Assembly (NCBI GenBank): GCA_030737835.1
Contig: CM060847.1
Coordinates: forward strand, 23,670,876-23,734,875
Direction: 5' to 3'
DNA: 64,000 nt
From: Acorus gramineus
Lineage: Eukaryota; Streptophyta; Magnoliopsida; Acorales; Acoraceae
In this document: positions 1-64,000 of the stretch, in pieces
Layout of the letters: every line of letters starts with the position of its first letter
Numbering within the stretch: position 1 is the stretch's first letter
Translations under genes and position numbers: made by a program
Notes under the pieces: generated by a model
What the model was told of the DNA's origin: nothing
What the model saw: only the letters and a program-made list of their open reading frames with translations
Database searches by the model: none

Positions 1-49
1 ACAATCAATTGTTTTTGGTCCTAACTTCTTCTTTTTGGGAGGAGGAATT

Positions 50-742
50 TCACTTTTGCCAAACATCCCCAAACTTTGATGCTACTAAGGTTGGGTTTCC
101 TACCTTTCCACAATTCATAAGGAGTTTTATCACAATTTCTAAGGGAACCCTATTTAGAATATGACAAGCAGAATATATGGCCTCTCCCCAAAAATTTTCA
201 GATAAACCAGAACTTGATAACATGGAATTAACCATGTCACACAGGGTCCGATTTTTCCGTTCTGCCACACCATTGGATTGGGGTGAATAGGGAGCGGTGG
301 TCTGATGAATGATGCCATTATCTTCACACAATTTAGAGAATTCATTCGATGTATATTCACCTCCTCGATCAGACCTAATCACTTTGATTTTTCTATCTAA
401 TTGATTTTCTACTTCTGCCTTATAAATTTTGAAAAATTCTAGAGCCTCATCTTTTGAACGCAACAAATACACATAACAAAATTTTGAAAAATCATCAATA
501 AAGGTTATGAAGTATCTTTTTCCTCCTCGAGTAAGCATACCATTCATTTCACATATGTCACTATGTACTAAGCCTAACAGTTCAGAAATTCTATCAACAG
601 ATTTAAAAGGTTTTCTAGGCTGTTTCGCTTGCACACAGATATGACATTTAGAAGTTTCATTAAGACGAGATTTAGGAATCAAATCAAGAAACATCATTCT
701 TTTTATGGTACTTAAGTTTAATGTCCTAAACGAGCATGCCAC
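50..742 (-). pseudogene. Copia integrase core, frameshifted at both ends
   Basis: The frame contains CHICVQAKQPRKPF, which is the second half of the integrase zinc-binding region. It then shows the catalytic-core blocks LVHSDICEM, FITFIDDFSKF and SPQSNGVAERKN, which supply the D, D and E residues. The usual following block (KTPYELW, then KVWGCLAKV) is present in the DNA but in another frame from about position 140 down, so the reading frame ends in non-homologous residues. The first about 12 residues of the frame are also out of register with the gag-protease frame. The domain assignment is secure; activity is very unlikely. Confidence 0.85.
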
Positions 743-2175
743 ATATTATGAGATTCAACATTCAAAGCAGTAGTAGATATGGAGGAAGAACATTCAAACA
801 TAATATTCAACTTAAACAAACCATCACACACATAGCCTTTCCCAACGAAGGTTTCAAACCTAGTTATTACAACCTTATTTGCTTCAAAAACTAGTTTATA
901 ACCTTGCTGTATCAACAGCGACCCACTAACTAAGTTTTTCCTCAAATCAGGAACATGTTGCACGTTTTGAAGTGATAGGACATTTCCGGACGTGAAGAGT
1001 AGATCAACATGTCCTTCTCCAATGATACGTGCAGCAGAGTTGTTGCCCATTCTCACATGTCCATCAATGGCCTGATAGGAAGTAAATAAGGATCTATCAG
1101 AACAAAGGTGTACATTTGCTCCGGTGTCTATCCACCAATCAGTAGATTGACAAGCTAAGTTTAACTCAGGATGGACAGTGACAAACCTAATTTGGGAGGA
1201 AGAGGGTGCAGGGTCATGAATCACCACATTCGCTTGGACCTTATTCTCTGAGTCCTTCTGGGTAGGATGGTTGCTTTTATAATTCAGATTTTGAGGAAGG
1301 GTCTTTCGTTTGTAGCAACTTCTTGCAATATGCCCTTTCTTCCCACACACGTAGCAACCAGCTTCATCATTGGTTTTCTTTTTAAACTGTGGCTTTACAT
1401 GACCCTTAGCTGCCCCATTCTTTTTAAAAGGTTTGGACTTGGGTTTAAAACCTTCGGCTATGTGTGCTTTGGCAGAAAACTCTTTAGGAAGTTTAGAGAC
1501 CTTATCTTGAAGCCTATGCTCATCTTCTATCCTAATAGTGGTCAAAATATCATTCAAGACAGGTATACCTCTACGATGTTTAAGTTTGATAGCAAAATTA
1601 GACCAGGAGGGAGGCAATTTTTCAATAATGGAGTATGCAAGAAAGGTGTCATCAAGAATCATCCCATATTTTCTAATCTCATGAATAATAGTTTTCAGGT
1701 CTACGATTTGTTTCATGATAGACAGATTATCAACCATGTTAAATTTTAAAAATTTTCCGACAGCATATTTTTCTAACCCAGCATCTTCAAGACTATATTT
1801 TTTTTCGAGTTCTGTCCACAGTTCAAAAGTGCATTTTGTAGTACAAAAAATATCATACAACTCAGGGGTTAAGGCACTCAAGATTCGACCATGGCACAAG
1901 AAATCTTTCTCTTCCCAGGCACCGTCTAATTCAATAGTTTTTCCTTTCGGATCTGCTATTTTATCAGAATCGGCATCCTTGGGATCGGAGGTTTTGGTAA
2001 GGTCAATGGAAGTGGACTCTTTATCAGAAAGTGACTTGGATTCACCTAAGACAGTTCTTAAAACAGAAATTAATCCTAGGGTGGTGAGCCAATACCTACA
2101 TTGCTGCTGCCATCTTTTAAAATTGGTACCATCAAACAAAGCCGGTTTAGCAGATAAATCTTCTACAAGACCCAT
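718..2175 (-). pseudogene. Copia gag and protease, ending at a frameshift
   Basis: The predicted start is the Met of MGLVEDLSAKPALFDG; an upstream in-frame Met at 2223 lies in leader-like sequence. In order I see a Copia gag domain, a CCHC zinc knuckle (CYVCGKKGHIARSC), the protease motif WWIDTGANVH, and a GAG-pre-integrase segment ending HNMWHARLGH. A stop follows at 718-720. The expected continuation (NLSTIKRMMFLDL-like) lies in another frame, so a one-base loss or equivalent indel broke gag-pol here. The family packages element RNA (gag) and cleaves the polyprotein (Asp protease). The catalytic Asp is present. Confidence 0.85.
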
Positions 2176-2650
2176 TTTTGAAAACAGAAAGAGGTTTGAA
2201 AAAAAGGAATAGGTAAAATGCAACGCTTATTCACCGAGAATGTTATAAAATTCTTTTGTAAATCAGGGCAATGCAAAGAACCTAGTAAGGCCACAGATTC
2301 AAACCAATATAAAACACAGCAAATATTCTGCAAATAAGAACAGAGGATTAGAAAGCATATCAGTTTTGGTGGAAGCGAGCAGATGCGCTCTGTCCTCGGT
2401 GAATAAGGCCCCCCCACGCACAGGGTTGAACGGCTCCTACCACTGAGAGATACGACCACCAGGGTTATGCCTCCTCGGGGTGCGAGCTACGAGGAGACCA
2501 CAGTGAACAGGCGCGATCCTTTCAGACGCTCAGATCAGAGAACAAGAAAGCGGGAAGGACAGACTCCGATCAGGAACAAGAGAACAGTGGTTGCAGGTTA
2601 GGTGGGCTCTGGACTGATTTTGCTTATGAGAGAGAGACGTATTTGACACC

Positions 2651-2658
2651 TTTATATA
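2651..2658 (-). promoter_or_regulatory. TATA box in the Copia LTR
   Basis: The minus strand reads CCTATATAAAGG here, about 590 bp inside the presumed LTR outer edge at 3247 and about 480 bp before the gag start. This is the expected place for the LTR promoter. The flanking LTR sequence is GC-rich (2860-3080), unlike the rest of the region. Confidence 0.55.
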
Positions 2659-3247
2659 GGCAGTCCAGCAGCAACGCACACAAAAAGGAAAACCGACAAA
2701 ATAAATGCGTGCATTAAAATTGTAACCCGACCACTTAATTGCGCACATTAACACGGGCAATTAATACACGCCCGTTGAGAGATCTCGGCGCGGACGGTTT
2801 TGGAAAGGTGGCGTGGATTCAAATTCAAAAGGAGTTGAAAAGTTGTCGCGAGAGACAAAAAGAAACCCACGCGTACGGGCCCAGAGTGGCCCGAGGAGAG
2901 GGATTTGCACCCCCCCCTGCGCGCGCATGCGGGCGCGCCCAAGTGTGGCCCGCAAACCCAGCCCGGCCCGGCCCGCCTCGTGTGCAGGCGCGACGTGCGC
3001 ACGCCCGGTTAACTAGTTTTTCCACCAGAAATCCAAACCCACGGGTTGATGGGTTGGGCCTCGTGTGCGCGCGCGTAGGGGTTTGGTTCAACAAGTCTCA
3101 ATAATGGATTGGTTTGACTCAATGTATAAGGTGAAACAATGAAGTGATTTTAACCGATGTGGGACTAAAGTGTTGGGAGGGAAAAATGAATACTCAATTT
3201 TTGGTCAACCAAATAATGGGTTATTAAAGATGGGCCCAACACTAACA

Positions 3248-4724
3248 TAAATACGGTGGACGACTAAATAGAGTTTGCAAACAAAGTAGAGTTTGCAAAC
3301 AAAGTTAAATACTTTAGGAAACACAATAATATACTCAAATGCATAAAACAAAAAAATATAATTGGTTCATTCATTTTATCAAATAGAAGCACAAGAATAT
3401 GAGACTCAACATTTCCAACATCGAATTGGTCATTGGGGATCAATGGACAAGGTATGTGTATAAAATAAGAATAAATGGAATTATGTAAACACACATAGTG
3501 TAGCCTTATGAGAATGAATGAGTATTTATAAAGACAAGGAAGTGGGCAATGGATTAAGAGGTGATGCTCTTCAACGTTTGAATTCCCAATGGTCGGAATC
3601 CAGAAATGCTCAAGTGGGTGGGGTGCAATAAAGAAGAAGACTAGTTCAAATAATGGTAGGGTATAAGTGTATTTTACAGGGGGTATTTGTGTTTTTCAAA
3701 ATATAGGGGGTTATTTGAATTATTTCAAAATTCAAATATGTGAGTTGGTTAAGAAAAAGGGATGTGCTGCAAATATTTTGGTTATGTGAGGGTTAATTTA
3801 ACTTGGGGGGTTGATTTGATATTTTGTCTGTGTTTACTGGGGGTTTATTTGGATTTAGGGAAAATACGAGGGGGTTAAATGGATTTTCGTAGGTTTATAG
3901 GGGGTTATATGGATTTCACCCTAATTGATATTATTTATTAAAAAATATAAAGAATTTCCAACTAGTGATATACATCTATACAGTGAGTAAAGAGGACTAA
4001 CGAGCTATATAGGACTATAAAAAATGACTAAGTGTAACAATACTCTTCCTTTTTAAAGTCCCAAAAGCCCATCTTTTGATGCTCTTAATTGAAAAATGTT
4101 ACATACAATCTATTTTACATTACAAATTGCAAATCACATATATTTTTATTTTTAAAAATCATATAGCTCATTTAACAATGTATATACTTTTATAAATGTG
4201 AAATATATACTCCAATGAATTTAATAATATCATTTATAGAAAATGTAAAAAAAAATCAATGAGGTTTGTATCTCCTTACAGTATATGAAACTACTTACTC
4301 TTTGTTAAAATTTATAAGTTTTATTATAATTTTTAATTTAAAATAAGTAATTATTGTGTGTTTGTTTAAATTTATTAAAATTTATTTAAGTTAAAAATAA
4401 TTTTAAAAAGTTATAATCTGTCAGCTGGGCAAGAAGTGCTTTTAAGATTATAGCTTATCAAATGTTTTTTTTAAAAAAATTTGGACACTAATGACCAAAT
4501 ATATTATAGTTGTAGAACGTAATATTTAACAATTCTTGTAGTGAATTTTAACTTGCATGTTTTGTTAATTTACCTTTTAAATATTCGTAAAACTAATTTT
4601 ACAAGTAAAATCGCATTATTTTATCAAACAGAAATTACAGTTAACTTTTATATTTGAAAGACGTGTTTTTGACGATTAAAGAATGAAAAATAGCATTTTT
4701 AAAACCTTAATAGCATTTTTTACT
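3248..4724. other. Gene-free AT-rich intergenic DNA with old MITE relics
   Basis: No supported gene. Positions 3660-3925 hold several GGGGGTTATNTGGATTT-like stretches that resemble one arm of the Mutator-like foldback family seen intact at 16976-17414. Positions 4090-4330 resemble a diverged member of the dispersed family described at 17434-17703. Confidence 0.5.
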
Positions 4725-5615
4725 AAAACACAACCCATCCATCATTTTCTTGATCCAAACTGTATTTTTCAACCTAAATATTAATTTTTAACCCAAACAT
4801 AATTCTTTGATCTAAAGACGATGGAACATCATTTTTTTTTTATCCAAACAGCATTTTTTCGAACAGAACAACATTTTTCGACCAAGACATCTTTTTTTTA
4901 CTAGCGTTTGGTTGCGCGATGCGATTGCAGGAAACTGATTCTGTAATCGTGCAACCAAACAGTTTTGCAATCGTAGCTTCCTGCAAACAGATTTCAGGTA
5001 AATAGTATCCAAAAGCTGCGATTTGAGAAAGCTGGGGGGGGAGGCAGCTTTCTGCAGAATCAGTTTTAAATTCATCGATTGTAAAAAAAAATCAGTTTTG
5101 CAATCACGTTAACAAACACTGACCTAAACATCATTTTTTCGACCCAAACAACATTATTTGATACAAACAGCATTTTATAACCCAAATTGCATTTTCGACA
5201 AAAAAAAAACCCAAACGTCATTTTTTGTTTTCAAATCATCATTTTCCGACTCAAACAGCATTTTGTTAACCCAAACGTTATTTTTTGTACCCAAGCTGTA
5301 TTTTTCAATCCAAACAATATCTTTTCGACCCAAACATTATTTTCCACCCCAAACAACATTTTGTCAACCCAAACGTTATTTTTTTGATCGTATTCGTTTT
5401 TTTCGATACCAAATAACACTTTTTCGACTCAGACAACATAATTCAACCCAAACAGGTATTTTTCAACCCAAACTACGGTTTTTGACCCAAACATCAAACA
5501 CGACCTGAATATCATTTTTCTGATCAAAACAACATTTTTCAACCCCATCATCATTTTGTCGTCCCAAACATTAATTTTCAACCCAAACACGATCCAGACA
5601 TCATTTACTACTACT
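4725..5615. repeat. Degenerate tandem array of CATTTTTCGACCCAAACAA-like units
   Basis: A unit of about 19-21 bp with consensus near CATTTTTCGACCCAAACAA recurs dozens of times with substitutions and small indels. A different sequence at about 4903-5122 interrupts it. Reading frames through it give artificial repeated PNxIFxTQ-type peptides. It looks like an old minisatellite and not a CRISPR array, because the units are contiguous with no unique spacers. Confidence 0.75.
4903..5122. mobile_element. Probable MITE inside the repeat array
   Basis: The ends are imperfect inverted repeats: the left begins GTTTGGTTGCG and continues into GATTGCAGGAAACTG, while the reverse complement of the right reads GTTTGTTAACGTGATTGC then AAAACTG. 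The body differs from the repeat on both sides. No clear target duplication could be fixed. Confidence 0.5.
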
Positions 5616-6060
5616 TATTGTTTGTTTTGAATAAATGCAACAAACATATCTACTACTTATTAGATAAAGCAAAATCTATAATTTATAAGCTATAATTTGT
5701 AAATTAAAAATACAATAAATATGGCCTACTTTTTATAGAGTATAAAGGAAAATTTTAGATTCAGTTATTTTTACTAACCAAAACTCATATTACACATGCT
5801 TTAATTTTTTTAAAATAGAAAACATTATCGAATAAGATATATGCTTTTAATAAAAAATGTATATCGCTCAATTTCGAGTTGAATGAACCTATTTTTAATT
5901 TGTGTAAGAAAAAATTTAACGAGATATATACATCATCTAACAAGATATATGTTTTACTGAATTTTTAACAAGATATATAAAACTATATCTTTGAACTGTA
6001 AAAATACTGAGTATAACAGTGCTCAATGTAAAACTAATGGAATGTATCAAAGCTCTTTTT
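5616..6060. other. AT-rich intergenic DNA upstream of RPL10A
   Basis: No gene seen. It contains a motif (AATTTAACGAGATATATACATC-like, about 5915-5990) that recurs at about 39900-39975, so it belongs to a dispersed repeat. Confidence 0.5.
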
Positions 6061-6067
6061 AATTTTA

Positions 6068-6073
6068 TGGGCC
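6068..6073 (+). promoter_or_regulatory. Site II-like element (TGGGCC) upstream of RPL10A
   Basis: TGGGCC matches the TGGGCY site II motif, which is known to bind TCP factors and is common in plant ribosomal protein promoters. It lies about 560 bp upstream of the RPL10A start codon. The role is inferred from gene class only. Confidence 0.35.
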
Positions 6074-6389
6074 CTGGTACACTCGGGTTGGGATCTAGTG
6101 GGGCTCACTATATCAGTACCGGGAAAAAGATTCACGTAGCCCTTATTGTAGCCCCAATTGCTATCCATCATTTTTTTCTTTTTCTTTATAAAATTATACA
6201 CTCACTCTTTGAAGTACGTGTTATTATATGAAATGAAGTATGTACTGAGATATATTAGTATATTTTTTTCTTTTTAGTAAAAAAAATTAAAAAATGGATC
6301 ACAGTATATACACTACGACGTACCAACCTCCTGAGGCTTTCCGTAATTTCACGAGCTTGTAGGGCTATTTCCGTCATCTGATCCTCATC

Positions 6390-6397
6390 TAGGGTTT
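6390..6397 (+). promoter_or_regulatory. Telo-box (reverse of AAACCCTA) near the RPL10A transcription start
   Basis: TAGGGTTT occurs just before the CT-rich leader. Telo-boxes together with site II elements are typical of plant translation-machinery promoters, which suits the gene downstream. The position also suggests transcription starts close by, at about 6400. Confidence 0.5.
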
Positions 6398-6465
6398 TCT
6401 TAAATCACAGCCTCTGTGTTTCTCTCCGCCCCTCTGTTTCACTCGCCGCCGCTCAATCTGGTTAG

Positions 6466-6602
6466 GTAATCCGATTCTTCTCGGCTTCCGAAACAATGCT
6501 AAGATCAATCTGTTGTTCTTCTAAACCTAAATCAGTCTGTGTTTGTGATCTGTATTGTCTTTACTGATTGAGTTCCTCCTCCTTTTTTCCCTTTGAAACC
6601 AG
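6466..6602 (+). other. Probable 5'-UTR intron of RPL10A
   Basis: The leader shows a donor context GGTTAG|GTAATC and an acceptor AACCAG|GATTTCG with a pyrimidine-rich tract before it. Leader introns are common in plant ribosomal protein genes. No transcript evidence is available here. Confidence 0.5.
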
Positions 6603-6628
6603 GATTTCGAGTTTTCTCAGGCGCGAAA

Positions 6629-9600
6629 ATGAGGTACGTTTTCATGGAATATGTTTGTTTTTGAACGTTGTTGATGCGTACCTGCGTAGTGATATATTGC
6701 TTTGAGAGTACTTGATGGTTTCTACAAATCTGATTCGTTATGTGGTTTGGATCTGTTAATGATCATTGATGTTTCGTTTGCGAATCTGTAGCCATTGATG
6801 GTTTTTTTGTCACTAATTTAGCATTTTAGGGTTGAAAATCGGTTGTCTTTATTTTAGTGATGGGGCTTTTAAATAGCGGCACAAGTTTCTGCCCTAGCTG
6901 CGATTTTTCTATCTTGTGATTGTTGAGTGTTGTTGGTGACATTTGAAGTTAATGATGCCTTGCTTTTGATGTTATGTTCATTTTCTAGGGATTCAGAATG
7001 AATACTGTGCTTTCTCTGTTTACATGGGTTGTTTTTGGTCTTTTGTAATTTGTATAATATGAAAAAAATGAAATGTTAAACACTTGGCAAGTTTTTTTAA
7101 GAGGGACAACAATGTGTGGCGAGGATCTATTCTATTGATCTATCTTCGTTGCAAAATCACGTGGAGAGGGGGGGAGAGAAGTATTGCTCACATAGTTAGT
7201 CAATTTACCTATAAGACAATCAATAAAATAGTGGTTAGTCCTGTCTTTAAACTTTAGGAAGGAGTAGCTATATGTTTTGGTATTTTAAGTTTTCTTGAAT
7301 GTTTGAAACCAAGAACACCCATTTTGTATTTAGTTTAACTTCTTTAACTGAGTAAGAGGAAACATTCATGTCCTATTTTTATGGGGAAATGCTCTTGAAA
7401 GTATCACGAGTTTTCTTCTATCAAGCCCATAGCTGAAAGACTGGCTTATTTAATAATACAATATCGTGAGACCTCAAATATGGGTGAGAATCTTCTTTCT
7501 TTTCATTTTGCTTGAACATCTTCCTTACTGGTGATTTATTCTTATTTCCTCTTATGCAATGGTGCTTTGAATGTCGCATTTCTGGAACACCTCAACCTCT
7601 TCATGTGCGAATCCTTCTTATTTTTTTTTGTTATGAAAACTATGACTAATTTTTGGTTGTTAATTTGCCATTGGTTCATAGCAAGCTGCAAAGTGATACC
7701 ATAAGGGAAGGCATAACCAACATTATCACCCAGACTAAAGAGAAACCACGCAAGTTCACCGAGACCATTGAGCTGCAGATTGGGCTGAAGAATTATGATC
7801 CTCAGAAAGACAAGCGATTCAGTGGATCCGTGAAGTTGCCTTACATTCCTCGTCCAAAGATGAAGGTGTGCATGCTTGGTGATGCTCAGCACGTTGAAGA
7901 GGTAAATTTCATTCTAAAGCAAATTGTGGTTACCATACTTCTCTTACTGCCCCATGTAGGCTGATCTTGAACTTCACTGTACTCAGATCTTTAGAGTCAT
8001 TTAATTTATGAGACAGTACTTTTTAGATATATAATTTAACTTATGAGACAGTACTTTTTAGATATATAATTTAACTTAGTATGCAGTAAAAAAATGCAGA
8101 TGTACTCTGAATTTATATTACACTGCTATGCTAATTTAACAAGCTACCCAAAATTGTCAGTTGGCATCTGAGAATTGTCAAATGCAGCCAACTTTTTTTA
8201 TATTAAACTATCACATTATTGTGTGCTAGAAGTGATTTGTCTGTTGTTTTCTGATCAAATGAGTTTGATCTTTTCTCATCACTAATCCAGCAGTCTTGAA
8301 GTGAATTTGATGGCAGCATGTTGTGATCACAATCTTCCTATTGCTCCTGTATTGTCTTGTCATCCAGATGGCATTTCCTTGGGGTGAGAAAGAGGAACAA
8401 TCTAGTATTATAAGTTATCACTTAAGACTAGTTGATGACTTATTATAGAAAGTAGTTAATTGTTTAAATTGTGTTTTCCCAAACTTGTTCTTTTCATCTG
8501 TAAGAGTCTGGTTATCTCCATGCACATGCAGCAAACGTAGTTCGTTGGTAGGTTCCGAAGTTAGCCTCATTAAACACCAATGTAAGTTGTGTCCTATACC
8601 ATTGCATGACTTTTACAATTGATTAAAAAAATACAGAAGTTTAATGACTATCAAATCAAACACTTGTTTCTTTGTTTCAACCCAACAATTTCACAGATGT
8701 TTGCGACATTCAAGTTTATAATATGATCTCCTTGTTATAACTGTTTTCATGTCTTGTATCAATTGTTTTCTTTTTGTTCATATCTAGGCTGGGAAGATTG
8801 GGCTGGAATCAAAGGATGTTGAGGAACTAAAGAAGATGAACAAGAACAAAAAACTTGTCAAAAAGCTTGCAAAGAAGTATCATGCATTTTTGGCATCTGA
8901 AGCCATTATCAAGCAGATTCCGCGTCTTCTTGGCCCTGGCCTTAACAAAGCAGGCAAGTGCTTCATACGTGTATTACTGTGCTTAGTTATTTGAGTGTAA
9001 TGAGAAGAATGGTTGGACGTAGGGATCTGTAGAATCCGAGTCCTAAGGCCCTTGTGCGATGCGATTTTTATTGATTGACTTTAGATATTGTCTTCATCAT
9101 TAGTTTTTTAGGACCTCGTACATGCATTAGATATTCCTGAAGTTGTGGCTGTCAGTATTTTCCATGGATTTTTTTGTGCTTCTGTGATCTTACATGGCCA
9201 TCTAGTTTCATGCAGGTTTTTGGCATGGTTTCTACCATAATCTGATATTAAACCTTCCCTCAACTAATTAAGATATGATATTTCAAAAAATATTTTAAAA
9301 GAAAGGAATATTTATTGCATCATGGTATGTGTATTTAGTCAGAAGACCTGATTATCCTCTGTAACTGGTAAGCACCAATGTTTCATATTTAATCTCTTTG
9401 GAATTGCAGGAAAGTTCCCCACATTGGTGTCCCACCAGGAATCCTTGGAGGCTAAAGTTAATGAGACGAAAGCAACTGTGAAATTCCAGCTCAAGAAAGT
9501 CCTGTGCATGGGAGTTGCAGTTGGGAACTGTGACATGGATGAAAAGCAAATTTTCCACAACGTTCAAATGAGTGTGAACTTCTTGGTTTCATTGTTGAAG

Positions 9601-10370
9601 AAGAATTGGCAAAATGTCAGTACCTTTCTCCTTCCTCAGTTGTTCCTCTCTTTTTCAGTTATATTTGAAATATAAGTAACCTTAACTAATGGGTTTTTAC
9701 TGTGTTGAGTAATGTTTAGAGCTACATTCGGTTTTCCTTTCTTATATTTGCATAAATACTACAAATGCATGCTTTAAGTTATCTGTGTATTGTTTATATG
9801 CTTTTTTTGTTTGAACGACTTTGTTTTAATGCTTCAATTTTCATTTGAAGTACAAGTTGAAATTAAATTCTCAGTCAAGTTTAGTTGTTTCCCTAATAGT
9901 AGCTGATCATGCGTCAAGTTAGTTTCTTTATATATATGTTAGATTTTTCCTTTTCAACATGTTTTTAAACTTTTTATAATATTATAATATTTGAGGGTTA
10001 GCATGATGAAAATTCAATGCATGCAGGACTCAGACATTGGACACATGATTATTAATGCATGTTAAATTTATCAGGATGAAAGACTTATAAATGAAAAGTT
10101 ATAATGTACTTAACAAAAATCTAGCATATGCAATGGTGGCTGAATACCCTTTTGTTTTGTTTATTTGGAACAAATAATACCCTTTTGTTTGCTGAACCTT
10201 TTTTGTTTTTCCCTCGTGAACAAGTGATTGTAGTTAATATGTTCACATGCATGATATATTGGATGACCAATCTTTGTAAAAACTGTCAATTGAATCGCGT
10301 CGCGTTGTCATTACAGGTGAGGTGCCTGTATTTGAAGACTACCATGGGGAAGCCTTACCGGCTCTTCTGA
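6629..10370 (+). CDS. RPL10A: 60S ribosomal protein L10a (uL1), five coding exons
   Basis: Coding exons are 6629-6633, 7682-7901, 8788-8953, 9410-9615 and 10317-10370, together 651 bp or 216 residues plus stop, the usual family length. The protein starts MSKLQSDT and ends TMGKPYRLF. Diagnostic blocks include [57 protein letters not shown] and [14 protein letters not shown]. This is the cytosolic large-subunit L1-stalk protein, which contacts E-site tRNA. Exon 1 codes only ATGAG, so the start codon is nearly isolated, as in other plant copies. Intron 3 uses a GC donor (CAG|GCAAGT at 8954); using it restores NKAGKFP exactly. The leader probably holds another intron, 6466-6602. Intron 2 carries a 35-bp tandem duplication (8006-8076). 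Confidence 0.96.
8006..8076 (+). repeat. 35-bp tandem duplication in RPL10A intron 2
   Basis: Two back-to-back, nearly identical copies of a unit starting TTATGAGACAGTACTTTTTA begin at 8006 and 8041. They lie within intron 2 (7902-8787) and do not touch splice sites. Confidence 0.8.
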
Positions 10371-11076
10371 TCAACATTTGGAGTGCATTGCAAGTCACAG
10401 CATAATCTGTGGGAAATCTTCTGTGACCCCGCCTCCCCTCTCTTTTTTTCAGTTACGTGTTTTATTGTTTCAGTCTTGAATCAGAAAACTAGTTTTGAAG
10501 ATATTCTTATGTTGAACTTTGAGTCTGGACAGCTTGTGAGATTAAACCTTCCTCGTAGTGCAATTTTGTTTAGCTTTACATTGTGTCTTCTGTTATCAGG
10601 CTTGGTGGATATCATTATGGTTTCTTGGGATTCAAATATTGTTGTGGATTGGTTTTTATTCTATGATCATATTAACATTTTGATCTCAAATGTTAGTTTT
10701 TTGCATCATGTTTGTTTGTTGTTTCTTCCTTGAATATTCAGTCTCTGCTAGCTGTGCATAGAATTGGCTGAAGGTTCAATATCTGTTTTTGTTTTGATTA
10801 TTAATAATTTTTTTTTTTTTTTCTTTTTTTTGGTGGTAAAGAGGCTCTAAAAGAGATTATATTTCAACCATGAACAACTGTACACAGTACATCGGATTCC
10901 AAAACACTAAACGCAGAACCCCATGTAGAGAAGTTATATATAACTGAGAATCCACTAATGAAACAATATAACAGAATCATGTCTATATGCATCCACCAAG
11001 ACTAAACACTCATAAAAGTTTAAAACAAAGTTTGGACTATTGCTAATAAAAAAGCGATCTCGAGAACAGCTCTTTT
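10371..11076 (+). other. RPL10A 3' UTR and following gene-free DNA
   Basis: The first about 350 bp after the stop are T-rich and probably hold the 3' UTR. I cannot place the cleavage site. A poly(T)-rich tract at about 10808-10830 follows and may be the reversed tail of the LINE-like fragment to its right. Confidence 0.5.
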
Positions 11077-11349
11077 TCATTGAATCCAATATCTCAGAAT
11101 AGAATGAGTTTGTATTGAGAAAGAACAAAGTATACGACGAATGCTATCGTCTAACAAAAAATCAGTAACATGCAACGTTTGTTTATGCCGGCCGAAACGT
11201 GCCAAGGCATCAGATCCTTGCACAGTTTTATGATTTACCTTTATTAGTCGGATAATTAATCCTTGTTCCAAAGATTTGTGAACCCGACTAACAACATGTC
11301 TTCCAAAGCAAACCGTATCCCCTCTGCGTATCCGCTCTGCTTCTGCCAT
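11077..11349 (-). pseudogene. Possible LINE 3'-end (RNase H-like) fragment
   Basis: The 90-residue frame contains DALARFGRHKQTLHV, which resembles the C-terminal end of the plant L1-type RNase H domain, where an ADxLARxGR block is typical. On the minus strand a tract that would read as poly(A) lies about 270 bp downstream (10808-10830), as expected for a 5'-truncated non-LTR retrotransposon. No reverse transcriptase is present. The match is short, and the frame could be chance. Confidence 0.35.
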
Positions 11350-11517
11350 AATAGGCGAAGTCCATTATTAATATTTGAATTCTGATCTTTTTAGATTAGG
11401 TGCAGATTTGAATATTTTTTTGGATAATTGATTTGTTTAAATTCATGTATTCCATACAAATGTTACAAGGTGTTTTGTTCAGTCCAGGGAATATGGATTT
11501 TAAAACTTGTGTTTTTT

Positions 11518-11770
11518 TAGAGAAAAATCCAAATAATCCCCTATAAACTACTTGAAATTCATGTAACCCTGACTTTTTCTAAAGTTGATATAATTCATTG
11601 AGAATACCTATGTATACTATGTAAATCTAAATAGTCTCGAGTTAAATTAATTTTTGTTAACCTTGGTTAAAAACACAATTTATTTAAAAAATATAATGTA
11701 TTAAAAATATGAAAAATCTTTTATAAATGATAGTTTTACTCATGTGGGTAGAGTCTTATAATCTATCAGG
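11518..11770. repeat. Single-arm relic of the GGGAAAAATCCATATA foldback family
   Basis: The sequence from AGAAAAATCCAAATAATCCCC onward follows the left arm of the intact element at 16976-17414 with many substitutions. The opposite arm is missing, so it is a truncated or solo arm. Confidence 0.55.
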
Positions 11771-12470
11771 TATGCTGTTTTTTTTTCTATGCAACCAATA
11801 ATAAATGGGGTTGGATACCAATTTAATCTGTTATTCAGTACACAGGTAGGTAGTATTGGTTGCTGAGAGATAACAACAGTACAGTCTTGGTGATGGAAGT
11901 CTTGAAACTATATCATTGGACTCACTAATGTGACGACAGTAATTGTAGGCTAATGTTAACACCACAAATGTGCCTTGTTTAATTCAGTCCTTGTAATATA
12001 TATAATTAACTTTCTTTCTACAATATTACAAACTTCAATATTCTTTCAACTTCACGCAGAACTATGGTCTACATGAAGGCAAAAATTTCAAATTTTTTTT
12101 TTTTTAAAGCAGGCTCTTGTCACTTTCATTGATGATAAAGTGTGATTATAAGTCTGAATATGACATACGAGGAAATAGAGAGTAAATAAAATAATGTCAG
12201 GCCATTGCTAATGATATTTCAAGGTTTTGCATGCTAATCATCCTTGAGGAGTTAATGACTAGTGAATGGTATAATTGTTAGTTAAATAGTGAAACTTGAA
12301 CCGTCTAATGTATTATTAATTATCCATGACTACATTATTTTGTGGACGCTTGAATTCAGTTTTGGTATATTTTTTTGGAATAAATGTTATTTATTGTATG
12401 GGATGATGAGGACACTCTGGGTGTTCTAATAAAAGAAGAATGAAAAAGTACACTAAATTAGTCTTTATGT
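11771..12470. other. Gene-free AT-rich DNA
   Basis: No reading frame, RNA gene or clear repeat boundary is visible. A T-rich tract occurs at about 12091-12105. Confidence 0.5.
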
Positions 12471-12756
12471 TGTGAATATGGTGGATAACCACTACTTCTC
12501 TAACCCATAACCTCCCCCACTCTTCAACTCCATAACCTCCTCATTCAACTCCATAGCCCTCCTATCTCAATCACCCCACTAACTATTCCTACACCTCTTT
12601 AGCTTGTAACTCCCAATCTTTGGGATTCCTTCATGTACCCTACAAATAGAAGAGCATTGCCTTGTATTAACCAACCAACAAGTGAAGAATAAGAAATCTC
12701 TCTCTACTTCTCTTCTATATATCTTTGTGTGCTTTGTTTATATACTCTTATGTTCA
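12471..12756 (+). repeat. 5' LTR of the Copia element
   Basis: It matches 16209-16494 along its full length. Its TATA-box position reads TACAAATA where the 3' LTR has TATAAATA, so this copy's promoter may be weakened. Confidence 0.85.
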
Positions 12757-14529
12757 AATTATGGATTTGTTGCATGAGACTCTCGGTGGAGATCACTAAT
12801 GAAGATTGAATAAGGTTCAAGCGGTATATATCCGATTTTCATTGTATATATTAGTAAATATATATCAATAGTTCTCCGTGATTTTCAGGTAATTAAATTA
12901 CTTGTGCTCTTATTCCTATTGTTTCTCTAACTTGAAGCTATTATGTTCCTAAAAGATTTATTAAATTGATATAACTTGGTTACATTTGTATCATCCCTAC
13001 ATGCATGGTACAAATTATATATTAGCATGGCGAAATAGCATGTCCATGATGAATTATCTAATTAAGCAACTAATATATTTTTCCATGCGTTTTCTTGTAG
13101 ATGTTGATTTGAGATTCCCATATTCCGCAGGTTATATAACTCTGTTATATATATTTAACTTTAAATCTGTTGCTTTAATTGTGCTACATTCATTCAAGGC
13201 CTATACTACATGACACTAGTGGCTTATTGTCATATCAAATTTGATGAAATTCATATTTACCAAATAATATATTTAAGATCCACTTTGGTATTACATAGTC
13301 ATGTGTCCACGTAGGACCATATAAAAATTATGATTACATGAATCCCTAAAGGATCATGTAAAAGTATCACTGAAGGACCATGTAATTTTTTTTATCCATG
13401 AATGATTATACAAAAAATCATGGTTACTCATGTCTGTAGGAAGTAGGAACATACAAAAATTGTAATACTTTTTCGGGTTCCTGAAGGATCTGAAAAAAAA
13501 AAAGGTTCATGTATCCTAGCAAGAACATGTAAAAATTATGATTAATTAGATTTACCATTATAATGAAGAGGATTTAGAAATAAATACCTCGTTGACAATG
13601 GTCCATCGACCATTATGTCTCAAATATGCTCCGGTAGTTGCAATATTGAGAGCAATATTTTTATTATTATCAATTTCCATGTCTTTTCATTGTTGAACAA
13701 TGAGCTTTGATAATAAGTAAAAAAAAAATCATGAAACCCGATATACTGACTCTAACATCTTTGCTTGAAGCAAATGAATTTATTTTATTTTAGGGTATGG
13801 ACATGATCATGTTTAAGGCATAAATCATGGTTAATATAACCACAACAATTGTAGAGATGACAAGTCATCAAAAACCACCAGAAGTGGAATGCTATTGAAT
13901 GAAAGTGAGGAAAATGTTTGCATGACAAACCCCTAATATGCAAAGGAAAATTATTGTCATCTATGTGATATTTAAGAACAAAATTCTGGTCACATACCTG
14001 AAGTACGTTCAAATTTTTAAATTGGTTACGTACCTGAAGTACGCTTAAACACTTTATCTGTCATGTACATGATATACGATTAAACATTTGTCAATTTTAT
14101 ATTTACGTCTTTATTTTTCTTTGTTATATGAAATACAGTTTTACATTTCTAGATTTATTTTATTCTTCTCACATCTTAAAATTTGAAAATTTTAATATTA
14201 TATTTTGAATATTACAAAATTGTTTGAAAGCTCTAGAAGAGCAAACATCATATGATCATGGATTACATAATGATGCTTCAAACAATTAAAAATTTATTAC
14301 ATATCCATTAAAGAACTAGAAGATTCTTTAATCCAATTATGGGTATTATTTTATTTATTTATTTAGTTGTCATTTTAATAATACAATATTCCCGCCGTTA
14401 GGGGGAGAGAAGAGCGTACCTGAAGTACGATCTGTTCCTGAAGAACGACGAGAATTATTGTGGAATACATCCACTCTATCTCATCTAGACTCACGTACCG
14501 CTCGACGTGAAAATCAAATATCCAATGCA

Positions 14530-15583
14530 TGCCGGAAGCGTAACAGACTTATAGGTTCAAAAAAATAATTCAGCTCCCCAGAAGTGGAGATCAAATGAAA
14601 AATCATGCTCTTAATGCTTCAGAAGAAGTTATACATAATGCTCCAGAAGAGATTATGAACAATAGATCCAGTTTCTCTAAAACTCCAGAAGAGTATAATG
14701 TCCCTGAAGAGAAACGAGTCCCTGAAGTGACTACACAAACTCTTGAAGAGGAAAATGTACCTAATAATATTGAGATCTCTATATTTTACAATTATATAAG
14801 AGAAATGTAGAATCGCAGATAAATGATCATCGATGACATATTTATCATACGAAGTAGCTACTGAAATTTCAAAGGGCGATGATTACAATGAACCACAGAG
14901 CATAAATAAATGTCAATAAAGAAATAATTGGCCAAAGTGGAAAGATGTTATTCAAGCAGAATTGGATTTTCTTGAAAAATGTGGTGTATTCAAACCTATA
15001 ATACATACCCTAAAAGATGTTAACCCTGAAGTTACAAATGAGTATTTATAAGAAAGAGAAATGAGAAGATAAAATTGCTAGATACAAGACATGTCTTGCG
15101 GCACAAGGTTTCCTGTAGAAAACTGGGATTTGGCTATGAAGAAACATACTCATCAGTCATAGATACAATAACGTTCCATTACCCATAAAATCTCAAAGTT
15201 CTGGAAAACTCAATATCAGACTAATGGACAAAGTAACAGCTTATATATATGGGAATTTACATGAATCCATACAGGATATAAATTGCCTAAAGCAAAATCA
15301 AAGAGTATGTACTCAATAAAGATAAGACGTTCATTGTACAGCTTAACGCAGTAGGTACAACTGTCTTGGTGAATACTTGATAAAAGCAGGACACAAAAAT
15401 AATCTAATTTGCCCATGTGTCCTTATAAATATATCCAGTAAGCGATTTACTATTTTGACAGTTTATGTTGATAACATAAATTCAATTGGGACTCTTGAAG
15501 AGCTCAACAAAACTGCAGAATATCTTATGAATGAATTGGAAGTGAAAGACCTCGCGAAAACTAAATATTATCTCGGTCTGTAG
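14530..15583 (+). pseudogene. Copia reverse transcriptase remnant
   Basis: Fragments in different frames give, in order, KCRKRNRLIGSK, WPKWKDVIQAELDFLEKCGV, RYKTCLAAQGF, LNIRLMDKVTAYIYGNLHE and LTVYVDNINSIGTLEELNK. These correspond to Ale-type Copia RT, where the active site is normally YVDD. Here it reads YVDN, so one catalytic Asp is lost, and multiple stops break the frame. Confidence 0.8.
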
Positions 15584-16208
15584 ATCGAGGGAAGCCCAAG
15601 TAAGATAATTGTCCATCAAACACCATATATTGGTTTATTCTACTCAAAGAATTCCACTAATAGTCTTTTGTTGAAAGGATATTATGTGCATATTCAAGAT
15701 ATTTTTCAGATTCTCACAAACAGGTTATGTATCCACATGTGGGGGTACAACGATCTCTTGGAGTTCTATTGTACATAATTTGGTTGCTACATTTTCTAAT
15801 AATTATGAAGCAAGTTGTGAATGTGAAATCGATGTTCGGCAAATTCAGTGGAAGAATAATCTCACTAATTTGTTCACTAAAGCTTTGTCGATGTCAACAT
15901 TGAAGAACCTAGTGTACGACATCAAATGCGACGTATTTGTAACAAATGTTTTTGGCCTTATCATTATGAGGGGGAGTATATTTTCAGATGATATTTGCGT
16001 GCTGTACTCTTTTTCCTTCGCCTAGGTTTTGTCCCACTCGGTTTTTCTGGCAAGGTTTTAACGAGGCAGTCTTAAAGTGCATACATCAATCTAAGATAAA
16101 GTATATTGTACTCTTTTTCATTCGCTTTGGTTTTTTTCCACTGGGTTTTCCAAGCAAGGTTTTAATGAGGCAATTATCTTAGCGTGGTGGTCATCCAAGA
16201 GAGAGTAT

Positions 16209-16494
16209 TGTGAATATGGTGGATAACCCTCACTTCTTCAACCCATAACCTCCCCCACTCTTCAACTCCATAACCCCCTCATTCAACTCCATAACCCTCC
16301 TATCTTAATCACCCCACTAACTATCCCTTCACCTCTTTGGCTTGTAACTCATAACCTTTGAGATTCCTTCATGTACCCTATAAATAGAAGGGCATTGCTT
16401 TGTATTCCATAACCAACAAGTGAAGAATAAGAAATCTCTCTCTACTTCTCTTCTATATATCCTTGTGTGCTTTGTTTATATACTCTTATGTTCA
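16209..16494 (+). repeat. 3' LTR of the Copia element
   Basis: It is a direct copy of 12471-12756 and retains TATAAATA at 16379-16386. Confidence 0.85.
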
Positions 16495-16975
16495 AATATT
16501 CTATTTAGTTTACAACACTTTAATCATTCTTGTATATTAGTACTATATTAGAGTAAATGTGCATATATTCTTGGAGGAAATATTAAAAGTTGTGTTTAAT
16601 ATATTCGAGCATAGTATTGTTATAGTTTTTTTTTTTTTTTTTTCAGATTCAATTTCAGTCACAATTACTGAAGCAAATACTTACATTAATGAGTTATATG
16701 TTTAGAAATTTTACATTTTTTTTATATATGCATCTATGCAATTCTTTGGAGTATATATTTTATTTTTAATAAAAGCATATATCTCATCAGATGAAGTATA
16801 CTATTTTTAAAAATTCAAAACACGTGTGACTAGAATTGAGGTTGGAAAAAAAATAGTAAGTAACACTATCCATTTGAGTATATAATTCATTTCGTACTTT
16901 ATTTAATAAATGCATATGTTAAGAAAATTCATAAATTGTTGATCAATGTAATTTTAGAGAGAGTAATTATAACTA
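16495..16975. repeat. AT-rich DNA with a diverged dispersed-repeat copy
   Basis: The stretch about 16640-16880 follows the same motif order as 17434-17703: a T-rich block, CATATATCTCATCAGATGAAG-like text, TATACTATTTTTAAAAATTC, then ACACGTGTGACTAGAATTGAG-like text. No gene is seen. Confidence 0.5.
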
Positions 16976-17414
16976 GGGAAAAATCCATATAACCCCCTGT
17001 AAACTATTAGAAATTCATATAACCTCTTGACTTTTCCTGAAGTTCATGTAACCCCCTCAAAACACCTATGTAAATCCAAATAATATCCTGAGTTAAACTT
17101 TCATTGATAGATGAGAAATATTATTCGAATATTCCTTTTGATTAACCCAGGCTCAAAATATAGCATACAAAAAATCATCTACAATATGTTAAAAATAGGA
17201 AAAACCCCATATAAATGATGATTTTACCCCCTGTAGATGATTTTTGGTATGCTGCATTTTGAGCCATGGTTAATCAAATAGAATATTTATCATTTGTCAA
17301 CATAAATTTAACTAACAGGGTCATTTGAATTTATATAGATGTTTTAAGAGGTTACATAGACTTTAGGAAAAGTCTGGGGTTTTATGGATTTCGGAGGATA
17401 TATGGATTTTTCCC
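16976..17414. mobile_element. Mutator-like foldback MITE with exact 9-bp target duplication
   Basis: The ends are inverted copies, GGGAAAAATCCATATAACCC on the left and TATATGGATTTTTCCC on the right. They are flanked by TTATAACTA at 16967-16975 and 17415-17423. Arms of about 200 bp make most of the 439-bp element a hairpin. A 9-bp duplication is typical of Mutator-like transposons. It has no coding capacity. Confidence 0.85.
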
Positions 17415-17433
17415 TTATAACTAATAGCTGGGT

Positions 17434-17703
17434 GTTGTTACACGCAGGTCTGTTTCTAACCTCAATTCCAGTCCTATATGCGTCGATAGAAAACTAACGA
17501 TTCAGATGCTCACGTTAACAAGTCATATGCTTTGAAAGAAATTTTTTACATTTTCTATAAATGCATTAATGCAATTTATTAAAGTATATACTTTATTTTT
17601 TTTATAAAAGCATTACCTCATTAGATGGGGTATACTATTTTTAAAAAATTTAAAACACGTGTAAACTGAAATTGAGACTGGAAATAGGACCGGAGTTAAT
17701 ATT
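17434..17703. repeat. Dispersed MITE-like family (TATATGCGTCGAT core), copy A
   Basis: It starts at a GTGTTGTTACAC motif, contains CCAGTCCTATATGCGTCGAT, then a CATTACCTCATTAGATGG-like block and AAAACACGTGTAAACTGAA. Clear copies lie at about 40016-40308 (reversed) and 61897-62135, and diverged ones elsewhere. The ends are weakly inverted. Confidence 0.65.
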
Positions 17704-17734
17704 ATCCTAACTAGAGGTGTCAAACGGGCGGGCC

Positions 17735-18000
17735 GGCCCGGCCCGTGCCGTGGGCCGGCCCGTTTGGGTGGCGACGCGGGCTGGGCCTGACCCCCGGCCC
17801 GCGTCCCGTTTCTGGCACGGCCCGCTAGGCCCGCGGCACGGTTTGTGCCGTGGGCCCCACCTCCACCAACGGCTAGTCCAACTAGCCGTTGGGACGGGCC
17901 AACGGCCGGCACGGCCCGTTGGCCAACGGCTAGTTGGACTAGCCGTTGGCGGGCCAACGGGCCGGGCCGGCCCGTTGGCACGGCCCGTTGGCCCGCCCGA
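17735..18000. repeat. GC-rich subterminal palindromes of the hAT element
   Basis: The region holds repeated GGGCCGGCCCG boxes and two nearly self-complementary modules, CAACGGCTAGTCCAACTAGC and CAACGGCTAGTTGGACTAGC, each continuing to CGTTGG. In hAT elements such subterminal repeats are where transposase binds; that role is inferred here. Confidence 0.7.
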
Positions 18001-18017
18001 ACTCAAAAATCTTCACC

Positions 18018-18025
18018 TATAAATA
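18018..18025 (+). promoter_or_regulatory. TATA box of the hAT transposase gene
   Basis: TATAAATA lies immediately inside the GC-rich subterminal zone and about 560 bp before the transposase start codon. A CT-rich leader follows. Confidence 0.6.
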
Positions 18026-18585
18026 CCCCACCCCATCCACCCATTTCTTCATCAATTCAATCACAAATCTCTCTACTCCTCCACTACTACACTCTCTTCT
18101 TCCTCTAAAATTTTCTAGTTTTGTGTTGGAATTCCAAGTGTTCTAGTGTTCAAGTGCTCTCTTTCTTTTCAAGTGAAAACTTCAATCAAATTGAAGTGGT
18201 GGTGAAAGCTCTCTCTGTCTCCAATCTCCATTTCTTCAAGGCTCTTTCCAAGGGAAGTTCTCTCCAAAGGGTGGGAAGGTTCAAGGCTCCAACTCTCCAA
18301 GCCTAAGGAGATTAGGGGAAGCTCTCTCTCTCTCTCTAGTCTCTAATCTCTACTAGTCTCACACTCTTCATCTCTAGTCTCTACTCTCTACACATTTGAA
18401 ATTTCAAGTTTTACAAAGTGTATTTCAAGTTTTAAATTCAAATTAATTCCATATTTCAAAACCAAAGTGTATTTTAAATTTCAAATTTTTAATATTTTAA
18501 ATTTTAACTATTCAAATAGAAGAATTTTAAATTCAAATTTTAAATTTTAAATTCAAATTTCAAATTTTTACTTTTTAAATTTCAA

Positions 18586-20691
18586 ATGGCCAACCCAAAC
18601 ATAGAATATTCACACACTGATGATGAATTTGACAATATAGATAACCTACTACATGATTTACCCCAAGACCAATCCCAAACCCCCCATGAATCAGTTGGAG
18701 GTGATGTTGGTGCATCATCTAGTCACCCCCCAACTGGAAAACAAAAAAAACCCTCTAAAAGAAGTAGGAAGTCTGAAGTTTGGGAGCACTACACAATACA
18801 GAATATTAAATACCAAGGTAGAATGGAAGATAGAGCTGTTTGTAAATATTGTAACAAAAATTTTAGTTGTGCAAGCGCGGGTGGTACCGGACATCTCAAG
18901 AGACATGCTGAATCATGTCTGAAAAGGCATCAACAACAACTGAATCCCGGTACGCAGTCTCAGATTGGGAGTTTCGGTCAAACAGGTAGTACTGAAGGTA
19001 CAATGTCTACATTCTCTTATAATCAATCTAGTATGAGAGAAGGTTTATCTGTATATATAGCATCTGATGAACAACCATTTACATTTGCTGAAAGTAGAAG
19101 ATTTGAACGTTTTCAAAAAAGGTACGTTAATCCACAATATAGAGCTGTTTCTAGAAATACTATTAGATCAGATATAATTAGAGTTTACAATGAAATGAAA
19201 AATCATTTAATTCAATCATTCATGAACATTCAAAAAATTTCATGCACATCTGATTTATGGGCCGGTAAGAATGATTTAGCCTATATTTGTGTTACTTCAC
19301 ATTATATTGATTCTCATTGGATGTTAAATAAAAGAATGTTAGCTTTTCGTCCACTTACATTTCCACACACCGGCACAGTAATTTATCAAGCAATAATGGA
19401 TATTTTTAGAGAATATAATATAACTGAAAAAATTTTATCCATAACTTTTGATAATGCTAGTAATAATGTTAGTGCTATTTTAAAATTTAAATCTTCTTTG
19501 GGTTTACCTTATGATTTTGAATTTTATGATTGTAAATGTGTATGTCATATTATTAATTTAATTGTGCAAGATGGATTAACTCATATTGAAGAATCATTAG
19601 TAAATATTAGATTAGCATTAAAATTTATTACTTGTACACCTTCTAGAGTACAAGCATTTGGTGATTTTTGTGCGACACGCAATATTCCCCCTAGAAAATT
19701 TCCTCTTGATATGCATGTTCGTTGGAATTCTACATATATAATGTTGCAAAGTTGTGAGGGTTATGAAAATTTGATTATTGAATTTAATGAAATGTTTAAC
19801 AATCGTGTTGAAATTTCTCCTATTGATTGGCAAATTTCAAAAGTTTTTGTGCAATTTTTAAGTATTTTTTATGATGCTTCTATTGCTTGTTCAGGTGTTT
19901 ATTATCCTACATCAAATCTTATACTTAGACAATTATTTAATATTTCTTGTGCATTTAAAGAATATAGAGATTATAGTATACTTCAACAATCTATTATCTT
20001 GATGGAACAAAAATTTAAAAAATATTTTGAAGATATTCCTATGCTTTTTTGTTTAGCTGCTGTAATGGATATTACTATTAAATTAGATACTGTTAAAACT
20101 ATAATTTCAAGAATAAGTGATAATGTTAGATTTCCAATGGTTATAAGTGGTGAAGATGTAGAATTTGCTTTAACTGAAATGTATAAAAAATATGAAAATA
20201 AATATGCAAATAGAACTAGAGCATCATCCTCCACTTCATCTATTAGTTTATTAGGCAAAGGTAAGAAAAAAGATTATTTCTTTGATTTTGTTTCACAAAG
20301 TTCACACACTTCACATGATTCTAGTAGTGGTAGTTCTCATCTTAATGAACTGTTTAAATATTTAGAAAATGATTGGAAGTCTCTTTTAACTGAAAAGGAG
20401 ATGGAAAATTTTGATCTCTTGCAATGGTGGAAAGCACATGAAGTGACATTTCCTGTGCTTTCTATAATGGCAAAAGATTTACAAACTCCTCCAATGTCTA
20501 CAGTTGCATCAGAATCTTCTTTTAGTACAAGTGGGAGAATATTATCTGAGAGGAGGACCAGGTTGGCAGCAAGTTCACTGGAAGCTCTTATTTGTCTGAA
20601 GGATTGGAGTGATGCTGATGAAAGAAATCAAGAATTTGTAGATAGTCTTGAGGTGGATTTTACAAAATTCAACATAGATGATAATCAATGA
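18586..20691 (+). CDS. hAT-family transposase (BED zinc finger, DDE core, C-terminal dimerisation domain)
   Basis: The 701-residue frame is uninterrupted. An acidic, Ser/Pro-rich N-terminus is followed by a BED finger at about residues 62-111 (C86, C89, H103, H107). The RNase H-like core includes CTSDLWAGKND (D223), ITFDNASNN (D289) and CKCVCHIINL (C320, H321). The hAT C-terminal dimerisation region, about 585-680, carries WWKAHEVTFPVLSIMAKD and the ASESSFSTSGR block, whose E643 is the likely third catalytic acid. The enzyme would excise and insert the element by recognising its ends. One oddity is AAVMDITIKL at about 491-500, where relatives usually have a Pro after the Asp. The start ATG follows a long AAATTTCAAATTT-rich leader. 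Intact length and all three acids suggest possible activity. Confidence 0.94.
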   Translation: MANPNIEYSHTDDEFDNIDNLLHDLPQDQSQTPHESVGGDVGASSSHPPTGKQKKPSKRSRKSEVWEHYTIQNIKYQGRMEDRAVCKYCNKNFSCASAGGTGHLKRHAESCLKRHQQQLNPGTQSQIGSFGQTGSTEGTMSTFSYNQSSMREGLSVYIASDEQPFTFAESRRFERFQKRYVNPQYRAVSRNTIRSDIIRVYNEMKNHLIQSFMNIQKISCTSDLWAGKNDLAYICVTSHYIDSHWMLNKRMLAFRPLTFPHTGTVIYQAIMDIFREYNITEKILSITFDNASNNVSAILKFKSSLGLPYDFEFYDCKCVCHIINLIVQDGLTHIEESLVNIRLALKFITCTPSRVQAFGDFCATRNIPPRKFPLDMHVRWNSTYIMLQSCEGYENLIIEFNEMFNNRVEISPIDWQISKVFVQFLSIFYDASIACSGVYYPTSNLILRQLFNISCAFKEYRDYSILQQSIILMEQKFKKYFEDIPMLFCLAAVMDITIKLDTVKTIISRISDNVRFPMVISGEDVEFALTEMYKKYENKYANRTRASSSTSSISLLGKGKKKDYFFDFVSQSSHTSHDSSSGSSHLNELFKYLENDWKSLLTEKEMENFDLLQWWKAHEVTFPVLSIMAKDLQTPPMSTVASESSFSTSGRILSERRTRLAASSLEALICLKDWSDADERNQEFVDSLEVDFTKFNIDDNQ

Positions 20692-21130
20692 AGATCTGGC
20701 ATTTAAATCTTCTCATTCTTGTATTTTTTTAAATTTTTGGGAAGGTGAGTTGCAAATGATTAATAGTTTTAGTATGTGCCAACCTAGTTGGGGATGTATT
20801 AAAACTATAGTGATGCAATTATCACTCACTTTTTAATTTTTTGTATTTGTCAATGTATTTTTTAAGAATTGTATAATTTATTTTTATTCATCAATGTACT
20901 ATTTGTGTATTTTTTATTCATTTTATCATTTATTTAATTATTGTTCATGTACTCAAGAAATTCAATATTCAATAAAATAAATATTTGTATTCTTAATTCT
21001 TTTTAGTTTTCAATTTTTATAAATGACTTATGTATATTTTTTAAAATTTTTTTAATTTAAAGGAACTAGTAAATTAAACATGGAATTAAATATTAAACTT
21101 AAAAAATTTAAAAAAAATGGACATTTTAAT
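20692..21130 (+). other. hAT 3' untranslated region
   Basis: AT-rich sequence between the transposase stop and the right GC-rich subterminal zone. AATAAAATAAAT-type polyadenylation signals occur near 20975. No second frame is seen. Confidence 0.6.
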
Positions 21131-21630
21131 GGGCCGGCCCGTTGGCTCGTCAATGGGCCCGGCCCGTTTGGCCCGCCGGGCTAGCACGGCACGGCACGGT
21201 GGCCCGCCGGGCTGGCACGGAGGGCCGTGCTGGGCCGCCCTCCTGCGGACCGTGCCGTGCCGGCACGGCACGGTTACATGAAACGGGCCGGGCCGGCCCG
21301 TTAGCCCGGTTGTTTAGCGGGCCGGGCCGGCACGACACAGCCCGTTTTACACCTCTAATCCTAGCTAATAAGCACGGCGTGAAATTCAAGTGAACGTGAC
21401 TGGTATTTACGGAAAAAAGCCTTATCAGGCTTTTAACAGTCAGATTCAAATCACACGGTCGCGAATCGTTTTCTTCCCGTGCACCCTTTGCCGGGTCCAC
21501 TCCGCGCCCGCCGCCCACAAATCGAAGACCTCGCTCGCTCGCTCGAGAGAGAGACGCGCGAGGTCCATTGAATCTGATAACGCTGTTGTTGATCGAGGGG
21601 GCGAGGAGGCCGAAGAGGGAGGCGGATACC

Positions 21631-24600
21631 ATGGAATCAACGGCGAGGGCGGCGGCGGCGAGGGGCGGTGGCCTCTTCGAGGGGCTCTACAAGTTCGTGA
21701 TGCGGAGGAACTCCGTCTACGTCACTTTCGTAGTCGCCGGCGCCTTCTTAGGCGAGCGAGTGAGGCTTTTATTCAATTCTGTCTAATTTAGAATAATTTC
21801 ATGATGTATTTGTGTGGATCGAATTGAACGCGAAATCTTAATTATGCCTCGGAAATCGCGCTTTTACGATGTGTGACGACTAAGTGTTTTTTTTTTTTTT
21901 TGATCTGCATGTGCTTTCTTTGTTGTTAGGCCATCTCCAGCCCTACCTCAAACCTGTACTCAAATTCCACTAAAAATTTGAGTAAAAACTTCATTTGATA
22001 TGGTGTCCCTAACCAATCCTTGTGTTTTAATCTTTTACAAAATGTGGAGTAAGAAGAAAAAAATAGCCATTGAAAATTTGGATAAATGTTTGAGTAATTG
22101 AGTCTCACTTGATTTGGGTAAAAACTTGAGTAAATGCTTGATTTGGTACGAGTATGGGTAAATGGTTGTAAAGATTTTTTTGATGACTTTTACTCAAATT
22201 TAAATTTGAGTACACATTTGGGTATAGGATTGGAGATGTTTTTACGAGTAAGGATGCTGCGGTAATCGTGCCCTTCCGATATGTGATCTTGAGATGTCAT
22301 TAAAAAATTATGTTTAATTTTGATCTGTATTTGCCCTTTTTTTTGTTGTTGTTACGAGTAAGGATGCCTCAGAAATTGTGCTCTTACCATAGGTGATGAT
22401 TGAGTGTTTTCTTTCTTTTTTTATGTGGATGCAGGCGGTGGACTATGGAGTTCATAAGCTGTGGGAATACAACAATGTCGGGGTATATACTCTCCATCTA
22501 TGAATCCATGTATTTTGAGATTTATCAGAATCACACATTTTGATTTATTGATGAAAAACTGTGTTATTTGATGAAATGCCTCTGTATCTAGTCAAAACAT
22601 TTACTTTGCTTAGCCAATCCACATGGGGATGGCTCTTCTGCTAGATGCATGTGTTTGCTTCTCATTCTTGAATTTAAATCCCTTCGGATTTACCTGATGC
22701 ACAAGGTTTGTGGGCTATTTTGTGCATCCAGGTGTTCTTATTGGTGTTCATCCTTTCTTCATCGTCAAAAAAAAAAAAAGAAGAAAAAAAGTTTACCTTG
22801 GTTGTCCAATTTGTTTTGTTCATCATGTGCTAGATTATATGTAAGGTGTTCAATTTTGTTCGTCCTTTAGGCATTTTAATTTGAATTGAACTTTGCATCA
22901 TTTCACAATTAAAGTTCATATCTTTTTTGAAAGAAAGGTAAGAACTTCATTTACAATATGATGCCCCTCAAACAAAATGGAGACTAGATATATTCAAAAT
23001 TAACAAAGAGAAAAAGAGAACAAAACAAAACAAAAGGAACGCATACTTCAATAGCGCCCCAAAAGTGATACCAAAGGGCAAGAAGCTCTAAAGGTATACA
23101 CCCTCCCTTCCCCAAGGCACCCAATTGGGCTACACATGCAAAAGTTGTGGGAGAGTGCAATTAGCCAATGGGACAAGTTGGAAGATTTACAATTCCTTTC
23201 TATCACGTTTCTTACAATGAATGCTTGCTGTCTAAAAACATGTCAATTATTTGTCCAGGTTCACCTCTGTTAAGCATCAGTTTCTTTTTATTTGTTATAT
23301 TAGTGTATTTTTACTTAGAAAGGGGGATCAAATAATTCTTTTCTTTTTTTTGTGATATCGGAGGGACTCCCCGTGATTCACCTTACGGCCAAGCTAGGAA
23401 AGTTACCTTCGCCTGTTTGTCCCTGGATAAAATAATTCTTTAATTTATACTTTATAGTTACTCAACTAAATGGGGACAGCTGAATTTGATGTCTCATCTT
23501 AAAATTTAGCACCGTATCTTTTGATTTTACATCTTTGAGATTCACATCTCACCACCTGATTTTAATATAATTCAACCTGAAGGACTTTACAACATTGATG
23601 GATCATCTGAAAATATATTTCTTCCTCCATTGAATTTTGTAAGATTTTTACAGGTTTTTAAATGTTGGTTGGTTTCCTATACTGGTTAGCTGGAAGTTTT
23701 CATAAGGTCTTTTGGTGACACTTTTCATATTTATCTTGAAGATTTATGTTTTTCTAAATTGTTTTGATCAAATCCTTTATTTCATTTTCATGGCAGAAAA
23801 TGTGAACTAATTTAAAACATTTGAATTCATTATATTAATGAACAAAAATAGTTTTAGGAACAAATTTAAAACAAATTACATCCACAGATGTGTAATAACT
23901 ATCTTTCAGAGAAAGATTCCTTTTACTCACTTCCACAATTGATGTTCTTCTACTACTTGGCAGTCTGAATATGGCAGTTGGTCCTTTTTTGTCCAATGTT
24001 CGTTCAGCAGGTGTGAGGTTTGGAAGCATTTTCTAATTGTATTTTGTTCTTATCGATGTTTTAAAGGGTGTTAGACCGCCCTGACACCAAGGTTCCAGGC
24101 AGAGGTCTCTGCCCTCGCTTAACAGTGCCAAAAGGGAAATGATATAGGGATTTTATAGGAAGAAAGGTAACATGCCAAGAGATGCCTTGGCAGTGTCAGG
24201 GTTGCGCTTTGCAACACAAGGTGGAAGATTATGTAAAATGCCTAGATGGGCTCCTAAGCAGGCTCCCGGATTTATTTATCTATTTATTTAATTATTATTT
24301 TTATTCATTGGTTCTTATCAGTTCAGCGAATTTAGATTCACTTTGGTTTATTTGTTTAATTTGTCAATTTGTAATTAACATTTTACATTATAGGTCTCCG
24401 CGTATCCAACTTGTTTGTCTATGCTGAAAATGTTCTCAAGTATATAATATTGCTGGAGAAAAATGTAGTTTTCACATTGCTTTGGTCATTTTTATGAGAC
24501 ATGAGTAAAATAATTGGTTGTGATTAGAGTCTAGTTTATCTATGATGCTGATAGTTATTCATATAATTCAGTAAAAAGAATGAACAGATGAAAAAAATGA

Positions 24601-26823
24601 AAACAACGTCGTGGAATAGCTCATGAGTAATGAAAGTTTATTCATAGGCAAACCTATGTAGAAAATATATGGGATGGAAATCTGAGGAGTTAGAGCACAT
24701 ACTTCTTTCACTCAAGACTCTGAGCAGTAGCAGGGAGAAATTTTCTGTTTTGATAGGATAACATTGTATCAATGCTGGTTTAGATTATTGTGTTTTCTCT
24801 GTGTTTTGTATGAGGTTTGGGTGTTTTCTTTTTGCTTGGGAAGGCATCTTGTTCTCCCTTTTTCTTTTAATTTGTATATCACCATCATATATTCATATGG
24901 TATCATTGATATATCATGGAAAACATGTCAACTCCTCAACAAAAAGAGAGAACCCATTAGCAAATATTTTGGCCTTGAAATTGTGAATAAATACTTTATC
25001 TTGGTTCAGGATTAAGTTTTTAATTTTTTTTTTTTTTGGTGGTGCCGGGGGGGGTGGAAGGGGGTTGTTGGTTCTGAGTTTCTTTACGTGGGTGCTGGTT
25101 GAGGAACTTGAAACAACTGCAGTGATGTTACATTTTAAGTTACAGGTATTTGTGTGGACGTTGTATCTTAACAAAATCCTCTTGAAAAGAACATTGGAAC
25201 ATGGGCCCAAGATAGAAATATACAGTGGAGTGATGGCGAGGTTGAATTAACAGGTCATCTTTTGGTGTAATTTGTATTCTTCAGTGAAATTTGGATGAGA
25301 TCAGACCCTTTCCGGGCTTCTGGGGTAGGGCTGTAGAGTTTGAAAAAGTGAGGCTTTTGGGATACTCTTGGAAACTGGAAAAAAAAGGTAACAGGAGAGT
25401 GAAAGGAAAATATTTCCAGCTAATCCCACATGCTTTGTGCTGTAATTTATAGATCAGCGGGAACAAGATAAATTCCAAGAGGTGTGTAGATGCATTATTA
25501 GCTTTTTGTTGTTATTTCTCCTCATCTTCCCCTTTGATTGGAGGACATCTTGTTCCCCATATTTTCATTTTTGTGTTTGGGTGCTTGACCAGTTTACTGT
25601 TGATAGATATCCCTCCATTATTTGAAATAAACGTGCAAGGAGTGATTTTTCAAGGGGGTACCATGAAAATTTGAGCCAATGGTTGTTTTAAAATTTAAAT
25701 GCATTGACAAAGACTGCCCATAGCCTGGTTAACAGATTATTTAGAATCATTGACTTCAAAATATTAAGATTTCTTCATTGAAAATGGAACATGTGTATAA
25801 TGGATGAATGCCATGTAGTTCCAGATGATAATGACCTTCACAATATGAACACCATAGACAGTTTTTAGTTATCACGCATAGTTGTCTGGGCGACGCCTAG
25901 GCGCCGCCTAGGCGCCGCCTAGGCGGCTAGGCGGTCCAGATGGACCTAGGCGATCGCCCGCCTAATAGCATGTTAATTAGGCGGGCGCCTGGGCCCGCCT
26001 ATCCCCCTAAATCACGCCTAGCCCGCCTTAATCACGCCTAGCCCGCCCAATCCTTCGCCTAACCTAAAAAAATAAAAGACAAAAAAACATAATCGAAAGA
26101 TTGAAACATTACCTACTCTGCGTAGCGAATTCTCCCGATCCCAAGTGAGTCTCCATTGATTTTTTGTCTCTCTCTCCTATCTCTCCTCAAAATTTTTGAA
26201 CTCTTATCTCATTCTTCTCCAAACTCTTTCCCCTTTTCTTCTTCTTTAATGTCACTAGGGTTAGATTATATTAATTTTTTTAAAATGGACATGCACCAAT
26301 AAATTACATCCATGTGTTATTTATTTATAAATAGCATTCTTCATTTTAAGTAATATTCATAGAAAAATTAAAAAATGGATAGGTAGATAAATAATTTTAA
26401 TATAATTACCAATTTCAATTATAAAATCTTAATTAAGCGCCGCCTAGGCGCGCCTAAGCACGCTTAGGCGGCAAGGCGGTTGGCCACCGCCTAGGCTCGC
26501 TTAGCCGCCCAGACAACTATGTTATCACGTCGCCCTATATATGTGTTACCTACTGTTGGGAGATGTTTTTTTTTTTTTACCTAGATGTGAAACCCAGTAT
26601 GATCATGATGCCTGTTCACTGTTTTATATAGACTGAATGTGCTTATGTATTTTTTAATTTTTTTGTCTTATTTTTACTACAAATTCCTTCTTAACCTCTA
26701 TGCTTATTGCATGGTTGTGATCAAGCTATGATCTCTGCTAACTCATTTCGCTTTTCACGATTGAAATTGCAGAAACGGTTCGAGGACATCTCGGTGCTGG
26801 GCACCAGGCAGGCTGAAGAATGA
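21631..26823 (+). CDS. QCR9: Cytochrome b-c1 complex subunit 9 (QCR9/UQCR10-like), three exons
   Basis: Exons 21631-21759, 22435-22482 and 26773-26823 give 228 bp, 75 residues plus stop, close to the family's usual length. The protein begins MESTARAAAARGGGLFEGLY, has one membrane helix (about residues 27-43, VYVTFVVAGAFLGERAV) and the conserved VDYGVHKLWEYNN block, and ends KRFEDISVLGTRQAEE. It is a small accessory subunit of mitochondrial complex III in the inner membrane, next to the Rieske protein and cytochrome c1. All splice sites are GT-AG and join exactly in phase 0. Intron 2 is 4.29 kb and hosts transposons. The hAT element ends only 274 bp before the start codon, so the promoter is compact or shared with transposon sequence. 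Confidence 0.94.
21930..22238. mobile_element. Probable MITE in QCR9 intron 1
   Basis: The ends are inverted: CCATCTCCAGCCCTACC on the left and, reversed, CATCTCCAATCCTATACCC on the right. Internal TTTGAGTAAAAAC-type motifs also recur. Elements starting with CATCTCCA are common plant MITEs. The target duplication is unclear. Confidence 0.6.
22483..25876 (+). other. QCR9 intron 2, left part
   Basis: It contains no gene I can support. Positions 22920-23230 look like decayed retrotransposon tail sequence, and poly(A) or poly(T) tracts occur at about 22767, 23338 and 25025. Reading frames here are short and unrelated to known families. Confidence 0.5.
25877..26521. mobile_element. Non-autonomous hAT-like element rich in CGCCTAGGCG palindromes, in QCR9 intron 2
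   Basis: It begins CATAGTTGTCTGGGCG and ends CGCCCAGACAACTATG, exact or near-exact inverted termini. The 8-bp direct duplication TTATCACG flanks it at 25869-25876 and 26522-26529. Both subterminal zones are packed with overlapping GCCTAGGCG motifs, and the centre is AT-rich. The 645-bp element has no transposase. TIR plus an 8-bp duplication fit hAT. Confidence 0.85.
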
Positions 26824-27270
26824 TTTGCTCAGCCACATCTTGGTAGTTGGCATCTGGAGGTCAACCTCAATCTATTGATCTCTCAAAACTATCTGTGCTT
26901 GTCATCAAATAATTAATTGCTGATGAAACAGTTCTCTCTATTTTTTTTTCTGGTGAGATCCATGCAGCATTTCTTTTTTGGCTAGAACAAGAAAATCCTT
27001 CGTGGAGCAGTGTTTATGCCCCATGAATTTGAATGAGAAATGATCTATTACCATGATTCTATATTCTGATGAGGGAATAGGTCTAGATGCAATATGTACA
27101 CCCTATACCCCTTGCCTGTTGCCCTTGCAATCTTTTTCAGGAAGAACTTCCACCAGTGACTGCTTCTAGTGCTTCATGGCAACATGAGGGCAACTTAAAA
27201 ATATTTTTTTTTCAATCAATAGAGTGATATAGGAAGAAGGGGAAAGATAAAACCAGTGATCCTGCAATGT
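26824..27270 (+). other. QCR9 3' UTR and downstream
   Basis: No other gene is seen. The transcript probably ends within about 300 bp of the stop codon; no single strong polyadenylation signal stands out. Confidence 0.45.
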
Positions 27271-30200
27271 CTATAAGATCATCTCCAATGGGAGTCTTAT
27301 AAGAGCATCTCCCCTTTTGAAGACTCATGGAAATTTTGTGACTTTTGGAGACCCACCAACTCTAATGGTGAGTCTTCAATAGAAGATTTTATGCTTTTGA
27401 AGACTATACAACTCTTAGGGTGTATTTTAAATTTTATAGTATGGATCTTTAAATCTTTATTTCAAATTTGAGTGTTACAATGAGCTCATTTTGCAGTTTC
27501 ATTTACAGTCTCATATTTTCCATTAGCTACCTACACTTATTGTAATAAGGTATATATATTTTACTCATCCTATAAATGATTTTATATAATTCATTAAAGT
27601 ATATTTCATTTTTTATAAAATTAATATCTCACTAGATGAAGTATATTATTTCTAAAATTTTAAAAAGAATGCAGATTGCATTTTGGGCTGGATATGGGGT
27701 TTAGTCTAACATTTTTGTCTTAAATTTTTGTATCTTATTTTACCATTTGTCTCTTTCATCTCTATTGTATCTTTCTACGTCTCTTTTTTTTTAAATATTC
27801 AATTTGTATCAACTCTATATTTGCATATGGAAAATTTTAAAATTTGAAGCACAAAATTATACAATTTAAAATTTAAAATTTTGAAATTTAAAATTGAAAT
27901 ATTTTGGACTATACATGAAAACTTTTAGAGAAAAATTTAAATTTAACACAAAGTTGAATATAAATTTTAATTTTTTTATAACATAAAAAGAGTAAATCGG
28001 GAATTTGGAACAAAATAGGACCCAAGTGTCACTTATGAAAAGATACGCAATCGAAAAATATTATCTTGGGTATTTTGAGAGTCTGACATGACATTTGGAG
28101 ACCTAAAAGAAAAATGATATGTTCACATGTGTGAATCTTTGTCCGTAGTACTCACTTCTTTTATTGTTTTAAAAAAAATGCAAACTCACGTACGTATTGA
28201 AGTGCATATTATATTGTTATAAAAAATAAAATATATACATAACTAAATTAGCATTTTTTTTCTTTCGAAATAATAATAAAAATTTAAATTTTTATACATT
28301 GAGCTTGTAGAGTATACAGTGCACAATAGTGGAGCCTATATGCGGTTAGGGGACCATTTTGAGACTGTAAACAGGGCTGCAAAAGAAACTGAATATAGAC
28401 CAAATTTTAAAAATTGATCTCCAATGGGTAGTGTAGACCAAAAAAAATAATAATCAATTTGCAAGCCCCATTGGACCAACAGGCCTGTGCTTATGCAGGC
28501 TGGTTTGACACCATAGGTTCCAACCTAACCTATCACAGGGCTTGACTTTCAGGAGATCCATGGGGGATGAACATAGGACACAGACATGGTATGGACAGTT
28601 GGACACAGTGACTAGGTGAATCTTGAAAAAGAAACACACATACATGATAAAGATATGATTACTGATAAATAAACATATATTTACTGTGTTTTTATACTAT
28701 AGTATTTTGAAACTTAGTGAGTGAACATTCAAAAACTATAAAATTTCAATATAATTTAATGGAAAATGCTAGATACAGTTCCGTTATAAATTTGCTTGCA
28801 GTTCACACATGTTTTGATTTTTTTAAAAATAGTATACCTTATCTAATGAAGTATATACTCCAATAAATTGTATGAACCAATTTATATAAGTGTGGGGCTA
28901 AAAATGAGACTATAGTAGCACCCATTGCTACACTGATGTTTTAATTAACAACTCTGTAACATCACTACATTGATGTTCTAATTATCAACTTTATATCATC
29001 ATCTTATAATAGTTATATAAAAAAAATACTATGCTGTAATGCTGAATGTTGTGTGTGTAACCGCATGTTGTTACAACATGTCTATGCTTCCTAGCTGGAA
29101 ATGCAAAGTCTCCACCTAACATTATCATCTTCTTCTGATAATGGTGGCTGTTCTTGTCAAACATTGTGATCCAATCATCATTTTCAATCACTGATTAGCC
29201 AAGTTTACCTTGCTTTCCTCTTACAGCTCACTACTGGAAAAAATACCATGGTTGTAAAAGCTGGTTGGTTTCCATAATATGTAGACAACAAACCTAGCAT
29301 GAATTGTTAACAAGAGCAGCATTTTTTTTTTCTTTTTGGAAAAAGGCCCATAGAGGGTGACATTGTCCCAAATATACAGTGGCAACCACTACTAGTCGAA
29401 AGATTTAGGTTATCATGTGCCTAAAACAGACTGTGAATCAAAGCCTAGTAAATCCAGGAATCTTTTTTTTTTCCACCCGCATTCAGCAAGGTTCGAAACA
29501 GGATAAGCATTTGGAACTAAAAGAAAGTCATGCAATCATGAGATTGTGTTATTATTCCCTGCCCATTAAGCTTAACAAATTTAGTTTTAAAGCTAGAGAG
29601 AAATTTATCCCAACTTGGATTAGAGTGGAGGATTTAAAGAGATTATCTTATCTCTTTGCCTCCCAAAAGCCAATCTTTTTTTTTTTTTTGTCTAAACCTT
29701 CTACCTGATACATTGTTCAGAGCTTTACACAGAGGTTTGGTGGACCAAGGATGTGTGAAAAAATGATCAAAAGATCTTTACACCTGTGCCACAATAAGAC
29801 CTCCATATCTTTCAATCTTCAATCAAATAATCCATTGAAGCTCCTTGAAAAAAAACTCAAAAAGATCTATTAACCATAGAACGATGTGATAGTCCCATAT
29901 AACTTAGGTAGTTGTCTAATGAGATATGTACCGCGTTAGACGAGGTATATACCTCGTTCAAATTTTTTTACAGTTTCTAAAAAATATGTCCATACAATTT
30001 GTTGGACTACATCTTTTAAAAAAATATATCTTATTATATGATGTATACTATTTATAAAAAGAATTGAAATAGTTGCAATTTGCAAATTGCAGGCGAGATT
30101 ATATATGAAGTTGTGTATAACATTTTCCATAATTATAAATATGTCCAAAATTTGATGATCCAAACTGATGTGGACCAAAAATAAAATTATAATCAATCAC

Positions 30201-30890
30201 AGATGATACAACTTTATCACTTATTCAAAATAAGTTAAGTCATTAAACTAATCAAATTTTGCATCACTGTGTCAGGACTCTACAAAGGATATGATATAAT
30301 GCAAGAAAAAAAATGCAAGTTAGCTTAGCATGGAAGGAAATACTCACCACCTTTGGCATGGATTATTCTTAAGTAAAGGAAGCTTAAACCTCCCCCCCAC
30401 CCAAAAAAAAGAAAGAAAAAGAAAAAAAAAGAGACCTTTTTAAATATGATACACAGATATCCATGGGTAGTTTGCAGACCAACATCCCATCCCTATCCAC
30501 TCAAAAAAGATGGAAAGTCAGGAGGCTTTATAAATCATATTTACCATCTACCATCTCTGAGTGGGTGAATCAAATAGCTTTTCTTTGTTTGAACTGTTTT
30601 CTGTAGATCTTTATATGATTATTATTATTATTATTATTTGTGCTTCCTGGGGCCATCTGTGTATTCATCTGAAAGTTGGACATTGCATTCTATGTGCTGT
30701 CCTTTTGTCTTTCTATTCTTTTCCTATTTTTTTTCAAGCAAAATTTCATCCAATAGTAGGTCCCTATTGGACTGACAGTACATCCAAGCATGCCTTATAT
30801 AACTCACATGATGGCTTGATCATTTCATAACATTCAAATCTTGCTGTCACTGCTTGCACCTCAATCATATCCCATTCTCACTCAAAATCC
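27271..30890. other. Gene-free intergenic DNA with MITE relics
   Basis: Copies of CATCTCCAATGGGAG-like MITE ends occur at 27283 and again near 28420 in the same orientation. Diverged members of the TATATGCGTCGAT-core family appear at about 27540-27700, 28753-28920 and 29925-30140. Short frames (for example 29415-29708) match nothing I recognise. Confidence 0.5.
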
Positions 30891-30893
30891 ACC

Positions 30894-30900
30894 TATAAAA
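30894..30900 (+). promoter_or_regulatory. TATA box of the DUF761-type gene
   Basis: TATAAAA sits 68 bp before the start codon, with an A-rich leader between them. This is a good plant core-promoter spacing and supports the chosen start. Confidence 0.7.
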
Positions 30901-30961
30901 GCAGACCAACCAAGGAAACACACTCACAAACACAAACCATTCCCTCCCAAAAGAAAAAAGA

Positions 30962-31783
30962 ATGGCAGAGCCTCTACTAGACTCAAAGAATCCTAAACCA
31001 AGCTCTCTCAACCTCAACGACAGCTACAATCCTAAACCATTCAGTAAGGTCATCTCCTCCACCACCACCTCCATCTTCATCATGGTCATCTCCTTCCCCC
31101 TTCTCTACTACTACTCCTCACACATCCCCACCTCCACCCTCTTCAAGGACACCAAATTCTGGTTCTTCCTCTCCAACACCATCATCTTAATTGTGGCGGC
31201 TGACTCTGGCGCATTTTCTCCTTCGAACGAGGCCTCGATGGATCTCTATGAGGAGTACTTGAAACAAAAAAGATTGAGAGAAGACCGTGTTGCATCTGTT
31301 GTGACCGAAGAGCCAAAAAGAATGGATGAGTTCATAATTCACCAAGACAAAAGCAATGACAACAAGGAAGAGGAAGAAGAGGTGGAGAAGGTGGAGGAGG
31401 AGGAGGAAGAAGTGGAGAAGGTGGAGGAGGTGGAGCAGGAGGGAAGCTCGAAAGACTGCGAATTTGATGACATGTCAAGGGATGAGCTTAATAAGAGGGT
31501 GGATGAGTTTATAAAGAGATTTATGGCTCTTCTGCAATATCATCATAATATTTTGATCGAAGATTATTTATTTTCAATATGTTCAATAAAAAAGGGTGAG
31601 ACAAATATAATTATTGATTTGTCCCTTGTGATAGAGAGAGATTACTTATCTTCTAGGTATCGTTTGAATAGAGACATAAATTATTCTAGGATTTATGATT
31701 GTTCTATTAATAAATTATACTATTATTGGGTAAATGATTTTCTTTGTGGTTGTGTTTTTAGTTATTCTTTTTGGGAAACATAA
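30962..31783 (+). CDS. DUF761-type (cotton-fibre-like) protein with an unusual C-terminal tail
   Basis: The 273-residue protein starts MAEPLLDSKNPKP. It has two hydrophobic segments at about residues 31-51 and 65-80 (FWFFLSNTIILIVAADSGAF), typical of the DUF4408/DUF761 group. An acidic low-complexity stretch (about 135-162) of Glu with VEKVEE repeats follows. The DUF761 signature SRDELNKRVDEFIKRF is at about 172-187. Family members normally stop a few residues after this motif; here about 85 AT-rich, Tyr/Ile-rich residues follow, possibly read-through into inserted sequence. The function of this family is not established; some members are linked to growth and stress responses. Start choice is supported by the TATA box. 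Confidence 0.8.
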   Translation: MAEPLLDSKNPKPSSLNLNDSYNPKPFSKVISSTTTSIFIMVISFPLLYYYSSHIPTSTLFKDTKFWFFLSNTIILIVAADSGAFSPSNEASMDLYEEYLKQKRLREDRVASVVTEEPKRMDEFIIHQDKSNDNKEEEEEVEKVEEEEEEVEKVEEVEQEGSSKDCEFDDMSRDELNKRVDEFIKRFMALLQYHHNILIEDYLFSICSIKKGETNIIIDLSLVIERDYLSSRYRLNRDINYSRIYDCSINKLYYYWVNDFLCGCVFSYSFWET

Positions 31784-31789
31784 TAATGA

Positions 31790-32095
31790 GTTTTGTTGTT
31801 TGGTTCACTATGAATAAGTTGTGGATAAAATATAAATAATGTATGGATAGAGATTTATAAAAAATGAAAAAAATTATTTGACTTATGAATCCCTGATTTA
31901 TTAAGAGATGGTGATAGTAGATTTGATAGTGTGACTTATTTATATAATGGAATGAATTGAGCGAAATAGCTTAATTTTAGTCTATTCCAACATAGTTATA
32001 TTCATCTATTCCTATTATCGAAACAGATTTTTAACATGTTCTTTTATTCCCTCATATCATCTCCCTATTTCACCATCCAAATGCACCCTAGGGTT
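31790..32095. mobile_element. Possible MITE just after the DUF761-type gene
   Basis: The right end CATCCAAATGCACCCTAGG is typical of MITEs whose termini read GGGTGCATTTGG when reversed. A loosely inverse GTTGTTTGGTTCAC lies at about 31793. The match is weak, so the boundaries are uncertain. Confidence 0.35.
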
Positions 32096-34126
32096 GCATG
32101 GATCAGGATTGACAAAAAATGCTAATTATTGTTGGCCCTTCACCCAGAGACTATCAAAATATATAATTGTGACAAAAATATATATCTAATTAATTACCTA
32201 GGCCACAATTATCCTGTCACATCTGATTTCATGAAAAAAGACTTTTGGTGTTTGTCATTTTTTGTAAGTACTCACCGACCAAGTCAAATAAATGCAAGAT
32301 ACATAGCTGTAGAGAGGACGCGTAGGTTCACAGAAACATTTTTCCATATAATATTTGATATCCACAGAAGGACAGGTGTGTGATTAGATCTCATGGATGT
32401 TGATTTATTGATGGTGTCACTTTTGTAGGATCTTTATTTTGTGGATGCCATTCTTGTGGCCCATTTGAATGATTATTGGGACTATTTGATTGATTTTTAC
32501 ATGCTGCTATACTTTTGTGTCTTTCAAGTACCTTTTTTCTGTTCTGCAGAGTGGGCGATTTCTGTGGGAGGACTCACTCTTTCATTGGTTCAAATTAGAC
32601 ATTTTTGCAGCTATTCATACAATCTGTAAAAATTCAAATTATGTTTAATCTGTAAAAATAATGGCAAGGAAATCCAGAGAGGGCGGCGGTGGACGGAAGA
32701 GACAATGGTGGGGTAGGGGGAGATAGAATGGTGGGAGGAGGATGGCAACGGGCATATATATACAGTATGGATTTCAGTAGAATAGTTATAACAAAAATCA
32801 GTATAGTAAAAAATGGGGTTTCATTTTTTTTTTTTTTTTTTGCTAGCATGCAATGAATGCAATCATTTTATGCAATGACCAACACTTTGGGGGACAATGC
32901 ATCATGAATCACTCCTGAAGATATTTTTCCATGCTTGCTAAACAGAGGGCCCTCAAAAACACTACATGACCAATACCAATAATAGATAAAAAAAAAAAAG
33001 AAAAAGAAATAGTACCCTGAGGTCCTCACAAAATAACTATTCATCAACAGATAAATGATGACGGAAAAGCTGGGGACCACCTAAATGGCTTTGCCCTCTT
33101 TTTTCCATCACATGCGCATGCGCGTATAATATTATTTTCATATATCTGTACTGATATATCATGTTTTTTAACTGATGGATTGCATAAATAATGCCATGTA
33201 GGTTTTTTTATTATTTTTTTAAACTAATTAAACTTGACAATATTTTAAATTTGAGGTTACATGAATCGATTGAATTTGTTAAACAATTTTCTTATGTATT
33301 AACGTTTTCCCACCACTCCTCGAGCTATTACAGTTTTTGTAGTAGTGGAGGTAGACTCTTTCACATGGAACCACTGACATTCCACCAAACAACAATGTAA
33401 CCCCAATATTCAATAACTAATATTCAATAATATTTATGACATAATAATTAATAAACTGAGTTAACTCTTTTTATTGGAAGTCAGAATCTCCTATTGAAGG
33501 GAGAGAGAGAGAGAGTCAAGAACATGTGGATATACTTAATGCGTGAAATAAAAAAGGATTTATGAAAACTTATAGAATAATTAGTTTTTTATCATCAACG
33601 TGACATGGTTGTAAATAGGAAAATGAAAACTAAAAATGCAGTAGAGATCTGTTATCAATAACTTTATAGGGTCAAATGGATCCTATTCTATTTGTAATTT
33701 TAGTATTTATTAAATGAGACTAAAATATTTATTTTATAATTTTATGAGTTTCTTAATGGATAAATTTTATGAAATTTGAAGTTTGGGAAGTCATGTTTTG
33801 AGACCAGGGGTCTAGTTATAAATCTGAAAATCTTAATCAGGGATCTGTTTGTAACACAAATAGGGGTCTGGTTGTGAAACTGATACAACCTGAGGGTGGA
33901 TATGAAAACATCCCACAAAGGATAAAAAGTTGACCGATTTCTGTCAGGGACCTCTTTATAAATATCAGGGACCTATTTATAACATAGATAGTGGTCTGAT
34001 TATGAAATTGGAAAAACCAGGGTTCATTATGTAAATAGCCCAACAGAAGGATAATTTACCCGATTGCCTGGTTCAGCCATTTTTTGCAGTACCGTTGGCA
34101 CATCATATAGAGTACAGATTAGGTGA
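32096..34126. other. Gene-free intergenic DNA with a local duplication
   Basis: Positions about 33836-33890 and 33950-34010 are diverged copies of an AGGGACCTATTTATAACAYA-like unit followed by a GGTCTG and TGAAA block. No gene or RNA is seen elsewhere in this stretch. Confidence 0.5.
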
Positions 34127-34135
34127 AAAATGATA

Positions 34136-35194
34136 GGGTGCCTCTAATTGCACTTTTCAAATTAGGGTGCACACCTATAAAAAAAATCACTCACATTCTT
34201 TAAACAACCTCATATATAAGTGGGGTTTTAGATTTTCAATGCACACCAACCTTTAGAAATGCAAGTTGAAACATTTAAATGAGGAACCCTCTACCACTCA
34301 CAAAAACCCTAAACCTTTTTCAAGCTCTCTAACCATGGAGATCCATCTCGCCATCCACTCTTTTGCTCGCAGTCCTTAGCCTCCTGTGCAGTCCCTCACT
34401 GCCGTGGATGATCCAACCCAGCCGTTCACGCTCTTCCCCTCCGTCATCATCTCTTGTTCCACCTCTCCTTACCTCTCTTGTCTTCCCATTGGGATTGGTC
34501 TCATATAGACATATTTTTGCGTTTTTGTGATTGAATGGTAGAATATAATGGGATTGATGATGTTTTTTATCATGGTTTTTTTTCAGTGGTTTTAGGGTTT
34601 CATTGTTGTTTAGTTTTCTTATTTTAATGTTTGAATATTTCAATATTGTATGTTTGGGTTCATATTTCAATGTTTGGGTTAATGCTTGAAAGTGATTATA
34701 AAATTTTAATATTCAACTCTTTGGATTAAAGTTTGACTATTTTAATGTTCGAATAGCTGGAAAAAATGAAGAATGGAATTAGTCTACTAGTATCGATATT
34801 TACACTGTCGACATATAGCTAACTCATCGACACACAACATGTCATCAAGTTCCCTGGTTGGTTCTTCGACACCACCACTGTTGATAGTAATGACAATCCT
34901 TGACAAAAATGGTGGCAAGATGTTAGTTCTGTGTTATCTTCGACACAAGTGGTGTCAACAATTATACAATTTCTCGACGTTAGCAGTGTCGAATAGGTTT
35001 CAGAGGCTACGAGTTATGTGACACCTTCGATACAAGGGATGTCGACAGTGATACGACCTATCAACAATCGTAGTCTCGACCAAATCTGAATACAAGAGGG
35101 TGTGCACAACATCCGAATATAAATTGATCTTTTTAACACAACCCGATTAATAAGGGTGTGCACCTGAAAATGAGGGGTGCAATTAGAGGCACCC
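34136..35194. mobile_element. Mutator-like element with exact 9-bp target duplication and apparent captured sequence
   Basis: The ends are inverted: GGGTGCCTCTAATTGCAC on the left and GTGCAATTAGAGGCACCC on the right, extending further imperfectly. AAAATGATA flanks both sides (34127-34135 and 35195-35203). The 1059-bp interior has an AAACCCTAAACC leader-like start, then ATGGAGATCCATCTCGCC, reading MEIHLAIHSFARSP before a stop. It is GC-richer than its surroundings. A run of TCGACAC motifs follows at 34800-35060. There is no transposase. Confidence 0.85.
34800..35060. repeat. Irregular array of TCGACAC/GTGTCGA motifs
   Basis: TCGACAC-like and GTGTCGA-like words recur about every 33-50 bp, often as short inverted pairs such as CGACACAAGTGGTGTC. 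The array lies inside the Mutator-like element and has no coding sense. Confidence 0.6.
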
Positions 35195-35282
35195 AAAATG
35201 ATATGTGTAGCACCAATTGCAGCTTCAAATGCAGTGTATACAGAACTTTTATTTTATTTTTTTTAAATCATATATTCTCATA

Positions 35283-35812
35283 CCCCCTGTATGGCGTCGA
35301 ACATAAGGCCAGAATAATGAAGAATAGATGAGAATAGCTAAAAAAAGTTGTTTGTTTTGATATAATAAACTCCGATAGTTATGTCTGGATAAGCTAGGAT
35401 AAGGTCTGATAACTATTCTAAGGAAATGTTGGAATTGTTTATCAAGGCTTATCCATGGCAATGGATAAAAATACCCTTCTCTGTTATTTTAAAAAATTTA
35501 TCTCACCTAACAGACTCACACAGATTCAAAAAACTGTCACATCTATCAAATAAATCATATATCTCTCACACTATTCCCACGGGGTATAATTGTCATTTAA
35601 AAAATCATAAACTCTTATTCATCCTTTATCAACCATTTATCATCACTTTATCCAAGGTGAACCAAACAACAAAAAGTCATTTTTACGTTTTCCAATGAGA
35701 ATAATAAAAAAGACAACCAAACAAAAAATTGCTTATTCAGCCTGGATTGTTATCTATCCCAGTATAGCTATCGCGAGCGAATAACCTAATATCACACCCC
35801 ATACGGGATAGT
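35283..35812. mobile_element. Possible MITE with CCCCTGTATGG-like ends
   Basis: The left end CCCCCTGTATGGCGTCGAAC and the reversed right end CTATCCCGTATGGGGTGTGA share blocks, and both are followed by AATAA-rich text. Alignment is gapped, so this is tentative. Confidence 0.4.
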
Positions 35813-36159
35813 GAAACACACATTATTATATAAAATGAAATATACATTGAGATATTAGTATTTTTTTGTTTTGAAAAATAAATTTTTTTTACGTTATATA
35901 CTATGATAAAATCTCATACATTATAATAACATAATATATAATGTGTTCTCATGATATATAGTGCTACAACGTGGATTGCAAAACAGACTAGTGCTCAATT
36001 TTTTTTTCTAGAAGTTTGACAGCTGGTGCTGGGACAATAGGTGGCCCATGAAAGTTTAGATTTGCTGATGTTGACCTTAAATTGGCCCATCAACAAACCT
36101 TATGCGGCCCATGAATGAGCAAAGAATAAAGAACTGGACAGCCAATACACACTTTCTTT

Positions 36160-36368
36160 TTAAGGAAAATAGTTCAAAATACCCTTCCAATAAGCACATA
36201 TGTTAAGTGGTTAACCAAACACACTTATCTAAATAACTGCTTAATATTTTCCACTGAACCAAACATTTTTTTTTCTCCTAAACTCTTAAAGATTATCATC
36301 ATAATCTCTTTCTGCACTTATTAATCAGCACTTAAAATCCTCTTTCCGCCGTTGCCAAACACCCCCTT
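36160..36368. repeat. Extra copy of the right end of the 36369-39574 element
   Basis: This stretch closely resembles 39361-39574, from CTAATAAGCACATAT-like text through CAAACACACTTATCTAAATA to CCAAACACCCCCTTA. It directly abuts the left end of the larger element. Confidence 0.75.
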
Positions 36369-39300
36369 AGGCGGTGTTTGGTTGACACTCGTTTCAGCAC
36401 TTATTTAGCTGAAAAAGGAAAATAAGCACTTATTCTTTAAATTGGTTGTTTGGTTGACACCCCCTTAAGTCATAATCATTCCCTCAATCAGTAAAAGTTA
36501 CCCAAAAAATTTCAGCTGTTCCCCGTCACTTTTTATTCCGCTCAACGGCAATCGCTAATTTATGGGGACCTGAAATGACAGTTCTACCCCCGCTACTTAT
36601 CAATAATTACAAGTGGTATATAAGGAGAGTTTTTGACATTCTCTCTCTCCTCACCCCATTCTCTTCGAGCCCTCCCAGATCTCTCTCACCTGTCTCTCTG
36701 CCCCGCGAGCGAAGAAGACAGACCTCCGTCGCGCAACACCCTTTCTCTTCGGCAGATCGACCACCACAACACCTCTATCATCTCTCCTCTTCGCTTCTCC
36801 ACGGCAGAACGAGTTGTTTCACCGTCCGACGCCGCATCAATCCATCCTCGTCGCTTGCCGTCTGAACCACCCGTCGCCGCGGCCATACCCATAGAACCAT
36901 TAACCCTTCCGAGGTAAAATTTTATCCAAATCTAAACCCTAGATTGACATATGTTTTTGGGTATGCGTAAAATTTTATCCAAATCTAAACCCTAGATTGA
37001 CATATGTTTTTGGGTATGGATGATTTTTAGAGGGTCTGGTTCTGAGTGAAACAGGTGTTCACGAGATCCATTTGATTTACTTAAAATCAGTAGTATGACA
37101 TCGAAATTCACATCAGAATTATTATAAATTGCATTAGAACTGTCCTCTCTGTTTCATTCCAGTTTAACTGATGTGTTACCATGTGGGTATTTTTCTTTTA
37201 TATTATCTAGTCTATAATGCAACACTTTGCTTCATCTAATTATTTTTATTCCCCACTAAACGTTTCATAATCCATATCCAAAACAGAACTGAGTTCCATA
37301 AACAAATCTTTGGCTTCAAGTATATGGTTAGAGGGGCCTCATTGAATTATTCATTGAGCTTCACTGATTAACTATTTAACTGGCATTACAAAAATTAACT
37401 GACTAAAAGCTCCTAAACATTATTAACTGGCTTTAATTGCTCCTAAGCATACTGATTAAGTGTGACAAAAGTACTTCATTCAAGAAAATCAGACACATCC
37501 ACTCAGAAACTGGTATGAAACCACTGTAGAATGTGTAGTGTTAGTTGAATGGCGTGTGCTTTCCTGAACAAACTTAGAAGGGATCTATTAACAACAGAAA
37601 AAAAATCCACCACATTATTTTATTCTGATGTAACACTATTTTCTTATCAACATGTGGACAACTATTAAACAAAGTTCAAGATTCCACACCAAAGATTCAA
37701 TACAATTTATAACGCGAGTTCTCTAATGAATAATCGAATGTTGTGCAGTGAAACCTAAAATCAAATGATGAAAGAGGTTTTAATTTGTTGTGGTGTCTAT
37801 GCTGTGAGGGCTGGAAAGTAGGGTGTTTTGAGTCGTTCAATTTAACAATTTAACAAATATGGAAAAAAGAGGGTTAGAGATTGACATGTACAATGGGAAT
37901 AAGAAGACCACCAAGAAATCAGAAATAGTAGTGCCACAACTATTGCAATATCTACTTCCTGTTTCATTTTGCACTTATCATTTTGTTCGACTACCTTTTC
38001 ATGTGCTAACTATGATCGACTCCCTTGGAATGTGGAAAGTAATAAACTGTTTAGGGTTTCCCCATGTTTAGGATTGTAACATATTAAGGATACCCCATGT
38101 TTCGGAGTGTTGAAATCTTCAAATCATGTTATAATTAATTCCTATGTCGGACCAACTAATATATTAGGCTCTTTCTTGTCTATGTGGACTCTTCTTCTCT
38201 AAGAAACCGAGTTAATGGGTGCATATTTTCAGTAGTTTATGCAACATTCTTCAGATTACAAGTGATGTAGTTCATTTTTTTGCTCTCCCTACTATTCAAC
38301 AATGGCATTTGAAAATTTTTGTACTCCAATTTCTTCTTTGCAATCTCCACAGATAGATGGAAATTTATAATTATCAGAGTTCTCGACACATTTAACACAA
38401 AATATTTGTTTTTCACGTGTAGACTAATCCACGAAAATATTTCATTGTTCTACATAGAGCATTAGTGGTTGATGTATTTAATGGAAAAAACAATAATCCA
38501 CACACTTATTTGCAATAATGTTAACTTGCTCTACTTTTAAATTAAGAATCCTGGACTTCAGATCTGAACAGTAGTGTAGATTGTATTATACATTTCGATT
38601 TAACTCAACCTTACTAGAGTTGTAAAAATTCAAATACAATATCAGAGCAGCACTGTTGGTTGTGTGTACTGAAACTAGCACTTGAAAATCTATTACATTT
38701 CATGTTTTAACTATCCCTGTCATCCTGTCCTATTTATCAACATTTGGCATCTTCACATATCTTGATCATACCATGTCTGTGTATGCGTCATCCGGGTGAA
38801 AATTATGAAACGGAGTAAAATGTAGCGTACTATAAATAGTTATGAGTGAATGCTTATCATCATGTCATGTTTATCTTTATTATAGACCATTAGAGGCCTA
38901 TGTTAATCTGTTGTTGCTACTGATGTTTGCTTGTTCCTTTTGCCTATACAGGATATTAATTAGGGCTTCTCAATAGAACCACATGTTCAGGCCCCGTGGA
39001 GTTGTTTTTTTAATTGGGAATGTTGTAATATTTACAAGCTCTATGTATTGTATAATGACATGATATGTAGCTCTCAAACTCTCAAATTGTTTGTGAATTG
39101 TTTGATTTTTGTATTAATAATGATAATGATAATAAACATCACTGAACAGGTTGGAATTGATAATTTTGGATTTGTGTTTTGTGTTTGGCATATGCATAGA
39201 TTTTGGAGTTGTTTGTGTTGTGAATTTGTTTTTTGTTTTGTTTTTTTTATTATTTATTTTGTGTATTTTTTTTTGCTAAGAACGTCGACAATCCTGGATT

Positions 39301-39574
39301 GGTTTTCATAGCAAATTTTAATTTATAAACAAAATTTATTGTTTTAACCAAACATCAAAATAACATTCAGCACTTATAAAATGGACCGAAATACCCTCCT
39401 AATAAGCACATATATTAAGTGGTCAACCAAACACACTTATCTAAATAACTGCATAATATTTTCCATTGAACCAAACACTTTTTTTTCTGAACTCCTTAAA
39501 GATTATCAGCATAATCTCTTTCTGCACTTATTAATTAGTACTTAAAATCCGCATTCCGCAACGCCAAACGCCCC
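36369..39574 (+). mobile_element. Candidate TIR-bounded element with transcript-like interior
   Basis: The left end TAGGCGGTGTTTGG and the reversed right end TAGGGGGCGTTTGG are inverted with two mismatches. The interior starts with a CT-rich, GC-richer leader (36630-36913), a splice-donor-like GAG|GTAAAAT, about 2 kb of AT-rich DNA, and an acceptor-like CCTATACAG at about 38950. No conserved frame or transposase is present. Target duplications were not found, so it could also be two MITEs flanking unrelated DNA, or a non-coding gene. Confidence 0.45.
36914..37019 (+). repeat. Exact 53-bp tandem duplication starting at a splice-donor-like GT
   Basis: Units 36914-36966 and 36967-37019 are essentially identical, beginning GTAAAATTTTATCCAAATC and containing AAACCCTAG. 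The duplication copies the donor-like GTAAAA. Confidence 0.9.
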
Positions 39575-39591
39575 CTACTCTCCCCCTACAC

Positions 39592-39593
<2 letters not shown>

Positions 39594-39629
<36 letters not shown>
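39594..39629. repeat. (CT)n microsatellite
   Basis: About 18 uninterrupted CT units lie just after the right end of the TIR-bounded region. Confidence 0.95.
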
Positions 39630-39635
<6 letters not shown>

Positions 39636-40786
39636 TAATGACTTTTTTTTATTATTTTCAATTAATTAGTTTCGGAAAAACTGGATTCCCAAAATGGTAG
39701 ATTTGTTTTTCTAAAAAAATAGGGATTTGTTCAATGAATGAGGAAAATGTAGAATTTAAATGAGGGTAATATTGTATTTTGTATTTTTAACATTTTTTAA
39801 AAGTCAAACAAGCAATTAATGAGGGAATGACACCTTATAGGGCTTGTCAATGGAGCCTAAATAGTGAGTCTTGTATAACAGGACTCTTTTAGTAAGTGTA
39901 AGAAAAAATTTAACGAGGTATATAAATCGTCTAACGTGATATATGCTTCACTGGATTTTTAACGAGGTATATAGAACTGTATTTTAGATTGTAAGAAATA
40001 TTAACTGTAACAACCCCTTTTTTGGAAGTATAATGTCACATCTAGTCCATTTTCCAGCGCTAAATCCAATCTATAAGTGTTTTGAATTTTTTAAAAATAA
40101 TATACCTCATTTAATGAGGTACATGTTTTTATAAAAAAATGAAGCATATAATCCAATGAATTGCATGGATACATTTATAAAAAATGTGAATTTTTTTAAT
40201 TGAAGGATATACCTCGTTAAAGTGGGTATATGCTTTTATAATATTTTATCGACGCATATAGGACTGGAAGTGGGGTTGAAATAAAAACTGTGTGTAACAA
40301 CACTCTTTTTGAAAAGGGTGCTGTTACACTAAATCCTTTTTACAAAAAAAAATATAGTCTCATATGCATTGTTAGAAATCCAGTAAAACATATACATCAT
40401 TAGACGAAGTATACACATCATTAATTTTTTTAAAATTAATTAAAAATGAGTTCATTCAATTCGAAATGGAGCGATTTACATTTTTTCTCAAAGCATATGT
40501 AATGTTATATGATGTATACTATTTAAAAAAAAATAAAAGCATATATGATCTGTATTGTGGACTGTAAAAAAGATGGAGTCTAACATTTTCCTTTTGAAAG
40601 TGATACGTCTTGCTTTGAGTGCAATGTTGTCATAGTATTTATTTTTTTTTCAAAAAAACATATAAATTCATCTATTGAAATATATACTATTATAAAAAAT
40701 AAAAAGTACATTGAGATACACTAGTATATTTTTTCTTTGAAAAAATAAAAATATTTAATTTTCATACACTACACATACCATGCTAC
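39630..40786. other. AT-rich DNA built of dispersed repeats
   Basis: A reversed copy of the TATATGCGTCGAT-core family occupies about 40016-40308, and a further diverged copy about 40330-40580. A block at 39895-39980 repeats sequence from 5915-5990. No gene is seen. Confidence 0.6.
40016..40308. repeat. Dispersed MITE-like family (TATATGCGTCGAT core), copy B, reversed
   Basis: Reversed, it starts GAGTGTTGTTACACACAG, contains CCAGTCCTATATGCGTCGAT and ends near TGGACTAGATGTGACATTAT, matching the start, core and end of copies A and C. Confidence 0.65.
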
Positions 40787-41386
40787 TAAGGGTCGGCAAC
40801 GGCCCTGGGCCTAGGCCTGCGGGACTGCTTGGCCAACGGGCCTGGGCCGGGTGAGCCCGGAGCAAAAAAAAAAAGGCTCAGGTCCTACCCACGGGCCCGG
40901 GCCTGGGCTTTGGGCCCACGGGCCTAGATTGTAAACATCTTATTTTTTTATTTTTTAATTTTAAGTTAATTATTTTTATATAAATGTTAAAATAACATAA
41001 AATTGAAGTGTAATATTGAGAAAAAATATTAACATCTATTGAATTTTTAAAAATAAAAATATTAAATGAATTAATTACTTAAAAACTAAATAACTACATG
41101 TACCTAAATAGGTACACTTACATAAATGTTAATGATTTGTATAATTCAACTACAATTCAAATAAAAATTACAAGTGACATTTATTGCATTGCACCCCAAG
41201 GGTCTACGGGCCGGGCCCATGGGCGGGCCTACAGCCAGCCGGAACGGTCCCATTTCGGGCCGGCCTGTGGGCCAGATCTGGGCACTAGAATGAGGCCCAA
41301 GCACGTCCCACCCTAAAAACGGGCCGGGCAGGGTTTTGGCCCTTCCGGCCCGGGCTTTCGGGCCTTGGGCTCTTTGGGGATCCTTA
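40787..41386. mobile_element. Non-autonomous hAT element with exact 8-bp target duplication
   Basis: CATGCTAC flanks the 600-bp element at 40779-40786 and 41387-41394. The ends TAAGGGTCGGCAACGGCCC and, reversed, TAAGGATCCCCAAAGAGCCC are imperfect inverted repeats. GC-rich subterminal zones with GGCCCGGGCC words surround an AT-rich core. The termini differ from the TAGAGGTGT family, so it needs another transposase. Confidence 0.85.
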
Positions 41387-41528
41387 CATGCTACCACAAT
41401 ACACAAGCGACTGCTTCTGAATTGCAAAAGAGAATGCAAAAACGGATTCAGTATATCACATTAAACACATTCAACATTTAATTATTTGCCATAACATGAA
41501 TTACAAAATGAAGTTCGATATATTTTAG

Positions 41529-41749
41529 GCTACGTTTGGATGTGTAGCTGAAACATTAAATTTTTTTAAAATTTTATGTTTCAAACTCAACTTTTAAAAA
41601 TTATTATTCTATTAGCTTCTCAATATTTGAAATTTTTTTTTGTCTAAAAAAGTAAGATGATTTGAAAAGCTAGATAATAAAAATATGTTTAGATCTATTT
41701 AATTTTTTTATATTTTTAAACACAAAATTCATCTAAATACACCCCCTCT
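41529..41749. mobile_element. Probable MITE upstream of DEG5
   Basis: The left end TAGGCTACGTTTGGATG and the reversed right end AGGGGGTGTATTTAGATG are similar inverted termini. The interior is AT-rich. It ends about 100 bp before the DEG5 start codon, so it overlaps the promoter region. Confidence 0.55.
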
Positions 41750-41846
41750 TTGCTATCCGTTCCCTTCCTAAATTGTTCACACCGTTCGAAATAAATTAGA
41801 GCTTATGAGCTTCAACAATGATATCTGATAATAACAAGATAAAGAA

Positions 41847-44800
41847 ATGGTGGTGCTGTTGGGTTCTCTCTCTACAACTCCTCTTCACACTTCGTCAGTC
41901 CCAAAAATCTCCTCTTCTTCGAATTCTTCTTTCAAAAACAATGGGTTCTTCATTACTAGGCGCAATTCACTCATCCTCGCCTCCTCTTCGCTCCTCTCTT
42001 CCTCCTCTTCTCCCTCCACCAACCTCGCAACAGCCGCACAAGTAGCAGCAGAAGATGATGAAGAAGAGCGGGTCGTTCGCATCTTCCAAGTTGGTCCTCC
42101 CTCTCTTTCTCTCTCTGTGTCTATATAAAGATTGTTTCATTGGGTATCTGAAAAATTGGATTTTGAATCGAAATTTCCAGGTCGGTTTCATTCTATGTAA
42201 AGATTATTACATTGGGTCTTTGAAAGATTGCCTTTTTGATTGAGATTTCACTGCCCATTGAAGCATAGGTGAGTAAAAACGTGAGCTTTTGTTGTTGCAG
42301 GAGACGAGTCCGTCGGTGGTCTACATAGAGGACCTTGAATTGTTGAAAAGTGCGAAGGGCGCGACCACAGAGGAGGAGGATGCGAAGGTCGAGGGCACGG
42401 GATCCGGCTTCATATGGGACAAGTTTGGGCACATTGTATGCTCTGTGTGTATATATGTATATGCATTTCTCTTCTTTTTCTCAGATTTTAGTTCTTGCAA
42501 TTGAATTGAGTAATCCAATCAGTATGGGTGAGATGGTATGTGTGCATTTAGTTTGATGGGTCTTCTCCATTCATCATGCATTTCGAAGGATTGCCCTTTA
42601 TAGTGAAACACTTGATTTAAACAAATGGTGGACCTACTCTTAGGGCTAGTTTGGAAACCCTTATCGTTCTCCTTTTGCTGGAGCACCCAGATAAATGATG
42701 TCTGGAATTCTTCACTCGTGTGGTTATTCCTGAATGACCCACGCAAAATTTCCTGAATGACTTCTTTTTATAGAATCTATCAGAATTGGTGGACAAAACA
42801 ACTCTGTATCTCTTCTGTGACGCCATCTAGGAGGGGATGACATCATGATTCACTTGATGAAAGGTTATCATAGATAGTGGTGCCTGGGATTGAGAGGATT
42901 TCAACATCCCAAACTGATTTCTAGTTTTAAGTGTCCGGGGATCAGCACATACATTCTGTGTCAATCTGTAAAAAATCTGCTGAAATTACATTCTAGTGTG
43001 AAAATGTGTTCTAGTTTTTGATAATGAACTCTGCCTATGAGAGAATGCCAAAAGCTTCTTGTACCAGCTTCTCTAACATTTCGCGAATAGTTGTTTATAA
43101 CTGGTCACCTCCAACCAACCAGGAAGAACGTGAGGCAGCGTATTTTGATAGGCACTCCTAAGTTGCATGAGTTTGCATTTTTTTTCCTTTACTTTTTTTC
43201 CTTTTTGGTCGATGTTCATTAATTAAAGCTGAGGTACAACATTGAAATCTTTTTGGGATTAGACACTTAATCCATTCAAAATTGGTTATGTTATGTCTTT
43301 AACCTCATTTTCATGTATTTATTTGTTTCAGGTGACTAATTACCATGTCATTTCAAAATTGGCTACAGATATGACGGGTCGCCAGCGTTGCAGGGTTTGT
43401 GCTTCGTTTACCTTCGGAAATTAGCACCACATATTCATCTTTATTAGAACATAATTTTTTTACCAGTCTACTACATTTCAATTCAGGTTTATTTCGAAGA
43501 TGTCAATGGAAGTATCTTTCCCATGGACGCAAAACTGATTGGCTTTGATCCAGCTTATGATCTTGCTGTTCTTAAGGTAACTAAACGGTTGCCTTCATGA
43601 ACCTGAAATTACTCAACCCTACTAATCGAGTTTTGGAAATGGTTACTACATGGAAAGAATGGGCACAGGTTGATGTTGGGGGAGATAAAATAAAACCTGC
43701 CACCATTGGTACATCTCGTGATCTTCGTGTGGGCCAAAGCTGTTTTTCCATTGGTAACCCTTATGGATATGAGCACACTCTTACTACAGGGGTAAGTTCT
43801 CTTGAATATGAATCATATCGATATTGTTTTGTAGATTTTCTCTGATTTGAAGTAACTTGGCCAAAATGTTCTTTGTTATCTTCATAACTGACTTATGGTG
43901 GTTGGTTATAGATCAATTTGCTTCCAATGTTTTCTTGGGATGGGAAATTCATTAATGTTTTTACTCCTTAGTTCATTTACAATACAACACTTCTCTTGGA
44001 GGTTTCACTTTCCTAGGCCTTTAGCAATTCTACAAAGGCAGATAGAACTCTTTCAGGGGCGTGTATCTAGCTTCCGAAGCACCGGGAAAGTGCAGACGTA
44101 AACTCTAATAATCGTTGGGTTCTGTTTGATCTCTTTACCCTACCTAATGGTCGCCTCGCTACCGAACTGAAGTGGAATCCTATGGTTCCTTAGATTCAAT
44201 AAAGGTTGAAAGAATTCCCATCAATCGTCAACTCACAATCTGACGTAGTCGGAAGCGCGAAACGCTGCGAGAAACAAGACGAAGACGAACAACGTCGACT
44301 CCGTAAAACCCTTTCCGTAGGACGGAAGAAGGAATAAAAGAAACAGCTCTCAAAATAATTAGAAAACTCAAAATATTATTAATTGATTATTTGCACAACC
44401 CCTTGACTTGATTAAATAGGGTGATGTGACTTGCAAAACAAGAAAACCTAAGGAAAAAAAAAGAAAAATACAGAAATTCGGATCCCTATAATGGAGCTAC
44501 TAAAACACCATTAAAACTTACTAAAATAGCTCCTAAAATATTATATATTGCTCCTAAATTAATACCCAATTAATAGGTAATTAAATGTGACTAAAAATAT
44601 TCAAAATAGATTCATAATCATGAAGAAATCAATGTAAATTTGATTCTCCTAATTATGAGCATTAATTGTTTCATATTTTACATCACATTAATTGTTTCCT
44701 TTTTTTTTTTAACTTTCATTCCCCAATAATGGTTGATTTTCTTGTCAAATCTTCTTGCATCAGTCCCCTCCACTTGTAGAGAACTTGTCCTCAAGTTCGT

Positions 44801-47800
44801 AGCCATTGCTATATCCTCCTCTTTGAATGTTTTAAAGTGTCGCTTGTCAATTTTCGTTGCTCTAAACTTTGCATTGGACTCCTCATGTTGTTCTTCATCC
44901 ATGGATTCTTTCACAAAATCCTTAATGGAAAGAAAAGAGTGTCTCTCCACTTTTAAAGCTTTGAGAGATTTCTCATCCTTCATAGTAACAATAGCAATGT
45001 TTCTAGTGTTGCATTTAGATGATTCATTTACCTTTGGTGTGCATATCAACCGCTGAACCAGAAGAGATTCTCCTGGAGGACATATAGCTAGAACCTCTTC
45101 CTTCAGATCTCCATCTTCCTCATCATCACCAGCATACTTGTGATAGTTGGCATCCTCTTCTGCGACATCCTTGCTTAGTGCTAGATTCATGGTACGACGA
45201 TATCTTTGAGGACATTGGTTGGATCGATGCCCTTGTTCTCCACATCGATAACAAATGATCCTCTGCTCGAACTGGGACGCATAAGGATCCCTTCGATTCA
45301 CCGTATGAGCCATTGTGGTTGACGATGTAACTTCATCACCATGTCCTTTTCCTTGTTCCAGGAACGTTTGGGTTGGCTGGTTTGTTCCAATACTCGGAAT
45401 CAGAGTAGTCTTGTCAAACGATGCCGTCGAGATTTGAATTTTTTTTACAATATCTTGGCCATACATTGAACTTCTCATAATTGAACGACTATGAAGTATT
45501 TCCACCCTCTCCGCCATCTTCACCGCATCTGATAATGTCCAAATAGGGTGCAAAGACACCAAATCATAGATCGTCGGCTTTAACCCACCAATGTAACGAG
45601 CCACCCGTTGCGCCTCTGTTTCTACGATGTCGTTGCGAGACGACAATCGATAAAACTCTTCTGTATAGTCCCTCACAGCCCTATTGCCTTGGCGGCAATT
45701 TTGGTATTGTTGGAACAAAATTTGATCATAGTCGACTGGGAGAAATCGTAGACGAAGAAGCTGCTTCATACGGTACCATGTCTGAATTGGACGCTTTCCC
45801 ATCCTGGTGCGAGACAATTGAAGTTGTTCCCACCACGCTAATGCCCCGCCTTTAAGCTTGATTGCTACAAGCTTCAATTTCTTTGCGTCAGGCACCTCCC
45901 TATAGTCGAAGAAGCGTTCGACTGCCGCAAGCCAATCGAGAAAATCCTCGATGTGAAGTTGGCCGTTGAATTCGGGCAAATCGACCTTCACCCAGAAGTC
46001 GCGGGTACGATCCGTAGCCTGCGGTCGTTTATAAACACCACGCGCATGTCTGGAATTGAGAAACTCATCGAGTTCCTCTTTGGAAAAGTCATCCTTGTTG
46101 TGTTGAGGGACTTGAGGATTTTGAGTCCTCCGTGGAACAGTTTCATCGACCACCGGACGCTCCCGATCTTGACGAACTGTCACATGCTCCATCACCTCCG
46201 TCAGCCGTTGAACGGCAGCCTCTAATGCTTGAAACTGCTCGGGAGTGACGAGGTTTTGGTTTCCTTGTTCTCCTTCCGTTGCCATGAAGTGTAGCCGTAG
46301 CTCTGATACCACTTGTCGTAGTCGGAAGTGCGAAACGCTGTGAGAAATAAGACGAAGACGAACAACGTCGACTCCGTAAAACCCTTTCCGTAGGACGTAA
46401 GAAGGAATAAAAGAAACAACTCTCAAAATAATTAGAAAACTCAAAATATTATTAATTGATTATTTGCACAACCCCTTGACTTGATTAAATAGGGTGATGT
46501 GACTTGCAAAACAAGAAAACCTAAGGAAAAAAAAAAAAAATACAGAAATTCGGATCCCTATAATGGAACCAATAAAACACCATTAAAACTTACTAAAATA
46601 GCTCCTAAAATATTATATATTGCTCCTAAATTAATACCCAATTAATAGGTAATTAAATGTGACTAAAAATATTCAAAATAGATTCATAATCATGAAGAAA
46701 TCAATGTAAATTTGATTCTCCTAATTATGAGCATTAATTGTTTCATATTTTATATCACATTAATTGTTTCCTTTTTTTTTAACTTTCCTTCCCCAATAAT
46801 GGTTGATTTTCTTGTCAAATCTTCCTGCATCACAATCATAGCAAAGTTTGAGTACATACCACTCACTCTCATTACTTCCTTTGGTTGACTCGTCCTCTTT
46901 CTTCCTCCCGTTGGTCGCCTTCTTCTTTAATTACAACTTTCCGGCATACGTTTTCCATTTGCCATGCCTAAAAGTCAGACCTAATATGAGCTTGAGCTGG
47001 CAATGTCAGATTGATAATTTCCTTGCCTCATTCGACTAATACCTGAAAGCAGATGATGACGTTGATTTCCTCTTTTGTTTGTGTCCGGCAACTCGTACAC
47101 CTTATCCACACTATACTTTTAGGAATTGTAAGCCGTGCAGAGGATATTTTTCATGTTGAAAATATATTTCGTCATCCTGACTTGTGATTTTATATTATGA
47201 CTGCCAAGGCCTCGTTTGGAAGTTGGAACCAATTTTCAGAAACAATTTTGTCGATAAAAGCTTCTCTCAACCTGTTCTTTTTTTGATAAAAACTGTTTTG
47301 TTAACTTTTAATACATAAAAATCAAAATCCGAAACCAAATGCTAAAGTTTAAAAAACTATTAGGAACTGATTATTTGAAAACTGATTTTATAGAAGCAAA
47401 ATCAGTTTGACAATTGGTTTCAAATGGGGCCTTAGAACCAAATAAAATGATTGACGGGTTTGGAGCTTGTGTGTGTGAGAGAGTACTAATTCAGAGGCTT
47501 CTCATTTCTTATTTTTTCCATGCATTCCAAGTTCACAACCTCAAGGTCGCTTGTGGAATAGCCATTTTTTCCCTGTCTAATATTGACCAGTAAGCAGTAA
47601 GGATGTGTGTTGACTAGGAAGGTTGGTTCAAGACATCAATTGTTGACATCAGAAGATCTAAATTGTTTATTAGCTGTTATTCTTTGTTTTACATGACATG
47701 CCAAAACTTCTCTGCATTCACTAAGCTGCAGATTTTGGAATCACTAGACAAATCAAATAATGCTTTTCATTAACTCATTTCATAGCCAATGCACTGCAGC

Positions 47801-49074
47801 CTTGCACATATCAACTCGCATCTTGCACTTTCGGATGGATGAAATCGTAGTCTACGAGTTCTTGAATGTGAAAGTCAATCCTTTTAAAATGTTGGGTACT
47901 TATTACTGGAATTTATGAGAGTTCTAACTAAATTTTATCAACTGGTGAAGGTTGTGAGCGGCTTGGGCAGGGAGATACCTTCACCAAATGGAATGGCGAT
48001 TCGAGGAGCTATACAAACCGATGCTGCTATTAATTCTGGTAAAGAAAAAAGTCTTGTAATGACCTGATCTCCGCTTTTTGAGCCTCTACATATAACGTTT
48101 AGTACACCCAGGTATTAAAACATGGTTTTCAACTCAAGTATTTCCAATATTTGGTCCATGTTTGCTCATAATTCATGGGTAATAATACATTAACAACAAA
48201 ACAATAAACATATTCAGCACTTATTGGCATATCTTATGGTATCTTTTGGAGGCTTTAAATCTTGTGTTAAAACCATCATGTCTCTGCATGAGTGGCAAAG
48301 AATGAGAATTACAGCTGAACAAGCAGATTTTGATCCTCTCTATTCATATTGGAAAATGTTGCACTTAGTCATTCCTACAGTCCTTTTTTGCAGATCAATA
48401 ATGCTTTGAATTTTTTCAAGTATATACGTGACTAATGTACACGCTTTCACAAATAGTGAAGTACATACTCAATTAATTGAATACATACAGTTTCATGTGT
48501 ATATACTAACATAGTAGAGTATATGTTCTATTAAATATTTCACATACCGTGTTAGATGATGTGGCATCTGTGGAAGTGTGTGCATAAGTGTCAAGTGTAT
48601 TAGCGCCCATTCATATTTCGTGTGCATTGTGACAATTTACACGCACTTGGATTTGAAGCACATTCAATGTATTATTTGTTTTTGAATACCAACTTCTATA
48701 TTCATCCTCATATTAAATTCACGCATCGATCTTTGTTACAGGCAACTCAGGAGGTCCCTTGATCGACTCGCATGGGCATGTCATTGGAGTTAACACAGCC
48801 ACATTCACTCGCAAAGGTACCCATCTGCTTAAAATTTAAATCATGAGATTTATTACAAAAAAAGAAAAAAGAAAAAAAGAAGAAGAAAGTCTCAGATTTC
48901 CTGATCAAAACCAGTTGATCCTCTCAACCATGAAAACTTCTTTAAAATTGTGACTTTTAACGAACAGGGACCGGCGTATCATCCGGTGTCAACTTTGCGA
49001 TACCCATCGATACCGTTGTCCGGATGGTCCCTTATCTGATTGTCTATGGAACTGATGTCAACAATAGATTCTGA
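41847..49074 (+). CDS. DEG5: DEG5-like serine protease, chloroplast thylakoid lumen, eight exons
   Basis: Exons are 41847-42089, 42301-42435, 43332-43394, 43487-43576, 43669-43791, 47951-48038, 48742-48816 and 48968-49074 (924 bp, 307 residues). The trypsin-like Deg/HtrA domain has the catalytic triad H131 (TNYHVI), D172 (YDLAVLK) and S250 (GNSGGP). There is no PDZ domain, as known for DEG5; it ends VPYLIVYGTDVNNRF. The N-terminus is Ser-rich, with a twin-Arg ITRRNSLILASSSLL signal that fits Tat-dependent lumen import. Arabidopsis DEG5 pairs with DEG8 in repair of photosystem II D1 protein. The start at 41847 is chosen because the upstream ATG at 41818 is out of frame. Intron 5 is 4.16 kb because of a retrotransposon. 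Confidence 0.95.
44678..46285 (-). CDS. Ty3-type Gag polyprotein, complete frame without pol
   Basis: The first Met after the primer site gives 535 residues starting MATEGEQGNQ; an upstream Met at 46444 lies within the LTR and is unlikely. It has a retrotransposon-gag (capsid) domain with VDLPEFNGQLHIEDFLDWL, ALAWWEQLQ and FYRLSSRNDIVETEAQRVAR, then a CCHC knuckle CYRCGEQGHRSNQC. After an acidic linker the pre-protease block CPPGESLLVQRLICTP appears, but no DSG protease motif follows. The tail instead includes NLRTSSLQVEGTDARR, resembling the end of a full Ty3 polyprotein, so pol seems to have been deleted in frame. The frame's last residues run into the LTR. It could assemble particles but needs a helper for copying. 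Confidence 0.88.
   Translation of the reverse strand: MATEGEQGNQNLVTPEQFQALEAAVQRLTEVMEHVTVRQDRERPVVDETVPRRTQNPQVPQHNKDDFSKEELDEFLNSRHARGVYKRPQATDRTRDFWVKVDLPEFNGQLHIEDFLDWLAAVERFFDYREVPDAKKLKLVAIKLKGGALAWWEQLQLSRTRMGKRPIQTWYRMKQLLRLRFLPVDYDQILFQQYQNCRQGNRAVRDYTEEFYRLSSRNDIVETEAQRVARYIGGLKPTIYDLVSLHPIWTLSDAVKMAERVEILHSRSIMRSSMYGQDIVKKIQISTASFDKTTLIPSIGTNQPTQTFLEQGKGHGDEVTSSTTMAHTVNRRDPYASQFEQRIICYRCGEQGHRSNQCPQRYRRTMNLALSKDVAEEDANYHKYAGDDEEDGDLKEEVLAICPPGESLLVQRLICTPKVNESSKCNTRNIAIVTMKDEKSLKALKVERHSFLSIKDFVKESMDEEQHEESNAKFRATKIDKRHFKTFKEEDIAMATNLRTSSLQVEGTDARRFDKKINHYWGMKVKKKKETINVM
46301..46312 (-). promoter_or_regulatory. Primer binding site (tRNA-iMet) of the gag-only element
   Basis: The minus strand reads TGGTATCAGAGC, the standard match to the 3' end of initiator tRNA-Met, one base inside the 5' LTR. 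Confidence 0.95.
47206..47433. mobile_element. Probable MITE in DEG5 intron 5
   Basis: The ends AAGGCCTCGTTTGG and, reversed, AAGGCCCCATTTGAAACC are inverted, and both continue into ACCAATT plus CAG-type motifs. The 228-bp interior holds AAAACTGATTTT-like text. No exact target duplication is visible. Confidence 0.6.
48039..48741 (+). other. DEG5 intron 6
   Basis: This 703-bp intron has a GT-AG pair and contains AT-rich ATACATACAG-type text around 48420-48560 that may be transposon-derived. No gene is seen. Confidence 0.5.
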
Positions 49075-49380
49075 TGTCACTTGTAGATGAAGAACTACTC
49101 ATAAGGTTTGATTATAGCCTCCCTATCTGCAGTTTTACTTTTAATTTGGTTGGCGGGTCTCTTCTGATTATTTCCCAAGGGAAAATGATATGTCCAGTGG
49201 CTGTGTGTAGCCCCATTCGCGGTCTTCATTGATTTTCCATTTTTTTGAATATATATTCACCCATTGAAGTATATGCTGTTATAAGCGAAATATTTACTAA
49301 GATATACTAGTGTATTTACTTCTTTGAAAAAACGAAAAAAAAATAATTCATACATGCGTTTTGCATTGTCAGATTGTATA
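49075..49380 (+). other. DEG5 3' UTR region
   Basis: Positions 49230-49360 hold another dispersed-repeat copy (TATACTAGTGTATTT motif, also at 6240-6290 and 40680-40740). The GST tandem array begins immediately after, at about 49381. Confidence 0.55.
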
Positions 49381-49395
49381 TGTGGCTGAGGGGAT

Positions 49396-49525
49396 GGGAT
49401 TGTCTATAACACACTACATGCTTCTCCCTGTAACAGTCTCTTATCGGTAAGAGTTTACACGAGGAGATAATATATTGGTCATAGGGAGAAGCTTGTAGTG
49501 TGTTGTGTTACAGACGATCCGATTC
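49396..49525. repeat. Hairpin at the start of GST unit 1
   Basis: GATTGTCTATAACACACTAC and the later GTAGTGTGTTGTGTTACAGA are imperfect reverse complements that continue through GCTTCTCCC and GGGAGAAGC. The arms are about 30 bp with an about 65-bp loop. Copies begin units 2 and 3 also. Confidence 0.75.
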
Positions 49526-50154
49526 CGTGGTTGGGGACCCCTTCTAAACTACAGATGGGGATACAAAATAAACTGAGTGTATTAATGCTCTTTTCCAAGC
49601 GATTAGCATGTAAGGTCAGATCACCTGTTATGGGCTATGGGGGACTCTATGGCTAGCCTAGTGGTACGCCCCGATGATATGTTGATATTTTATCCAATGA
49701 TCGTGATTGACTTCCAAGGCCCCCCACCAATTTTTTTTTATTTCTAAAGCATTGAATCTCAATTAAAATAGAAAAAAAGCCTCTCAATCATTAATTATAA
49801 AACAAACTTTTTATATATTTCTCTATCAAATTAGAAGCCCCCTTCAAAAAATTCATGACAACTCAACTGTATAAAAGTTTCTCAACCATTAAAATTAATC
49901 AAAGATGTGATTTTCTCTTCTCTAAATAAATATTTAAAATAAAAGGAGATAAAAAATTAAATTTTCTCCTTTTTAAAAAAACCACTAGTCCTCTCTCCCA
50001 AAATATCAAATGGTCTCAAATTTCTCATTCGGCCAATATTTTTTATCTATATTCTTTTTAGAGCGTTGATTCACTTAGTCCGTTTTGCAGTTCCACGCAA
50101 TATGATAACATAGTATATACTGTGCCATTATAATGTATGGAGTTTTATCACAGT

Positions 50155-50372
50155 TAGAGGTGTAAAACGAGCCGTGTTGGCACGGCACGACACGTTAAGG
50201 TTTATGGGCCGTGCCGGACCAGCCTTATGGCAGGTGGGCTGTTTTCGGCACGGCATGTTAATGAGCACGGCACGATAGGCACGGCACGACACGACAATTC
50301 ACAGTAGACGGAGCATATAATATGTTGAATACGTGTTTTATCTCATTGTTTTATCAAGTATATATAATGTTT

Positions 50373-50404
<32 letters not shown>

Positions 50405-50643
50405 AAATACATTTATATAATTTTTGTGTGTATAATATTAAGAAAAGTAAAGTTTAGAATTAAAAAAATAAAAAAATCTATATTTTTAAAATTCATGGGC
50501 TGGCCTGCTAGTCTCGTGAGCGGTCCGTTGGCCCGGCGGGTTAGGCACGGCACGGCCCATCAAAGTTAGCGGGCCGGCACGTCACGGCCTGCTAGCCCGC
50601 TTCCTAACTAGGCAGGGCTGACCCGGCCCGTTTTACACATCTA
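50155..50643. mobile_element. Non-autonomous derivative of the TAGAGGTGT hAT family, unit 1
   Basis: It begins TAGAGGTGTAAAACGAGCC and ends CCCGTTTTACACATCTA, the same termini as the full element at 17712-21357. ATCACAGT precedes it and ATCACACA follows, an imperfect 8-bp duplication. Inside are GGCACGGCACGACACG repeats and a TG/TA microsatellite (50376-50403). Confidence 0.85.
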
Positions 50644-50673
50644 ATCACACAGTGTATGACATAATCTTTTTAA

Positions 50674-51774
50674 GGGAAAAATGTATATAGCCCCCCTGAG
50701 AAATCGGCTAAATCCAAATAACCCCCTCTAAAATTGATATATCCGTATAACACCCTGTAATTTGCCATGAAATTCAAACAAACCCCTCAGGTCAAACTCT
50801 GTTAATAGAATCAGAATATTCTATGGAATATTCCGTTAACTCATCCATTACCTGGAATTGTATATCCAAAGAACCCCTCCAAAAATTAACAAAATCCAAA
50901 AACACCCTTATAAATGACCAAACTACCTGAAATTATGTTTTTGACCTCGTCGTCTTCTCCAACGGTGAGAATCTCAATCGTTTGATCTGGCCCAGCCTAT
51001 ACAAGCTACAAACAAATTACATTTTCTCAATTTTTGCAACATCAGTTGGTGGATCTCATTCGAACGGACCATTTCATCAACCTTTCCATTTTGTTTGTGT
51101 TCATCAAGCTTCAAGAGTAGCTTTGCTTCTTCAAGCTTTCCACTTTGTTTGTGTTCTTTGTCCCTCAATTTTCTTGCCTAATCCAAGACTAACATTGTGT
51201 GTTCAACATCAATTTTGGACCATATCTATAAATTTCATTGTGCATAACTGCATATGATATGTTTGATAAAATGTCTCAAACATTTGTCGGGCACCACCTG
51301 TACGAATAAATCTCGCAGACTTTCAAAACAAAATAAAACGATATGTTGAGGTGCAAGGAGGAGGAGGAGACTTTGTTGAAGGTATAAGGAGGAGGAGACT
51401 TCGTCGGCGCTAGGGGAAGGGATTTCATCAACATCAAGGTGAAGAGAACTCATTAGCGTCGGGGGAAGAGACGCACGCCGCCGAGGTGGGGGGATAGACG
51501 CACGCCGTCACGGGTTGGTTAAGGTTTACTTGTGTGTTGTGTTTTTCGCTGGGTGGGGGTGAGATTGAAGGGAAATAGATTTGGTAGGGTTGAGGGCATG
51601 GTTGTAATTCTTCATGTGTGGTTTAACTTAACTATACATTGGGTTAAAAGGGGGTAATGGTAGGGGGTTTTCTGAATTTCATGACAAATTACAGGGTGTT
51701 ATATGGATATATCAATTTTAGAGGGGGTTATCTGGATTTAGCCGATTTCTTAGGGGGTTATATACATTTTTTCC
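50674..51774. mobile_element. Mutator-like foldback with about 110-bp inverted ends, unit 1
   Basis: The left arm starts GGGAAAAATGTATATAGCCC and continues ACCCCCTCTAAAATTGATAT; the right arm is its inverse. The flanks TCTTTTTAA and TTTTTTTAA form a 9-bp duplication with one mismatch. The terminal style matches the 16976 element. The interior has non-repeat, partly GC-rich sequence, including a minus-strand start ATGAGTTCTCTTCACC, which may be captured from a gene. Confidence 0.82.
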
Positions 51775-52055
51775 TTTTTTTAATCATTTTTTCAATACGA
51801 AAAAATACATTATTGTATCTCTGTACTTAATTTCATATAACAACATGTACTTCAATGTGAGATGAAAATGTATGATTTTTTTTAAACAAGTCATATATCG
51901 ACACTTGCCTTGAGTAATTTCATGTATGGCTCTCATTGGTCCAGGCCATTAATTTCCAGATGTTGACATGTTGTTAAATATTCAACAATGGAAGGCGCAG
52001 CAGATGTGGAAATATTTATCCATCTCCCATCAAGGACAACAAGTCCTAATAAAGC

Positions 52056-52064
52056 ATATATATA
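52056..52064 (+). promoter_or_regulatory. TATA-like element of GST unit 1
   Basis: ATATATATA lies about 65 bp before the GST start codon. The same sequence precedes the genes in units 2 and 3. Confidence 0.45.
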
Positions 52065-52124
52065 TTGTCCAGACTACTACATGCTCAATTGTTCTTTCTG
52101 CTCAGGTTTTTCCAGAGTTGTAAA

Positions 52125-53285
52125 ATGGCTGTTGTTGTTGGAGAAGTAGTGAAGGTCCATGGGATGTGGCTGAGTCCTTTTGCACTTCGAGTGGAGTGGG
52201 CTCTGAAGCTGAAGGGGATCGAATACGAGTACATCGACGAGGACCTGTCGAACAAGACTCCCCAACTCTTGCACTTCAATCCAGTCTACAAGAAGATCCC
52301 AGTCCTGGTTCACGGTGGAAAACCGATCCCGGAGTCCCTCATCATCATCGAATACATCGATGAGGTTTGGAAGCACATTAACCCTCTCTTCGCTCATGAT
52401 CCCTATGAGAAAGCCATGGCTCGCTTTTGGGCTAGATATTCGGACGACAAGGTAGTATCACCACATACATCTATCTTGGGTCCTTAATTTTTTTTATTTT
52501 TATTTTTTGAAAAAACCGAACATATGGCTAACATTAACAAGACCTGAAACATTACTAAAGTACCCATGATATCTCTCAGTCACCTCACGTGCACAGGCAT
52601 TTTCATCATAGAAAAGGATTAAATATGATTTTCTAAAGTTTGTAGGGACGCAATCTAATTTTAGTATGTTTCGGGGGATTTATTTTAATATAATTTAATT
52701 AAGTCATGTTACCATTACGGAATATTCGACGAATATTCCCAAAAAACTGATGATAATTTGATCGGAGGATTAAATTCGTTAACCATATATGTTTTCTTGG
52801 GACTTAGAGTGATTTTCTGGTTTTCCACGAATGATTTCAGGAAGTTAAAATGATTTTTTTCTTTTTTTGTATTAGTAATAATTGATGTGATATTGATGAT
52901 GATGCAACATCTTAATAAAAAAAAAAAAACGTGACAGTGCACACCTGCGTTGTTAAAAGCATTCTCTACTGTCGGAGAGACGCAGAAGGGGGCGATAGAA
53001 GAAGCTAAGGAATGCTTGAGGACCCTAGAAGGGGGACTCAAGGGGCGCAAGTTCTTTGGCGGAGAGACGATCGGGTTCGTGGACATCGTCACGGGTTGGA
53101 TCGCTTACTGGGTGCCAATGATCGAGGAGATAATGGGCGTAACCATCGTCGATGAAGGGGAGCTGCCACTGATGCACGCATGGTTCCGGGACTACCTCCA
53201 GCTGGATGTGGTGAAGGAGAGGCTGCCACCCCGCGATAAAGTGCTTCAAAAGTTGAGGGATATCCAGAAACGTTTACTTGGCTAG
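52125..53285 (+). CDS. Tau-class glutathione S-transferase, unit 1, intact
   Basis: Exons 52125-52451 and 52938-53285 encode 224 residues, normal for tau GSTs. The N-terminal thioredoxin-like domain has [20 protein letters not shown] with the likely catalytic S17, the glutathione-contacting NPVYKKIPVL at 52-61 and PESL with E70/S71. The C-terminal helical domain has FFGGETIGFVDIV. The single intron after DDK is at the class-typical place. The Met at 52125 is chosen over one 60 bp upstream because homology begins there. Tau GSTs conjugate glutathione to xenobiotics and stress products in the cytosol. This copy has CTPALLKAF at the start of exon 2, the only clear protein difference from unit 2. 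Confidence 0.96.
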
Positions 53286-54270
53286 TCAGTTTAAGATTGC
53301 TTTTTTTTTTTTTTTTTTTGAGACTCAGAGCATATTCGGTAGTGTATGACTGCTAAGTACTCAAACAGTTGATCTTTCTGTAATAAATGATTGTGTGATG
53401 CATGTTATTTTAATTGTCTAGCTCGTTTGGCAGAAGAGTCGTACAACAATAAAAGTGACCTTATAATCAGGAGCCGCTCGTGTGGAGGATTTATTGTAAT
53501 GTGGCTGAGGGGATGGGATTGTCTATAACACACTACATGTTTCTCCCAGTAACAGTCTCTTATCGGTAAGAGTTTACATGAGGGGATAATATATTGGTCA
53601 TAGGGAGAAGCTTGTAGTGTGTTGTGTTACAGACAGTCCGATTCCGTGGTTGGGGACCCCTTCTATGGGGATATAAAATAAACTGAGTGTATTAATGCTC
53701 TTTTCCAAGTGATTAGCATGTAAGGTCAGATCACCTGTTATGGGCTATTGTGGACTCTATGGCTAGCCTGGTGGTACGCCCCGATGATCTGTTGATATTT
53801 TATCCAATGATCGTGATTGACTTCCATGGCCCCCCACCAATTTTTTTTATTTCTAAAGCATTGAATCTCAATTAAAATAGAAAAAAAAAAGCCTCTCAAT
53901 CATTAATTATAAAACAAACTTTTTATATATTTCTCTATCAAATTAGAAGCCCCCTTCAAAGAATTCATGACAACTCAACTGTATAAAAGTTTCTCAACCA
54001 TTAAAATTAATCAAAGATGTGATTTTCTCTTCTCTGAATAAATATTTAAAATAAAAGGAGATGATAAAAAAATTAAATTTTCTCCTTTTTAAAAAAACCA
54101 CTAGTCCTCTCTCCCAAAATATCAAATGGTCTCAAATTTCCCATTCGGCCAATATTTCTTATCTATATTCTTTTTAGAGCGTTGATCCACTTAGTCTGTT
54201 TTACAGTTTCACGCAATATGATAACATAGTATATACTGTGCCATTATAATATATGGAGTTCTATCACAAT

Positions 54271-54836
54271 TAGAGGTGTAAAACGGGCTGTGTCGGCACG
54301 GTACGAAGCTCGGCACGTTAAGAAATAGCCACGGCACGACACGTTAACGGCAAACACGTTAAGGTTTATGGGCCATGTCGGGCCAGCCTTATGGCACGTG
54401 GGCCGTTTTTGGCACGACATGGCACGACACGTTAAGGTTTATGGGCCGTGCCGGACCAGCCTTATGGCACGTGGGCCGTTTTTGGCACGACATGTTAATG
54501 AGCACGGCACGATAGGCACGGCACGACACGACAATTCACAGTAGACGGGGCATATAATATGTTGAATACGTGCCTTATCTTATTGTTTTATCAAGTATAT
54601 ATAATGTTTTTGCGTGTATATATATATATATAATACATTTATATAATTTTTGTGTGTATAATATTAAGAAAAGTAAAGTTTAGAATTAAAAAAATAAAAA
54701 AATCTATTTTTTAAAAATTCATGGGCTGGCCCGCTAGTCCCGTAAGCGGCCCGTTGGCACGGCACGGCCCATCAAAGTTAACGGGCCGGCATGTCACGGC
54801 CCGCTTCTTAATCGGCCCGGCCCGTTTACACATCTA
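54271..54836. mobile_element. Non-autonomous TAGAGGTGT hAT derivative, unit 2
   Basis: Same termini as the unit 1 copy and inserted at the same site, so it was duplicated with the unit and not inserted anew. It contains a second GTTAAGGTTTATGGGCC repeat block missing from unit 1. Confidence 0.85.
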
Positions 54837-54864
54837 ATCACAGGGTATGACGTAATTTTTTTAA

Positions 54865-55960
54865 GGGAAAAATGTATATAGCCCCTGAGAAATCGGCTAA
54901 ATCCAAATAACCCCCTCTAAAATTGATATATCCGTATAACACTCTGTAGTTTGTCATGAAATTCAAACAAACCCCTCAGGTCAAACTCTGTTAATAGAAT
55001 CAGAATATCCTATGGAATATTCCGTTAACTCATCCATTACCTGAAATTGTATATCCAAAGAACCCCTCCAAAAATTAACAAAATCCAAAAACACCCTTAT
55101 AAATGACCAAACTACCTGAAATTATGTTTCTGACCTCGTCGTCTTCTCCAACGGTGAGAATCTCAATCGTTTGATCTGGCCCAGCCTATACAAGCTACAA
55201 ATAAATTACATTTTCTCAATTTTTGCAACATCAGTTGGTGGATCTCATTCAAACGGACCGTTTCATCAACCTTTCCATTTTGTTTGTGTTCATCAAGCTT
55301 CAAAAGTAGTTTTGCTTCTTCAGGCTTTCCACTTTGTTTGTGTTCTTTGTCCCTCAATTTTCTTGCCTAATCCAAGACTAACATTGTGTGTTCAACATCA
55401 ATTTTGTACCATATCTATAAATTTCATTGTGCATAACTGCATATGATATGTTTGATAAAATGTCTCAAACATTTGTCGGGCACCACCTGTACGAATAAAT
55501 CTCGCAGACTTTCAAAACAAAATAAAACGATATGTTGAGGTGCGAGGAGGAGGAGACTTTGTTGAATGTATAAGGAGGAGGAGACTTCGTCGGCGCTAGG
55601 GGAAGGGATTTCATCAACATCAAGGTGAAGAGAACTCATTGGCGTCGGGGGAAGAGACGCACACCGCCGAGGTGGGGGGATAGACGCACGCCGTCACGGG
55701 TTGTTTAAGGTTTACCTGTGTGTTGTGTTTTTCGCTGGGTGGGGGTGAGATTGAAGGGAAATAGATTTGGTAGGGTTGAGGGCATGGTTGTAATTCTTCA
55801 TGTGTGGTTTAACTTAACTATACATTGGGTTAAAAGGGGGTAATGGTAGGGGGTTTTCTGAATTTCATGACAAATTACAGGGTGTTATATGGATATATCA
55901 ATTTTAGAGGGGGTTATGTGGATTTAGCCGATTTCTTAGGGGGTTATATACATTTTTTCC
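54865..55960. mobile_element. Mutator-like foldback, unit 2
   Basis: Homologous to 50674-51774 at the same relative position, with scattered substitutions and small indels. Confidence 0.8.
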
Positions 55961-56310
55961 TTTTTTTAATCATTTTTTCAATACGAAAAAATACATTATT
56001 GTATCTCTGTACTTAATTTCATATAACAACATGTACTTCAATGTGAGATGAAAATGTATGATTTTTTTTAAACAAGTCATATATCGACACTTGCCTTGAG
56101 TAATTTCATGTATGGCTCTCATTGGTCCAGGCCATTAATTTCCAGATGTTGACATGTTGTTAAATATTCAACAATGGAAGGCGCAGCAGATGTGGAAATA
56201 TTTATCCATCTCCCATCAAGGACAACAAGTCCTAATAAAGCATATATATATTGTCCAGACTACTACATGCTCAATTGTTCTTTCTGCTCAGGTTTTTCCA
56301 GAGTTGTAAA

Positions 56311-57470
56311 ATGGCTGTTGTTGTTGGAGAAGTAGTGAAGGTCCATGGGATGTGGCTGAGTCCTTTTGCACTTCGAGTGGAGTGGGCTCTGAAGCTGAAG
56401 GGGATCGAATACGAGTACATCGACGAGGACCTGTCGAACAAGACTCCCCAACTCTTGCACTTCAATCCAGTCTACAAGAAGATCCCAGTCCTGGTTCACG
56501 GTGGAAAACCGATCCCGGAGTCCCTCATCATCATCGAATACATCGATGAGGTTTGGAAGCACATTAACCCTCTCTTCGCTCATGATCCCTATGAGAAAGC
56601 CATGGCTCGCTTTTGGGCTAGATATTCGGACGACAAGGTAGTATCACCACATACATCTATCTTGGGTCCTTAATTTTTTTTATTTTTATTTTTTGAAAAA
56701 ACCGAACATATGGCTAACATTAACAAGACCTGAAACATTACTAAAGTACCCATGATATCTCTCAGTCACCTCACGTGCACAGGCATTTTCATCATAGAAA
56801 AGGATTAAATATGATTTTCTAAAGTTTGTAGGGACGCAATCTAATTTTAGTATGTTTCGGGGGATTTATTTTAATATAATTTAATTAAGTCATGTTACCA
56901 TTACGGAATATTCGACGAATATTTCCAAAAAATCGACGATAATTTGATCGGAGGATTAAATCAGTTAACCATATATATTTTCTTGGGACTTAGAGTGATT
57001 TTCTGGTTTTCCACGAATGATTTCAGGGAGTTAAAATGATTTTTTTCTTTTTTTGTATTAGTAATAATTGATGTGATATTGATGATGATGCAACATCTTA
57101 ATAAAAAAAAAAAACGTGACAGTGCACACCTGCGATTTTTAAAGTATTCTCTACTGTCGGAGAGACGCAGAAGGGGGCGATAGAAGAAGCTAAGGAATGC
57201 TTGAGGACCCTAGAAGGGGGACTCAAGGGGCGCAAGTTCTTTGGCGGAGAGACGATCGGGTTCGTGGACATCGTCACGGGTTGGATCGCTTACTGGGTGC
57301 CAATGATCGAGGAGATAATGGGCGTAACCATCGTCGATGAAGGGGAGCTGCCACTGATGCACGCATGGTTCCGGGACTACCTCCAGCTGGATGTGGTGAA
57401 GGAGAGGCTGCCACCCCGCGATAAAGTGCTTCAAAAGTTGAGGGATATCCAGAAACGTTTACTTGGCTAG
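56311..57470 (+). CDS. Tau-class glutathione S-transferase, unit 2, intact
   Basis: Exons 56311-56637 and 57123-57470 encode 224 residues. Exon 1 appears identical to unit 1 at the nucleotide level. Exon 2 begins CTPAIFKVF instead of CTPALLKAF; the rest of the protein is the same. S17, E70 and S71 are kept, so the enzyme should be active. The splice donor (CAAG|GTAGTA) and acceptor (GACAG|TGCACA) are unchanged. The altered exon-2 start is shared with the broken unit 3, which points to exchange between units. Confidence 0.95.
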
Positions 57471-58454
57471 TCAGTTTAAGATTGCTTTTTTTTTTTTTTT
57501 TTTTGAGACTCAGAGCATATTCGGTAGTGTATGACTGCTAAGTACTCAAACAGTTGATCTTTCTGTAATAAATGATTGTGTGATGCATGTTATTTTAATT
57601 GTCTAGCTCGTTTGGCAGAAGAGTCGTACAACAATAAAAGTGACCTTATAATCAGGAGCCGCTCGTGTGGAGGATTTATTGTAATGTGGCTGAGGGGATG
57701 GGATTGTCTATAACACACTACATGTTTCTCCCAGTAACAGTCTCTTATCGGTAAGAGTTTACATGAGGGGATAATATATTGGTCATAGGGAGAAGCTTGT
57801 AGTGTGTTGTGTTACAGACAGTCCGATTCCGTGGTTGGGGACCCCTTCTATGGGGATATAAAATAAACTGAGTGTATTAATGCTCTTTTCCAAGTGATTA
57901 GCATGTAAGGTCAGATCACCTGTTATGGGCTATTGTGGACTCTATGGCTAGCCTGGTGGTACGCCCCGATGATCTGTTGATATTTTATCCAATGATCGTG
58001 ATTGACTTCCATGGCCCCCCACCAATTTTTTTTATTTCTAAAGCATTGAATCTCAATTAAAATAGAAAAAAAAAGCCTCTCAATCATTAATTATAAAACA
58101 AACTTTTTATATATTTCTCTATCAAATTAGAAGCCCCCTTCAAAGAATTCATGACAACTCAACTGTATAAAAGTTTCTCAACCATTAAAATTAATCAAAG
58201 ATGTGATTTTCTCTTCTCTGAATAAATATTTAAAATAAAAGGAGATGATAAAAAAATTAAATTTTCTCCTTTTTAAAAAAACCACTAGTCCTCTCTCCCA
58301 AAATATCAAATGGTCTCAAATTTCCCATTCGGCCAATATTTCTTATCTATATTCTTTTTAGAGCGTTGATCCACTTAGTCTGTTTTACAGTTTCACGCAA
58401 TATGATAACATAGTATATACTGTGCCATTATAATATATGGAGTTCTATCACAAT

Positions 58455-59020
58455 TAGAGGTGTAAAACGGGCTGTGTCGGCACGGTACGAAGCTCGGCAC
58501 GTTAAGAAATAGCCACGGCACGACACGTTAACGGCAAACACGTTAAGGTTTATGGGCCATGTCGGGCCAGCCTTATGGCACGTGGGCCGTTTTTGGCACG
58601 ACATGGCACGACACGTTAAGGTTTATGGGCCGTGCCGGACCAGCCTTATGGCACGTGGGCCGTTTTTGGCACGACATGTTAATGAGCACGGCACGATAGG
58701 CACGGCACGACACGACAATTCACAGTAGACGGGGCATATAATATGTTGAATACGTGCCTTATCTTATTGTTTTATCAAGTATATATAATGTTTTTGCGTG
58801 TATATATATATATATAATACATTTATATAATTTTTGTGTGTATAATATTAAGAAAAGTAAAGTTTAGAATTAAAAAAATAAAAAAATCTATTTTTTAAAA
58901 ATTCATGGGCTGGCCCGCTAGTCCCGTAAGCGGCCCGTTGGCACGGCACGGCCCATCAAAGTTAACGGGCCGGCATGTCACGGCCCGCTTCTTAATCGGC
59001 CCGGCCCGTTTACACATCTA
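58455..59020. mobile_element. Non-autonomous TAGAGGTGT hAT derivative, unit 3
   Basis: The 566-bp copy is essentially the same as in unit 2, with the same insertion point. Confidence 0.85.
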
Positions 59021-59048
59021 ATCACAGGGTATGACGTAATTTTTTTAA

Positions 59049-60119
59049 GGGAAAAATGTATATAGCCCCTGAGAAATCGGCTAAATCCAAATAACCCCCT
59101 CTAAAATTGATATATCCGTATAACACTCTGTAGTTTGTCATGAAATTCAAACAAACCCCTCAGGTCAAACTCTGTTAATAGAATCAGAATATCCTATGGA
59201 ATATTCCGTTAACTCATCCATTACCTGAAATTGTATATCCAAAGAACCCCTCCAAAAATTAACAAAATCCAAAAACACCCTTATAAATGACCAAACTACC
59301 TGAAATTATGTTTCTGACCTCGTCGTCTTCTCCAACGGTGAGAATCTCAATCGTTTGATCTGGCCCAGCCTATACAAGCTACAAATAAATTACATTTTCT
59401 CAATTTTTGCAACATCAGTTGGTGGATCTCATTCAAACGGACCGTTTCATCAACCTTTCCATTTTGTTTGTGTTCATCAAGCTTCAAAAGTAGTTTTGCT
59501 TCTTCAGGCTTTCCACTTTGTTTGTGTTCTTTGTCCCTCAATTTTCTTGCCTAATCCAAGACTAACATTGTGTGTTCAACATCAATTTTGTACCATATCT
59601 ATAAATTTCATTGTGCATAACTGCATATGATATGTTTGATAAAATGTCTCAAACATTTGTCGGGCACCACCTGTACGAATAAATCTCGCAGACTTTCAAA
59701 CAAAATAAAACGATATGTTGAGGTGCAAGGAGGAGGAGGAGACTTTGTTGAAGGTATAAGGAGGAGGAGACTTCGTCGGCGCTAGGGGAAGGGATTTCAT
59801 CAACATCAAGGTGAAGAGAACTCATTAGCGTCGGGGGAAGAGACGCACGCCGTCACGGGTTGGTTAAGGTTTACTTGTGTGTTGTGTTTTTCGCTGGGTG
59901 GGGGTGAGATTGAAGGGAAATAGATTTGGTAGGGTTGAGGGCATGGTTGTAATTCTTCATGTGTGGTTTAACTTAACTATACATTGGGTTAAAAGGGGGT
60001 ACTGGTAGGGGGTTTTCTGAATTTCATGACAAATTACAGGGTGTTATATGGATATATCAATTTTAGAGGGGGTTATGTGGATTTAGCCGATTTCTTAGGG
60101 GGTTATATACATTTTTTCC
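59049..60119. mobile_element. Mutator-like foldback, unit 3
   Basis: The left part follows unit 2, while the right part (from about 59700) follows unit 1. A block between two GACGCACGCCG repeats has been lost by simple recombination, shortening it to 1071 bp. Confidence 0.8.
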
Positions 60120-61485
60120 TTTTTTTAATCATTTTTTCAATACGAAAAAATACATTATTGTATCTCTGTACTTAATTTCATATAACAACATGTACTTCAA
60201 TGTGAGATGAAAATGTATGATTTTTTTTAAACAAGTCATATATCGACACTTGCCTTGAGTAATTTCATGTATGGCTCTCATTGGTCCAGGCCATTAATTT
60301 CCAGATGTTGACATGTTGTTAAATATTCAACAATGGAAGGCGCAGCAGATGTGGAAATATTTATCCATCTCCCATCAAGGACAACAAGTCCTAATAAAGC
60401 ATATATATATTGTCCAGACTACTACATGCTCAATTGTTCTTTCTGCTCAGGTTTTTCCAGAGTTGTAAAATGGCTGTTGTTGTTGGAGAAGTAGTGAAGG
60501 TCCATGGGATGTGGCTGAGTCCTTTTGCACTTCGAGTGGAGTGGGCTCTGAAGCTGAAGGGGATCGAATACGAGTACATCGACGAGGACCTGTCGAACAA
60601 GACTCCCCAGTCCTGGTTCACGGTGGAAAACCGATCCCGGAGTCCCTCATCATCATCGAATACATCGATGAGGTTTGGAAGCACATTAACCCTCTCTTCG
60701 CTCATGATCCCTATGAGAAAGCCATGGCTCGCTTTTGGGCTAGATATTCGGACGACAAGGTAGTATCACCACATACATCTATCTTGGGTCCTCAATTTTT
60801 TTTATTTTTTTATTTTGAAAAAACCGAACATACGGCTAACATTAACTAGACCTGAAACATTACTAAAGTACCCATGATATCTCTCACTCACCTCACCTGC
60901 ACAGGTATTTTTATCATAGAAAAGGATTAAATATGATTTTTTAAAGTTTGTAGGGACGGAATTTGATTTTAGTATGTTTCGGGGGATTTATTTCAATATA
61001 ATTTGATTCAGTCATGTTACCGTTACGGAATATTCGACGAATATTCCAAAAAAACTGACGATAATTTGATCGGAGGATTAAATCCGTTAACCATATATGT
61101 TTTCTTGGAACCTAGAGTGATTTTTTGGTTTTCCACGAATGATTTCAAGGAGTTAAAATGATTTTTTTTTCTTTTTTGTATTAGTAATAATTGATGTGAT
61201 ATTGATGATGATGCAACATCTTAACAAAAAAAAAAACGTGACAGTGCACACCTGCGATTTTTAAAGTATTCTCTACTGTCGGAGAGACGCAAAAGGGGGC
61301 GATAGAAGAAGCTAAGGAATGCTTGAGGACCCTAGAAGGGGGACTCAAGGGGCGCAAGTTCTTTGGCGGAGAGACGATCGGGTTCGTGGACATCGTCACG
61401 GGTTGGATCGCTTACTGGGTGCCAATGATCGAGGAGATAACGGGCGTAACCATTGTCGATGAAGGGGAGCTGCCACTGTTGCACG

Positions 61486-62243
61486 CAGGGCTGGTCCTGA
61501 GATAAGAAAATCTAGGTGGGGCCCTAGGCCAACTCAAAAAATGAGGCCCTATATATGTATATTGAAATTTTTGAGTTAATGTTTTAATCATGTTAGTAAT
61601 AAAAAGATCAAGACTAAGCAAAAAAACTCATCGAGTTCTTCTTTAAAAAGAAAAAAAAATCATAAAAATAAGATCATTTCTTTTATAGAAAATAAATAAA
61701 TAACTATAAACTAGAGTATACTAAAAATATATTAAATATATAAAGATACAAATGAAATTTTTTAAAAATAAAAAAAAAATACTTTTCATAATGATGCCAA
61801 CAAATATTATATTTTCAAATAAAACTTATAAATTTAAATTTAAAATATATAGGAAGACATATTCAAGTTATTTTTTAAAAAAATTTAATTTTAGAGTGTT
61901 GTTACACATAGTTTTTATTCCAGCCTCAATTCCAGTCTCATATGCGTCGATGGAAAATTATCAAAGCGCATACTGACCTTAGCAATGCATATATGCTATT
62001 TATTAGAGGTATATGCTTCACTTATTGTAAAAACATGTACCTTATTAGATGATGTATACTATTTTAAAAAAATTCAAAACACTTTCAAATTGAATTTAGG
62101 GCTACAAAATGGACTGGATGTAAAATTATTATTAAGTTTAATTTCAAAAGTCTAATATATAAAAAAATCTTAGATTTAGGGCCCTCTTTGAAGAAGGGGT
62201 CCTAGGCGGTCGCCTACCAGGCCTATAGTCAGGGCCGGCCATG
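61486..62243. mobile_element. hAT-type insertion in exon 2 of the unit 3 GST
   Basis: The ends CAGGGCTGGTCCTGA and, reversed, CATGGCCGGCCCTGA are 15-bp inverted repeats with three mismatches. GTTGCACG is duplicated at 61478-61485 and 62244-62251. The 758-bp element has no transposase and contains a nested copy of the TATATGCGTCGAT-core family (about 61897-62135). Confidence 0.9.
61897..62135. repeat. Dispersed MITE-like family (TATATGCGTCGAT core), copy C
   Basis: It starts GAGTGTTGTTACACATAG, contains TCTCATATGCGTCGATGG and ends near TGGACTGGATGTAAAATTAT. It is nested in the hAT-type insertion. Confidence 0.65.
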
Positions 62244-62640
62244 GTTGCACGCATGGTTCCGGGACTACCTCCAGCTGGATGTGGTGAAGGAGAGGCTGCC
62301 ACCCCGTGATAAACTGCTTCAAATGTTGAGGGATTTCCAGAAACGTTTACTTGGCTAGTCAGTTTAAGATTGCTTTTTTTTTTTTTTTTTTGTTGAGACT
62401 CAGAACTCAAATCTATATATTAAAAAGGGGTATATATCTCTATCATCTTGTTAAGAGCATAGTGGGTAGTGTATGACTGTTAAGAGCATCTTGTTAATAA
62501 ATGATTGTTATTTTAATTGTCTAGCTCGTTTGGCAGAAGAGTCGTACAACAATTAAGGACCTCCTGAAAACTCACATAAAAGTGACCTTATAATCAGGAG
62601 ATTGTTGAAACCCACCGTCTTTTTTAAGATAAAGGATTTA

Positions 62641-63050
62641 TTGTAATCTGTCCAAGGTATTTGTGGCACTTAGTAAGCGTTGTGGAAAGTTGATTAAAGT
62701 TGAAGAAGATTGTAATATATATATATGGAGTGGGTGTTTAGGACTAAGAAATTTTTTTTTTTACTTTATATATTAATCACTTGTAAAAGGCTGTATTGAA
62801 AATGATAAAAAAGAATTAATGGAGAATAAATATCAATTACGTAGAGTTATATCATCTTATGTTTTTTTGTGAGAAATCAAGAGATTGTTGAAACCCACCG
62901 TCTTGATATTTTTTTAAAGAATCAACAGTGTTGTTGGAGCCCGCAGATCATGTATCCTTAATCAGACCCGCTGAGGAGCGTAGTCCTGCACTACATCAAG
63001 TAGTCGATTCAGACTTTGACGAATTTCTATGGACATTATTTAAGTGACGG
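62641..63050. other. Gene-free DNA downstream of the GST array
   Basis: GATTGTTGAAACCCACCGTC occurs at about 62600 and again at about 62884, a short direct repeat about 285 bp apart. No gene is seen. Confidence 0.5.
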
Positions 63051-63255
63051 ACTTTCACAGACTTTGTAGACTTTCACACATTTTTGTAAATTTTCATAGA
63101 CTTTTGTAAACTTTTACATATGGATTTTCATAGACTTTCATTGATTTTTACACACTTTCACATATGGACTTTTATAGACTTTTATAGACTTTCACAGACT
63201 TTTGTAGACTTTCACATATTAATTTTCATTGACTCATAAATTTTCATAGACTTGC
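63051..63255. repeat. Minisatellite of GACTTTCATAGACTTTT-like units
   Basis: Words such as GACTTTCACAGACTTTTGTA recur about every 15-20 bp with drift. Reversed GAAAGTCCAT words reappear at about 63912-63930 near the window end, so the array may belong to a larger inverted element. Confidence 0.7.
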
Positions 63256-64000
63256 TTTTGGATTTTTAAAATAATAAATTCAAATACAGGTTTATCCAAC
63301 ATACCAAACGTGAGAATCATTATATAAAAACATATCATTCAAATATATAATGTTTATTTTATATATCCCTAAACATTATTAAAATATATATATATATATG
63401 TATACATATTGTGCAGAAATAAAAGCATTCAAAGGCAAACCAAACCATATATTATGAAATTGTTGCACAAATAATCAACTAATTAATAAATTAAATATAT
63501 ATCTTTCAAAATAATTGTGGATCTAGGCATTATTATATATATAATAAAAAATTATAAAAATGATTGATTGCAATTCAAGCAAATCCATCATTAATCATAT
63601 ATATGGGATAATATCAATATTTCATACATATGCATACTCATCAAAAAAAAATAAAAAAAATAGAGATGATAAATAGACAAATTATAAGAAATTGTAACAA
63701 ATATGAAAAACCTAAGAGAACCAAACATCCATAGAAAAATGGAAATAACTCATTATAAAAAAAAACCATAAAAAGAATGATGTTTTGTAAAAAAAAAAAA
63801 AAAAAAAAAACAGAGAAGATGTTCATAATCCTAGAATGAAAGTTCACAAGAATCCCACTCATTTTGGTGAGATTTTGAAATGACCTTTTTCTTTCATATT
63901 TCTCTCTAAAGTCCATGAAAGTCCATAATCAATCACTTATTAAAGTATTCACAAATTCTGTTGAAATCGAATAACAAATGACAATATGTTTATGATAAGA
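63256..64000. other. AT-rich gene-free DNA
   Basis: TA-rich microsatellites (about 63384-63400) and a poly(A) run (about 63789-63811) occur. No gene is seen up to the window edge. Confidence 0.55.

Follow-up and report, generated by a model that had tools for sequence, protein, structure and literature searches.

A propagating gag-only Ty3 retrotransposon family in Acorus gramineus with common pol losses and a candidate full-length partner

The LTR element on the minus strand at 44241-46832 (2592 bp) of the window, by which we mean the whole 64-kb stretch of DNA analysed, belongs to a propagating gag-only family and is not a one-off. The copies have a common structure and common junctions where pol was lost, they sit in separate insertions with their own target site duplications (TSDs), the genome also holds candidate full-length partners, and the 5' segments are mosaic. 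On the sequences compared below, this is probably a TR-GAG-type Ty3 family that derived from an ancestor related to the full-length element L014 and would have been mobilised by a full-length partner; from the same comparisons we infer co-packaging, enzymes supplied in trans, and a role for the family's own Gag.

The paired LTRs, the TSD CAATC, the primer binding site (PBS), and the polypurine tract (PPT) noticed in an earlier sequence-only reading of this DNA were borne out by the LTR alignment and the coordinates. So were its single long Gag frame with a capsid domain and a zinc knuckle and its placement of the element antisense to DEG5. The features are as follows.

46314-46832, minus strand: 5' LTR, 519 bp, TGATGC...CGACA
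44241-44762, minus strand: 3' LTR, 522 bp, TGATGC...CGTCA
44236-44240, no strand assigned: left TSD CAATC, 5 bp
46833-46837, no strand assigned: right TSD CAATC, 5 bp
46300-46311, minus strand: PBS TGGTATCAGAGC, 2 bases inward of the 5' LTR
44763-44775, minus strand: PPT AAGTGGAGGGGAC, adjoining the 3' LTR
44678-46285, minus strand: gag frame, 535 codons plus stop, ATG at 46285
45482-45979, minus strand: Ty3-type capsid domain, residues 103-268 (Pfam)
45206-45256, minus strand: CCHC zinc knuckle, residues 344-360 (Pfam)
43792-47950, plus strand: DEG5 intron holding the element, GT...AG borders

We take TGGTATCAGAGC to be a PBS of the plant initiator-Met tRNA type. The two LTRs differed by 12 substitutions (8 transitions and 4 transversions) and 2 gap events over 519 aligned columns, and three of the differences clustered within 5 bp (simulated P of 0.026). 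The K2P distance was 0.0235, which at substitution rates of 1.3e-8 and 7e-9 per site per year corresponds to about 0.9 and 1.7 Myr, respectively. The insertion had been called recent; the LTR differences are indeed few, but recency holds only in a relative sense at such ages.

The internal region of 1551 bp is open in one frame (516 codons, against a maximum of 226 in 2000 Markov shuffles). The gag frame runs on into the 3' LTR, where its last ~27 codons lie and coding ends after about 82 bases. Pfam matched the window Gag to Retrotrans_gag (4.5e-16), Ty3_capsid (3.4e-8), and zf-CCHC (3.7e-6), and found no protease, RT, RNase H, or integrase domain in the frame; the Gag tail by itself gave no meaningful Pfam match (the best was DUF1284, 0.055). 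With its 535-codon Gag frame the element falls outside the definition of TRIM and LARD elements, which have no coding domain. It has what characterizes a TR-GAG element, namely, two LTRs with a PBS and a PPT, a single gag-domain frame devoid of RT, RNase H, and integrase, and multiple copies at separate sites. As for the host gene on the plus strand, its joined exon peptides had their best match in 4ic5, "Protease Do-like 5, chloroplastic" (2.1e-61), and the element lies on the minus strand of its intron.

We then searched the 398.6-Mb assembly (137 contigs) with the LTR and the Gag sequences. With the LTR, 40 scored matches were obtained from 120 candidates; with Gag, 81 of 3462 candidates were scored and yielded 89 rows, so that all the counts from these searches are lower bounds. 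By a hand tally, at least 28 of the 89 listed Gag rows, counting that of the window, extend from a start before residue 421 to residue 508 or further and so have gag joined to the tail. The 20 LTR-match regions that were fetched comprised 11 LTR-internal-LTR copies, one partial copy, five LTRs alone, and three elements of full-length type. The 11 fetched copies and the window element made up a set of 12 two-LTR gag-only copies, with internal lengths of 1536 to 1561 bp. All three junction neighbourhoods aligned in every one of the 12, and the TSDs were perfect 5-bp repeats in seven, had one mismatch in three, and were unclear in one and rearranged in another. The 12 PBS bases were intact in 8 of the 12. 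One copy, L015, was included in the junction and selection counts; it has one LTR inverted, hence no LTR date, and was left out of the LTR-plus-gag alignments. For the 11 datable copies the LTR K2P ranged from 0.018 to 0.077, the window value being the second lowest. Only the window copy and L012 had a stop-free internal region, the other 10 being broken, and L012 itself has one TAA in the longer Gag-query match and a damaged PBS. No relatives were found in the viral_contigs, genome_contigs, and plasmids collections. The sequence-only reading had proposed that many copies with the same pol junctions would speak for a propagating TR-GAG family; such copies exist, and the pol deletion is not limited to the window.

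Full-length relatives were also present. Pfam identified gag, RT, RNase H, and integrase in L014, which has one frame break; the protease of L014 was recognised by eye from a DSG motif, with no Pfam protease match. Its LTRs showed no differences in 485 compared columns, about 22 bases at the LTR start lying outside the aligned part. A near-copy of L014 on C3 (98.6-99.2% identical over the compared pieces) has a 1559-codon frame free of stops and an LTR K2P of 0.0146, so that two full-length relatives have few or zero LTR differences. The Ty3-type gag, together with the order of RT-RNase H before integrase in the full-length relative (Pfam), places these elements in Ty3 (Metaviridae). The expectation of full-length partners with matching LTRs was thus borne out in part: partners were found, and the R-U5 half of their LTRs is close to that of the gag-only copies, but U3 has diverged by about 28%.

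To compare the two groups, we aligned the 5' LTR and gag of 11 gag-only copies with those of three full-length elements (L014, L025, and the C3 copy); L018, from which gag is deleted, was left out of the two-group comparisons. Over about 390 bp of R-U5-PBS-5' gag the gag-only and the full-length elements turned out to be indistinguishable, and this apparently exchanged segment maps in the window as follows.

46083-46473, minus strand: LTR end, PBS, and first part of gag, boundaries approximate

The between-group divergence was 0.28 in U3 (alignment positions 1-225), where 40 differences were fixed, and 0.29 in 3' gag (1351-1809), where 103 were; neither stretch had any shared polymorphism. At positions 401-700, which cover the LTR end, the PBS, and the gag start, the divergence was 0.066-0.071 with zero fixed differences, while the diversity within the gag-only group was 0.076-0.079, i.e., not reduced. 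The between-group divergence minus that within the gag-only group came to -0.008 at 360-750, as opposed to 0.226, 0.059, and 0.202 elsewhere, and fixed differences were absent from 356-838, with 46 before that stretch and more than 100 after it. Individual elements showed the same pattern: between L014 and the C3 copy there were 11 differences over the 391 sites of 360-750, against 6 over the 1373 sites elsewhere, and the gag-only copy L017 has, in 360-750, 13 differences from L014 and 26 from the window element over the same 391 sites. In L018, which has a full-length-type pol, the gag stretch 751-825 is nearer to the gag-only type (92% versus 80%). A single clade of the three full-length rows in 360-750 was not rejected (p-AU of 0.437), and in a tree of 330-838 they formed a clade with weak support (72/66), nested in a strongly supported group that also took in the gag-only copy L028.

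The best reading of the mosaic 5' segment, we infer, is template switching in particles holding both RNAs, and hence cross-mobilisation by a full-length partner. The likeness could instead reflect selection on packaging or priming signals, or chromosomal gene conversion, and we regard such an origin as unlikely. The segment does hold the LTR end and the PBS, and it presumably includes the packaging region; conversion among dispersed repeats does occur, and a DNA-level event could also move 5' segments. Yet constraint by itself does not explain the similarity, because the diversity of the gag-only copies there is as high as elsewhere, and the near-identical full-length copies differ mostly in this very segment. 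As regards conversion, the confinement of the likeness to a defined 5' segment is more in keeping with strand transfer. More tentatively, the traffic may have run both ways, the gag-only family being more than a parasite and serving as a reservoir that full-length elements draw on repeatedly for R-U5-PBS-5' gag; this possibility, to which we give somewhat less than an even chance, is suggested by L014 and the C3 copy differing mainly in the segment while falling within gag-only variation.

We also compared the internal regions. That of the gag-only element matched L014 in four blocks, 1-1290, 1304-1421, 1430-1496, and 1511-1551, separated by three junctions.

45010-45024, minus strand: junction J1, loss of 342 bp including the protease, as judged against the full-length relatives
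44893-45010, minus strand: retained pol island 1, linker between protease and RT, 79% identical to L014
44884-44893, minus strand: junction J2, loss of about 2.4 kb with RT, RNase H, and the integrase core
44818-44884, minus strand: retained pol island 2, integrase piece before the SH3 domain, 72% identical to L014
44803-44818, minus strand: junction J3, loss of about 0.2 kb with the integrase SH3_Tf2-1 domain
44763-44803, minus strand: retained pol island 3, final pol residues and the PPT, 85% identical to L014

The pol linkers between the three losses stay in frame. An in-frame pol deletion leaving a pol-like end had been proposed from the window alone; the end was identified correctly as regards the 16 residues that precede the LTR, but the losses are three separate ones, not one. 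At J1, AACAACA repeats 342 bp apart flank the protease stretch in L018; L025 has the same AACAACA, and L014 is without three bases there. Among 5000 draws of random break pairs, 2 had a shared string of at least 7. At J2 the shared string is TGGAGG, with extra bases, and both J2 and J3 are less sharp than J1.

Three in-frame losses separated by short exon-like islands could also be introns, the short form having arisen when a spliced subgenomic gag RNA was reverse-transcribed. Such shGAG isoforms are known in plants (PMC9784723). However, in a scripted test that covered J1, GT...AG was not obtained wherever in the 7-bp repeat the break was put, and splicing at this junction was rejected. The direct repeat at the ends of J1 fits slippage or illegitimate recombination, and J2 has an AG/GT-like donor, yet no spliced product was matched there by eye. 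We therefore hold an origin by splicing to be very improbable.

In the reading that we favour, an ancestor related to the L014 full-length lineage would have lost the protease, RT-RNase H-integrase, and SH3 in up to three in-frame steps. The outcome would be a Gag whose tail is pieced together from pol linkers, in an element that kept the LTRs, PBS, PPT, and Gag. The gag-only RNA would then be packaged together with full-length RNA, possibly in mixed-Gag particles, copied by the RT of the partner, and inserted by the integrase of the partner with a 5-bp duplication. That the enzymes came from an active Ty3 element elsewhere in the genome was already suggested by the sequence-only reading; the claim now has a candidate partner and mosaic sequences behind it, from which such a supply may be deduced.

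We asked whether Gag had remained under selection. The dN/dS of the window copy was 0.25 against L014 over 415 codons, a value that mixes both lineages, 0.42 against L012, and 0.72 against L017. Among the copies, the N:S ratio was 59:40 for shared variants and 159:78 for single ones, with stops counted as N (p of 0.21), and stops made up 0 of 99 shared and 15 of 237 single variants (p of 0.007). Fixed differences between two subgroups, a grouping picked after the LTR ends had been viewed, numbered 5 N and 6 S, with N below the neutral expectation (p of 0.017). The copies that spread probably retained a working Gag, although purifying selection within the family is weakly shown by this modest evidence. 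An intact gag frame would also agree with a takeover of gag by the host as a gene, a reading to which we give practically no credence, as the gag lies between LTRs in an intron and has many sister copies, 10 of the 12 inspected being broken. Equally implausible is a one-off internal deletion in the window copy after a full-length insertion, compatible as that is with the single copy within the window; it was rejected since the same three junctions recur in each of the 12 two-LTR copies, which occupy different sites and in seven cases have a perfect TSD of their own.

TR-GAG elements were reportedly treated by Chaparro et al. in 2015. Gag-only LTR elements are a named class, TR-GAG (PMC6022998), which, like the window family, have two LTRs around a single gag frame without RT or integrase. 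The window family is multicopy; here a candidate partner is identified by sequence and the tail is made of three pol islands. In the TR-GAG literature, searched mostly outside subscription journals, we found no report of a 5' segment shared with a helper. The closest parallel in the literature searched is that of wheat, where the gag-only family RLG_Quinta has an autonomous partner, RLG_Cereba, and recombination has been described (PMC11302176). The likeness extends to matching PBS and LTR ends and to inferred template switching; that pair is centromeric, however, and has an extra domain, DUF1, and its recombination swaps gag between two Quinta lineages (PMC11302176), whereas here R-U5-PBS-5' gag is shared between gag-only and full-length elements. 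Arabidopsis AT5TE33540 (ATCOPIA63) is likewise gag-only with a full-length relative, but it belongs to Ty1/copia and a new insertion was observed in ddm1 (PMC8704663), whereas the window family is Ty3 and its transposition is deduced. RLG_Sabrina, RLG_WHAM, and RLG_Wilma include gag-carrying "semi-autonomous" elements with an autonomous partner, but the homology in that case is limited to a few motifs, and the protease is retained in Sabrina_SA (PMC9744471). In grass pararetroviruses, the regulatory regions of defective, non-autonomous elements are homogenised with those of complete partners by region-specific recombination, although these are not LTR elements and the segments are noncoding (PMC5491270). 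Recombination during transposition bursts is known as well (PMC5668417).

The family described here is thus a new TR-GAG family of an already known type, and the sequences give direct evidence of a candidate partner. The loss of the protease, RT-integrase, and SH3 with in-frame linkers kept shows how a gag-only family can start. If the two-way traffic is real, the gag-only family would renew the front end of its helper and perhaps supply extra Gag. The presence in one genome of a candidate helper and of recombinants between the two makes it testable which element supplies the enzymes to gag-only elements.

The element in L018, a region fetched around one of the genome LTR matches, is probably a recombinant:

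L018 319-5111: full-length-type element carrying a deletion in gag, with a gag-only-like stretch within gag.

Another mosaic is possible in the gag at G000:C5:13669112-13670377, which resembled that of the window element at 79-85% over the first half and at 55% over the second. The gag-only copy L031 was interrupted, and the 9.9-kb stretches L019, L020, L023, L024, and L026 each carried an LTR alone, likely a solo LTR.

G000:C10:3822300-3825300: L031, broken by an insert of ~0.83 kb near internal position 1364-1369.

The window itself held other transposon sequences and a tandem repeat:

18586-20691, plus strand: intact hAT-type transposase frame of 701 codons (BED finger, RNase H-like, and dimerisation domains).
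50-2223, minus strand: Copia-type gag-pol remnant (Retrotran_gag_2 and Pol_BBD within 721-2223).
49373-62404: tandem array downstream of DEG5, three copies of a ~4.18-kb unit, about 94-98% identical across most of the unit length.
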